A DNA stretch of 64,000 nt from Eretmocerus hayati (Eukaryota > Arthropoda > Insecta > Hymenoptera > Aphelinidae). The translations under genes and the position numbers were made by a program. The stretch lies in the NCBI GenBank assembly GCA_029851415.1, contig CM056741.1, positions 64,098,282 through 64,162,281 on the forward strand, in the 5' to 3' direction. Below, in pieces: positions 1-64,000 of this stretch. Numbering within the stretch: position 1 is the first letter of the stretch; every line of letters begins with the position of its first letter. The notes below the pieces were generated by a model, which saw nothing but the letters and a program-made list of their open reading frames with translations, was not told where the DNA came from and did not search any database.

Positions 1-2917
1 TGCATCATCGTCTTTGACCGGAATCAGCGATATGGAATCATTGATGCGTGCCATTAATTTTGTACGGAATCACTTTTATACGAATGCATTGTATATCTCG
101 CTTCTTTTGAAACCCACCCATCCATTCGATCGTGATACGCGAGTCAATAAAGAGTGATTACCTCAGAGAGAGGAATTATTGCAATCGGAAAGAGAATTTA
201 ACACGCGTATCAACGAAGCGAAATGCGATAAAACTCGCGTTGCGGAAGCCTAGAAAATTTATTGATTGAAAAAGTTTCCTTCGATGCACGGGTGAGAGAG
301 CAGTTTCCGATTAGATTGTGATAGCTGGTATTTGTTTGTATTTCTAGGGGAAGATTTTTATCCTGTTAATTAGTCAAATAAGTTTGTATTCCATATACTT
401 GACGCATTCACTGCGGGGGCAAAATCGAAATTTCACTAAATTGCGGGATAGTACAAATGTGCATTTGAGCCCTCGCGGGAGTCGAACCTATTTTGAAAAA
501 TCATGATTTTAGCACGTGTTCATAGTATTTTTATAGATTTCAGTGGGCCCCGCAGGTGACGCTCATATCACACAAAATTAACAGACACCCTTTTGGGCGG
601 TGGGCCCAACCGATGGGGTCCGAAACATTTTCATAACGCGGGATATATTCATAAGGATGATCAGTAGTATCGGCCAAACCGTCAAAGACAAGGACCCAGG
701 CGTACAATAATTGAGGGGCCGCGTAGAAGAAGGGCCTAATTGCAAAAAGATCACTTTGAGAAGAACAATAAAAACTTTAAAAAATCCGCCAGAGGCATAT
801 TTGGACGAGTAAACCTGACTTAATTCGAAGAAGATAGCATTCTCGGAATAGCCCAACTCGAGCCGGGAGATGAAATTTGATTTTGAGCTTTTTTCAGCAA
901 TTTCAAAAAATGCAATCACGCCCTTTTTCCGAATCCAGGGTCAAATTTCGGCCTTCCTCCCTTACAAAAAGTGGAATTAAATCTCGAGATCAAGCCCAAT
1001 CGTCTCCAAATTTTTTGAGACTGTTTCTGGACATGTTTTGAAAGATATTTGATTGCTAGGGGGTGGTTCGATTCATGCTCCACGGTTCTATGGACACGAA
1101 AAGCTCCCATCAGTCGTGTAGAAATGACGAGAAATTTTTTTCACTAGGGAAGGGTGAAAACACTTAATTAAAAGGTAGAACAGCATGTTTCCATCGTTAT
1201 ATTAGGTGGAAAAACGTTTCCAAGCTCTGCAGAATTTTTATAAAATTTTTCCATTACAAATAAGGCCCTTTTTCGATATTGTACCCGATTACGCCCTTTA
1301 TGAAGAGTAATAATGACTTTTTTATCTTATTTCACCAGGGACTTAGGCCCTTTTGGAATATGATCATGGCAATTACGTCCTTTTTCAAAATTTTTTTCTG
1401 CAGTCACGCCCTTCTTGGAATTTTCTTCTGCAGTTATGGTTTCTTCGAAATAGATGATGTCAGTTGTGCCCTTTTTACATATTCGCTTTCGTTATCAACA
1501 TAAAATTAGGCCTTTTTGTGAATTTAATGTAACTATGTATATTTTATGAATATTCGGAATATATACTTGTTGTTGTAAGATTTGTGTGCCCATATCAGGC
1601 TCTCTATGTGAGAATATTTGCCCGTCCTTACAAGAACAAAAATACTCTATGTAAATTTACACTGGTAGTCGTCCGTAAACCACGGGTTTGGGACGACTAT
1701 GAATACCAGAGTTAGCGTTGAGACTGTCCAAGGAGTCGAGTGATGGTATATCTCCGTGACGAGATAGGATTTCTCGCGTGTGTGTAGCAGCGTATGTCAT
1801 CGACAACACGGAACTCGCGACTCGCCGCAACTCGCCATCTGGGAGATGTTGATCTGCAAAACATAACTGACCAGAGCTGCTAGTGCACATACACTGAGCG
1901 CGCCCTCGACTCGATATCAAATTTCGTTGATTCCATCAATGCATAATGCACTGGCAGTTATATTTTGGATCTAAAGACCCTAGACAGCAAGTGGTGAGTT
2001 GCGCGATCGCGGTCGACGATACATATAAGCTGCCACGGTACAACCCCTGCTGCTATAAAGGCCGCCATATAAGAGTCAAGAGCGCAGTATAAAGAGCCGC
2101 GTACTAGACGAGCGGCCTAGCCACCCTGGCAGCTTCAGATCGACATTGCTTCCCGGGGTATATTATGCATCAATTTTTGGTAATACACGCGTTTTCGGTA
2201 CGAGACGCATACAGAAATTTATAGTTATCGATCGTTGAAAGACGCGATTTCAACGATGGATACCATACAATTTCTTGAAGTATTGGACAAAAAATGATTC
2301 TCCAGCAGTGTACATGAGGATCATAGAATGGGTCCAAAACGAGTTGAACATGTGTTTCTAGCAAGGGTCTCTTGCAGAGTTTTCCATGCATTTTCTCCAA
2401 ACAATAATTCAATATTCGTAAAAAAAAGCTTCATTGACGTCATGTCACTGACAAAACGGCCTAACCGCCACTAAGCCCTTTTTTCGAATTTTATAAAAGG
2501 GCCCAATGGTGTTTACGCCCTTTGCGATCCATGGTGGTTTTCAAGGCTTTTCGAAAAACGAGTTTTTTGGGGTCATAGATCATGGTTCGAAGGTTCAAAA
2601 AAGCGATAGGGGGAAAAGGGCCTAACCGCCATTAGGCCCTTTTTCCACGCGGTCCCTCAATTGTGACCAAGGTTGATGACAAATTATGCAAAATTGGATA
2701 TTGTACAAAAACTCGCAAAATACAAGTCCGATAGCGAAACTGGCGTGTAATCATGTTCATTATATCAAAAATAACCGTGACATCGGCAATTGGACATGTT
2801 TCGAAAGTTTGGCGTGGGCTAAGATTCAATGGAAAGGGGCCTTACCGGTGGGGCCCATCTCACACAGGGGAAGACACGCGGACCCCACCCGTGAGGCTCA
2901 TCGCAGTGAACGTGTTA
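1..2917 (+). other. eag: eag intron, repeat-derived, no exon seen
   Basis: This is the left part of the intron before exon a. Degenerate repeats rich in GGGCCTT/AAGGGCC motifs occur at about 540-930, 1250-1510 (tandem copies around TTTCTGCAGTCACGCCCTT) and 2450-2900. The stretch 1640-2160 is more GC-rich and contains three TATAAAG/ATATAAG boxes. I found no sequence resembling the PAS or linker exons of eag on either strand. Confidence 0.6.
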
Positions 2918-3353
2918 AGAGTGCTGTCTACCTTTGGGTAGAGCGCACTCTTTGGGTTAAGCGATGGTGGTGCCTGTAGCGGTCAAATTAGTATATTGCC
3001 AATAACAATTTTAAACAACCTGATTTTAAATAACAAAAAAGAAAGAAACCAATAGTACCGCGCCCTGCGGAATATTTTTCAACAAATTTCAAAAAAAAAT
3101 CTCATCGAGATCAGTGCAAAATTGAGCTCAAAAATCTGTGTACAGATTCCTTAGCTTTGCCGATTTCTACCCCCAAATTTTTGAACTCAAATTTACAACG
3201 ATCTCGATAAAACTTCTCTTAAAATTTGTAGAAAAATAATTCGCAGGCGGCGATACTATTGGATTCCTTCCTCTTAGTTTTTGAAAATTGTCAATATACC
3301 AAATTGACCGCTAGAGGCGCCACCATCGCTTTTCAAAAGGTAGAGAGCACTCT
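2918..3353. mobile_element. MITE-like TIR element (436 bp)
   Basis: The left end AGAGTGCTGTCTACCTTTGG and the reverse complement of the right end AGAGTGCTCTCTACCTTTTG are followed by a shared AAGCGATGGTGG. The inverted match continues inward for about 130 bp to the CCAATAGTA block. There is no coding potential. It lies in the eag intron 430 bp before exon a. Confidence 0.75.
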
Positions 3354-3785
3354 CAATTCATAACAATCAATTTTCGTAAAATTTACTTTCTATAAGATCA
3401 CCATAAAGATTCACATTCCAATTCGAATAATACCATGATTCGATGAGCTTACGCATGATGAGAATCAAAAGGATCATCTCTAAAAATTCTCCATAAAATA
3501 CAATCACGAGAGATTGGCAGTCATGATAAAAGTTTGCCCTCAGATATGGCTTCATAGCTGCGATAAACGAGCACTCGAAAGAAAAAGTAGCGAAAAATTG
3601 CGCTCACGGATGCACATGCCGACCCCTTGACCCTTGCACAACAGATAGATAAGAGGGTTGGAGGGTCCTTGCACATGGCTAGAAGAGTGAGAGAGATAGT
3701 AACGGTACAACTCGTGTGTGTGTAACACAACGGGGTTGTTACAGTGGACGACGAGCTATTGGGGCTTAAACTTTGACGTTTACAG

Positions 3786-4085
3786 ATAATGTCGTTGAGC
3801 GGGGATGTGATGCCGCAGTACAGGCAAGAGGCACCCAAGACTCCACCGCACATACTGCTGCACTACTGCGCTTTCAAGGCTATCTGGGACTGGATAATCC
3901 TCTGCCTTACGTTTTACACGGCGATAATGGTACCGTACAACGTCGCATTCAAGAACAAGACGAGCGAGGACGTGTTCTTACTCGTTGTCGACACCATTGT
4001 CGACGTCATATTCTTCATCGACATAGTCCTCAACTTCCACACTACTTTTGTCGGCGCCGGAGGAGAAGTCGTATCTGATCCTAAG
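3786..4085 (+). CDS. eag: eag exon a: pre-S1, S1 and S2
   Basis: The acceptor TTTACAG precedes 3786 and the donor AAG|GTCAGT follows 4085. It is exactly 100 codons, phase 0 at both ends. It starts [18 protein letters not shown], the conserved linker just before S1. S1 is about residues 33-53 ([18 protein letters not shown]) and S2 about 66-88 ([18 protein letters not shown]). The ATG at 3789 is internal and is not the start of translation. Confidence 0.95.
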
Positions 4086-7000
4086 GTCAGTGATCTTTAC
4101 ATAAAAATTGATTTTTCACAAGCGTCGTTTTAGAAACAAGAATAACAAATAGAAATAAAACCAATAGTCGATGTTTGGTCAGAATCCAATCAATTTTCCT
4201 TCGAATGAAAAACATGTAATTTCTGTATCAATTGAAATTTTTGAATGAATTTTGAGGAATCAAAAACAAGCCAAATTTTCTCTTGGTTGCTTTGATTACA
4301 CTGCGCAACAAAATTTTGGGTCAGAAATAATGCATTGACCGCACAATGATTTTCTAGTGTATAATTCGACGCTGAAAACGAATCCGACCTTAGTTTTGAC
4401 TCCACGCGACAGCATTTTTTTCAAATTGAAAAAAAACTGATTCTCCAAAAACAGCGTTTTTCACATTTCTCCTTCATTTGCGAATTTGAAGGTTACTTAG
4501 TCAGGGAGTAACAATTGGTCAAAATGCATATCCAATTATGTATTCATACATATTTTGGCTCGATAAATACGGTCCCGGTGGGCATGAAACGCTACAATGT
4601 AACTGTGAAGCTGTATAAGTTGATTAGTCTTCCTAGTATGTGGGAAAGAGCAATTTCGCACTAAATTTCCAAAGAATCATGAAACGGACTAGAATAGCCT
4701 AACTTAGACGTTGAAGGTCGCTTTTTCTCCGTTTATTATACTTATACTTTGAGGAAAAGAATTGTCCGTTATCCGTAGAATAAGTGGTTTGATGCCACGA
4801 ATTATTTTTTGAAAAACCTTTCTTTGCAATAATGTTTGCTGTGTTGAAATCACGAGAAGAAAAATTTCTCCTGCCACGGATTATCCAAACAAGGTTCCCA
4901 GGCGCAAATTGACCATCTGAACACAGTCGCGTAGTCACTTTTAAGCTACCACATCAGGATTTTTGTCTAGGCCGAAAATCCCTGAAAATACAGGTTTCTT
5001 GCCTCTAGCAAAAGAACCTGAATACAGGTTTCTTGCCTCTAGCAAAAGAACCTGGCGTGGTAGCTCAAAACTGACTACGGAGCCGTGTTCAGGCGGTCAT
5101 TTTTGACTCGGAAAACCAGGTTTGGATACCATGTGCAAGGGGAAATGTCTATTTTTGTGAATTTAACAAAGGAAAAATTATTGCAAGAACTTGTGTTCTG
5201 AAAAAAATTCCGTGGCATCAAACCACACTTCCTACGGGTACCAGGCAACTTTTTCCTCGAAATATATAAAAAAAGCTAAGGAAATGCGACGTCGAATGTT
5301 CAAATTGGTCCATCTTAGCCCATTTTATGATTCCTTGTAAATTTAGTCCGAAATTGGACTTGTTTACAGATACTAGGTGGACCAATTAGCTTATACGGTT
5401 TCACACTTATACTGTAGCGTTCTATAACCACCGGGATAATATTCAGCGGGCCAAATACGTAGAAAAACATATTGATATGCATTTTGACCAATCGGTACTC
5501 CCCGGCTGAGTGATCGTCAAATTTGGAAATGAGAGAAAAACGTAAAGAATGCTGTTTTTTAGAAAATCAGTTTTTTTCCAATTAAGGTAGTTGTACACCA
5601 ACTACGTGAGTCAGAGAGACTTAACCTCACTTTTTTGCCCACTTTAAAATAGTCGAAATTATTATTTTTGTTAATAACTGCACTCTTTCCACCAAACAAC
5701 AAACAAAAACGGTCATCTAAGCCTTCCTGAACCGAATCAGGCATGGTTTCCAAAGTTATCTAGCCTAAAATCAAAATCACGTGTCGCATCTTTTGCATTC
5801 TACGCTTTGTATGAACAATTACTAAAAAACGACGTGGTCCATCATCTCCAGACTTGGACATATGCTTCATTGATACATAAACTCGGATCTCTCGCAGTCC
5901 TAACATTTTCTGTTGATCAGGTTTTGCGCTAGACCCATTTTTGTGCTGTTTTTGGGGCCCGCTCCCATAAGCGCAATGTTAAAAATGTGCAAAACTGGCC
6001 AAATTGTGACGATCGATACTCTAAAACGGGATGGTCAGCCGTTTTGGAATTTTGCACACGTACTCTTCGATATTAGAACTATCTCTCTGCAGAATCTCGA
6101 GAAATTCTGTTGATGAATAATTTTGGTGTACAACTACCTTAAAAGAAATCCTGTCACGTAGGCGCAAAACTGAGGTCGGATTTGGTTTAAGCGTCGAAAG
6201 ACACACAAGAAAATCGTTGTCCGGTCAATGCATTATTTTTGACCCAAAATTTTGTTGCGCAGTGTTATCCGGCATTTTAAGATTTTGATATGGAAATCTG
6301 TGAGATAATTACACGCAAAAGATAGTGATTTTTGATATAATCGTCAGAGAGACCAGAAAGTGTCAATTTCAAGACTCAATAATTGAATATCATTCACTAA
6401 CATTGCATGATCACGATAAGATTATTGTAGTACCTAGTAATGAGACACCAACCGACTTTCATATTTGATAGGGTGTGTCATCTAGGGTTGAGTTCTTCAC
6501 GTCGAAAAGTTTAAAAAGATGTAATCTGGAAAGATCAAAGAACCAGCACAAGTTAAGTTTTTCAATGAAGGGCTATTGGATAACCAGTGAATTGTGTGTG
6601 TCAACAGGTGATAAGGATGAACTATCTCAAGTCGTGGTTCGTGATCGATCTTTTAAGCTGCCTGCCCTACGATGTGTTCAATGCCTTCGACCACGACGAA
6701 GATGGGATCGGGAGCTTATTCTCCGCGCTCAAAGTCGTCAGACTCCTCAGGCTTGGCAGAGTCGTTCGCAAACTCGACCGATATCTCGAGTACGGTGCGG
6801 CCATGCTGATCCTTCTTTTATGCTTTTACATGCTCGTCGCCCATTGGCTCGCCTGCGTTTGGTAAGTCAATACCTCAACTTCCTTGGATGACCCGAATTA
6901 TATGTAAACTTTGTCTAGTGCTTACATAATGGCCGATGAATGTTCGATGAGTCTCAATGGCTTGTAAAAAGTTCCATTTGCACAAGTACAACGGGTACCT

Positions 7001-10000
7001 ATATTTTTCGAATAAACAAGCACTAGATCCCCAAAATTCAAATTTCCTAGATAATTTTCGTGAACTTGATTGATTATCTCAACTGTATCTTCAACCGTCT
7101 GAACAGATTTCAGTCCCACATTTTCCGTTTGCAGGATTAAATACTGAAGTACACAGTCTCAGATATACATTAGAACGATGTAAAAGCTTCGGTGAGCAAA
7201 AACTTGCTTGGTTTCAGTCAGCATATCCTTTCAGATTCACTGTAGAAGTGTCGCTATCAAAGCTATTTTTCGGATGAAATTTCGTATTAGGTACACTGTG
7301 AAGCCATCAATCACTGTATGCAACTTGGTTCAGGCAATAATCGCAACGTCAAGCTGATAAAAGCTTTCTCTTGTGAGATAATTGAAAAGTTAGTTGCACT
7401 TACAATGAAGTTGGCAGCACTCAAAAGACACATTGAATATTTCATGAGACAACAAGATGAATTTTCGCCGTGAGTGCTTATGAATACGTAAATTGATAGT
7501 CGGCTTTCACAAGAGATTGACATACGTGTGATGAATTCCAAAGTTGATCAAGTTCTGATGATGGTACCCAGTACAGGTGAACTTTCTAATACTCAAGGGG
7601 GGAACTCTGAAACTTCTGGAGTAGAGATTTGTAAAAGGGATATCCAAAGGATACTTTGATCTTTTTTGACGGGGAATGGATTGAATGTTGGTCGTTCAAA
7701 GAGAATTCGACAACTTTCTAGAGTGACAGAAGACTTCCTGCACAGATCCTGTTTGAATTAAATTCTCTTATAAGCTCTGCTGAGAGTATTTTGAGCGGTA
7801 TTATTTCCCATCTTTGATTCCCTTCCTAATATCAGAATCATTGTTTTGTACGCGAGAAAACTTTTTCCAACAAACAAGCCTTTCAAACACATTGGGTCAA
7901 AAAATCAATACTGCAATTTCGAGATCGAGAAAGACAGGTCCCGGAGGCTTCTGTTCCAATTTTAGTCTCGGATCCACTTGGGAATTTAACCACGAAAACT
8001 TTTTTTGGCTGGATGGCTCGTAGTGAACTATTTACTCTGTCGAAGAAATGAGAAATGCCTAGACTTCAGTGTGCTCGATCCAGAATTGAAAAGTACCGCT
8101 AAGCTCTTCAAAGGGGCCATTGAATTTTCTGTGCATTTATGTTGCTCGCCATTCTTGATTCGAGCATCAATAAGTAAGTCAACTTAGAGATTTGATGTCC
8201 AAGTTGAACGGTTCAAAGCACATATTCTATAGCCAATTCTGGATTGAGCTTCGTCCGCCGATAAAGAAGTTGAGGGCAAAGAGTAACTCGGTGAAGAGAG
8301 CCGGCGCGCGGCGATGCTGAATTAGACTCCGCTAACGTGATGATTACTCGTTTATTTTCTTTTTTCGCTATAGTGTCGTGAAAATTTTGAGATGGTGATG
8401 ATTGATGCTCTTTCGCAGTTTTTGATGGAATCGTGTGTTTTTCATTTTGCAGTAATCAAGCTACACTACAGGAGTGAATTTTTCCAGTATTTTAGCACCC
8501 TTATACTACCAAAGATTGAAATGACCCGAATGGAAGTGAAATTCTGATGTAATGGTGGATTAAGTGTTGGGCATTTGAGAATACTGTTTGCAGATAGTAA
8601 AACGCGTAGGATACGACAGACCGAAAATCTTATAAAATCTGCGATACTTTTCACATTAAAACTGACGTTCCGTATTGAAGTGGAAAATTTGACACGAGAA
8701 GAATTGATGAAGTGTCTACTTAACGATGGGTTTTGAAAAATTTACTTTTCCACAAGCTTATCATTTCAAATCTGGCCCCAACTGTTGATTCGAAAATTCC
8801 GAATGTTGAAGTGGATTCCAGTGACTTGAAGTTCTTAGTTCACTGATTGAGTGTATATTTCTTTTTTGATACCCGTTGATACCCATGCCATCAAAGAAAC
8901 TCCCTCGATTCTTACACCAATGCGATGTAAATTCTGTGCGATGGGAAAAAAACGCAAAATGCCGAGCTCGAAGCCATCTAAGACGATGTTATCCATTTGT
9001 AATACAAAAAATTAACAGGATCAGTGGAAACTTGTATTGGCTCTTCCAATTTTCCAGAAAATAATGAATGAAAACTGATTTTAAATTTGTTTAATCGGCA
9101 GGTATTCGATAGGTCGCTCGGACGCGGATGCAGGCGTGCAGTATTCGTGGTTGTGGAAGTTGGCGAACGTGACGCAGTCCCCATACAGTTATCTCTGGAC
9201 GAACGCAAGCACTGCCCCGGAATTGGTAGCCGGACCCTCAAGACGCACCATGTACGTTACTGCGCTCTACTTCACCATGACGTGCATGACGTCGGTCGGA
9301 TTCGGCAACGTCGCCGCCGAGACCGACAACGAGAAGATCTTCACTATCTGCATGATGATCGTCGCCGGTGGGTTCATTTGCAACTTTATTTGCTTTTCCT
9401 CTTTAATCCACTTTGATTATTTTTTTGTCTCTGTTTGCTTGTTCAAGGACTCGGAGCTAGGGAGGTTTTCATGATGGAAAATTTACTTTCAATGAATTCT
9501 TCTAGGAATCTGTTTGAGAAAATGAGTTCTTGTATTTTTGCTCTATCTATGAGACCTTCTGATTCTTTATTTGAAAGTTGAAGGATATTGGCGAGGATTT
9601 ATCCTTGCGTCCGTAGAAAAATTAATTGTATGTCATTCTCTACTTGCAAATCTCTAAGACACTTATCCATGTACAGTAGAACCTCTCTTAGCGGCCACCT
9701 CTCAAAAGCGGCCACCTCCCTTAGCGGCCGGAAATTCAAGGTCCCGGCAGAATTGTATTGAGTCTTATGGACGTAAAACCTCCCAATAGCAGCCCCTCTG
9801 TATAGTGGCCACCTCTTCTAACGGCCGGGTTTTCTCAGTCCCGAGAGTACCTTTCATATGTAAATTGAACCTCCGAAAAGCGGCCACCATATTTCAATGG
9901 TATTTCCAATATTCCTGTTGTTTTGTTACTATACTATTTATATCAATTCCATATGACGATAGAGGTTCTGATGAGGATTGTAACATGTAAAGACATTCTG

Positions 10001-13000
10001 CATATTGTCCCAATCAGAGAGTGATAAAGATGAGAATGGAGATGTAGCAGAGGAGGATCAAAAACCAAAACCAACCTCGGAAGATGGTCTGAGTGAGGCT
10101 CTGAGCCATATGAATGAATAGGAAGAGTTTTACGTAAACCGCAATCATCTCGATGGATGGACATCGATATGTGATTTGTAATTGAAATTGGGTGATGATT
10201 TGATGAAAAGGACTCAAATACAAACCTCGATCTCGAATTTTTTCATGACAAATAGCGTTCAAAGTTTCTAATAGATAAATAACGAATTTATACTTCATTC
10301 ATGATTGCATATGAAATCGGATACAGTAGTATATTCGATATTTCTCTATTTTTCTGAGGCTCTAACTTGCTTTGATTCGATGGAATCATCTCACTGATTA
10401 TTGTTTACTTCAGATATTGAGCTGATATGAAAAGTATTGACTTTTAGGAGCGAGTCTTTTCCCTGTCGGAACTATCGAAACCTCCCAAAAACGGCCACCT
10501 CCCTTAACGGCCAACTTTTCCCGGTCCCGCAGAGTGGCCGCTAAGAGAGGTTTTACTGTATATTTTTGAAACTCCGACTTTCGGAATTATAAGAATCTGT
10601 TAATTCATATGCGCGAAAAATGGGTCCTTCTTTTATAGAAGTGCAAGACCGGTGTTCTCCGATAATTCGACCTTTTTTCGATATATCTATACAAAAAGTA
10701 GCTCTTTGAACAAATTTATGAAATAGAAGTCTCTTATTTTGAAAGCAGACTTTTTTGTAAAAAAAATCTCGTGAAAAACTGCTTCCTGCGAATATGGACT
10801 TTTCCTTGTAACATGTCGAAAAACTGGAAACAGATCGTAGGAATGGGAGGCTCTGATCTTCACGAAACCTCACGTTTGAACTCATACTTGGCAAGATGTG
10901 CATACAGCGAGGGCTGGCTGGAAAACTTTGCCGAGTCGGCAGCATCGCGGCTTTTTGCCAAAGTTGATGATACCGAACATCTCAGAGTAGGCCTGCGCAG
11001 CTCATTACGTCGCGCGATCCCGCTGCTGCCTGTTATCTTTAGAATTCCAGATGAACTTTGCACAAATATTAGATAACCCAAAAGCGCTAGAGTCAAGTTC
11101 ACGATTCAGTAATCCAGTGTCTCTGCATCTCAAACTCATAATTTATTTAAACTTCTTTCTCTCGAATCAAGGAACCTGCCTCGTATCGCATTACTATGGC
11201 TCAGATCTCATGATAAAACTTTGCATTCGAGCGGTCTGCTCATTAGATTGATAAGGTCCCAACCTGCACAAATCCCAATCCTCTTTCAAATTAGAGTCAT
11301 CATACCATACGAAACATTTCGCAGCTGCTCGTCCAGGTTATATACCATCTGCCATATACATATATAAACTCCAATATCACGCGAGAGATCCAGGCAATGA
11401 GGTGGAACGATCTAGGGCGAGCATCTGCCTCTGCCACACACAATACAATCTGCTTCCCGCTGCGGATATCACTGCACCCAGCGCGACTTTGATGAATCGG
11501 GCGGGTATTAAATTGCCTTCCGTTTTAATTGTTTCAATTTTGCCCATATAGCACTACTGTACGCAACGATATTCGGACACGTTACGACGATCATCCAACA
11601 GATGACCTCAGCGACGGCCAAGTATCACGACATGCTCAACAATGTTAGGGAGTTTATGAAACTTCACGAGGTTCCCAAGGCTCTGAGCGAAAGGGTCATG
11701 GACTACGTCGTTTCTACGTGGGCTATGACAAAGGGACTGGATCAGGATAAGGTGCTCAACTACTGCCCGAAGGATATGAAGGCTGACATATGTGTACATT
11801 TGAATCGAAAGGTCTTCAATGAGCATCCTGCCTTCAGGTATGACCTAATATTGAGCTGTATCACTTGCGCGGTCGTGTCGTAAGATTTACTGTTCAAAGG
11901 GTCACTAGCTGGACCTGATCTCGGATTGTATTCCTGAATGAGATTTAATGTTCATCTTGATTGAAAAAGTCAGGCTGTGTGAGCCGAAAATGTACGAATT
12001 TACTTTTCCGAGGACTCTGTTTTACGAAAAATCACATTTTGAGCGAGATTACTTTGGAATCTTCTGAAGATTGAATTTCTGTGGTTTTTACCGACTTCAT
12101 CAGGGAGAATTCAAAATTTATCAACGAAGTCCAACTGGTTTATTCTTCATTTGTCGTGGAAGAGTCTAATCATACGATGCTTTCAGTCCTGTAGATTGAT
12201 TCTTGTAGACTTTAGAATCAATTTTTCTTAATATATTCAACTCGCGTCGCATCTCTCATGGCGTTATAAGGAATGAATTTTGACTTCGTTACTCAACTTT
12301 TGAAACTTCTACAATAATTAGACAATTCCTGGCCGACAAATGGTATGAATAATTTTGTATTTGAAATAAATCGTTTCATGGAAGAGTCTCGACACTATTC
12401 ATAACAGGAGCCCATTTGTATAATGCCGGGACAATTATAGTCACCGTTAACAACAGACTTCAGAGTACTAGAAATATTTTTTTATCTGAGACTGACTTGT
12501 ACCGTTCTGGTCCGGGTCCAGCAAACTTATGATTTATTTCATCCGCTCATGCTTCCGAGTTGATTTCGAAGATGAACCTATGCATAGGGATGATTCGATA
12601 CATGATCATGTATCGAATTTATTTGCTTGGGGAAGAGTACTGTGCATGGAAAGCACTGCAGAAATCTCAGATTCATTTCATAAACCATATTTTCACGGGA
12701 GAATCCCCAAAATTATTCTTTTGGTTTTCTGGAGATCAAAAATGTTAGCTATACAAAATTCAACGAAAAGAATCTCAGCCAGGATTCCATGATGAGCCAT
12801 CAAAAATGCAAAAATGTCGTTTCATGATATCAAAGTATTAGTTGCAACGAGCGTATGATATAAACTCATGCAATGAGAAAGAGATGGTCGATCGAACGAA
12901 CGTATAAGCAATTTAGATAGTTGTTCGCATTCACACATCATGCGAACAGATTTTGAGTCAATTGACAACAACCGTGGACCATTATTTCATATTCGATATA

Positions 13001-16000
13001 TGTATGACTTGATCGACCTAGAAAAACCGAAACCCAGTCACTTGCTGAACACAATATAATTAAATCAAACAAGAAAAGATTGGAGTCAGGTTTACGTGTT
13101 TCAATCCCAAATCACAATACTTTCACAATCTCACTAAATCATGTTTCATTCTTCAAGCGGATCGCTTAAAAAGATAAATAATGAATGAATTCAAATCGTT
13201 GGTAATAAATCTGGCCTATATTTCAATGCTATCGATTTCCGATAAGCGGACGCTAAAGGGTAGTATGACCGAGTCTGTTAGGAGAAATCTTGCGGATTAT
13301 TAAAATTGAGCGCTGCCTCTCAAACTGCTAATTAGTTATCAGAATATATCGTTCTCGTTCCCGTGACTTTATCCGAGTAATGGTACCTTGAAAAGATTTT
13401 TTGTTCGCGAGGATATCAAAACTCAAGGTTCTCGATTCTTACTTGTAACTAATGTTAGCAACGGCGCTCCAATTATTAGAATGTCAGCAGCTCTCTATTT
13501 TGTGCTGATATAGATTCAGAAAAGAATTTCAAAATGAAAATTCGGTTTCGATCACGGGCAAACGTAATGAATATGAAATGAGTGATTCGGGAGTATTTGT
13601 ACGAAATAATACGGATTTGAGCATTGGATTCAATTTTGAATGACAACACGGAACGTTTTCAGGCTCGCGTCGGACGGCTGCTTACGAGCGCTGGCGATGC
13701 ACTTTACGATGTCGCACAGCGCACCAGGCGATTTATTGTACCATACAGGAGAGTCGATAGACTCGCTGTGCTTCATAATAACGGGAAGCCTAGAGGTGAT
13801 CCAGGACGATGAGGTTGTCGCAATCCTCGGCAAGGGTGATGTATTTGGCGACAGTTTTTGGAAGGACAACGTCGTGGGACAGAGTGCTGCCAACGTTCGG
13901 GCGCTCACCTACTGCGATCTGCACACAATTAAGCGCGACAAGTTGCTCGAGGTCCTTGACTTTTATCAGGCCTTCGCAAATTCATTCGCCCGGAACCTCA
14001 TACTCACGTACAATCTGCGCCATAGGGTGAGTATTCTATATCCTCGCATCCCTATTGAATGAAATTATATCTCAAAGATGTTCATCGTTGAGAAGACATC
14101 AAACTTGACAAGATTGAGATATACTCTCAATATTATCGTGGTAGTGAAGCACTGAGGAATAGATACATTTTTCCTCAAAGCCAAATTCCTTAGGCTCTCA
14201 ATTTTTGATTGCGAATCGCATAGGTACGGGTTATTGGGCAATGGAGCTGGAACAAATCCGCACACTGGCATTCGGGTCAAAAAAAGGAAAAATAAGAATT
14301 CGAATCTATGACGATTTGGGTGGCTATGGATAATCTCATAAAAAAAGTGAATAAATTCCATAGAGATATTATACTAATAGAGGAGGCATCATACAGCAGA
14401 GCAACGGCGTAGAAAGAGACGCCAACGCGATTCGACTTTCTCTTTCATTGCCACGGTCCCGCTGAAAAGGGGCCCATGTCTCCTCTACTGGTATAATATC
14501 TCTATGATAAGAGCTGAATCAAACTGTCTTCGTGATTACTCCCATATTTATTTTTACTGTTCGGAATATCACGCAATTCTTATTCAGAAAAGACCTTGCA
14601 TGTTGGTCTCATCTTGAAGAAGTCTATTGTGAGTAAACATGCTTTGAAAGGCCGCCATCTTGGCTCCTCGTATTTCTTATGGGAGAATTTTGAGATTCGG
14701 CCATATTGGATTTTTTTTACATCTAAAGTGACACAGAGGTTAACTCCCAACCCTGGATATATATAGGCCTGAAAAAATACTTGCCTTTTTTCGTTATAAA
14801 CGACAGGAGGGGGCACCAACCTTGAGGGTCTCCGATTCGGCGTAAACTCTTCGAATCATCTTGTTTTGGTGAGATATGAAGGGAACTCCAAGAATTTGAT
14901 TCCATGAACCTTCTACTCTGAGAATCAGCTATGAAGATAAGCATTGCCCATATAAGCCCTTGTTGAGAAATAATCATGAATATGGATATAGTATTGGCGA
15001 TGCTACCTAATCTCTATAGATGTATCTCTAGATAGGAGATCCATGGAATTAAACCCTCGGAGTTACTTTCGTTTCATACCAGAATGAGATGATTCCAAGA
15101 GTTTTGTCGAAAGCCTTGTTCCACAAAGTAGGACCTCCTCTCGTTTAAGTTGTAAATTTAATCTAAAGAGTTTTAACGAATTTTTCGAGCGTTTAGATAG
15201 GCCGTATATGCATAGAAGTAGTTTCGGTTAGTACGCTTTGATCAAGAAAGGGTTCAATATCATATGTAGATTGGTCATGCCCATATTACCATAATATAGT
15301 AAATTTCGATACACGGGTAACATTTTTTTTCGCGTTCGAGTGACGGGTTTCTGAACTATCTCAGCTTTTGAATTATCACTAGGATGCGACGAATAGTTTT
15401 TACTCCCGTGGATCGAACTACATTTTTTAATAAACTGTAAGTAAAAGTTGCCAGATTGTGCGCAAAGTACACTTTTACGCACAGTGAATAGAATAGTACA
15501 TTTCGATACAAGGGTGGAAAAACTTTTTTTCGCGTCCGAGTGTTGGGTTTCCGGCCTGAGCCGTAGGCGAAGGCCGGAATCAACACGAGGATGCGAGAAA
15601 TAAGTTTTACACCCGTGTATCGAATACTATTTTTTGACAAACTGTGAGAGAAAGTGGAAAATCAGTGCGAAAAAGTTACTTTCTCGCACAGTGTGTCAAA
15701 AAAATTATATCACACTTACCCGTGAATGTTGAGCAGACAACTTGTTCCATTCGGAGAAGTTTTTCTCAAATTAGATAACGGACCAAGTTTCGAGAAACCA
15801 TAAATAATCATAACCGATCTTCAGAATGTTTTATAGACAAAATGACTCCAGTTATTAAAAATGAAACAAATCCAGAGTCATATATCAGTGATTCCGTCGA
15901 AAGTGGGATTTTCCGTGTTCCATGTTCCCCCAAGTTTTTAAGGGTCGCGATTTGCACTGTAGCAATTTTCTGGGGTGTAATCTATTGATGCGCAACTATG

Positions 16001-19000
16001 TTAATAGTTTTAGAGACGATCCTATTGTTCCTGTATTTTGTATTGCCTGATAAAGGGCCGAAATGTCAATTCCGTCCCCTGTAGTAACCCGAAGTTAGAC
16101 CTTTGAATTCATCACGACGCATATGCAGAGTCAAAAATCCCTATGAGTAGCTATGCACTTCAATTTGTAATACTTCAAATAACATAATCCACCACTTTGC
16201 GAATCCAAATTGAGCCCTCAGCTCGAACACGGCCATCCGACATTTTGAAGACGGGTTTGCACCAAAACTGCTTGCACAGCACTTGTAAGGCCGGCAAAGT
16301 CCCCGATCGTCTATTGAGCCTTTCTAACCGATGAGGTTGATTTCCGGAAACCCAAATACACCTCTATCATGTGCAACAGCAGCCGAAAAGTCGAATCCGC
16401 ACCCAGGCGCACCACATGAACGTGTTTTCAGAATGGCTTACAAAATTTCCTGTCCTTTCCGTCCCCATGTTGTGCTCCTCCCCAACGCGCTATATCGCTT
16501 TGTGAAACACATTTTTTTGTTGTATTTGGTTGGATTAAATAAAACCTATGCGGGATAGAGTCTACGATTAGTTGTCGAGCCGTGGGAATAATTTTAGTGG
16601 CGAAATGTCCATTCCGTCCCCCTCCGTGACCCCTTAAACTCGACATATCTTTGTCCGGATTCAATTTCAAGCTACGTAGCTCGAGGTACTTCCTTTTTGT
16701 GCCAAAACAAGTGGGAACCAACTGCAATGACTCCCTAAAAGTCGTCTGGGGCTGAAATAATTTTTTGACCCAAATCACGCTCGGTGACGATTTTGGCCCC
16801 AAAAAATCCCACTTTCGGCGGAATCACTCATATACGTGTATTCCATTATTCAAACGGAATATCCTGATATTTATATCGAAGATGAAACTAGAAAAGTTCG
16901 AAAGTTATTTAAAAGAAGAAGTTTTAAAATATTGAATAGCTATTTTCGATTGCCAAAGTAAAGAAAAGTCCTTACACCCTATCCCCGAACCAATGAATCG
17001 TAGTCATAATTTGTTTTCACCATACTCTTATTCTTCATAATATTCAGTAACAGATTGAATAAAATCAAAATAGTATGTAAACCATAGGAATCGGTTATCT
17101 GATCACATATCTCACATACTTGAGTTTAAACATCAGGTTAAAAGCTCAATCTCGAATTGAGTAACAAACAACAATAATAGGAAACAGATACACACTTTTC
17201 AGACGTAAAGGCCGTTTTGTAAGATCACGAGGGGCTTTCAAAAATATTCGTTCTTGTCACTGAATTCAAGTAATTATCATTCATTATGAAGTTTTTAAAA
17301 CTTATATTCATAGCTTTCGATGCTATCTTGTACAGAATTCGATGATCTGAAAATTTATTCATAGAAACTATTATCTACTTCACGTAGAAAATAATTACCA
17401 ATCCAAAAACGATCGTTTGAATCAATCACATTCTTACAAAAATTCTATGCCCGCTTCATGTGTCTGAACAGTTTTTGAAGATACACAGAATACTTTCTTC
17501 ACTCACAATATATATCTATTTACACTTCTCATGATTATCATCGTTTCGTTCATCATAGATCTTGAACATTACAAAAAAATGTAATCTTCATAAGGAAAGT
17601 TTTATCAGGTTATCCAATGACTTTCACATACCTCTTTGAGAAAATTTTGCAGTAGAAATATTCTACACACCAGCACACGACGTTTCAACGTTTCAAGATA
17701 CAAGACCCATAATCGATGCAATGAATAATAATATTTCAAAATATTCAACGCCCGGCAAGCAAGACACTCATTCCATAGTAAAACACTTCATCAAAAATAT
17801 ATCGAAAACATCAGATACAGTATCTTCTAAGTCGATATAGATATATATATATATGTATATCGGTCACGACGTAATTCAAATGACTGATTCATATTTACAT
17901 CAAAAGTTCCAAGTGACTTTCAAGAGTCATTCCTTCGTGGAAACTACGATGAAATTCGGTGACCCATGACATCAAGAACAGATTTTTCGATAAGACTCAT
18001 TCGTCGCACCTTATACTGTTCAAAAATGTTTTTTATAGCGAGCGAACATTTTACACGCATCACACAAACTAGCAAGCTTTTTTGTCTCATGCATGCTGCA
18101 GTTTTCATTTTGATGAGTCGTCAGGGTACTGGGAAGTGGTCAACTTTGAACCCCATCAGATTGAAAAAGCTCAAAGTAATATTTTACTTTAATGTACAGT
18201 TGTCCCACGTTATACGCGGTAGTGAATTCCAATAAGGGTACCGCGTTTAAGAAAACGCGAATGCTGAAAAATTGCATCTGTGGAGAAACTGAGGTTTCCC
18301 TTCATAGCTCAAGTGAACCACGTTTAAAGAAACATTACGCCCATGGAAAAGTGAGGGTTCTAATCTTCTCATACGTATCAGAACCGCGAAATCGGAGATC
18401 CATCTCTGATTGACTGGAAGAAATGTCATCATGATTTCCTCCTCAACAGAATATTTTTTGTTTTTCGGAGCCACTTCAAATTTTGAAAACTGTGCTTCAA
18501 AGTTCAAGAACAAATATTGCCAAGGATTTAGTTAAGTTCGGTGATATACAGCAGAATCGTCAAAAATGAAGTGAAGCTTATACATGAAAACGATTGATAC
18601 TGAAAGTTGTCATCCCACAAAAAACGAATCTTCAACATTCCTCCATAAGATAAATTGATCAAGCAATTATTCAACAAAGCGTATACACATATATTCTCGC
18701 AATTGAGTCGAACCGCGAATATGTCGAACCACGTAAAACGACGGATGACTGCATTCAAGCATTCATCCCACATGAAACGCTTCTTCAATAACAAAGTTTA
18801 TGACATAATTTCATTGCTATGCACGAATTCAATGATGATTTTCTTTTTCAAAATAAGATGGCTCAATAAAGAGTCAAATTCTTTGTATCATATCATCCCC
18901 AATCAAGGTAAAAGGCATGATTGAAACTTCCCCAAACCTAGATTGAAGTTTACCCTCTTGTGAGACTGATAAAGTGATCAGTGACTCACAGAATTCATTG

Positions 19001-22000
19001 TCATTATCAGACTTGAGTCAATGCTCCTGAGATATCTTAAGATCTAGCTACAAGGTTTACACTTTAAGGATCAGATGAGTCTTCTCAAAAGAACTCCAAT
19101 ACTGTGTCGGATAAGATGTAATATATGTTAATGACTATTTCTTCTCTCTTAACCCTTCACTGTGCATTTTTTTGCCTGATAACTCCAAAAGAACTTTTGA
19201 TGTGGGATCCTGATCTAAAATTGACCTTGCTTCTCTTTCTTCTTCATCAGGTTCAGGAACAGGACCGACACCCCAAACTTCACAATGTTTCACTTTGAAA
19301 TTTTCTTTGCCACTCAACTGTATGTAATTTTGAAATGTTGTACATGAAATACTTGACTTTCCAGAACCATATTCACAATCTAGCCAAAGCCCAGGGTAAC
19401 TCAGCTGACCCCCCATCAATAACCCATTTGGCATTGTTTGCTGGTGCATGTTGAGGTACTGATAATGTGTATTATACCCAGTGGCTGGAAAAGTCAGTAT
19501 TCGCGGTTCTAATTGGAATAGAAAACAGGACTGATTTCCTGCAAAGTTTGGTGACAAAGTCCAGTTATCCGAGGCAAAACCACCAAAAACATGATCATCA
19601 TTGTCTTGGAGTATCAATATTGTGGCTCCTTGCAAAGTTATTCTCCCCAACATGGTAGAGAAAGATTCTCCATGCACTTGACTAGAGAAGAGAAATCGCC
19701 ACTCATTACGCAAAGCATGAGGTAAACTGAGGTTGAGGAACAGAACATCACCTAAACCAAGAATACTCGGGAAATGAGGAATGTTTTCTAACCCCTTGCA
19801 GAGAGGCAGCAAATTCAATTCGTTGATTCTTGTAGAAATATTTTTGTCACCCTTCTTCTGGGATATGAGAAACAAACATTGGAATACGTGTGATTGAATA
19901 TCTTTAAATGTGGCTGCTTGACGAAACCAAACTTCGACTTGATCAAAGGTCAGAACTTCTCCATACTGTACAAGCTCTTCACATAAAGTACGTGATCTCA
20001 TATTAATCCTACGCTTATTCACAGTGCACCCTATACTACTCCACGAGAGGAAATGTGAATTGGCACAGTTTTTTTGTAACGTCAAGTAAGAATTGATTGT
20101 AGCTTGCAGGTATTGTAGAAAATTTGCAGTGGGTATTTCATACTTTTGCTCTTCTTCCGAAAAGCCTGTAAATATCAAGTTTGTCCTCTCGTCTGGGCTG
20201 CCTCTAACAGTGTAAGCGTACAGTCTGCCAAAGCTCTCTCCGTTCACAGCAGATACTCGCTTACCTGGCTCATGACATAAATATCGTACAACGAACTGTA
20301 ATAGTGCATCGTCAAGGTGGACAGACCAATGTTTGAAGATATCTTCACGTTTGATAGAACCTGAGCTGCGAGACATTGATTTGAATAGGTTTTCCACCAA
20401 AACTATCTCCTCTGAAGACAGAATATTTGAGGAAGCAGAACGGCTTGATGACCCGTGCCCCATCTAGAATATTATACATTTTTCGTGAATAAAAAGATGC
20501 TCCACTTTCTTAGAGCAGATAACAGTCAAATTTACAAACCTTGACACTTGTGCTCCATAAACTCTTTCTCAGACAAGCACAACCAACTCAGATTCTTTCA
20601 CCTCATTGGTTGCGGCGCAAATCACGAGTGTGAAACGTCGTCAACGAAAACGATAGATGACATCACACTGAATATTATAGCTAAGAGTATTTGTATTTCG
20701 CTCATTTCTCACTGAGCTCGGAATGTTTCAGACTTTTTGAGTGCGTTTTAGTTGGTTTTAGTTGATAGTCGTCTGCTGCGTGTGACGTTTCTGCCACAAA
20801 CACAACACTCGAGTTCGAGTCTCTTCCTCTTCTGCTATCGAACGGAGAATTGTGAACTGATGCGCATGCGTTGACACCTGTAATAGATTTTCAACTTGCT
20901 GCAAAAGCTAAAGCTGCAAGCTCCACCAAAATTGATCCTCTATAAACTCCCGACCCCCCGCCGATCACCCATTCATCATTGTCGCATTTGACTTGAATCG
21001 ATTGCTCGATCTACTCCAGCTCCATGTAAGACCACGGGCGTTGTAGAAAGTCATTTGATTTTTAACTCTTGTAGAGCTCAAAAATTTAGTAGACGAATCA
21101 ATTCCAAAGTTTCAGCTGATGAATTTTGATTATGATGAGATGATTTGCATGCAAAGGATATCAATAGGGGTAATTTCTCTAGTATTTGCGCTTCGTGGAT
21201 TGATTCAATGCACTATTATATGTTAGAACTTCATTCAAGAAGTATAATGGAATTCTGGGGGGCACTTATTTCGATTAATTCGAAATGATGAATTGAATTA
21301 TTCGGGCGGGGATACCCGTATCAATGGGGTCTTGAAATTGTACATAAGTAACTCGCCAGCAAGGCGCTGCCGCGCCTTTTGACTGACATTAAGTCATTCA
21401 ATAATATTGAAATAATGATTATCAATTCTGAATCCTAATTTTTGTCGCTTACCAATCTGAAGACATTGATTTCTCTTTTCTTAGCTCATTTTTCGGAAAG
21501 TTGCTGATGTTCGAAGGGAAAAGGAGCTCGCTGAGAAGCGGAAAAACGAGCCTCAACTGGATCAATCGCAAGATCATCTTGTGCGAAAAATATTCTCAAG
21601 GTAAGATTTGTAAAGCAATTTTATAATATTGCATGATGACAATTTAGAACCTTTCTTCCATAAGTCGATGTGAATCATACAAAATCATATTGCAGTAATG
21701 TGGAACTATTGATTGTTTTTCCTCTCTTCCTATACAATCGAACGGGAAGACTATCTATTCTATGAGAAACTATCTTCATTGATTAATTGTCAATAATTTT
21801 ATGAGTTCGTAAATGTATACAATTATGGGATTGACGTTAGTTAATGTTGTGAAAGTGACGTAAGAAGAAATGATAAATTGGAAATCTAATCAATTACAAG
21901 AGTTGCTACTGAAACTAAAATGAGTGTATTGACATGAAAAAAAAATTGATGTAAATGCATACCTACAACAGAAGATTGAGGATCGAAGGAGAGCCGCAGA

Positions 22001-25000
22001 TTGAATCTGCCAGGGCCAGCAGTCACTCCTTCCCGGATTCGGATGAAGAAACAACCGTCTCTGTACTGCCTCCTTGGCTGAAATCTAGGCAATTTAATTT
22101 CTTACGTATCTTTATTTAATCCTTATCATTCTTATCTCTGGAAACTACTTTTAACGCTACTTTCACTTGTTCATTTCCCTTTTATATCTCGAACGTATAC
22201 CAAATCATGTAATTATGTAAAATATCTTGCCCACAACCTTACTCTCTACCACTGCTAGTATTAACGCAATAACTTTCACTGTCTTGTGATCCGACCTACC
22301 CGTGAACGGTCTCTCAAATTGATATCTTTCTCATCCATATAATCCTACCACATCTTTCTTCCCATTTTGATTTCAACTGGCCCAATTCTCCATCAGTTGC
22401 GACTGGAAAAACAATTTCAGACGCTTTCATTATCAAATCATCTGAAAATGGAATACGGCATTGATTCAACAATTTTTGAAAACTATTCGACTATAAGTAT
22501 TTAAGGCGATTGCTACTTTTTGAAAGATTTCTGGTTCTGCAGTTGGATTATTGTGATCATTTGCTCATTGTAATTCACTACAACGAGAAATGTCACTATT
22601 CCTCAATATATCCAACCGTCAGCGTTGAATTTGGATTGCTCAACTAATCTAGAAAATCCATAATTCCATGAATGAATTTAGACTTGCAGGAACTGGCTTT
22701 TTTGTCACAGTCAAAAAGTTTCGATTCCCTCCATCTCAAGAAACATATGTAAATCGCGATTTATATTACTTGATTGGAATCAGTTCTACCATCTGAACTT
22801 CTTATATAATTTATATAAGTCATTTGAAATCAAGATTCATTCCTCGCCTCGAATTTGACGAGGAAACGCATGAATTGGTTATTAATAGTCAGGCTTCCAA
22901 TATTGATTTATTTTTGTCTTCATATATATTCATGACTTTATTCAAACTTTCTGAGGAAATATTATACTACATATTACGTACCGATATGTGGAAAATCGTT
23001 TTCCGCACGAGGTACAATAGTAGATTTCGATACAAGGGCGGGGATGTTGGTTTCCGCGGCCCGAGCGATGTTTTTCCGCCCCGAGCCTTGGCGAGGGTCG
23101 GAATCATCGCTCGGAAGCGGAAACCACCCCGCCCGAGTGTCGAATACTATTTTTTCATCGTCGGCGTGGGAAAGAAACTAAAAAAACGGCTCTTTTCCGC
23201 ACAGACGATGAAAAAAGCTATTTTATTGCCTGAGTACGGAAACGGCGTTTATCCGTTTGCATAGGCCGACGGAAACACGATGTTTCCGTAAGGAAGGCGA
23301 TAAAATATTCTCCATGCATCTTAGATATGACTGCATTCGTCAACTTCGCCATGAAATTTACATTCATTTCCGACAGTGAAATGTTCCTGACCTTCTACCA
23401 CCAAACACAAATTCAAGCCACCCACTTTAAGGACAAAAAACTCTTATTGCTCCTACCAAACTTGGCGCTTGTGGTCAACTGCGTACGGACTGAATGCACT
23501 CTCGTATCAACATGTATGCTAGAATGCTGTAAAAATTTCGCCTCTAGTAAACTGTTATGCATTCAAAATATTGTACATGTAATATTATCCATAGAAATTA
23601 GAGAATGACCAATTTACTGCTATACTTACTTTAGATTTTGAGGAAAAAAGTTGAAAATAGACCGCATTAATGAGATACTCAGCTCATAGTTAACTACCCA
23701 ACCCCCCGACTATTTTCATTTGAAAAATTGTTCTTCTGATACCTGATCTGCTTGATGTCGAAAAAAAATTCACTTTAGATCGATTCATGTTTCTTGACGG
23801 TCAATTGATATTTGACAGATGGCCTTTGATTTACCAGTCTAATTGAAACTGCCAATAACGTTAGAAGGAAGTTTCAAAATGTAGAAATCACTTTCTTAGC
23901 CAGTGTCTCAGATAATCAGATTGAATGTTCTATTTCACAAAAAAGTATCTGACAGGGTACTTCATGTATGGAGTATACGGTTTATTTTTCAAAATAAATA
24001 CACCCATGACCTCTATAGAATTAGAATCTCGTGTATTTTCAGTATTTTAGAGGTATTTTCCCAAAATTTTGACCTTTTGATGAGCCTGTTGATACACTAC
24101 ATTCACAACATCCGATTCTTACACGAAGAATTTTGTTTCTTCATGGTTAAATTTGTACTTACAATTTTTTCCTGATGTGTCCTTCATCTTGATATTTTTC
24201 AAGGATTCGATGTATCGTGACTGATGTTATTGATCATAAATGGTAAAAACTCATGATGTGAAATCTGTTGTTATAAAATAGAAGAATGTAATCGGAATCG
24301 AATGAAGAAACTGTGATTCGGGAAACCGAATCCTCATTTTTTGATCTTTTTTTTTGAAGAGACCCGACACCACCACAGAGTCCATGCAGGTTGATCCAAT
24401 TTCATTCTGTCAAACAAAACTAAAGGAGAAACGTTGCAAGGATATCGTTCATAATTGGTCGATTCTTGACTGTTTAGTAAGGCTTGAACTCGAAAAGAAA
24501 TCTGTTAAAAACTGTCTTTATCACCGCACCAGCCCTGATTCATTAAAAAAAGATGAAGCGATGATTGCTGCACAAATTGGGCATGTAACTGTATCAAAAT
24601 GGGGATTGTACATAGTGGTGCGATTTGAGCTCATTGAAAGTCAGTCTCGCTTTTAAATTGCGTATAGATACAATTTTTAATTACATTAAAAAAGCCTCAT
24701 GAATATTTTGAGAGATTACATCAAATGCATCTCAATTTTTGTCTGACTTTTGACATCTGGACATTCTGCTTACATAAACAGTATGACCAAAACAGCCTAC
24801 ACAATTGAAGACAGTCTGACCTATGGATTTTTCCCTTGTACCCGTCGAAGCTTTCAATTTTAGTCGCATAAGCTATACTATACAAGGATGAAGAATATAC
24901 AATAGACCTAGAGTATGCCTTGTATCCTATCAAATGTACCGATTGAATTCACGCTAATAAGGTGGAAACTACTTCTCACATGTCTATTCATCTTTATTTC

Positions 25001-28000
25001 ATCAGGTTTCGGAGAGAAAAACATGGTGATGTTGAAAAAGGCGATGGTAAAGAATGCAAGGAAAGTGAGGTTACAGCCATAGTCAGAAAGGTATCCTCGT
25101 CAGCAGAGGAAACCACGAGTACTGCAAAAGTGCGACCAAGTAAATGGGGCCGATTACTAGGTGAGTAAAACAATATCTTGACTTCTTCTCGCGCGTGAGA
25201 AAGTGCTCGGATTTGGCTTAAAACAGTATTCTGATTTACATAATTTTCACTCCTCATAAATTCTATTTGATGACTTGTGGAGCCTTAACTCAAGTCTCAA
25301 AATTGTCAAGAGTGTCTTGAATTTCTCTATTATTTCTTCATCCTTACTTTTTTTCTATTTTTTATAATTGAATTGATGAGTAAGACTGATTAATTTCATT
25401 TTGAAAGTTGTGAATTTTACTGGTTTTTGAGAGATTTATTTCAAGATATTGTTAGTGATGTCAGTCCCGTTAAAGTCGGTAGCAGATTCTATTTTTTGTT
25501 TGTAATATTCTAGAACTGAAAAAGAGGGGGCCGAGCGTGGTTCGGAGGAAACCCGATTCAGATGAGGAAGTTTCGGATACGAAAAGTATGTTTGAAGTTT
25601 CAACTTCACATTACCCAATCAAGATGCTAGTATCAGCTACCTGAGTAACCAGCTATCAAGTACTAGCTAAATAGCTTACCTGTAATTATGCGCCCTTAGC
25701 ATAGATGTCTTATATCAATGTTAATCTTGGTCCCATTGTTATTCATACAAATTATCGGCAGAAGCAAAAATAGGAATAATTTTTGGTAAAATATCCGTGA
25801 AGTAAGTTAACTTTGAGGTGTTATTTATGCTTCATAGGTCAGATCTTGAATTTACTGAAATCCTGGCCTAGCTGATTTCCACAATCTTGGTTTTGTTACG
25901 CTCCAATAACAAAAGCTAGTTTCTTGTGGTCCTCGATCGTCATTAATCCTAATTACAGACTGTCAACTGGTATTTGCTAACGCTTTCAGGTGTGACAAAT
26001 CTTAAAACCCCAAATTTTGATCCAGTAAACTGACCAAAATTTTGAGATCAAATAATTTTGTAATTGATGCTATTATGAGGATTGCATTGTAAGTACGACT
26101 CTCGCGTTAGGTACTGTCATCTTTGATTTTCTTGAAATAGTTATCTGAACGAGATCCAATTCCTACGAATCTGGCAAAAATATTTGGTAGATATCGACAA
26201 TTTTGTTTTATGCAATTTTCCGATGTTTGTGTACCTATAAAAAATTAAATGGAGAACCTTTCGTGGCTCGTTCATGAGATTCCTCGCTTCTCCATCACTC
26301 AAAAGCGAGTAGCAACCTCATGATCTCGGTGCGAAAAGTGCTATACAAAAATGTATAGCACTATGTTTGTATTTTTACAAACCATCGATGGATTTCGATT
26401 CTGTGAATTGCGCCCTTTTCCGAGCTCTTCTCTGTCTCGAGTATCACAAGAGCATCGATGTTCATCTCAACTCCTGATTCTCATCAAATATGCGTGAATT
26501 TCTCATTCAGTTCTAAAAGTGGACTATTCTCACTAGAATTACAGCAAACCACGGCTTTAGTCAAGTATATTCTGAAGAAACGCAATAATTGTATGTCACT
26601 CGTGTGTAAGCTAGAGGGATAACCGTAACTGATATTGTAAGCAATCGAGTGGTAATGATAACTTTGAAAAGGCTAGGGTAAGATCGAAGACACGATCACT
26701 CATGTGGACCAACTTTGTGTCGACACAGGGAGTTCGAGCCTGGACTCGGGCAGCGATGGCGGTGGAGGAGGCGGAGGCAGTGGCGCAGATTCGTTCAAGC
26801 ATCATCAAACCGGCTCAAGCACTGGTTCGAACAAGGTTTTCCCCAAGCTCGGCAAGCTCAGCAACATGATCGAAGAGGATCCGGAGGGATCCAAGGAGAC
26901 GATCCAAAGTCACAGCCTTGCGTTGCACCCTGTACACGACCAATCGCAGCTGCAAATGCGCAAACTTGAGAGCTACGATGGCGGCCTCATCGTTCAGCCC
27001 AGCCACGAGCGCGAAATACTCGCGGCTGTGCTCGAGGTGAACCAATAGCAATATCTTTCCTTTGAATGTGCTTTTGTCAGAAATCCAAATTCTCCAGTCC
27101 CTGAACTAATGCATTGCAAGAATATGGAATTTTGTACATGTCAGAATGGAAATTCGTCTTTGAAAATAATAAAATATGAAAACTAAGGCTTTTAAAGAGC
27201 CAGAACATTTCCTGACCGAACAAGCAGGTAAAGGGTGGTGTCTGCATAATCTTAACATCAACTTGATTCACAAGTATGCTGAAACGTTTCTCAGCTTATT
27301 TTCTTATTTTTCAAAGCAATTTCAAAGAAAATGGAGACAAATGATATAGTTATTGATGAGTTGAGTTATAAAGTTGAGTTGAGTTATTATACTATAAATT
27401 TATTTGATGTGGAAGATATGAACTAATCAACAAGAGTTCTTGACTGCTGTTGCAGCCTCGCGTCTCGTTTAACTTTGAAGTTACAAGCACTCCTTCAAGC
27501 TCAGCTAATCTCATGGAAATATCAGGATATGTCAAAGAGTGGCCTACTTTGCAAACATTGACAGGTCTAAAAGCTTCGATTGACTTTTAAAGAGCAATTC
27601 TCATCTGAGGGCGCAAAGCTTTAAAAAATACTACTATTTCGGAGTCGTAGGCAAAAGTGAAGAATCTGGATTTTACTTGCAAGGAGAACTCTTTGCTATC
27701 CCGTTATCACAAAGATATGCTAGAGTAATCATTCTGCGAGATCCCTTTAGTGATAATCCAATGAACCGTAAAATGTTTACCGTACCGACGTTTGCCATAA
27801 CCACTACATCGCCACATTTTCACGCAAATCTCTCAATCCAACTCACCAGGTCAAAGTCGATCTGAAGCTAGAGGTTCAGCGTGTGAACCAGCGGTTAGCA
27901 AAGATCGAGGACATGCTGCAGATTCTGATAACGAGGTTGCCGGCATCGAGCAACACTGCCCCGGGTTCACCCTCTGCCGCAACAGTGGGCACTCAGCCTC

Positions 28001-28091
28001 CATCGAACGGAAGCACGCCGTCGGTCTCGTCGACTCCGCATCAGCATCATCACCAGACTCACCATCAGTACCAACCGCCACCACAATATCA

Positions 28092-28122
<31 letters not shown>

Positions 28123-31100
28123 GCTATTTCAAGAGGTCTCGGTGCCATGGTTGCGGCCATGTCTTCGCCCAGTGGATCCTCGCAAACGGGACACCACGCG
28201 GGAGTATCTCAGAGTCCTGGAAGCGTGGTATCAGGCTTAGCCTCGCAAAGTTCGTCCGGTACGACGAGTGGGCCTACCGGAGGTCAGGATAGCAAGAGCT
28301 CGTCGGCGGGACCAGCTACGCCTAGCAGCGCGCGCGAGAGGTAAGTACATCGATGTTGATCCTATTCCATTGTCGAACCGATGATATACTCATTATTTCA
28401 CGAATGCTCTTGTCCTATTGACGGGAGCAACGTGAGCTGAGGAGTTGGAGAACAAAATGATTCGACTAGCTGGAGATCAAATATTTCAATGGACTGCCGA
28501 AAAATCATGTATGAGTAAAAATCGTGTTTCTACAGTTAATCGAATAATCGGTAGCATCGATCACTATAGTGATTGATCTATCGGATAAAATCATTAAAAT
28601 CTTATCGGGATATGAAAACCATATTTTTGACGTATGAATAAGCCGTTTTTGCACCTACGGCTTTTATACACTCTACTCACGAATTGTAAAAAAATAACAT
28701 CCGACACAAAGCCGTAAAATACTGATCTCGCGTTCTCGTGATGATTCCGATCCTTGCTTTTGGCCCAAGTTGGAAAACATCACTCGGTATGCGTAATCTA
28801 TTTCTCACGCTCTTGTATCCAAATCTACTATTATGTGTAAAGCTCCTGAATGATCTACAATTCAACTTACAAGTATAACCCACGATTACTGCAACTCATT
28901 CTTCTGGTAAATGTACGGGTTACACACAAAACGCCTGAATTATTTTTTATATCATCAAAAATTACTGCTCAGTTCTGTATAAGTAGTTCAATTTTGAATA
29001 TTTAACAGCACACGTTAGAATGATTTCTCCTCAAAAAAGTGCCACTTGCGTATAATTTAAAGCAGCCATTGATGCCGAAAAAGCAGTGCGTCGAATCGTT
29101 TCGTCTCGATCATAAATATTGAACTAACATCCAACCCAATTCCAAATGTAGCTCGTTGATGTTTTCATACTACGGTAATCTACCTGTATATCCACCTGCT
29201 TCTAATTCTCTTTTTCCGTTAAGGTGTGAGCATTGCATTTCAACACCCTCCTCTCTTTCTCTGATCATGAGTATCCCATTTAGTCGGTGTTGCACCCAAT
29301 AAAAAATAATGGAACCCTATTGATCCGATGTACATAATGTATGATTAGATATTTCATGCAACTATACCCTCACAATTATCGATGTATGATCCATGGAAGT
29401 ACTATTCATACGAAATATCGATGATCAAAGCATGTTCCTTTCTTTCTATACAACAGCACCATTCATACCATTCAGAAGTATTGGTCAAATGCACCACGCT
29501 CATGACCCCTCATTAGATTTTGATGGAGATAATGTTTGCTTACAAGTTTGAGAGTATCCGAGGTATTGCATTTCTCAACTCAAATCCTGCATGAAAGGAA
29601 AAGGCCCTGTATCCCCTCGAAATATGATGTGTAGAAGCTAGAAACATCACTCAAAAGTAGTGCATACTGACTCACAGACAGTTTGAGGTGGATGTCATGT
29701 CATACTGAAGTTGCATCTAAAACTCCAACCCCTACTCGATCATGAAAATTGTATTCTAATCAACAGCCTAGCTTATTTCACGTAAAAATCATTCTCAGAA
29801 CTCGAAGCCTTACGAACTTACTTTTCATACAGGCAAACAGAAAAGTACTCACCAGACTATCAAAATGACTGAAAAAACTTCCCTATGGCTTTGGTGATTC
29901 GATTCATCCATGATAAAAGTTTTTGAAATAAAAAGATCTAAGTTGATCATGAAACTGCATGAACCTTCCCTCCATTCAAATCGCAAAGTATCTCGAAACA
30001 TGATCAATTCGCAAGTTTGATAAAAAAATCCGCATGATGATCGTTTCTTTGTCATGAAAAAACCTCAGGATATTGCCTCTCATTGCTAGAAAATACCCAT
30101 GTGAATGTGATGAAATGAACTAGAATCTTTGTCTCTATCTTCTCTTTTCTCTCTTTGACTGTATACCAAATTCTCAGTCAACAACGATGGTACCATTTTC
30201 TGTGATACATGCATGATAGATGGAGTTCCAAGGAATGCTCATTTGCCCCTTCAAGAATATTTTTTTGAGAAAGAAGGTAATTTTTCCAAGTACGTGTTCT
30301 TTTTAAACAGTAATCCAGTCTACAGATCAATTATAAATATTTTTCCGTACTTTGGCATTTTACTGAGGACCAACATCCAATTCTATAGAAAATTATTCGT
30401 ATCCTGTCAAAAAATCTAATCTCAACCCATAATATAGATGGATTGGAACTCAAAACTTAATTTTTAGAGAAAGTGAAACCAACGCTTCTCAATTGATTAA
30501 AATTTCTGCTTGATAGAGAATCGAAGCCCAACAAATGTTTGGTGACTGACTTCAACTCAAAAAACCAATGCACATATTAATGTGGCTTTTTCCATGAGCT
30601 GTATGGGGCCATGGTGGCACCCACGAGTGCGTAATGAGTAAAATTTATCTTGCGTGCCAGGTTAACTGGAGGATTACTTTCAGATATGGCAAAATATACC
30701 AAGAGATAGTAAGGATCGGTTTGTCGTCATATCGGTTTCGTGTGATTTGAGTCCAATATATCTAAAAGGGAAAAAGTTCCATAATTTTCCATTGTGTGCT
30801 CCTCGCGAGCAAATGATTGAAAAGCTTTCGGATTACAATCTTGATCATTAGCAATTTTAATCTAGATTATTAGGAAATGCCATGACGTTTCCACCAATTG
30901 CTCATCACTGAATCAGTAGTATGGCCGTATGTATGGTCAGACAATACGACCAGATTCAAACTGTATACAGTATTTGCTCAATTTTGTGTTTTTGCAGAAC
31001 TTTGTGCGTTTTCTCGAGAATGTCATATTTGGTACAAAGGAAAGGAAAATTTTGCTCTGGATCCAAACCCCCTCAAAAGCAGAATACCGCTGTGCTTCCT

Positions 31101-34100
31101 GAGTGAACTATGTTTGAGAGGAGTGAATCATACTTTTCCTCACTTGAACGGCTACCACACTGACGCTCTTGGGTCTTCAAGAGTGGCCTTCAAATCTCAA
31201 AGTTTATTAATATTGTCATATTTTGGGCATCTCGGGCATTATTTACAAGTCTTTAGGTGGATCGTACTGAAGTTCAAAAATGTGAAAAAAATTCTGTCAA
31301 TCCCCTGTAATAAGCATCCTGCATTTTTCTGACCCTCTCAAGTAGAAGCTGCCTATTTAAGACAAATTTCGGTTAAACGTTGTGCAATTTGAGGAAAAAT
31401 TCTCAGAAATATCCCTATCTTGAGCAAATTGTTCCAAAGTCGAGTGGCTTCAGAACGACTTCAAATGGTCGAACCCCAAGTGACGTCATAACGATACAGA
31501 TCTCATTTTGCCCCATACTATTAGATTAAGAGAAGTCCACATCATTATTTATTTGATGTAACTGTTCAGAGACATCTCATAACTCATATGGTGATTGGCC
31601 TGAATGGTAGACTAACAAGGGCGGGACCAGACCTTATGATCACCAATCTTGTCAAAAATTTTTTTACAGTTTTGTATTACCTAGAATATGAAGAATCCAG
31701 AGTAACTCCGTCAAATGGGCCTCCTGTTCAAAGTTACAGCCCATGACATCAACATTGCCCATATAGGCCCATGTTAAAAAGTGATATATATAGATATACT
31801 GGCAACGCTAACATTTTTGCTTGTAGCTCTGGACAGGAGGCCCATTTGACGGAGTTACTCTGGACTCTTCATATTCTAGGTGACACAAAACTGTAAAAAA
31901 AATTTGGAAAGGATTGGTGATTTAAAGGTCAGGTCCTCCCCTTGTAAGACAACAAATACAAAAATTCTAGACAAAGAAGCAAATTTCAACAAACGTTTAC
32001 TATCTGAAATGATTTTCATTAAGTCTGACAAAAATAATATCAATAAAATTGAGGACACAGCAAAGTTGAATAAATTTTACGGCACTCTACTTCTATAAAG
32101 CTCACCTCCAAGTTCAATGATCTCTCGTCTCCCTACCTAAGCTCGTCGATCACTTGCTGATCGTTGATGTTTTGAAAAGTTCAGATATAAATATGACACG
32201 CTCTTTCTAATGAACTCACTTGCGCTTTTAAACCACAGTGACAAAGAGAGGATACTATATCCTTCTCTACTAATAACCATGTGATAATTAATCTCTAAGG
32301 TAAATATACAGTTGTTTGTCGATTTACAAATTTGTATACTTGGATATATCTATATGTACAACATCTTTATAGAAATCACAAGCCTGATGAGGTCAACGCA
32401 TGAGTTGACGAAACGTCGCAGAATAAAGTATAGATATTTTGCAAAAAGAGTGAAATTCACTCAACCTAGTCCTCATCGATCGATAAAAAACTCATCTCAA
32501 TGTGCAGAAAGAGAGGACGATCACAAATCTTCATTCAAATCCCCTTGTAAGACTTATAAAGGGTCAGGGTTAGACCTTCCTCAGGTCTCGAGAAAATTGA
32601 TTGTTTCGTCTAGTTATTGACAGTCAACAATCAATTTCCCTGAAACCTGGAAAAGATCTGAACTTTTTCAAGTATTTGTCTACTATCCGTGGCAAAATAA
32701 TTGACTCCAGGACAAAAACAGTATCTGAGAGCAGGGACAAAACCGCGCATAGATTTGAGTTACAGAAGCCTCAACGAGAACGTTAAGGCGATGCGGTCAC
32801 CGTGCACGCTGATTTTTGTTCACAGAAATCTCAAAATCTTTTCCGATTCGGGCTAAACGGCGAGTTATCCAGGCTTTGTAATCATCTAACTTAGCCTGGA
32901 TAACTCTTCGTTCAGCCCAAATTGGAAAAGATTTCGAGATTTCTGTGAACGAAAATGTGCCAATTTGTAGGTTAGGAAGTACCCGCGGGTAAGTTATTCT
33001 CGTTCATCACCGATAGTCTTGAGATTAATGAAAAATGACGAGTTCTCCACCACAATTCAGATGATAATACGTAATGGACAACTGGCCTCAAACTTCATAT
33101 CATCAAAATTTTGAGGTACATCTAAATGAAATATAATTTCCGGGTTGCACGGTGACCGCATCGCCTTAAGGCCAAAGATTTAGACGTCTTGGCTGGATCT
33201 CAAGCGAGAATAGATCAAACTGTGGTCGAATTTGTGTCAAAGAGTGCGACTTTTTCTATCTGTTCTTATGACCCCAACCTTGCATGCTCAGCATCGGCAG
33301 AAAAATTATGCGATTGATCGGAAAAAATTGAAATAGTACCCGTATGAGTCCCTAGCAGATTCGTCTAGGAAAATTTCTCAAGTTTGTTATCAACAATGAG
33401 TGACTGATGGTTAAAAATTAGTCAGTAACTCGAGAACTAAAACTCCCTACCATGTTCTGGCTCACGAAAAAAAAATCACAAATAATTCAGCCATCAAGAA
33501 TCGCTGAATAATTTTGGACGACGGTCGCTCAAATTGCCGCTAGTTCATCCTCTGCATACTCAAGATGAGGCTGTGAAGTATTTAACTTTGTGACCGCGAG
33601 TGGCCAATAACTGATCTCCAGTAATAACAGCCACCCAACATCCTACTGTAGCAATCTATCTCAAGGATCTAAGCGCTACCCGCGACCTCATTCACAATTG
33701 GGATTATCCATCTCTATTTCTTTTTCCTGCAGTTTTGAGGTGCATCAGGTATAGCTGACCCTACTGATTTCCCTGTCTACTGATGACAGATGGATATGTG
33801 TACTACAAGTGAGATGGCACCCGTACCAAAACGTAGTCCCGATCTTAAACGAGGACCCTCGCGAATTTCAGTCGTTGGCATAGACGAGATGCAATAGAGT
33901 TGAACGGTATTATGAACCGGGGACCAATTATCGTTGAGGTTATCGTCTTACTGTGGTTCGCCGTTTATATATAAATACCTGCGATTTCAAAATTTGAAAT
34001 CATCAATTTGCGGCGAATGGAGCGGTCTTTGTCAAAAATCACCCAGCGATCCTTGGGGACTGAATTTTTTGTGATATTTTGATGTGAGCCAGAACTTGGT

Positions 34101-37100
34101 AGGAATTTCAATTCTCGAGTTACTTACTAATTTCCAACCATGAATTACTCATTGTTGATGACAAATTTGGGAAATTTTCTGTGCGAATCTGTTAGTGGAC
34201 ACATATGGGTAACACCTAAATTTTTTTCTTACCAATTACATCATTTTTCTACTGATGCTGAGCATGCAAATTAGGGATTGCAGAAAAAAAGACAAAAAAT
34301 CGCACTTTTTGTCACAAATTTGATCACAGTTTAACGATCTACACTCAAACTCCTCTCAAGACGTCTCAACAGCCCTAATAATGTTGAGGTTTATGTATCT
34401 CAAAACATTGCATGGTTTTTTTCCTGTTAGCAGATACAACTTTTGTTCAAGTGTCAATAATTTTGTTACAGATAGTAGTACTCGGGTAAAATATCATATG
34501 ACTTATGAAATTCCTCAAAACAGTTGATCTATCAGATGAATTAATGTTTCGACTCCCCTATGCTAATAACATGGGGCATATGGAGATCTGTATCGGTATG
34601 ACGTCCTTTGGGGCTAGACCTCTTGGAGTCGTTCGGAAGCTACTCGACTTTGGAACAATTTGCTTCAAATAGAAGAATTTTTGAGAATTCTTTCTCAAAT
34701 CGTCCAATGTTCTACTCAATATGTTGTAAAATGCACAACCTGTACATGAGAGGATCAAAAAATGCAAGATGCATATATGACGAGGGGAATGAAACTAGGA
34801 AAGCTATATGAATGAGATCTTTTAGATTTTTTTAAAGAGCGTCTGAGTGCCCATTCCAACACTTTCTAAGATTTTCCAGATCGAAAGAATGAGCCGTGAA
34901 AGAGCAGAAGTTCATACATGCACATTATATGAGGCCAGAGAGACACACACGCTGTAAATCTTCCCGAGAGCTTTTGTGCAATTCAAACATTGTACACGTT
35001 AGAAATATCTTACAACGCGATTTCGGCGTGAACGTTTCTGGGTTTATCGAAATTCGGACTAGATTCGACCTAAAAATAAGCCGTTGACAATACCTTAGGG
35101 GAATTCCGACTCAGGATTTGGAGAATTCAGAGAACTTCACGTCAAATCCAGGTGACATAATTATCCAAACGGGTGTATTTGACAAAAGCTACGAGAAAGT
35201 TTGAGAGTCTGGTCCTCTGATCCCATAACATGATGTGAATGTATAACCTTCCACTCTTTAACAATCCATAACTCAGATGTCAAAGATCATAGAAATAATA
35301 TGCTCAAAGGGGAATTTAGAAGTCCTTGAAGAGACTACAAAATAAAATTTGAGTAATTGTTCCAGCTTCGCTTTCCTCAAAGATGTAGGTAATTGATCGA
35401 TTTTTTCTTATAGCTGTCCGATCTTCGATATCGATGAGAGGAAAACGTGTAGATAATACTCTAAGAGCCTAGGAAAAACAATTTCCTCAACTTGAAGATC
35501 CTTTTTTCACTTTTGTTATAGGCCTCAGTGCTTCCGAGTAGTTGCCATTTGAGTACAGTGAAATATTATATATTCCTACCGAAACATGGTGTATCTTGGA
35601 GATCTCTCAATTCAGTAATTATATCAAATGTTTGTGAGAAACTTCGTCACGCCGAGGAAGTCTCGTTCGATATTTCACGTGAAAAGATGTTAACAAATCT
35701 CGTGACTAATTTCAGGACAGAGCAGGAATTTGGTTGATTGATCCAGTCATGCCACGTGGCAGTTTGATCGACATTACGTTGTCATCCGAAGAAGATTTAT
35801 CGTTGAAGGATAATGCATTCATTAGACTCAAGCTCCGTTGGCCGCAATTGCGTCTGTGTCAATTTAAATCTTAATTTGTGTAAAATTCAATTCGGTAATG
35901 AGTAGATCATCGGCGTCTACTAATAAAAAAGATATTGCCTGAGTCATTGAGTTGTTGAAAAATGCGAATACTGGACAGTTAGAATTTTTCCAAAAAATTT
36001 CTCAATTTGTAATAATCCTTTGTGAAGGTGTTGACCACGTATTTTTTTTATTCAGATAATCTTATTCTTTATCAAGTAGAGATGATTTATTTGAAAAGTC
36101 AGCCTTATATATCTTCTCTTATCCTCTGAATAGTCACGCAACCAACTCTTAACTTTTTGAACAACCAACTGTTGGTAAGAAAGTGGTAATCAGGTGAGAC
36201 GATTAACAATGACAGATTAAAAAGGCACTGGTGTATTAACTTCGATTCATTCTCCTCTCACGTAGTTCGAATTGCTAATCATAACACTAACATTAATCTT
36301 AACACAAATAAAGTCATTCTCGCATCAGTATTTTCACGTAGAGAGCCAAAAGATATTGGCGCCAGCTGAAATATTGATCAAAATTTCATATGGAAGAATC
36401 TTCACACGTAGAAAGTATCCTCATCATATCTATTCAGACCACAAAATTAGAGGCTCATATAGTCCTTGGTAAATATCAGGCCTGGTAAATATAATCTATC
36501 ACTTGCTAGTAGCTCGAAATTCCAAGTCATCAATTTACTTGCGAGATTACTCAATTACTTGGTACACAAATGCACTACATTTTTGAGGTCCTGGACTCCT
36601 CTGTGTAGTAACTTCAATTTGAAAATCGACTACTCTCCACATCCACTGTACTTGGAAAAATCATCTGTAATTATTGATTTGGCAATCATCCCAGACAATT
36701 GCTGAGTCCAGAGATTTTACCAGAAAAGAAAACGTAAATCAATTTCGAAGCAATTTTGATCGAGTAGCATTTTTTACTGCTGCATACATCTTTTAATGAA
36801 CTTACGACTGTTTCAATAAAGAAGACATTTCAAAATCACTATTAATACAGATCAAATCTCTCACTCTGAATCTCTGGACATATTTACTGATCGGAATTTT
36901 TGAAACGCATTATTGAAACTAAAAAGTTCAACGTGCATACGTATGTAACATTTCTAAATTTGTGCATTTTTGCCATGCTATTTTTCTGCTGGTACAATCA
37001 GGAATTGGGTGCTGGTCAAAAAGTGGGTTCGAGCCGGATTTTACAAACCAAAATGGTAGGTACTACTCATTATTTAGGATAACACGAGTAGATTTGAGAA

Positions 37101-39853
37101 AATAATACAAGGAAATGGAAATGGTGATATAGATTGCATCAAGAAAATTCATTTTTTTGCGAGAGAATTATGTCATGGTGTGAAATTTACCTATTTCAGG
37201 AATTTTGAGATTTGGTGCAAAATTTTAATGTTCGGAGCCTAATCAAAATGAGTCATCAAGCGAAAATAAGCACACAATTTTTTTCAACTTACCACTAATT
37301 ATGATGAGTCAGAATACCATTACGGAGAATTACTTTATTCTCATGTTGTAGACAGACATAATGAGAATAGCTCCCAAGAACTTATAATGATCATAAAATC
37401 AGTCCAATACCCCATATCACTAATGATTATAAATGCTAAGCGTACAAACGCTACTAGATGCAATACCTTCCAAACTGAAAAGCAAACATCTTCTCCACGT
37501 CATTTTTATATTGATTTTGCAACGCACCCATGGGTGAGTGTTTCTATTGGTGAATTGACCTTTCCGAAAACACAGAGGTCATGATCATGAAATCGTTCAA
37601 TACCCGATTTCTTCTTCAACTTAAGCAACGGAGACTGGATACTCTACAACTTCCAGGTCAATGCGTGATATTACCCAGTCCAAAACGCCCCGATGACCTA
37701 ATTCAACAAATAGTATCATTTAGCAATTATCACTGAGATAGTACACTTCACGGATAAAACGAACCATTAAAGTATGAATGTCCCTGAAACTTTGAAGCAA
37801 CCACCTTGTTTAGTAGGTAAATCCTCATACGCCACTGAAGAAGCTCAGATATAGAAGGTAATATTTGTTTCCACGAATACGCCGTTCTCTCCCCAACCAA
37901 TAAAGAAAATTATTTCGAGATTTTATCAGGTGGTAAGTCTAGGGTTAGCAGTGAGCTAATGCAACCAATCCATAAAGAATCCCAAATTAGTTCTGCTTTG
38001 AATATCGGAAAAAACAGTACTAGATGATTTACAGTAGATAGGGACTTTTTCTTAGCTTACTTGACTTACAGAATAACAGCTCGAATGAGTATGTAAGAAT
38101 GACGTGGTGTACTCGATTGGAAATGGAAAAATTACCGAGTGGTTAGATTGGGAGATGAATTATCTAGCAGATTGCGAAGCCAAGTGAATTATGAGTGAGT
38201 CAATTTTTCTAAGTTGAGACTGGGCTGACTGATAGGAATTGAGTGATTCAAATTAGATTTAAATGTTGGCATCACAAACAACAACGACGGAAAAGATTTA
38301 CATCTAGGGGCCTTTTTCACGTGGAGAAGCAGATAAAGGTTTTAGAGGGTCGATTTTTAGCAAAATTTTCCTACTGCTTCAATTTCCTAAAAACTTGGAT
38401 CCAAGGATCGTACGGATCAACTGAGGTTTCTAGAAATGTAGCCGAGACATAGGGCTTCAAAACGAACACTCATAAAAGTGCACGAGCCGAAAGTCACGGC
38501 TAAGCTAATTTTATTCCTAAAAAGTGGACCGAATTGCGCCCCCGGTCCGAATTGCCCAATTCGACGGTTTATCATTTTTTTAACATGGGCTCATATGGTC
38601 AATGCTCAAGTTTTCTGCTGCACTTCGGAAACGCTTAAGCGTTATGGATTATAATTTTGGGTATCTTCTTTTGGCGCTAGAAAAAAATTATTCGCAGAAG
38701 TTCAACCGAATTCATGGCCCGGATATGAAACACTCTCCTGGTTAGTCCACTTTGATTCTGAACTACTCATATTTCTCTTTGATGATTGAATGATACTGTT
38801 CCCTGATACATCTGTGATACTACCCACTGACTCGTCGCTGATACTTCTCAGCCATCTATCATATTAGGTAAATCTATACTGATTTAATCAGGGAAAAGTC
38901 GTACCCGCAACTAATGATCGACGAACGAATCTCATTCACCGGTTAGCCATCAGGGGATTGGTTTCTTGTCGCGCATCCTCTAACACAATTTAAACCAACA
39001 TATAATGACCAATAGAAACACTCAACCCATTCTTGCGCGAGCTTGGCGATACTACCCCCGTCTCAGCAAAGTGTACTGGTTTTTCAGCGTGGACTCGGCC
39101 TCGGCCAGCCCACAGCAACCACAGCAGCCACCGCTGCCCAGCACGGAACACAGGCTTCAACTGCCCTCGACGAGGGACCAACCTCAGCAACTCCAACAGC
39201 AACAGGTAACGACGCAGCAGCAGGGCACATCCTCGTCGGGTTTAACAACCAGATCGTCGACTCCCTCGCCATCCCGGGCATCGGTGATGCATCACCACCA
39301 CTATCACCATCATCACCATCCGAAGCCACATCTACCGCCCAGCAATCGTGAGCTCCTAGAGAGGCTAATCCCGGTGCCGTCGAGTCTCACGTCATCTACC
39401 TCCACGTCTGGCCTACTGCTCTCGCCGAGTTCGGTAACGCCGTCGACGCCTTTGCTACCACCTCCACCATCGGTTCCAGCGTCGTCGGCCGTCCTGACCT
39501 CACCGACGACAACGACGCAGGGTCCGGGTAGCGAACCGCAGCCATCGTCGTCTACGTCAACCGTACCCACTATTGCGACGGCGACGACGACGACGGGACC
39601 AGCTCAACCTCCTAGCAGTCTGGGACCGTTGATTCTGCGTAAGCGTAGGAGTAAATCGCGCAACAAGGGTATAGCTCCGATGGCGCCGTTGGCATCGCAG
39701 CCGGTCAGCCCGACCGAGCCGACCGAGAGCACGCAAATGTTGCCCCAGGAACCGAGCGAACCCGGAACTAGCTCCGGGACCACCTCGTCGTCCCAGCAAC
39801 AGCAGCCGGAGCGAAGCAAGAGGCCAGCGCCAAGGCCCAGAGACTACCTGTGA
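3786..39853 (+). CDS. eag: Ether-a-go-go voltage-gated K+ channel (KCNH1/5 class), 5'-partial
   Basis: Join: 3786-4085, 6608-6861, 9102-9367, 11552-11837, 13663-14026, 21485-21600, 25006-25160, 25514-25585, 26729-27036, 27850-28340, 39088-39853. The exons total 3378 nt, divisible by three, giving 1125 residues plus TGA. Every junction has AG/GT borders and matching phase. EAG channels are tetrameric plasma-membrane K+ channels that set neuronal excitability. Visible here are S1-S6, the SVGFGN selectivity filter, C-linker, CNBHD, a basic calmodulin-binding region, a C-terminal coiled coil and a low-complexity tail. The N-terminal eag/PAS domain (roughly 200 residues in Drosophila) is absent and must lie upstream, since the first exon opens directly after an acceptor. 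Identity as eag rather than erg or elk rests on near-identity to Drosophila eag through the membrane core. The gene hosts MEAK7 in its fifth visible intron. Confidence 0.96.
4430..5578. repeat. Giant imperfect palindrome (foldback), ~1.15 kb
   Basis: The two arms are inverted copies. AAAAACTGATTCTCCAAAAA near 4430 pairs with the end near 5570, AACGCTACA near 4588 pairs with TGTAGCGTT near 5413, and GGTTCCCAGGCGCAA near 4892 pairs with a partner around 5120. The centre at about 4980-5055 is a tandem duplication. Confidence 0.75.
4983..5055 (+). repeat. Tandem duplication of a ~36-bp unit
   Basis: Two adjacent copies of AATACAGGTTTCTTGCCTCT followed by AGCAAAAGAACCTG sit at the centre of the surrounding palindrome. 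Confidence 0.85.
5582..6142. mobile_element. TTAA-flanked MITE (561 bp)
   Basis: TTAA followed by GGTAGTTGTACACCAA at the left is mirrored by TTGGTGTACAACTACC then TTAA at the right. A TTAA target duplication is typical of piggyBac and Kolobok elements. It lies inside the 4299-6264 element and abuts the palindrome. Confidence 0.8.
6608..6861 (+). CDS. eag: eag exon b: S3, S4 voltage sensor, S5
   Basis: Acceptor TCAACAG, donor TG|GTAAGT splitting a Trp codon (phase 2). It encodes residues 101-185: S3 ([15 protein letters not shown]), S4 with regularly spaced arginines ([19 protein letters not shown]) and S5 ([19 protein letters not shown]). An in-frame stop immediately after the donor confirms that splicing is needed. 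Confidence 0.95.
9102..9367 (+). CDS. eag: eag exon c: turret, pore helix, filter and start of S6
   Basis: It opens with G to complete the Trp codon, then YSIGRSDAD, and ends at GCC G|GTGGGT in phase 1. Residues 186-273 include two potential N-glycosylation sites in the turret (NVT, NAS), the selectivity filter SVGFGN and the first part of S6 (FTICMMIVA). The DNEK lysine codon AAG lies at 9334-9336, the position of a known Drosophila recoding site. Confidence 0.95.
9672..10560. mobile_element. Pogo/Tigger-like non-autonomous element
   Basis: It starts TA then CAGTAGAACCTCTCTTAGCG and ends with GTGGCCGCTAAGAGAGG...TTTTACTGTA, so TA flanks both ends. CAGTNNAACCTC termini are the hallmark of pogo/Tigger elements. 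GCGGCCACCTCCCTTAGCGG-type units are repeated several times near both ends. There is no transposase frame. Confidence 0.8.
11552..11837 (+). CDS. eag: eag exon d: end of S6 and C-linker
   Basis: Acceptor CATATAG, donor TTCAG|GTATGA. It covers residues 274-369: rest of S6 ([17 protein letters not shown]), the C-linker helices that couple the gate to the cytoplasmic ring, and the start of the CNBHD ([15 protein letters not shown]). Tyr TAC at 11761 and Asn AAT at 11818 are homologous to edited positions in Drosophila eag. Confidence 0.95.
13663..14026 (+). CDS. eag: eag exon e: cyclic-nucleotide-binding homology domain
   Basis: Acceptor GTTTTCAG, donor CATAGG|GTGAGT, phase 0 exit. Residues 369-490 form the bulk of the CNBHD beta roll ([26 protein letters not shown]). 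In this family the domain does not bind cyclic nucleotides; a C-terminal YNL strand occupies the pocket. That intrinsic-ligand motif is visible as TYNLRHR at the end of the exon. Confidence 0.95.
14359..14506. mobile_element. Short MITE (148 bp)
   Basis: CATAGAGATATTATAC and its reverse complement bound a small GC-richer core. The inverted match extends about 30 bp, through TAGAGGAG. Confidence 0.75.
14806..15000 (+). repeat. Fragment of the GGCACCAACCTT TIR family
   Basis: GGGGGCACCAACCTTGAGGG followed by CATCTTGTTTTGGTGAGATATG matches the outer TIR of the element at 55431-56730. The inner ATTGCCCATATAAGCCC also recurs at about 31765. The second TIR is not clear here. Confidence 0.55.
15294..15428. 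repeat. Palindromic repeat family copy 1
   Basis: It begins ATAGTAAATTTCGATACACG and ends with the inverse (CCCGTGGATCGAACTACATT). The family consists of inverted ends around TTTCGATACA/TGTATCGAA with a GC-rich core. This copy is degenerate. Confidence 0.65.
15492..15635. repeat. Palindromic repeat family copy 2
   Basis: Ends AATAGTACATTTCGATACAA and TGTATCGAATACTATTTTTT. The core contains a GGCCTGAGCC / GGCGAAGGCC inverted pair. It lies only 63 bp from copy 1, in the same intron. Confidence 0.75.
15881..16835. mobile_element. ~950-bp TIR element, copy A
   Basis: It carries AGTGATTCCGTCGAAAG at the left and CTTTCGGCGGAATCACT at the right. Its interior is almost the same as 55585-56556, including the shared GCGCACCACATGAACGTGTT region. 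Spurious frames found in both copies come from the shared repeat sequence and are not genes. Confidence 0.8.
16836..19134. other. eag intron, AT-rich; partial DNA-transposon-like repeats
   Basis: No gene is seen. At 18197 the sequence CAGTTGTCCCACGTTATACG, followed by several GAACCGCG / GAACCACGT motifs up to about 18740, resembles the end of a Tigger-like element, but the matching right end is not found. Confidence 0.4.
19135..20463 (-). CDS. MEAK7: TLDc-domain protein MEAK7 (mTOR-associated), nested antisense in eag
   Basis: A single 442-codon exon. In mammals MEAK7 is a lysosome-associated protein that promotes mTOR/S6K signalling. The N-terminus MGHGSSS fits an N-myristoylation signal, like the mammalian MGNSRSR start. 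The TLDc domain spans about residues 228-401 and shows family blocks such as [53 protein letters not shown] and [14 protein letters not shown]. The tail keeps the MEAK7-specific S-I-L-D-x-D-P and HSEGLRE. The length is close to the human protein (about 456). An AG directly abuts the ATG, so a short 5'-UTR intron is likely. The gene lies wholly inside eag intron 14027-21484 on the other strand. Confidence 0.93.
   Translation of the reverse strand: MGHGSSSRSASSNILSSEEIVLVENLFKSMSRSSGSIKREDIFKHWSVHLDDALLQFVVRYLCHEPGKRVSAVNGESFGRLYAYTVRGSPDERTNLIFTGFSEEEQKYEIPTANFLQYLQATINSYLTLQKNCANSHFLSWSSIGCTVNKRRINMRSRTLCEELVQYGEVLTFDQVEVWFRQAATFKDIQSHVFQCLFLISQKKGDKNISTRINELNLLPLCKGLENIPHFPSILGLGDVLFLNLSLPHALRNEWRFLFSSQVHGESFSTMLGRITLQGATILILQDNDDHVFGGFASDNWTLSPNFAGNQSCFLFQLEPRILTFPATGYNTHYQYLNMHQQTMPNGLLMGGQLSYPGLWLDCEYGSGKSSISCTTFQNYIQLSGKENFKVKHCEVWGVGPVPEPDEEEREARSILDQDPTSKVLLELSGKKMHSEGLREKK
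20464..20539 (-). other. MEAK7: Likely 5'-UTR intron of MEAK7
   Basis: On the minus strand the ATG at 20463 is immediately preceded by TATTCTAG, a good acceptor with a pyrimidine-poor tract. CAAG|GTTTGT at 20540/20539 would be the donor, giving a 76-nt intron. This is inference from consensus only. If it is right, the gene is not a processed retrocopy despite its uninterrupted reading frame. Confidence 0.45.
21485..21600 (+). CDS. eag: eag exon f: post-CNBHD basic helix
   Basis: Acceptor TTCTTAG, donor TCAAG|GTAAGA. The 38 complete codons begin [20 protein letters not shown] and end at HLVRKIFS. This highly basic stretch matches the calmodulin-binding part of EAG C-termini. The fourth lysine codon AAA at 21497-21499 (LIFRK) aligns with the Drosophila K699 editing position. 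The codon split across to exon g reads Arg (AGG) where my recollection of Drosophila is Lys. Confidence 0.93.
23016..23155. repeat. Palindromic repeat family copy 3
   Basis: AATAGTAGATTTCGATACAA at the left and TGTCGAATACTATTTTTT at the right, with a strongly GC-rich core. It belongs with the copies at 15294, 15492 and 28688 and lies in eag intron 21601-25005. Confidence 0.75.
25006..25160 (+). CDS. eag: eag exon g: basic/acidic linker
   Basis: Acceptor TTTCATCAG, donor CTAG|GTGAGT. It starts with [14 protein letters not shown], continuing the FSKFRR and DVEKGDGE motifs of insect EAG, then a poorly conserved Ser/Thr/Glu-rich stretch ending KWGRLL. The phases in (2) and out (1) match both neighbours, and the FRR continuation and VEKGDG identity support the assignment. 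Confidence 0.9.
25514..25585 (+). CDS. eag: eag micro-exon h: basic NLS-like segment
   Basis: A 72-nt exon, acceptor ATTCTAG and donor AAAA|GTATGT, phase 1 in and out. It encodes [19 protein letters not shown] followed by VSDTK. The paired basic clusters KKR and RRK resemble a bipartite nuclear localisation signal, and such a signal has been reported in Drosophila EAG. The phases fit both flanking exons exactly. Its small size and symmetric phase mean it could be skipped without a frameshift. Confidence 0.85.
26729..27036 (+). CDS. eag: eag exon i: Gly-rich linker and start of coiled coil
   Basis: Acceptor GACACAG, donor CTCGAG|GTGAAC. It begins in a Ser/Asp/Gly-rich run containing seven consecutive glycines, then a conserved-looking block ([15 protein letters not shown]) and ends with [10 protein letters not shown]. 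That last part matches the stretch before the tetramerising coiled coil (Drosophila IATVLDMKVDVRLELQ). Read without splicing, the frame stops just after the donor. Confidence 0.9.
27850..28340 (+). CDS. eag: eag exon j: tetramerisation coiled coil and polyQ tail
   Basis: Acceptor ACTCACCAG, donor CGAGAG|GTAAGT. It starts [20 protein letters not shown], the C-terminal assembly coiled coil of EAG channels, then becomes low complexity: Pro/Ser/Thr-rich with His pairs, 11 consecutive glutamines (CAG then CAA codons, about 28090-28122) and Ser/Gly-rich sequence. The mixed CAG/CAA codons argue against a recent pure-repeat expansion. Confidence 0.93.
28688..28832. repeat. Palindromic repeat family copy 4
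   Basis: Inverse-orientation copy: AAAATAACATCCGACACAAA at the left and TTGTATCCAAATCTACTATT at the right. It is diverged, in the 10.7-kb last eag intron. Confidence 0.6.
31614..31946. mobile_element. TIR element (333 bp) with ~130-bp arms
   Basis: Inverted arms begin ACAAGGGCGGGACCAGACCT / ACAAGGGGAGGACCTGACCT and run through CACCAATC, TTTACAGTTTTGT and AGAGTAACTCCGTCAAATGG. The unpaired core is only about 80 bp. It shares its interior motif with the larger 55431-56730 element, so the two are probably related. Confidence 0.8.
32783..33169. mobile_element. TTAA-flanked TIR element (387 bp)
   Basis: TTAA plus GGCGATGCGGTCACCGTGCA at the left and the exact reverse complement plus TTAA at the right. 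A second inner inverted repeat (GTTCACAGAAATCTC... GAGATTTCTGTGAAC) sits at about 32818-32950. The TTAA duplication suggests piggyBac/Kolobok-type mobilisation. Confidence 0.85.
33182..34366. mobile_element. TIR element (~1.19 kb) with ~300-bp arms
   Basis: Both ends read AGACGTCTTG inward, followed by GATC-AAACTGTG, CAAATTTGTG and AAAGTGCG. The inverted match continues to the CTCGAG / GAGCCAGAAC block at about 33430-33465 and 34085-34125. It begins 13 bp after the preceding TTAA element. No transposase frame. Confidence 0.75.
34367..39087 (+). other. eag: Rest of last eag intron, nothing recognisable
   Basis: AT-rich sequence without a convincing gene. Short open frames here have no domain signature. 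A fragment near 38580 (TAACATGGGCTCATATGGTC) recalls the interior of the 31614 family. Confidence 0.5.
39088..39853 (+). CDS. eag: eag terminal coding exon k
   Basis: Acceptor GTTTTTCAG, single C completing the AG|C serine codon, stop TGA at 39851. It is rich in Pro, Ser, Thr and Gln with a histidine run ([11 protein letters not shown]) near 39285. The block [17 protein letters not shown] matches the C-terminal LGPLMLKKRRSKSRK of Drosophila EAG, and this anchors the exon to eag despite the 10.7-kb intron before it. It is much more GC-rich than its flanks, as expected for coding sequence. Confidence 0.93.
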
Positions 39854-40286
39854 GAGTTACTGAGCCGCGCCCAGGGCGCGATTTTAATGGCCCAGTTTGT
39901 CTCGTCTCCATTAATCTCAAGGCTAGTGCATCGGGTAGCCAGCAGTTGGACGCCCAGCCCCGTCGGATTATTAATATATTGCTCGCAGCAGCAGCAGAAT
40001 TTCTGCAGCGGCTATATCGCCTTGTGATTTTTCAATTAGCTCGTGTAATATCTGCACGCCCGCATCGACTGTACTACCTTATTAACTTGTAATTATTATA
40101 ATTATAACTAATTGATAAAGTCTTAGAGCCGAGGACGCGCATGACGCAGGCATCCGATGATGATGTAGCTTGTAATTATACACGCGTTACAATCACACGA
40201 AACATTCCACGTTTTCACACGCCTATAAAACTTATATTATTACATAACTTACATCCAAAAACATGTAACTACAAATTTACATACGG

Positions 40287-40292
40287 ATTAAA
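40287..40292 (+). terminator. eag: Possible eag polyadenylation signal (ATTAAA)
   Basis: An ATTAAA hexamer lies 434 nt after the eag stop in AT-rich 3' sequence. ATTAAA is the commonest variant poly(A) signal. There is no transcript evidence, and a longer 3' UTR is possible because neuronal channel genes often have one. Confidence 0.25.
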
Positions 40293-41915
40293 AATATATA
40301 TATTCATATATTTACTCCCGTGCGTATCAGTCATGATGAACATATACGATTAGTCAAACACGCATTCACCTCGTGCTCGCATATACAAAATATATACCTG
40401 AGCAGCTCTTTGCCGGCGTATTGGCAACCTACTGAGCCTTTTTCCTACTTGATAATGCTGACATTTGCGGATTGTATCACTGTTAGATCTTCGCTATCTC
40501 ATCTAGAACCATCAAGGGTAGGCTAACGGGTTATGTCAATCAGTATTTCCATATATTTGCAAGCTTTGGAGAGCATATTCTGATATTTCACTTTTCAAAA
40601 TTGTATCGCGGTATAATACTTACAGTCAGTCCGAAATGCTTTGTTTGATCGACCTGGCGTGGTTTCAACAATATCCATTTTTCGAAAGACTGCAATTACT
40701 CTACAAAACTTTTGAGTAATTTAGAGCAATTTTCCATAGAATTTTCCACTATTTGAGCCTCGTTACATCTCAAAACTCATGATATTTTCTGAAGAACTTA
40801 GAAAACTGCAATCGTGCGCGACCGCGAAATTCCTATGACGCAATGGCGATAACTCAAAATTAGTGTTTTCCAAATTTTTTGAAATATGTGAGTTCTAAAA
40901 GAGACATAGCTCAAATGATCAAAAATATTTTAGAGAACTGCAATGCTTGTACTCATAAGTTCTAATAAGTGTTTGCAATTACTTGAAAATTGGAAATTTT
41001 ATCGACCTTACCAAGTCGATAAAACAGAATAGCGTAGCCTATCTTATCAAATCGATTTTGTTTAAAAAACTGATGTTATCTCACTGAATTGATATATTGA
41101 CATTCCAATTTCCTTTTCAATCATTCAAAGTTCCATGAAATCGAGTCAAAAGGAATCTCGATGAATCGACTACGACTTTTAAAAAGTAGTCAACTTTTAA
41201 TACAAAGAGTTTATCCACACATTATTGACACCTTACATCGAAGCGAACAAATTTGTCTGATCTTGCATCACTTTTATTTCTCCAACTCTATTTCAGTTCA
41301 GAAATTAATCCCAGAAAACACTGTACTGCACCATCTCGATGTAAATTTCTAGAGTATGAAATTGAATTACTAATTCCCATCTCGTTAGCCTACCTGGATG
41401 ACTTCCATTCTTTATCTTCGAGCTCTCATAATCTTGCATTGTAAGAATTTTTCTGGAGAACCTTACTTTCATCTCATAGTCATGGAGATATCACAAATCA
41501 ACATCGGCAGTTCGCTTTACTGCATATGCGTATGATTAATTGAGGATTGAGCGATGTAATGCAACGTTTTTTCTAGAATTTTTCTTACACATGCGTGGAA
41601 GACTCAACACTGCAAATTTCAAACCAAATGTAAATTCCGTCAGAGGAAATTATTTTCCTCTCGTTGGTCTTCTTCTCCACGATGCCCAGCAAATAAAAAT
41701 GGACAATCCAATGGTTGGATAGTATTTGCATTTCAGTCAATCATCAATTGGAGTGACATCTCAAATCCAACATTGCAGATTATTCTGAGCGAATCAAAAT
41801 GGCAGATTTTTCACATACCAAAACTGCAATTTGAAAGCATTTCCAGCGATGTCTGGAAATGCACGCATACTTACATTCACACGTCGTGAGATAATAGACA
41901 CGTATCTGTTACATC
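40293..41915. other. Intergenic, eag 3' side to BEN element
   Basis: AT-rich, with no gene or clear inverted-repeat element. eag 3' UTR may extend into its left part. Confidence 0.4.
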
Positions 41916-42480
41916 ATCCCGTGAAAAAGTGTTTGGTACATGATCACGCATGACCGTGTACCGCTCGTGGTACATGATCACGCATGACGGCGTACCGAAA
42001 ATGGCGGTACGTCGTCATGCATGAATTATGCATGACCATGCATGAACTATGCATGACCATGCATTGTATAAACTAGTGAACATACCGTCAATTATTTGCT
42101 ACTCCGGTGATCACAAAATGATCTTGGGTTGTGAATCAATCCAAAAATTTCTTCACTCTCTTTCTTTTATTTTATGTCTTAATATAACTTCAGCTCGAGC
42201 TTCAGCTAGACTATTATAATGAATTGTCAATACTTAGAGAATAAGATATACATATGAATGATACAACAAGAACGATAATATTAATAGGAAATCAATAACG
42301 TGATAGGAATTTGGGTAGAGCTCCACCCGTGATAAAAAATTAACTTGATAATTTGTGAAAGAAAATTTGTGATACAATCATCACTATGAAATCCATGGTG
42401 TGATTATACTGTGATTATACACAACACTTTGCCTTCATTGATCTCAAATTTTCTTTACTATGGCGTAAGGAAGCAGAGTC
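41916..42480 (+). repeat. Left terminal inverted repeat of BEN element
   Basis: It contains two imperfect hairpin units beginning GGTACATGATCACGCATGA (about 41937 and 41970), a third unit with GGTACGTCGTCATGCATGA, and an array of ATGCATGACC / ATGCATGAAC palindromes to about 42065. A TATAAA follows at 42067. The innermost match to the right arm is the block around TATGGCGTAAGGAAGCAGAG. Confidence 0.88.
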
Positions 42481-42674
42481 CGATAAGCACTGAGTAAACA
42501 TTGGTGTACATACAGTAACAAATTACCACTCAAGTAATGAGGCCTTGTTTGTCAGAGTAGTCAAAGTAATATCCATTCTTCAGAATGAAGAAAATACTAT
42601 TTCAGACATTTTTTTGAATGATTTAGAATAAAAGCCGTCTTACTGGTGAATTAAAATTGATCATTTGAGTAGAT

Positions 42675-45600
42675 TCAAGGAATTTCGTACTTGAAAGGTT
42701 TGCCCCACTTTTGCTCTGCGTAGTAGGCAACTCTGATATCCGTCACATTTTGTGACATCCCTCTTCTTATGTTTGAGTCACTCATTTTTGGCCAGTTCTT
42801 GATTTCCTCTGCCTTTCTTTTTGTAAACGCTGTTATCAATAAAAGTAGTATCAATAGAATAGTTGAAATCAAACGAGTTACTCCATCAAAATTTTGAGTC
42901 ATAAACAGATGACTCTGTACATACCTATAATTTCTTGCACCGCTGGACCATACAAAACTCCTGCCTTGAAACTATCTGGGGCTTCAATCTGTCTAGTCTG
43001 TCTCAATTGGCATTGTTCGCACAAGCTTGGTACTTCGCATTGATGAGGTCTCCTGGCATTTTTTTGTGAAAAGTTACAGTGCAAAATTGCGTCTAGTGTG
43101 AAGACACCTCTCATCAGCTTCCTGCAGCACTGACGAGGGTTAGTCGAGCTCAAAGCGTAATCGACTGTACTTTCTTTGCAGAAAATTCCATTTCCAAGTT
43201 CGCTCATCTGAAAATATGAAACATTCGGGATAAACTCCTAAATATGCCAAATTTTTCACCATGAAACATTCACTTGAATGAGAGACTTCGGATACAATAG
43301 CAAAAAAATACAGATTTGAAAACTTTTCAAATCTTCAGATCCTCTGGTTCCTCTCGAAAATGATCGATTGCATAAAATTACCACATTCCAACAAAAGTGG
43401 CGTAAAAATTAAACCGGAGTGTGGATACACGGATATGATGCTTAAGGGAAATTATGATGAAAAAGTTCAGAATCAACTCGTATAAACTATTTCGATTTTG
43501 TTGGCTCATAATCCCTGAGCCATGACCCTAAGTGAACTGTCGTTTTGTCAGCTCAAAAATTTGAGTGACACATTAAAACACGCCTCAGGGAATTTCGCAC
43601 TGACCGTGTCAGACAGATTTACCTTTGATCCTTCGCAATTTTCTCCAAACAGCTGCTCGTGCACAATTGGAGCATAACCAGTTGGGAGTTGGGTTTCAAG
43701 TTGAGATCTATTTTGATTATTTGAAACTTCCTGAGTTTGAGTTCTTGTAGATCTGTTTCTAGTTCTAATTCCATCATCTTCGTTTCTTAAGACTCCTGGA
43801 GATTCTGCAATGAGCAAAACGTCCGATTGAATTGATGGATATAATAACTTGTGATAAATCTCAGAAAGTTGAGAGAAAGCAATACGAAGACGAAATATTT
43901 AGTGTCCTCGTGGGGCGACATTACCTTTGAACTGATTCGGGCTTATAGCTCATAAATCAATATTAAAACGAGCATTAATTTGTGAAAGAGGATGGAGATC
44001 GTTGCAAAAATTTGTATTATTAAAATTCGGTCCTGAACAATATTTGGATTTCCTTCAGAGATCTGAGCACTGTAGATTCACAATGTTCTCCTAACGCTTT
44101 GAATGTTTTGAACATAACTACCAACTTAATGGAAGTTTGCAAATTGAAAACTTCCATCTACCTCACGTCGCCACATCTCAAAAACTAATACAAATCAGAC
44201 TCGAGAGTTGTCAGAGGAATCCATCACTATATGGTCATTTCTTATGCACTGTTTCTAAATAATTTCATGGGGAATAGTCCGGTCGTTACTCCGCAGAGAC
44301 ATATGAAATCATATTGCTTGAGCAAAGATTTGTTGAATGAAGCTCACCTTGATAATTTAGCTCCTGAGTCATTAATTCATCTTCATCGGGGTCTGAGGAT
44401 ATACTATTCTCATGAAATGAGTTCCTCTTTCGGACCCTCTCATCGGGTTTAGTATTGTTGTTGATTCTGCTTGACCTTCTCAGGATAACTGATGAGCCTG
44501 AAAGTCATCAAAGTATCATAAGCATGATCCCAGCAAATTTTGACTAACCACAGATCGACTTATTGTCGGACATTTAAACTCATTTCCGATCTTCTGTTAA
44601 TCTTAGAAATTGAAGGATTAAACTTGGTATCTCTGTATTTAAATATCTTTCAAATCAATAGCTGGTAATGAGATGATGTATGCCACGAGTACATGAAAAA
44701 GATCAACCTACCCAGTCAATCCACATTAGTTTTGGTTTAGAAGCAGAATTTTCTGAAGATTTCAGTATGTCAGAAAAAGTTCACAAGTTGAGCCTGTGTT
44801 TTATTATCTCATGACCTCATCACTTCTCTCAATTCGATCGAAGTGAGGGATTTTCGAGCGTATACATCAAACCGTTATAGAGCTTCTTTGAATCTTACCT
44901 GATTGATTTTTCTCGACGTTATCCTGACTGTGACAAGATGAAGTGTTTGCCTCATTTCTGATTCTTTTCGAAGCAGGACCATCATTTCTCTTGGCAGAAG
45001 AATTATAGCCTTTACGTTTCAAATTAGCTTGGTTCTTATTTTTGGCAGGACTGGGTTGATCAGAGTCAGGATCACATTCAAAATTCATCACATTGGTGGA
45101 ATAGCTATCAAGCTCATCATTATCATAAGAATCTTCTTCTGCATGACGGGTGTCCTGCAATGACGCTATTTGCCGCTGGATAGCTTGTTCAGCTCTCTGT
45201 GTTTCTAGCTCAATCTACAAGAAATCAAGAGAAAAATATGACACTACTTGTAGAATACCATAAATTTCACTTGGAGGGTGAATAATTCGATTGAAAAACG
45301 CACGAGAAAGAACACCACAATTCCTCAAAAAGTCATTTAGATTACCACTGGACATAATTTGATATTGGGCTACTCGACTTCTAGAATTGATTGCTACAAA
45401 TTTTTGAAAAATTCATTCCCCTTTTAGCGTGGAGGAGGTTTTACATCAATCTGAGAGTTCATCTTTGAAAATATCTTACCTGTTCAATGGCACTGTATTG
45501 TACATCTTTACCTCGATTACATACTTGTCTAGGTACTTTTGATGGTTTAATCAATTTTCCCGTCAAACCCTTCTTCTCTGGAGTATTTTGAGACACTTTT

Positions 45601-45913
45601 CTTTGAGCCAGCAATAGATAGGTCTCTTTTATTAATTCCAGATCATCTATAAAAATTGCACTCATGACTATTTCGCGTTCTACTAGTTAATCTTTAAAAA
45701 AAAATCGTCTTCACAGGAACGGAAAAATTATGAGGTCAATATATTTCGTATGTCATGCTCACCAGAATAGGTCAAAACTTTGCCAGTGTAAATCGAATTC
45801 AGGTAACGAAATTTGACGATGCTTCCAGGTTTCACAGTTTTGTGGTCGCAAAATACATTATCGTTCCGTATTTCACAAATATCACCGTCCTCGATACATT
45901 TAATGATGTACAT
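42675..45913 (-). CDS. BEN-domain-like protein encoded inside the TIR element
   Basis: Minus-strand join: 45763-45913, 45480-45646, 44899-45214, 44348-44497, 43623-43804, 42925-43207, 42675-42829. The exons total 1404 nt, giving 467 residues plus TGA. All six introns are GT-AG with matching phase. There is an in-frame TGA just before the ATG, so the start is firm. The N-terminus (residues 1-65) resembles small beta-barrel modules (KPGSIVKFRYLNSIYTGKVL). Residues about 107-126 are Gln/Glu-rich and helical, 134-160 acidic, and 172-192 a basic NLS-like stretch with KRK and SKRIR. From about 323 to 455 it resembles a BEN domain (ELGNGIFCKESTVDYAL, CCRKLMRGVFT). BEN domains bind DNA and chromatin and occur in animal factors and some DNA viruses. 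There are no stops or frameshifts, so the gene looks functional. Its position between TIRs suggests it acts on the element. Confidence 0.85.
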
Positions 45914-46000
45914 GATAATTCAATTGAGAATCACGCGATGTGCCAAACGCATGAACAAATTTGCAAGGTTAACGGGAATGAACTGATCGCTTCGCAACGC

Positions 46001-46548
46001 ACTCTGCTTCCTTACGCCATAGTAAGAAAATTTTGAGATTTATAAATTTCGACCACACTATGGATTTCATAGTGAAGAATGTATCATATTATGAAAGCTG
46101 TATGTCTTTTTTTCACAAATTATTATGTTAATTTAGTTTGTCGGGTGTAAATAAACCCAAATTCCTATCACGTTATTGATTTCCTATTAATATTATCGTT
46201 CTTGTTGTGACATTCCTATGTATATCTCATTTTCAAAGTATTGACAAACTCATTTCCATTAGGACTGTCTAGCTGAAGTTATGTTAAGACATAATAAAAG
46301 AAAGAGAGTGAAGAAATTTTTGGATTGATTCACAACCCAAGATCATTTTGTGATCACCGGAGTAGCAAATAATTGACGGTATGTTCACTAGTTTATACAA
46401 TGCATGGTCATGCATAGTTCATGCATGGTCATGCATAATTCATGCATGACGACGTACCGCCATTTTCGGTACGCCGTCATGCGTGATCATGTACCACGAG
46501 CGGTACACGGTCATGCGTGATCATGTACCAAACACTTTTTCACGGGAT
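46001..46548 (-). repeat. Right terminal inverted repeat of BEN element
   Basis: Reverse-complement counterpart of 41916-42480. On the minus strand it supplies TATAAA at 46397-46392, about 480 nt before the BEN gene ATG, so this arm probably holds the promoter and 5' UTR of the gene. The inner end lies less than 100 nt from the ATG. Confidence 0.88.
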
Positions 46549-48150
46549 AGTAAATTGAGATCAAATTTCAAGCTACACTGCTCGCCAAAAACAGCTTATT
46601 TTCCTATGCAACATCGAAATTGATGGGAAAGCGTGATCGTGATTAAGATTTGTGTGAATCGAAAGAAAATAGGCTCACGAAATAATTTCAGATCCGTGAA
46701 GGTGCCTGTCGGAAAATTGCAAGCAAAATATCGTACATTTAGCGGTATAAACGGCAGTTCCGAGATTTTCCTTCCACAATTAGAAGAACAGACTGTCACA
46801 TATATTACAAACAATTCAACAATTTTGAAATGGCCGAACAATTCAATTCAATTGCAATGATTCAGTCTGCCTATCAACTTTTTGAGATAGATTAAGGTAG
46901 CTTCATCTGGAATGGAAATATGAAAATAAGGGAATTTAAGAATTAATCGTGATGATTTTTTATCCACAGTAGCGTGACATCCACTGCAAGATAAAATTGA
47001 TCAAAATTCATTGTATAACGGAAACGTATCACCCATGAAAGATATTATTTAGTCAAGTTTGACACAAATTTGTAACTAAAAATATCTCGTGACTGTCAAT
47101 TGACTGATGTAGAATAGCTAAGTGTACGAAAGACGAAGAAAGTACTCTCGTTCATTTTTTACACAAGAAAAAACTGCACTCTTCAGCAGAAAATATAGGG
47201 CGATGCACTTTGCTAATATAATTGTAAAATTATGAAAAAACTGCGTTGCGTGCTTTACGTGAGTATTAAAAATGTATGATACTATGAGGGAAGTATTGAT
47301 GTAGTTAGGCAATAATTTTCACATTGACACGTGCTTTTGTCGAGTGAATGCAAGAAATGCTGGAGTAAAATAGTGATATTAAGGATATCATAATCGGAGC
47401 ATACGATAGTACCGATTTATAAATTTCTATTAAAGAAGGTTATTAATCGCGAACTCAACTCAAGTCAAGTGAGACATTAAAGTACTTGAGTTCAAATTAG
47501 CACAATTCTGCATCAGAACTAATCAAGACATACGTACGTGAAAAATTCATTTTACCACTAGATATCAGAATATTAAGATGCCCTTTTGCCTAATTTTCTT
47601 CTCTGCGAGGTAAAATGTTTGCATCAAAGCAAATAGACCAAGATCGATGAAATCTTAATTGGGACTTTTGATCAAAATTAGAATACAAACAATGTCTCAT
47701 GTTACTACTTTCATTCAGTCTTACAAAGTCATGCTTTAGACTGAGAACAACAAAAACAATTTGAGCGATACAGATATAATTACGATTTATTTAGTGTGAA
47801 AAATTTCAATGTTTTATAGTACTCTGCTCTGAATCAGGATGCCATTTCTAAAAATTTTCCATACAATAGGGAACGAGTGAGTCAATAATGAAAATATACT
47901 GGTAAGTTTAGCCATTCCATGCACGTCGCCTAACTCATGCCTAATTTTCTACGATCAAAGATGAAGCAATGCATGCAAATGTAGAAGCATATCGATACAC
48001 ATTCACATTATTTTCCTCTGAGACGGTTTGTGATCAATATTAGCAGGATCACAGAACCATCGCATCTGTTTAGAGTCTATCTCGTTTCCAATGAATTACT
48101 CCAATTGCCAAAGTCGGAGAAACGGAATCTCATAATCATACGCGTGCTAT
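46549..48150. other. Intergenic, nothing recognised
   Basis: AT-rich. Two short frames on opposite strands at about 46600-46860 overlap each other and show no domain. Confidence 0.45.
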
Positions 48151-49954
48151 ATATGGGCGGCTCCGGATCAGAACGGTATAAGTCCATTTTTTTCATTTCT
48201 GGAAAATGCGCCTCAAAGTTTTTGTGATATGGAAAATTCGAGTTATCATCTGAAGTAAATATTCTTATTCTACCGTGTAGTGAGTGTGTTTTCATGCCAT
48301 TTTTCGCGTGGGGCGTATTGATTTTCAATTGTTTACACTTTTTACATCTCATTTTGCAATAAAAAATGGACTTATACCGTTCTGATCCGGAAAATTTCTC
48401 GACTTTTTTTCCGGATCAGAACGGTATAACTCCACCATTTCTGAAAAAAATTCACATTTAATATATTAGATCGGGAGAAGTAGTTGATATGATGAATTTT
48501 TACCGTTTGAAGTAGGAAAATGTCGAGAAACTATGAGTTTCCACCTTTGAGATCAAAAAACATTAAAAAAACCACGGACTTATGTCGATTTGAGCGAGAA
48601 AAAAGGTGGAAAAATTTTCCAGATCAGAACGGTATGAATTGAGAATTCTTTGGATTTTTAATGACTGTCCTCGACTTTTTCTCGCAGTAAAAGAAATTCC
48701 TCTCTAATTTAGGATGACTTTTATAAAATCTCATTGACAGCCGAGACTGTTCTTCGCAAAGAGATCTCATTCAGGATATCGTGACTAAGGATATATTTCC
48801 AACATTGAGGTCAACAAGCGTCTATTTGGAAATCCAGTCAAGAAGAATTTACTCAAGCGGCCCGGTGCGAATTATAGTTTTTGGGGATCACATAGCACGC
48901 AGCTTTACGTCATGGATTCAGAGGCAATTTGAGGCTGTATAGGAAAAATCGCAATGCAGAGAATTCAATCGACCAGGGAATCCAAACGATGAATTGGGAC
49001 TGATCCCCACTCAACAAACAGAATTGTTGATCAACCGTAGAATGAGGTTAAGATTAGTTGCAGCTATCTCAATTCAGGAAGGCGAGCAGGAAGGCTATCT
49101 TCATCTATAAGATTTGCCCAAATGAGGTTCACTTGTACCGAGTGGCGGGGAGATCGAACCGAAGGCCGGGTGACTGTTAATGAAAAGAGCCCCAGTTGAT
49201 AGATCACAACCATTCATAGTGAAATTGTAACCGAAATTCTGTAATGAAGCTATAGGCTTTCTCTACCATTGGCATTTTTCCTAAGGAGGAAGGGCATAGC
49301 TTAGTTGAGTTTGGCGTATTACGGACGCAGTTGATTTTTCTTCAGAGAAGATGCCTGAAAACATGATACAAAATCAAATTTCTTTGCAAGCTCAGTGCCG
49401 ATCGCTCTCACAACTACGCTTTTGGGACCATCACTAAGAAATTCGGCTCTTTCAATGACGATAAGAGATAAGAAAATGAGACTTCAGGGCTTCTAGAGAA
49501 AGATCCCAGGCCCATGGGAGTACTGACCCGAGGTTGTTCATTTTCGTAAGGGCTTGCCTGTGTCCAAATGCGTCAAAAGGAAGTGATCGGACGTCGGCCC
49601 ACCTCGTTCGAAACCATTCGATGCAATCATTTGGACAACATAGCGAACCTAACTTGTAGTTTCTGAGAGTAGCTACGACTTCTAACTATGCATAAAAGCA
49701 CGACAAATGAACGGGGAAGACCCAAAAGCGATATTATTGAGCGAGAACATGGACTTATACCGTTCTGATCCGGAAAAAAAGTCGAAACTTTTTTCGGGAC
49801 AAAAACGGTCGTGTCGCTTGTGATGCCTCAAAATGCATTTCTACTTCCGGAGTTGTGCATACATGTTTTCACATGTATTTTCTATCGTTTCCCGTCAAAA
49901 ACTCAATTTTCACCAAAATGGACTTATACCGTTCTGATCCGGAGCCGCCCATAT
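48151..49954. mobile_element. 1.8-kb TIR element with internal motif copies
   Basis: The ends read ATATGGGCGGCTCCGGATCA and its reverse complement. The TIR motif TATACCGTTCTGATCCGG recurs inside in both orientations, at about 48370, 48410, 48630 and 49755. Flanking ATAT occurs on both sides but is palindromic, so a target duplication is ambiguous. No transposase frame. A related motif (GTACCGTTCTGGTCCGGGTC) occurs alone at about 12500. Confidence 0.8.
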
Positions 49955-51608
49955 CAGTGACCTGAACGAGAAAGCACAGAAAATTTCTTTCAATGAGGTC
50001 GAAAATCGTCGAATATTTTTAATCCACCGTTGACCAGTCTATGAAATTTCATGAGTCACACTCGAAATTATGCAAATTTTAACTCGCTCACTTTCGTCAA
50101 TTTTTTCAGCATGAAGAGATCATCGAAATTCTCAAAACGAAGAATAACTTCTCAGAATTAAAACTATTCTATCACATATTCTGATTGGCATAGAAAGCAT
50201 AACCGTGTATTCCAATCGAGGTCCCAATAGAATCTCAAAACTGTCAAAATTGATAGCTTTTCAGTCTATTGAATATGCAAATATTTTACTCGCTTATTTG
50301 TACGCATTATAGATATGATACTCATCTAAGGTTCACGGGTGATTAAAGTTTTTTTGATGAAAGAGGACCTAATCGATCGATTCTACGAAACCCCAACTAA
50401 TAACTCGGATGATACGGAATGCTTGGGGAAGCCAACACAGCAATACTTATTGTACATACTAACTATTGTAATTAAAAATCTTGTACATAATACTTGAACT
50501 AATGAATTACTGGAAGATACTGTCATGTACCGAGAAATAATGACCACACATTCGTGTATTGGCTCAAGATTTCCTCTTAGGTTGATTCAATAGCTTCACA
50601 ACCACATTAATTGGCTTAGAAAAATTTTGAGTCAATTTCTCGTCTGGAGAATATAGAATTGTAAACTACAAAATTCTTCTACAATTGTGTATCATGTGAT
50701 GTACATATTCTGTATTCATCTTGTTATACTCTTTTGTCCTGTGAAAATGATCAACTCGGCATCATCATAGACATGATAAACAAAAAAATATGCGTAATGC
50801 TTAGTCCTGAAATTTATTATTTTTGCATCATGTCGCAAGGATCTAAAAGGACTCTTGTTTCATCGGAGCTGCGTCAAGCTAGCTCTCTAACCGAGTCGGG
50901 AAAGTTTTCAGTGAATCCAGTAAACTAATTCTCTATAGAATTATTTTCTGTTCTCTTTTGAACGATCAAAACAGACCATGAGTACTGAATCCAAACCGAA
51001 ATAATACTGGTTTTATTCTACATTTTGATTCTCACAAAATTTGAGAAGTTTTGTGCGAATCAGATTGTCAATTTGAAATACAACAACATTCCTACAGAGC
51101 CTAAAAATATTGAAATGTAAGAATATTGTGTTAGAAACATAACTATGTTTACAATTCTCAGTGACTTTAGGTAATATGTGAGTTATATTAATGAATTCAG
51201 TCGATGCTCGGGAAACTCTGAGATTTCTCAGGAATGTTCAAAATTTACTAAAGTCTTTGTTTTGATCAATCGAGAATTCTACTGTACGATGATCAGAATC
51301 TTTAATTATTTTCTTTTGAATGCCTCGGTTTTATCGAATAATTTTCTAGCATAACTGAATAGTTCACTAAACACTTCTAGCTCTCGACATATTTAAAATG
51401 GAATTGCCGTCCATCTTGCTTCAATAGACTTACCTCTACATTGAAATCACCACTGCCGAATTCGATGATCGCTCAGTTTCATAGTAGATGAATTCAGAAC
51501 ACATTACTTACTGAGTCTTGCGTTAAAATTAAGAATTGATCGACTGTCACTGGGTTACACTAAGAACAAGCGGTCTATCTTTGGTGTTTTCATCGATTGA
51601 AAGGAAGA
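49955..51608. other. Intergenic, nothing recognised
   Basis: AT-rich sequence with no gene or repeat pair that I can support. Confidence 0.4.
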
Positions 51609-51838
51609 TGATCGCAAATGACTCGAAATTGTTTCAGGAATGAACCTCTGGTACTATCTGCGAGGACAAACATCTCTATCTCCTTCAAAATTCGATCTAA
51701 GAATCAAGGTCACGGTCTCTGAGAATCATAATCGGAATGTCTCGTGATTTTTCGATTCTTCCTCAAGAACGAGACCCTTATACCCTCACAGATCGTACCA
51801 GAGGTTCATTTCTGTAGCAATTTCGAGTGATTGGCGAC
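51609..51838. mobile_element. Short foldback MITE (230 bp)
   Basis: GATCGCAAATGACTCGAAAT at the left pairs with ATTTCGAGTGATTGGCGACC at the right, and the match continues through ATGAACCTCTGGTA. It is almost a full-length hairpin. Confidence 0.75.
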
Positions 51839-51879
51839 CAACCCCGTCTCAATTGATGAAAAAACCATTGCGTAAAGTT

Positions 51880-52836
51880 GATCCGCGTTTTCGCCGTGCA
51901 ACTCCGACATGGCCTTGAGCCGTTTTACCAGTTTAGTTTCGGCCCACTTCAGTATTTTTCAACGTATTTCATTGCATTTTGAAGCTTGTTCCAAGACTTT
52001 TTGAATAAACTGAGGTAAATTCAATTTTGACCGACCATCAAACCCGAGCTATCACGATTTTTTCAGAAAGCGGTTTTTTGCGAGTTTGCGAAAGGTTTTA
52101 CTCAACTCAACTCTGGTCCTACTTCAACATTTTTCAATGTACTCCAGTTCATTATAGAACCTTTTTCAAGACCTTCTGAATGGGATAAAGTAAGTCTAAT
52201 TTTGCTCAACTGGAGTTATGCTGTCTTAACTACGCAGAAAAAACGATATGCAATAAAGTGCATGAAATTGTTTTTATCTGCGTACAACCACATTTGGAGC
52301 CATTCGCCAGTCCAAATTCTACTATATCCGACCTATTTTTACGTAACAGACACCTTCTGAGTGATAAAAAAGGTCATATTGCAAACTCTTTCGAGATAAC
52401 CACATGGGGGCATTTGTTGGGTACACAACAGTTTTGGCCTTGATTTTTGAGAACAGTCTCCGTATTTTGTTCATATTATCGCCCCCATTACAAATTTTGC
52501 TGATCTAAGACACCGATTTTGAAGGTCTTGGGAAAAGGAATCGAAAGCGTTATAATACGTTGAAATTGGTCCAACCTAACGTTTTTAGCGCCGGTTCTAC
52601 TCAACGCAGTTCCGTTGGCGATTTCTTGAGTGTGTTAACACAAAAAATGCAAAAACTCTCTCTATATCTTCCGGTATACGTGGGAATCATTTGGAATCGA
52701 TTGAAATCATTAATTTTCTCATATTGTGACATAAGAATTTGAAAAAGATTGCGCGAAGGTCAATGAGTGCTCAGCTCTGAAATCGGCATATGAGGGCATG
52801 TTGAGTGCAGAGGGCAAGTTGGGTACACTTACTTTA
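51880..52836 (-). repeat. Decayed copy of the GTGTACCCAAC element
   Basis: It contains GGGCAAGTTGGGTACACTTA ending near 52836, TGGGGGCATTTGTTGGGTAC at about 52405, and CTTGTTCCAAGAC / CAAGACCTTCTGAAT phrases, all shared in inverse orientation with 57416-58375. The left end is not clear. Confidence 0.5.
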
Positions 52837-54519
52837 GGTGATAAATCATGACTATAATCGTCTAATGTTTCTCCCACGGCTTTCGACAACTGTAAAACTG
52901 ATTTAATCGAACTCGCACACAATGATCGTCTTCGGGTAAAAGATGATATTGCGTTGTCTCCATTGTTTCTGATCTCATGATTGTTCTCCATCAAAGCTGG
53001 ACCAAAGTTATCCTCAACTGATGTTACCAATGCGCGAAATAATGTGTGGTCATTATTTATTGTATATATAGATAAAGGAGTCTCAAACACGACACGGTAA
53101 AGAGAATGTCAGCAATTGTTGAGGGCTCTTGTTAATCATGGGCGCTGGTTCGCTGGCTTGTTATAGGTGATTTGTTTTTGTTGAAAGATTATTGTTTCAT
53201 GATGAATTAAGAATATCCAAAAATCTATGGAAAGTTGTCAACTGCTCTTCAAGAGTGTAAATTTTCAAAAATGGCAAAAGAGTAAGACTATTATGACCGA
53301 AATCATGTCTGCTTCATCCAGAGAAAATACTATTTTAATGGAAAAATTTTATGTTGATTCAAAACAAAACAGAATCGAAATAGCATTGATATAGACGTTA
53401 TTGCCAAAGCTGTCCAACGAAACAGAGAAATTATAGCCATTTGTCATCCAGCAATACTGTTTTGTCGATGAAGAAGACATGGATCTACACGTTGTTATGA
53501 GGATTTCAAAAATCTCACCGATTCCATAATCTACACGAGGACACAGACGAATCTTTGGGTGTAATGCAATCAATCAAGTGGTTGACAAGAATCCCCGTTA
53601 TTGAAACTTCAAGATCGTTAAAAGAAGAATTCACTGATCTTTTTGTACACCGTGACTTCTTTATTTGAAATATGAAAGTGATAATTCGAAGATCAGAGGT
53701 GAATATTGAGGAAGGTGTAGGATATTAGAAAAGTATATTTAGACATAAAAAAAATCAATTTCACCTGACTAATATGCTGACAAGTCTCCTCCTTTCTCTC
53801 GTTCTATCATGAATAATTTTCTCATCGCATTGAGCAAATTACTGAGAGTGTATTTTACTAGAGCTATGCAAGCAGCTTCTTTTTTCATTCTATGGTATGA
53901 AAGATGTAAAAATTTAAACGAAAGGATATGTAAATATAGATTTTTAAGCAAGAAAAGTAGGTCGTTATGCCAGAGGTTGGACCTTTGCAGCTATAAACTA
54001 CGAAAAGAATGAAAGATAATGTTTGATTGCAACGTTGCAAGATCGCGAGCTTGCTGAATAAACAAAAATTTAGTTTATAAATATTATATGAAGAGTATAT
54101 CGAAAACTAATCTTTTCAATGTTTATGTTTCTACACCGATTGTTTCTTCATTAACAATTTTCATAAGCTACAAAATGAATTGATTAAGTAAGGAATAAAG
54201 AACTTGAAATCCTAAGCAGTGCCTTTGATTCATTTGCACGAACTAATTTCAGCTAAGGAGCCTTTAACGTTATATAGTGAGCTAACAGGAGACAGATTTT
54301 TGTAAAAATTAAGCTCATTTGTTATCGTAAGCTTGATATAGAAAAAATATTACCAGAATTTCCCGTGGTAGGTGTGTGAGATTTCCATGATGATACCTCA
54401 GTTACTCCTGTTTGATGCTTCGGGATACGATTTGACTGAACAACGCCAAAGGAACTACTGAGCCAATGGTGATTTTTCCGGTTTGTAGCCTTCTCTTCAA
54501 AAATCTTTGATACTTCCAT
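52833..54519 (-). pseudogene. Unrecognised spliced gene, apparently frameshifted
   Basis: Candidate minus-strand exons: 54354-54519 (ATG at 54519; 55 codons, donor TCTG|GTAATA), 53519-53633 (phase-compatible, TGGAATCG|GTGAGA) and 52833-53152 (acceptor AGCCAG). The first two read MEVSKIFEEKATNRK... then NSSFNDLEVSITGILVNHL. In the third, the spliced frame reads EPAPMINKSPQQLLTFSLP and hits TGA. One base over, the frame stays open for about 85 codons (from FETPLSIYTINNDHTLFRAL to LDDYSHDLSPK), so a single-base shift near 53090 would be needed. The final donor AAA|GTAAGT lies in the terminus of a TIR element. I recognise no domain. The gene may be broken, or the third exon may be wrongly modelled. 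Confidence 0.4.
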
Positions 54520-55059
54520 ATTCTAGCTCTATTGATACAGTTTCTCAAATACCTTCAGCATGAATTCATAAAGTGACCTAGGTGTGTTAATGGGTTATGG
54601 TTTAGAGGTGAAGAAGTGCTGAAGGGCAACAAGCGGATGAGAGGCTGTAGGGCCGCAAAAGATATCTTTTAATTCTCAAATTTATATTTTTCAGTCAAAG
54701 TACTCATATCTGAGAGGGTACTCTCAACTTTTTGTACATCAAATATGATATTTTGCATCAAAACTTTTAGTACTATCTTATGCTTGATTCTCATAGAGTG
54801 CAAGAACAATATTTAGAAGTAAGATTTCATTCAGGTAATGGATAATGAGCTGGTGTTGATTCTTTTGGACTTTTACTTGTCCTCGTTCATTGAAATCGTG
54901 CCCAATATTCATTAATTAAATATGTATAGGTCATATGTTTTTTATTTGTGTTTATATCGTCTAATGTTACCGATCGTGGCTTGATCGGCACAATCTAAAT
55001 CAGTGATGTCTGATCCCCCATGTGGCGCAGTTTACAATTTCTTCTAAGATGAAATTTTA

Positions 55060-58000
55060 TCAATCGTCGGTCTCATCAAATTGTACGAGAATTATTAAGT
55101 ATGTAGTTATTGAGCCAATCATCTGAAAATACAAATACAAATTTAATTCGTGAGTAAATCGAATTTCATCTAGAGCATGTTATACTCACAGGCAGCAACA
55201 GAGATTCATCCAGTGAAAATATATCATATACAGTAAACTTCAATTTCTTGTGCAGTAGGTAGTTCGAAAACTGGTTCAGCTATCAAGAAAAGAGAAAACA
55301 TTGATACACATGTGTCTCAAAATGACCAAAACCATGAAATTTTAAGATAACAATGCTTGTATGAATATGTGCTGTGAGTCTGTGAGACATTGCAAGATTG
55401 GATGTAAAAGGCTGGAGAGAAAATCACTTACGAGGGGAGCACCAACCTTGCGGGCCCTAGATCTTGACGAAACTTTGGGAATCTTCTTGTTTTGGTGAGA
55501 AATGAAGGTACCCAAAAGGCTTTCGTCCATTGGGGCTCCTATCCTGAGAAACGGCTAATGGAGGTTAGCATTGTCAGTATATTCTATATATCAGTGATTC
55601 CGTCGAAAAGGGGATTTTCCGTGTTCCACGTTCCTCCAAGTTTCCAAGGGCCGGGACGCGCACTGTAGCAATTTTCTGGGGTGTATTCTATTGGTGCGCA
55701 ACTATGTTAATAGTTTTGGAGACGGTCCTAACGTTCCTGTATTTTGTAGTGCCTGGTAAAGGGTCCAAATTTCCATTCCGTCCCCTGTAGTAAACCGAAC
55801 TCGGACTTTTGAATTCATCACGACGTATATGCGGAGTCAAAAATCCCTACATGTAGCTATGCACTTCAATTTGTAACACTTCAAACAACATAATCCACCA
55901 CTTTGCGAATCCGAATTGAGCCCTCAGCTCGAACACGGCCATTCGACATTTTGAAGACGGATTTGCACCGAAACTGCTCGCTCAACACTAATTAGGTCGG
56001 CAAAGTCCCCGATCGTCTATTGAGCCTTTCTAACCAATGACGTTGATTTTCAGACATCCAAATACACCTAATTCTTGCGCGACATAAACCGAAACTCAAA
56101 TCTGCAGCCAGGCGCACCACATAAACGTGTTTTCAGAATGGCGTACAAAATTTTCTGTCCTTTCCGTCCCCATGTTAAGCTCCTCCCCAACGCGCTCTAT
56201 GGCTTTGTGAAACACATTTTTTTGTTGTATTTGGTTGGATTAAATAAAACCTATGCGGGATAGAGTCTACGATTAGTTGGCGAGCCGTGGGAATATAATT
56301 AAGGCGAAATGTCCATTCCGTCCCTGTCCTTTCCGTCCCCCTCCGTGACCCCTTAAACTCGACATATCTTTGTCTGGCTTCAATTTTGAGCTACGTAGCT
56401 CTAGGTACTTCCTTTTTGTGCCAAAACAAGTGAAAATTACCTAACTGCAACGACCCATCAAAACTCGTTTGAGGCTGAAATAATTTTTTGGCCGAAATCA
56501 CGCCCGACGACGATTTTGGCCCCAAAAAATCCCACTTTCGGCGGAATCACTCTTATACGACTTTTCAACATGGGCCTTTATGGACAATGCTAATTTCCAT
56601 AGCTGTATCTCGGAATAGGAGGTCCATTGGACAAAACCCTCCCGTGTACCTCCATTTCTCACCAAAACAAGAAGATTCTCAAAGTTTCGTCAAGATCCAG
56701 GACCCGCAAGGTTGGTGTTCCTCTTGTTAGTGGATCGTGAGAATATAACACGGCTTGGATAAGATTTCGCTCCTTCTCTTATCGAGGCATTTTCTGACCG
56801 AAAAGTGCCACGCTGAAAAAAGCAGATCTAATTTTTGATGGAACCTCCTCGATTATCATTACTTTCGATCGGGGTAGAGGGTAAAAAGGCTTTGTAATTC
56901 TATTTCATAAAAAATTTCAAGTGAACTAAATCTTCAAACCCGTTCTCCGAGGCTTTACAAGAGATTTGAAAAATCGAGCACCTGACACGCCGTGAACGAT
57001 ATGTTAATGAACAAGGGTAAGATCTCGTGCTAATAATTCATCAGGAAGTGACACATTATTGAATTGAAGAAACGTGATACATGTTTGCATTAGTTAAAAC
57101 TTGCACAGTTTTTGCTTTTTCCTCGCGATTGTCTCGATTTTTATTAAACTTGCCGCTTTTCTTCCGGCATTTCGGATCATTTCACAGATTTCTGAGTCGG
57201 AAGCTGACCTTGAAGCAGGAAAATGATCCGAAATACCAGCTTTGAAGTTTAGAGGAAGAGATAGTTTTCATCATGATTGCACTATCTCACTCTGATCCTC
57301 GTAAAGGGCTTATGAAACAAACGATCATTTTGTGCGTACAATCAAATAAAATAAAATATGTCAAAACGACTCGTCATTTTTCATTGAAAACTGGATAAAC
57401 GTATCGTAATTATACTAAGGTAAATGTACCCAACTTGCCTCTGTACCCAACTTGCCCCCATATGCCGATCTCGGGGATGGGCACTCCTTGGTCTCTCGGC
57501 AATTTTTTTTACGTTTGCTATGTTGAAATATGAGAAAGTAAGCAGTTTGCGTCGACCCCGAATCATTCCTGCGTTCTCCAGAAAATCTAAAGTGATTTTT
57601 CTATTTTTCGTGATCGCTCAGCTAAGAAAGCACCGAGGGAATCGCCTTCAGTAAAATCTGTGCCAAATTCTTCGAGTTCAATCAATTTTGACGTACCTTA
57701 GCGCATTCAATTCCTTGTTCCAAGACCTTCAAAATTCATTCTTCAAAATTGCAAAATTTGAATATGGAGCTGTTTTATGTGCAAAACACGGAGACGATTT
57801 GTAAACAAGGATGCCAACATCGGAGTGTACCTAACATACCCCCATATGTTTATCTTGAAAGGGCATGCAGGCCGACTTCTTTCACCATTCAGAACGTGTT
57901 TATCACGTCAAAATGGGTCAGAAATAGTGTTTCGAACCACCGAAAAGCTCCAAATGTGCGTGCATGGCGATAAAAACACTTTATCGCCGATTTCCATCAT

Positions 58001-59518
58001 TTATTTCGGAAGAATTGAGACAGTTTGGCTCCAATTGATTCAAATTGGACGTAATTTAGTGCATTTTAAAGGTCTTTGAACAAGCTTCAAAATGAGCTAA
58101 AGCACGTTGAAAATCGTTGAAGTAAACCAAAGTAATTAAGAAAAAGGCTTAATGGGGGCAAGTTGGGTACACACTTTTGTAAACTCTCAGAAATCACCTT
58201 TTGGGAGAATCATAACAGTTTGGCTCCACTTGGTTCAAATTGAATGTACCTCAACTTATTTCGAAGGTCTTAAGACAAGTTTTAAAATGAGCTAAGGTAC
58301 GTTGGAAAATATGGAGATGGGCCAAAGTTATTAAGAAAATGGCTTAATGGGGGCAGGTTGGGTACACTGACCTTACTTATAAACATCATACATTTTCAGT
58401 CATGCGAGGGTCATCGAAATTCCCAAGACATTCGCTGATAACCAATCCTGTTCTCCTGCTCTGTGTCACAAATAAAAATTTTGTATCAATGTTAGTTTCA
58501 AGGAGTACATACATCAATTGCTGAAATCAAAGATTAAGAATACTACCTCGGCAATTGTTGCTGTCGCAGAACTCATCAGAACGATCAGCATAACGAAATA
58601 AAGGATCAGAAAACTACACAAGTTGAGATATACTACGCCAAATTCACTCAAATTTTCTAAATTGATAGTTCTACTAGTATGGTAAGTACGAACAGTCACC
58701 ATTATAAATATATCTGCTATAGCCAAAAGCATTGATAGGGAATAAAAATCGGATACATCTTGCGAGGTGTTCATTAAAATTATGTACATCTTACGCAAAC
58801 GGGAGAATTCATACCGTTTAAATCGTAAGTTTATAATCTTGCAAGTTTGAAATTTGGAATATCCGTCAGACAGTCTCAGCAGTTTATCATTGATTACTTT
58901 AAACAGTTGTTGAATCAATCTGAGGACAATAGTATACTGTATAATCATACAATTGATAACGATATGTCTCAGATATACGCTGATCTCAACGATGATGGAA
59001 TCCTCATAGTTCATTTGTTCTGTTGAACACAGTAGAATCCATGCCAAAAAGTTCATCCCGATGATTATTGATATTCTTCTCTGTATTACAATGCGTTCAT
59101 ATTTCACTCTATCATTGTCCAGTGAACATAGCTCTCTGATTGAAAAAATTCTGTTCATGATTGCTATTGATTTTTTTTGGGTGACACAAAAAATTGTTAG
59201 AATAGATATAACAATGCAAGCACTAAAGATATCTGTTGCAAAACTTATGATCTCCGTAAGTCGTGATGTCTTTTTACCATAATCATAATGCTTATTTCTT
59301 ACTTCAAAATAGCTCATTGTAGCTATTAAGAGTATCAAAAATATATTGTAGATTATTCCGGATCGCGATGTCTTGAATGACCACTGTCTCACTCCTTCCT
59401 CACTAACATTATCAAAATGAACGTCCGTCGTTGCTACCCCAAATATTTTATACATTCCAAACAAGCTCTTTATGTAAAATGTCTCTTTGAAATCAAATTG
59501 ACTAATTGTATCTTGCAT
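55060..59518 (-). CDS. Insect gustatory receptor (7tm_7 family), complete
   Basis: Minus-strand join: 58547-59518, 58392-58460, 55190-55279, 55060-55122. It gives 324 + 23 + 30 + 20 = 397 residues plus stop, the usual length for the family; all introns are phase 0. Gustatory receptors are ligand-gated cation channels of chemosensory neurons with seven membrane segments and a cytosolic N-terminus. Hydrophobic segments are seen at about 54-71, 89-112, 149-166, 178-204, 259-281, 293-318 and 374-396. The family signature is clear in the short 3' exons: QFSNYLLHKKLKFTVYDIFS, then TTYLIILVQF matching TYxxxxxQF. Intron 55280-58391 is 3.1 kb and swollen by two TIR elements. The exact subfamily and ligand cannot be told. 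Confidence 0.9.
55431..56730. mobile_element. TIR element (~1.3 kb) in the receptor intron
   Basis: GAGGGGAGCACCAACCTTGC at the left pairs with GCAAGGTTGGTGTTCCTCTT at the right. The inverted arms continue through GATCTTGACGAAACTTTG and TTCTTGTTTTGGTGAGAAAT. Inside is a copy of the 950-bp element, so this is a nested insertion within gustatory receptor intron 55280-58391. Confidence 0.8.
55585..56556. mobile_element. ~950-bp TIR element, copy B (nested)
   Basis: Same ends (AGTGATTCCGTCGAAA... and CTTTCGGCGGAATCACT) and the same order of internal blocks as 15881-16835, with scattered substitutions. It carries a short internal duplication of TCCGTCCC near 56315-56340 not present in copy A. Confidence 0.8.
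57416..58375. mobile_element. GTGTACCCAAC TIR element (960 bp)
   Basis: Ends follow TAAGGTNANTGTACCCAAC. Internal directly repeated blocks (TTCAAATTG, CAAGCTTCAAAATGAGCTAA, GGCTTAATGGGGGCAAGTTG) occur about 190 bp apart. Its right end lies 16 bp from the donor side of receptor exon 58392-58460. Confidence 0.75.
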
Positions 59519-60072
59519 TGCTGTGAGCTTTACAGATCAGATTCTTTCCTAATGTGAGAATGGGCAATCACGCGAATTCGATTGAGGAACTGTTGTAGAG
59601 TAACACCCGTTATTGTTTTACGAAAGTGATTTTTATTTTTTTCATAGAAAATGGAGGACTAGCTTTCAGGTTCTGTTCGAGTCCGACTCACTCGCTTGCT
59701 TCCGATATAGATGACTGCACTTGCGTATAAACATGGTAATTGATTACCCAATTTAGCTCATGTCGAGTATTGAAGAATTTCCATCCAGTTTGTTGACTGG
59801 TCGAGTTCGGATCACGTGTTTATTTATCCGACTATTTATTCAAACATTCATTCTTGTGAAGCATAATTACGTTTACACATTGACTCACTCTTATTCTAAA
59901 AATTGTTTCTTTCATTCAATGTTGACTCACAAAAAGCTCACACGTAGTTTACCTGGTTTCATATTATTCTTCCAATAACTAAATAGTCTCCTGAGTATGC
60001 ATCGAAGACTATAGTAAGATCCAATTAATGCAACAAGAAGTATTAGCATCGATTGATGTTTTATAAACAAAT

Positions 60073-60528
60073 TCACTCATCCTTCTTTTGGAAACGCAAG
60101 AATATCAATAAATACTTTGTCACAGACCCAATCATCTGAAAGCGTGATAACATTTTATTTTTAAAAAAAAGAGAGCCCTCACAAGAATCACTTGCTCGTT
60201 GAAGACCAGTGCAGTTCATTTGCAAATAACATTATACGCACCGATATCAGAAGCGATGCATCAAGATCGAATAAACGGTATACGCCAAAATGCACAATTC
60301 TATGTAGGGTGTACCTTGAAAACTGGTTCATCTAGAAATTAAACCATACAGTTGAATTATAATGTGCTACGACTGCATTCATCTAGGGATTCGACAAGTT
60401 CACTCCAGTTGCGATGAAGTATTTTTGATTAGTGGTATTCATATTTTAATTTTTGTTACCTGTGAAGAAAGCTGAGGGTTCTGAATATCATTCGAATAAT
60501 TGGTCACGATTTCTCCTGCCTTAGCACT
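60073..60528 (-). pseudogene. Second gustatory receptor gene, only 3' exons seen
   Basis: Minus-strand exons 60460-60528 (23 codons), 60242-60331 (30 codons) and 60073-60135 (20 codons plus TGA) match the last three exons of the neighbouring receptor in length, phase and sequence (MNQFSRYTLHRIVHFGVYR against LNQFSNYLLHKKLKFTVYD). A large exon of about 970 nt should lie close upstream, as it does 86 nt away in the intact gene. None is found up to 64000; instead a 1.35-kb palindromic element starts 190 bp away. The TYxxxxxQF motif has become TKYLLIFLRF. It is either 5'-truncated or interrupted by a very long intron reaching beyond the window. The reading frames themselves are open. Confidence 0.75.
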
Positions 60529-60717
60529 CTGTACGCGATCGCAATCGTTTCAAATATTAAGATACTTAATTCGATTTATATCATGATAATTAGAATTTTG
60601 TTAACGAGTTCACTGCAGTGGAGTCGAATGGGGGATTGATTTTTGTATTTGTGTAGGTGTTAGTGCTCGATTAATCACATCAGTGCAATGCACAAAATCC
60701 GAAAACTCACAAATGAG

Positions 60718-62066
60718 TAGTTCCGCGCGAAACAGACCTACGAAAAAGGATCATGTGTTGAATTTTTTTCTTGACTTTTTTATTCGATTCTATGGTACAA
60801 AATATGAACTTTTCACTACCTATGGGGCCCCAAAAAAAATTTCCAGGTACCTTCAACGTACATTACTTTGTTCTTTTGAATTATTTTCTACAAAGAAATT
60901 AGGGTATTTTTTTTAATAAAATGAATTTTTCTCGAATTCGTTCACAGATACAGAGATGCGGTTTGCGACATTCGAAAGGTCTTTTAAAAAACCCATCGAA
61001 ATCAGTCTTGGAGAGTTGACTTTGAGGTTTTGGGTGGTTTTATCAGGCAAAAGAGAGAAAAACAAAAAATTCAATTTCCCATACCCCCAATTTTTTAGAA
61101 CCTTGAAAATTTCATATTTTCTGTAAAATGTTGTGTTCTTTTAGAAAAAAATAGTCCCAAATTCCTTTTTTGCGTTCTAACACCTATTTTTGCCAATTAT
61201 CACAAATCCGTTTTCCAGGCTTATGGAAATCGTCTGTTTTCTGCGCATGCGCAGACATTTGGATCCTTGAAACCAATTTCATTGGAAAGCCAAGGAAATT
61301 TCCTTGAAAATGACCACCTGCCGAAGTCAATTCCATGCATTTGAGCCAGAGTTACAACGTTCAAAAGACCACTGAATCTTGATAGTTCCTCAGATGTGGG
61401 TCGGAGGCACTGGAGACAGCAGTAAGGAAAATCCACGCCAGCTCCAGTTCGATGGCGTCCATCGACGTGTCGCACTCGAGCTGGAGGCTCATCTTTCATA
61501 CGTTGTAGCTACGCTTTGAAAGCATGAAATTGACTTCGAAAAGTAGTCATTTTGAAGGAAATTTTCTTGGCTTCCCAATGGAATTGGTTTCAAGGATCCA
61601 AATTCCTGCGTATGCGCAGAAAACAGACGATTTCCAAAAGTCTGGAAAATGGATTTGTGATAATTGGCAAAAATATTAAAAAATTGGGTTTTCGAGAAAT
61701 TTAATCTTCTATGACTTTCACTCTTTTGCTCGATAAAATCACCCAAGACATCAAAATCAATTTTACAAGATCGATTTCGATAGATTTTTCAAAGACCTTT
61801 CGAATGCCGCAAGCCGCATCTCTGTATCTGTGAACGAATTCGAGAAAAATGAGAAAAATTCATTTTATCGAAAAAAATACCCTAACTTTTTTGTTGAAAA
61901 TAATTCAAAAGAACAAAGTAATGTACGTTGAAGGTACCTGGAAAATTTTTTTGGGGCCCCATAGGTAGTGAAAAATTCATATTTTGTACAATAGAATCGA
62001 ATAAAAAAGGCAAGAAAAAAATTCAAGACATGACCCTTTATCGTCGGTCTGTTTCGCGCGGAACTA
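60718..62066. mobile_element. 1.35-kb near-complete palindromic element
   Basis: TA then GTTCCGCGCGAAACAGAC at the left, and the reverse complement then TA at the right. The arms of about 600 bp pair almost to the centre (61390-61500). TA flanks would fit a Tc1/mariner-type target. Both arms read the same 65-residue frame outward-to-inward, which is a property of the repeat and not evidence of a gene. It is immediately upstream of the partial receptor gene. Confidence 0.8.
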
Positions 62067-64000
62067 ACAACAAAAATCGTCTCACACATTCTTGCGACCT
62101 AAGAATACCGCTTCATTCACCGTCGCAGTGAGCTGGTTAGTCGGAGGGTATGCAAACTGTGCACGCATCTCCATTCCATTGGCCTTACAGGGGAGCTTTG
62201 ATGAGTTTCCAATAAGTAGAACTAAAAATTGACTGTCATTTTTACCGATCTCGATACACATCAGTTTAGAAAATGAAGGAGTAAAAATTATTACCAGTAT
62301 GGAGTCCCAAACGATAAGAAGTGAAACTTGGCTATCATTACTTCATATTTCAAGAGAAACTTTGTAAACAACTCACTCAATTTTTGAAAAATATCTTTCG
62401 GTCAATCTGACTCTGAATAAGCCATCAGTTATATGAGTTTTGCGATTCCATTTCCAAAACTGGTCATAAATGTATTCCTCAATAGTCAGTGTATGTTACG
62501 AGATCAGATTTGGCCGCATTCGCAACACTATAGCCTACATACCGTCAGACCCGCGGAAACAAAATTGACTATTTGAAGCTTCGAAGTGAGTGGGTGAAAA
62601 AATTATCACGGGCGCGGAACAAAACCTGAACAAAGGAGGATGCCGATTTGGTATGGGAAAATGGCCCATGCAAATCTATCGTGCAAATAGCCAGCATCCT
62701 AGTTTCCATCCCCAGTTCCACCTGTCTGATTAAATACGTCTGTGACTACTGAATGCCATATTTCGCCTTCTCTATCGAGTCCATTCCTGGCGCTGATGAC
62801 CTAACTCGCCCTAAGGCTCCACCTCATCGATGTCCACAAACTGTCACCAAGAAAGCGGAGAACTGATCATGCATTCGACGAGTGCAAACGAAAGAGTCAG
62901 AATATCGATAGGGGTATTTTTCATAAGCGTCGCCCACTTTCTATCATTCTATGGGTCGACGCTGATTTCCCTCATCATCCGCAACACGAGATCGATATTG
63001 AACTGCCAAATGAGCTATCGTGCACCGCCCTAGGATCGTGCAATTCCTCAGGGTAGCATTTTTCATGTTCATAAATGTCTGTCTGACTATGTCCGACTGT
63101 TACTACTGAATATCGTATTTCACTCGTACCGCTCGCTCCAAAACCGGCGCTGAGTTCCGATTTGGTTTTAAACCCGTGGCTGAATGCAATCTACGAAATG
63201 ACTCGAAAAAATCTCAATCCCATCGCGCTAATCTGAATTATAAACATGAATAGCTGTAGAATCTTAGGGGTGGTTTCCGCGAAAAGTAATTCGAACTCGC
63301 ACGACAACTGTTCTCCTTGCAGCGCTGATAAACGCTCGCTCGGAGAAGGAGCAGCTCATCTCGACGAATCGATCGAGCCTCCAGTCGTTATCACAAGATC
63401 ATGCGTTAGTTAATTTTCAACGTAGTCGCATTGACTAGGGTCGTTCATCGGGGAAAACTACCCCGCACAAGCATTTCTTCGAATCCCAAAATATTCCTAG
63501 CAGTAGAATTCTTCAAGAAGGGCCCTTTGGCCTGCCTTACATGATTCGAAAAGAATTACAGGTTGCCACCCATGGGCCATTTTCCCACACAAATCAATTG
63601 GGAATTCGCGTTTCTCTCATCTCCTCGAAAGTCAATGACGCGAGAAGTAGGTTACTGTTGAATGAAAAATTGCTGTCGGAGCAAAATCTCCATTTGTGCG
63701 TGAGTATGTCAAAAAGGAACGAAACGAATGTCACTGGGCAAAAAATAGAGAAGGCATGCAAATAAAAACAAGCAAGATTCACGATTGCGTTTTGCATAAA
63801 CTTGCAGGACATTGGCACTTAATTCAGTCTTTTGAAAATGATGTCCTTGAATAAAAACTTAGGTGGTGGAAGTTGAGAAAATAGATTCTATTTCATCAAT
63901 AATTTTTGGAATTCGATAACAAACTAGCAAAATAAACCTGAGCATACTCATAAATATTCCGTCTTTAGCTAACTTCAAGTAGAGGTTCCAAAGTAATACT
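62067..64000. other. Right edge, no gene recognised
   Basis: The stretch 62640-63200 contains two weakly similar blocks (TGTCTGACTA/CTACTGAAT phrases). No receptor exon with membrane segments is found on the minus strand and no other gene is supported. Confidence 0.4.

Follow-up and report, generated by a model that had tools for sequence, protein, structure and literature searches.

Introduction

Among the closest described systems are the CACTA/En-Spm transposons, which, according to the account in PMC2613891, combine a tnp2 transposase (TnpD) with a DNA-binding protein (TnpA). The elements described here, from Eretmocerus hayati, a parasitoid wasp of whiteflies, agree with that account in this pairing, in repeated subterminal motifs that form palindromes, in a size of ~17–20 kb and, as we infer for E. 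hayati, in deletion derivatives mobilized in trans. They differ in their ends, which are CCCGTG or CCCGAG rather than CACTA, in a 2-bp instead of a 3-bp target-site duplication, in their long terminal inverted repeats (TIRs), and in the binding proteins, which are probably BEN-type, are two in number and are encoded on opposite sides of tnp2. Because CACTA-type ends and the 3-bp duplication are absent, the elements were not filed under CACTA/EnSpm sensu stricto.

The fungal ESTA/CMCT lineages, as presented in PMC12730594, were likened to ours by description, not by transposase alignment. The shared features are C(2)C and H(3–4)H motifs between the second D and the E, an extra non-transposase gene on board, which in the fungal lineages encodes a TET/JBP dioxygenase, and, for ESTA, a TA duplication. 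Of the CMC/CMCT features, the E. hayati elements have a tnp2-type DDE transposase (in a 20-kb relative), C(2)C plus H(4)H, and a duplication within the range of 2–5 bp. Most CMCT elements end in CA..TG according to the same source, whereas the termini here are CCCGTG..CACGGG and CCCGAG..CTCGGG.

BEN domains have been studied as chromatin regulators and, as reported in PMC4574769, form a large gene family in bracoviruses. By that description, bracovirus BEN proteins resemble the protein studied here in having a short N-terminal module encoded by the first exon and a C-terminal BEN domain, but their genes have 3 exons, compared with 7 in ours. Our literature searches, which covered few subscription papers, found no description of BEN genes paired with a transposase, and no paper in which "BEN domain" occurred together with EnSpm or tnp2.

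Structure and copies of the element

The window (the whole stretch of 64,000 nucleotides of E. hayati DNA that was analyzed) contains what is likely an internally deleted, non-autonomous member of a tnp2 (CMC-type) lineage, presumably moved in trans by tnp2 and encoding a probable TnpA-like protein, BEN1. The element proper spans positions 41918–46546 (4,629 bp), with ends CCCGTG...CACGGG. The arms at 41916–42171 and 46293–46548 (256 nt) are 100% complementary, and their homology extends inward to ~42482 and 45998, with 84% identity over 583 columns. A first-pass annotation, made from the sequence alone, had described inverted repeats of ~550 bp and no transposase; the arm comparison bears out the former, with an outer 254 bp free of mismatches, and the latter is correct for the window copy. 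The parts of the element are as follows:

41916..41917, unstranded: left target-site duplication, AT (AT at both ends of the window copy)
41918..42482, plus strand: left TIR (84% vs. right arm over 583 columns; outer 254 bp identical)
45995..45997, unstranded: candidate internal-deletion junction, where the 20-kb relative has 15.3 kb that includes tnp2 and BEN2
45998..46546, minus strand: right TIR (arm comparison)
46547..46548, unstranded: right target-site duplication, AT (AT at both ends of the window copy)

When the E. hayati genome was searched with the left TIR, seven arms matched at 99–100%, each with an opposite partner arm; the locus is not single-copy. Six further copies of BEN1 were found; one lies in an element of 20 kb, the remaining five in elements of 4.6 kb that resemble the one in the window. 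The 2-bp flanks are identical at the two ends in all seven of these close copies (AT/AT in the window, TA/TA in the other six), and no 1-kb flank matches the flank of another copy. The same junction sequence is common to all six 4.6-kb copies, and of the five short copies outside the window, four were compared whole and are 99.7–99.8% identical among themselves, which indicates that the family moved recently. The first-pass proposal of a transposon making only a BEN protein is thus strengthened by dispersed, near-identical copies with 2-bp duplications and unrelated flanks, and by a relative that carries tnp2 between the same ends. Given these copies and this relative, the window element is presumably mobilized in trans, as had also been proposed.

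A 20-kb relative and a second full element

The 20-kb copy, the only member of this size found for the window family in its own genome, matches window-element positions 1–4080 (98.8%) and 4078–4629 (98.6%) on either side of an extra 15.3 kb, with a 3-bp overlap at the junction. It lies outside the window, beyond what the first-pass annotation covered. The extra DNA carries an 819-aa open tnp2 frame (stop-to-stop) and a second BEN gene, BEN2. The tnp2 frame scored 29.2 bits against PF02992, just over the cut-off of 28.6, and its motif residues, picked by eye, are D265, D352, C371-x2-C374, H595-x4-H600 and E620. Past the junction, the extra 15.3 kb still shows homology to the portion of the element next to the TIR, and no terminal repeats of its own were found in this DNA.

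A second element, 16.7 kb long as measured from its ends (CCCGAG..CTCGGG), has TIRs of 289 bp (98%) and a CA/CA target duplication. It matches all three genes, its tnp2 and BEN1 products being 60% and 42% identical, respectively, to those of the first. Across E. hayati, a BEN match lies within 15 kb of 15 of the 52 tnp2 loci: 10 of the 21 at ≥45% identity and 5 of the 31 at ≤35%, with none within that distance at the remaining 11 close and 26 distant loci. Random placement gave means of 0.03 and 0.05, with a maximum of 2 in 2000. Conversely, of 35 BEN loci, 15 lie more than 15 kb from any scored tnp2; the six short copies, of which the same is true, were not among the 35. The 20 BEN loci near tnp2 all follow one layout, with BEN1 divergent upstream and BEN2 in line downstream.

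Full elements of 17–20 kb would accordingly be ordered TIR, BEN1 (outward), tnp2, BEN2 (outward), TIR. From such an element, an internal deletion most likely took out tnp2 and BEN2; the 4.6-kb form that remained kept the two TIRs and a complete BEN1 gene. This form would then have spread, as suggested by its structure, copies, target duplications and common junction, and intact relatives may supply tnp2 in trans for its movement. This arrangement links BEN domains to mobile DNA in which their genes sit beside the transposase gene in a fixed order, and it offers an animal counterpart of the plant TnpA/TnpD pair that uses another kind of binding protein.

The BEN1 gene and its product

The BEN1 gene of the window element is intact, with 467 codons in seven exons on the minus strand and GT-AG boundaries at all six introns, exactly reproducing the gene model given earlier:

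45763..45913, minus strand: exon 1, encoding the N-terminal module of ~50 aa; translation starts at 45913
45480..45646, minus strand: exon 2 (gene model)
44899..45214, minus strand: exon 3 (gene model)
44348..44497, minus strand: exon 4 (gene model)
43623..43804, minus strand: exon 5 (gene model)
42925..43207, minus strand: exon 6, bulk of the probable BEN-type domain
42675..42829, minus strand: exon 7, end of the probable BEN-type domain and stop; intact in 7/7 copies

BEN1 is open in all seven genome copies, with splice sites unchanged, and the annotated protein P0001 (QAD02_004000) is 98% identical to the window product. The exon-1 module shares 46% identity over 54 aa with that of the second full element. 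In pairwise comparisons with the other five 4.6-kb copies, the window copy shows 8–9 synonymous substitutions at 287–288 sites and 8–9 non-synonymous ones at 1113–1114 sites. A one-sided Fisher test for selection gave p = 0.003–0.012 in these comparisons, which involve few changes and are non-independent, and p = 0.11 for the window copy against the 20-kb copy. The window copy, the other short copies and the 20-kb copy form three nearly equidistant lineages.

Sequence comparisons indicate that BEN1 is probably a BEN-type DNA-binding protein. Like BEND6, Bsg25A, NACC1, BEND3 and other proteins with the BEN domain (PF10523), the element proteins appear to have a C-terminal BEN-type domain, but window BEN1 falls below Pfam detection: the Pfam BEN profile gave no match at E ≤ 10 to the window protein, and none to two related sequences, BEN1-b and the BEN2-b fragment. 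The link was made through L051, an open piece adjoining a tnp2 locus, which scored 31.8 bits against PF10523 (cut-off 23.2). A profile of BEN1, BEN1-b, BEN2 and BEN2-b matched L051 with an hhalign probability of 96.5, and window BEN1 alone with 77.9 (0/100 shuffles in both cases). The term "BEN-like" in the first-pass annotation therefore rests on related proteins, including L051, itself over the cut-off, and not on a Pfam match of the window protein.

Against BEND6 and against Bsg25A, the profile of the four element proteins also scored higher than all 100 shuffles; for NACC1 and BEND3 it was not above shuffles (36 and 89 of 100). By BLASTP, P0001 aligned with a BEND6 segment in the domain (single-comparison E = 0.014), while P0002 gave no alignment there. 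Profile–profile comparison with a hand-made BEN alignment gave a probability of 1.9, and a PDB search with the four-member profile returned two TBK1 chains only (E = 1.8); a PDB sequence search with the window protein had no match. The AF2 models were poor (mean pLDDT 38 and 43), and rows 1, 2 and 4 of the four Foldseek rows were the NACC1 BEN domain, weak at E = 2.3–9.0. BEN1 has an insertion of ~20 residues relative to BEN2. Three protein searches for relatives outside E. hayati returned two E. hayati proteins only, and a scan of viral contigs found no relative.

Subterminal palindromes

Each TIR of the window element contains two palindromic units of the form GTAC-18-GTAC, all located by pattern search:

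41936..41961, plus strand: unit 1, candidate BEN site
41970..41995, plus strand: unit 2
46469..46494, minus strand: unit 2, right arm
46503..46528, minus strand: unit 1, right arm

Within the window, this pattern, which was derived from these same element ends, is confined to the two TIRs (mean 0 in 100 shuffles). The palindrome offset of 19 recurs in the termini of L018 and L049/L050, and the offset of 53 in L049/L050 and L021; two families have both offsets and a third has 19 alone. By analogy, BEN1 is most likely a TnpA-like DNA-binding subunit for the subterminal palindromes, for which the TNPA of plant CACTA elements, as described in PMC2613891, is a precedent. BEN1 would recognize the palindromes and help and/or regulate transposition, and recognition of transposon ends is a function that can be tested for such BEN proteins. 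How BEN genes came to be so numerous in insects and in the viruses of wasps likewise becomes testable, through comparison of elements across species. A broader extension seems doubtful to us: that BEN is the TnpA equivalent of an animal tnp2 lineage, that transposase-less members persist as parasites that encode only the binding protein and are under selection for it, and that such elements are a mobile source of insect and bracovirus BEN genes.

Alternative explanations

The continuation of TIR-proximal homology past the junction into DNA in which no terminal repeats were found, together with a 16.7-kb element that has its own TIRs and matches the same three genes, argues for a deletion and not an insertion. 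That only a single 20-kb copy was found in the window family, with a 3-bp overlap at its junction, would fit the reverse course, an insertion of 15.3 kb into an ancestral 4.6-kb form that brought in the transposase of another element; we consider this highly improbable, since the BEN1–tnp2–BEN2 layout recurs inside the independent 16.7-kb element and at other tnp2 loci. The same recurrence leaves unsupported the first-pass alternative of a host gene captured between repeats, whether by an unrelated transposon (Pack-MULE-like) or in an old inverted duplication. BEN proteins are known in animals as chromatin factors of the host. MULE target duplications are 8–10 bp, against 2 bp here. Although E. 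hayati is named among the MULE-bearing species in PMC13359780, where hymenopteran MULE TIRs reach 514 bp, host capture is very unlikely, and a MULE origin was rejected, given a duplication of 2 bp and a parent element that carries tnp2.

The least probable reading, to which we give almost no credence, is that the BEN protein is itself an unrecognized transposase. It is the product of the sole gene recognized in the element and most of it has no assigned fold, but the same-ended relative carries a tnp2 frame in which every residue of the motif set is present. In the search for a hidden nuclease fold that the first-pass annotation had suggested, the window protein matched no nuclease family, its structure model (mean pLDDT 38) being too poor to count against a nuclease. 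It is possible, if tentative, that the BEN protein does not help transposition but represses the transposase in trans or competes with it in cis, making the short form a defective interfering element. A self-regulating derivative would be expected to drop the transposase and keep the DNA-binding protein gene, as seen here, but the 99.7–99.8% identity of four short copies points to recent movement while the gene was kept. This reading overlaps with the trans-mobilized, TnpA-like explanation that we prefer, the wording of which allows helping and/or regulating.

Other families

PHIS/ISL2EU elements, in the description of PMC4482050, have an AT duplication within A/AT/T, usually GG ends, and a THAP transposase with a YqaJ protein. 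This identity, prompted by the AT duplication in the window and a THAP-like frame, was rejected given TA in 6 of 7 copies and CCC ends.

A second, noncoding family has both ends present in L018–L020, L023 and L025–L027, with TIRs sharing the outer ~144 bp at 79–82%. A 2-bp duplication flanks five of seven copies in this family, as it does all seven close copies of the window element and the one 16.7-kb element. Family 2 was rejected as an autonomous source: its long frames consist mainly of simple repeats, and the single further inner frame that was tested, L018:4165–4512, had no Pfam match. The THAP frame, in L028, belongs to a different element inserted in a family-2 copy. That element occupies three other places too, and has its own ~191-bp TIRs at two of the four.

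The window element and its copies

The element under study lies in a window of the E. hayati assembly:

C1:64098282–64162281: the window

Its termini are CCCGTG at the start and CACGGG at the end. The outermost inverted arms are fully complementary over 256 nt, and arm homology with gaps reaches about 42482/45998 (583 columns, 84%). The minus-strand gene, BEN1, was rebuilt from seven exons, with GT–AG borders at 6/6 introns and a 467-residue product. The nearest database protein was QAD02_004000 of Eretmocerus hayati. No relatives of the window-family proteins were found outside E. hayati by this search, which reaches only relatives with common five-residue words.

A search with the left TIR gave at least seven arms at 99–100% identity, the window's included, each with an opposite partner arm; because scoring covered the best 40 of 213 candidates, copy counts are lower bounds. 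Six copies, including the window copy, measure 4,626–4,629 bp and the remaining one 20 kb. The 2-bp flanks are identical in all seven (TA in six, AT in the window copy) and a 3-bp match never occurs, while the 1-kb flanks, compared across the seven copies, are not shared. The window copy is 98.5–98.6% identical to four other short copies, which are 99.7–99.8% identical among themselves; the fifth is oriented the other way round, which makes its raw percentage in that comparison meaningless, and its coding sequence differs from those four at 0–2 bases. The matching 2-bp flanks, unrelated 1-kb flanks and high identity indicate dispersed copies and recent transposition.

Within the TIR arms (window 41918–42482 and 45998–46546), the outer 247–254 bp are identical in the six short copies and the inner parts much diverged; in the 20-kb copy the identical stretch is the outer 188 bp. 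Identity outside with divergence inside suggests that gene conversion has acted at the ends.

The short form as a probable deletion product

The 20-kb copy carries 15.3 kb of extra DNA between parts matching window-element positions 1–4080 (98.8%) and 4078–4629 (98.6%). The extra DNA contains an 819-residue frame, open from stop to stop, that matches Transposase_21/tnp2 (PF02992, 29.2 bits; cut-off 28.6), in which D265, D352, C(2)C, H(4)H and E620, chosen by eye, occur in order. The order D, D, C(2)C, H(4)H, E is the CMCT clade pattern described in PMC12730594. A second BEN-type gene, BEN2, annotated as QAD02_015841, is also present. A separate element has a similar content:

C1:9016430–9033110: 16.7-kb element (length by ends; two ends fetched, middle not)

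Its TIRs are 289 bp long (98%) and its flanks show a CA/CA duplication. Its BEN1 relative (BEN1-b; 442 aa, 42% identical) follows the seven-exon layout of BEN1, and the element also holds an 834-aa open tnp2 frame (60% identical) and a BEN2 relative (BEN2-b).

The short form could have arisen by deletion, or the 20-kb form by insertion. We favor deletion because sequence homologous to the TIR-proximal part of the element extends past the junction into the extra DNA, because terminal repeats belonging to the extra 15.3 kb itself were looked for and none found, because the separate 16.7-kb element holds relatives of all three genes, and because the junction sequence is common to 6/6 short copies. 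Most simply, that common junction would reflect a single founding deletion.

The BEN1 frame is open in 7/7 copies. Compared in turn with the BEN1 of the five other short copies, window BEN1 shows 8–9 synonymous and 8–9 non-synonymous changes per comparison, at about 287 and about 1114 sites, respectively (one-sided Fisher p 0.003–0.012; the five comparisons have one branch in common); the comparison with the 20-kb copy gave 5 and 8 (p 0.11). Because the short copies have one junction in common, the changes between them and the window copy probably arose after the deletion. Private substitutions are nearly equal (segment L011, 31; window, 25; 20-kb copy, 22) and do not put the events in order.

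A probable diverged BEN-type domain

Pfam BEN was not detected on the window protein alone, on BEN1-b or on the BEN2-b fragment. The C-terminal part of BEN2 matched PF10523 at E 0.00099, under cut-off, and the full annotated protein at E 0.0057. BEN1 and BEN2 are 34% identical over 97 columns (E 5e-11). A profile of four sequences (BEN1, BEN1-b, BEN2 and BEN2-b) scored above 100/100 shuffles against each of BEND6 and Bsg25A; against NACC1 and BEND3, 36/100 and 89/100 shuffles reached its score. By BLASTP, the annotated protein QAD02_004000 aligned within the domain of a BEND6 segment (E 0.014), and another protein, P0002, gave no alignment there. The profile matched segments L051 (a piece above the BEN cut-off) and L052 with probabilities of 96.5 and 94.3 (0/100 shuffles for both); BEN1 alone gave 77.9 (0/100) and 3.4 (2/100), respectively. 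Predicted folds were too poor for confirming the domain. We read these sequence comparisons as pointing to a diverged BEN-type domain in the window-family proteins.

Linkage of tnp2 and BEN genes

The best 55 of 740 candidate tnp2 matches were scored and merged to 52 loci, and the matches of two BEN queries were merged to 35 loci. The first query used 31/80 rows, leaving out 49 exon rows of seven near-identical genes; the second used 46/52, leaving out six short-copy rows and retaining that of the 20-kb copy. Of the 21 scored tnp2 loci at 45% identity or more, 10 had a BEN locus within 15 kb, as did 5 of the 31 at 35% or less; 2000 random placements gave means of 0.03 and 0.05 (maximum 2). With the first query alone, the counts were 10/21 and 0/31. 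The 20 BEN loci near tnp2 lay either upstream on the opposite strand (12) or downstream on the same strand (8), and never otherwise.

Because of their identical scores and spacing, the five distant tnp2 loci near BEN seem to represent just two elements, present in several copies. Their BEN matches are weak (E 0.03–0.22), and open pieces from the two elements scored 31.8 and 12.6 bits against Pfam BEN (cut-off 23.2).

Fifteen of the 35 BEN loci, plus all six short copies, lie more than 15 kb from any scored tnp2. Four places with BEN2-type matches (best 38–71% identical) are of this kind:

G000 C2:65422725–65423864
G000 C1:199224306–199224530
G000 C3:150287388–150287850
G000 C4:95669781–95671468

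The matches at C2:65422725 and C2:65423427 stand back to back, about 0.5 kb apart. These places may hold BEN2-only derivatives.

Element ends and proposed mechanism

GTAC-18-GTAC palindromes lie at offsets 19 and 53, inside the first 80 bp of the ends, in both the window family and the 16.7-kb element. More distant relatives have one palindromic unit each, at offset 53 (segment L021) or 55 (L017), and family 2, a group of related noncoding elements, has the exact unit at offset 19 only. Within the window the pattern, which was derived from these same ends, occurs only in the TIRs (mean 0 in 100 shuffles).

In plant CACTA elements, as described in PMC2613891, tnp2 (TnpD) acts as the transposase, and TnpA is the protein that binds the subterminal repeats; both are needed, and deletion derivatives can obtain both in trans. 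By analogy, the window element would work like a CACTA-type two-component transposon, the 4.6-kb element being mobilized by the tnp2 of an intact relative, with BEN1 as the putative end-binding partner. BEN1 could be either a helper or a repressor of transposition. Stop-free open tnp2 frames exist elsewhere in the E. hayati genome.

Unlike CACTA elements, the window family has neither CACTA termini nor a 3-bp duplication, and we therefore regard it as a lineage of the wider tnp2/CMC clade that carries BEN accessory proteins and has no assignment within that clade. We found no description of a tnp2–BEN pairing in a literature search that had most subscription papers outside its reach.

Other features in the window and genome

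Family 2 (L018–L020, L023, L025–L027; G000 C1, C2, C3 and C4) is 3.5–4.6 kb long, with TIRs of about 613 bp (96% in L018) and simple repeats in the interior. The outer ~144 bp are in common with the window TIR (79–82%), and the 2-bp flanks match in 5/7. Inside one family 2 copy (L028:3814–5342) lies an element with a THAP-like frame (PF05485, 15.6 bits, under cut-off), also found in L043, L045 and L047; it is distinct from the window family and has ~191-bp TIRs at 2/4 places.

In the window, 48151–48190 and 49915–49954 form a perfect 40-bp inverted pair separated by 1.7 kb. Several near copies of TCCGGATCAGAACGGTATAAGTCC lie between the two arms, and the whole is perhaps another TIR element. 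A direct repeat of about 970 bp (88% identity) occupies 15880–16836 and 55586–56559. Two long open frames were also found:

19135–20463, minus strand: TLDc domain (E 1.7e-41)
58514–59536, minus strand: 7tm_7 chemosensory receptor (E 1.7e-20)
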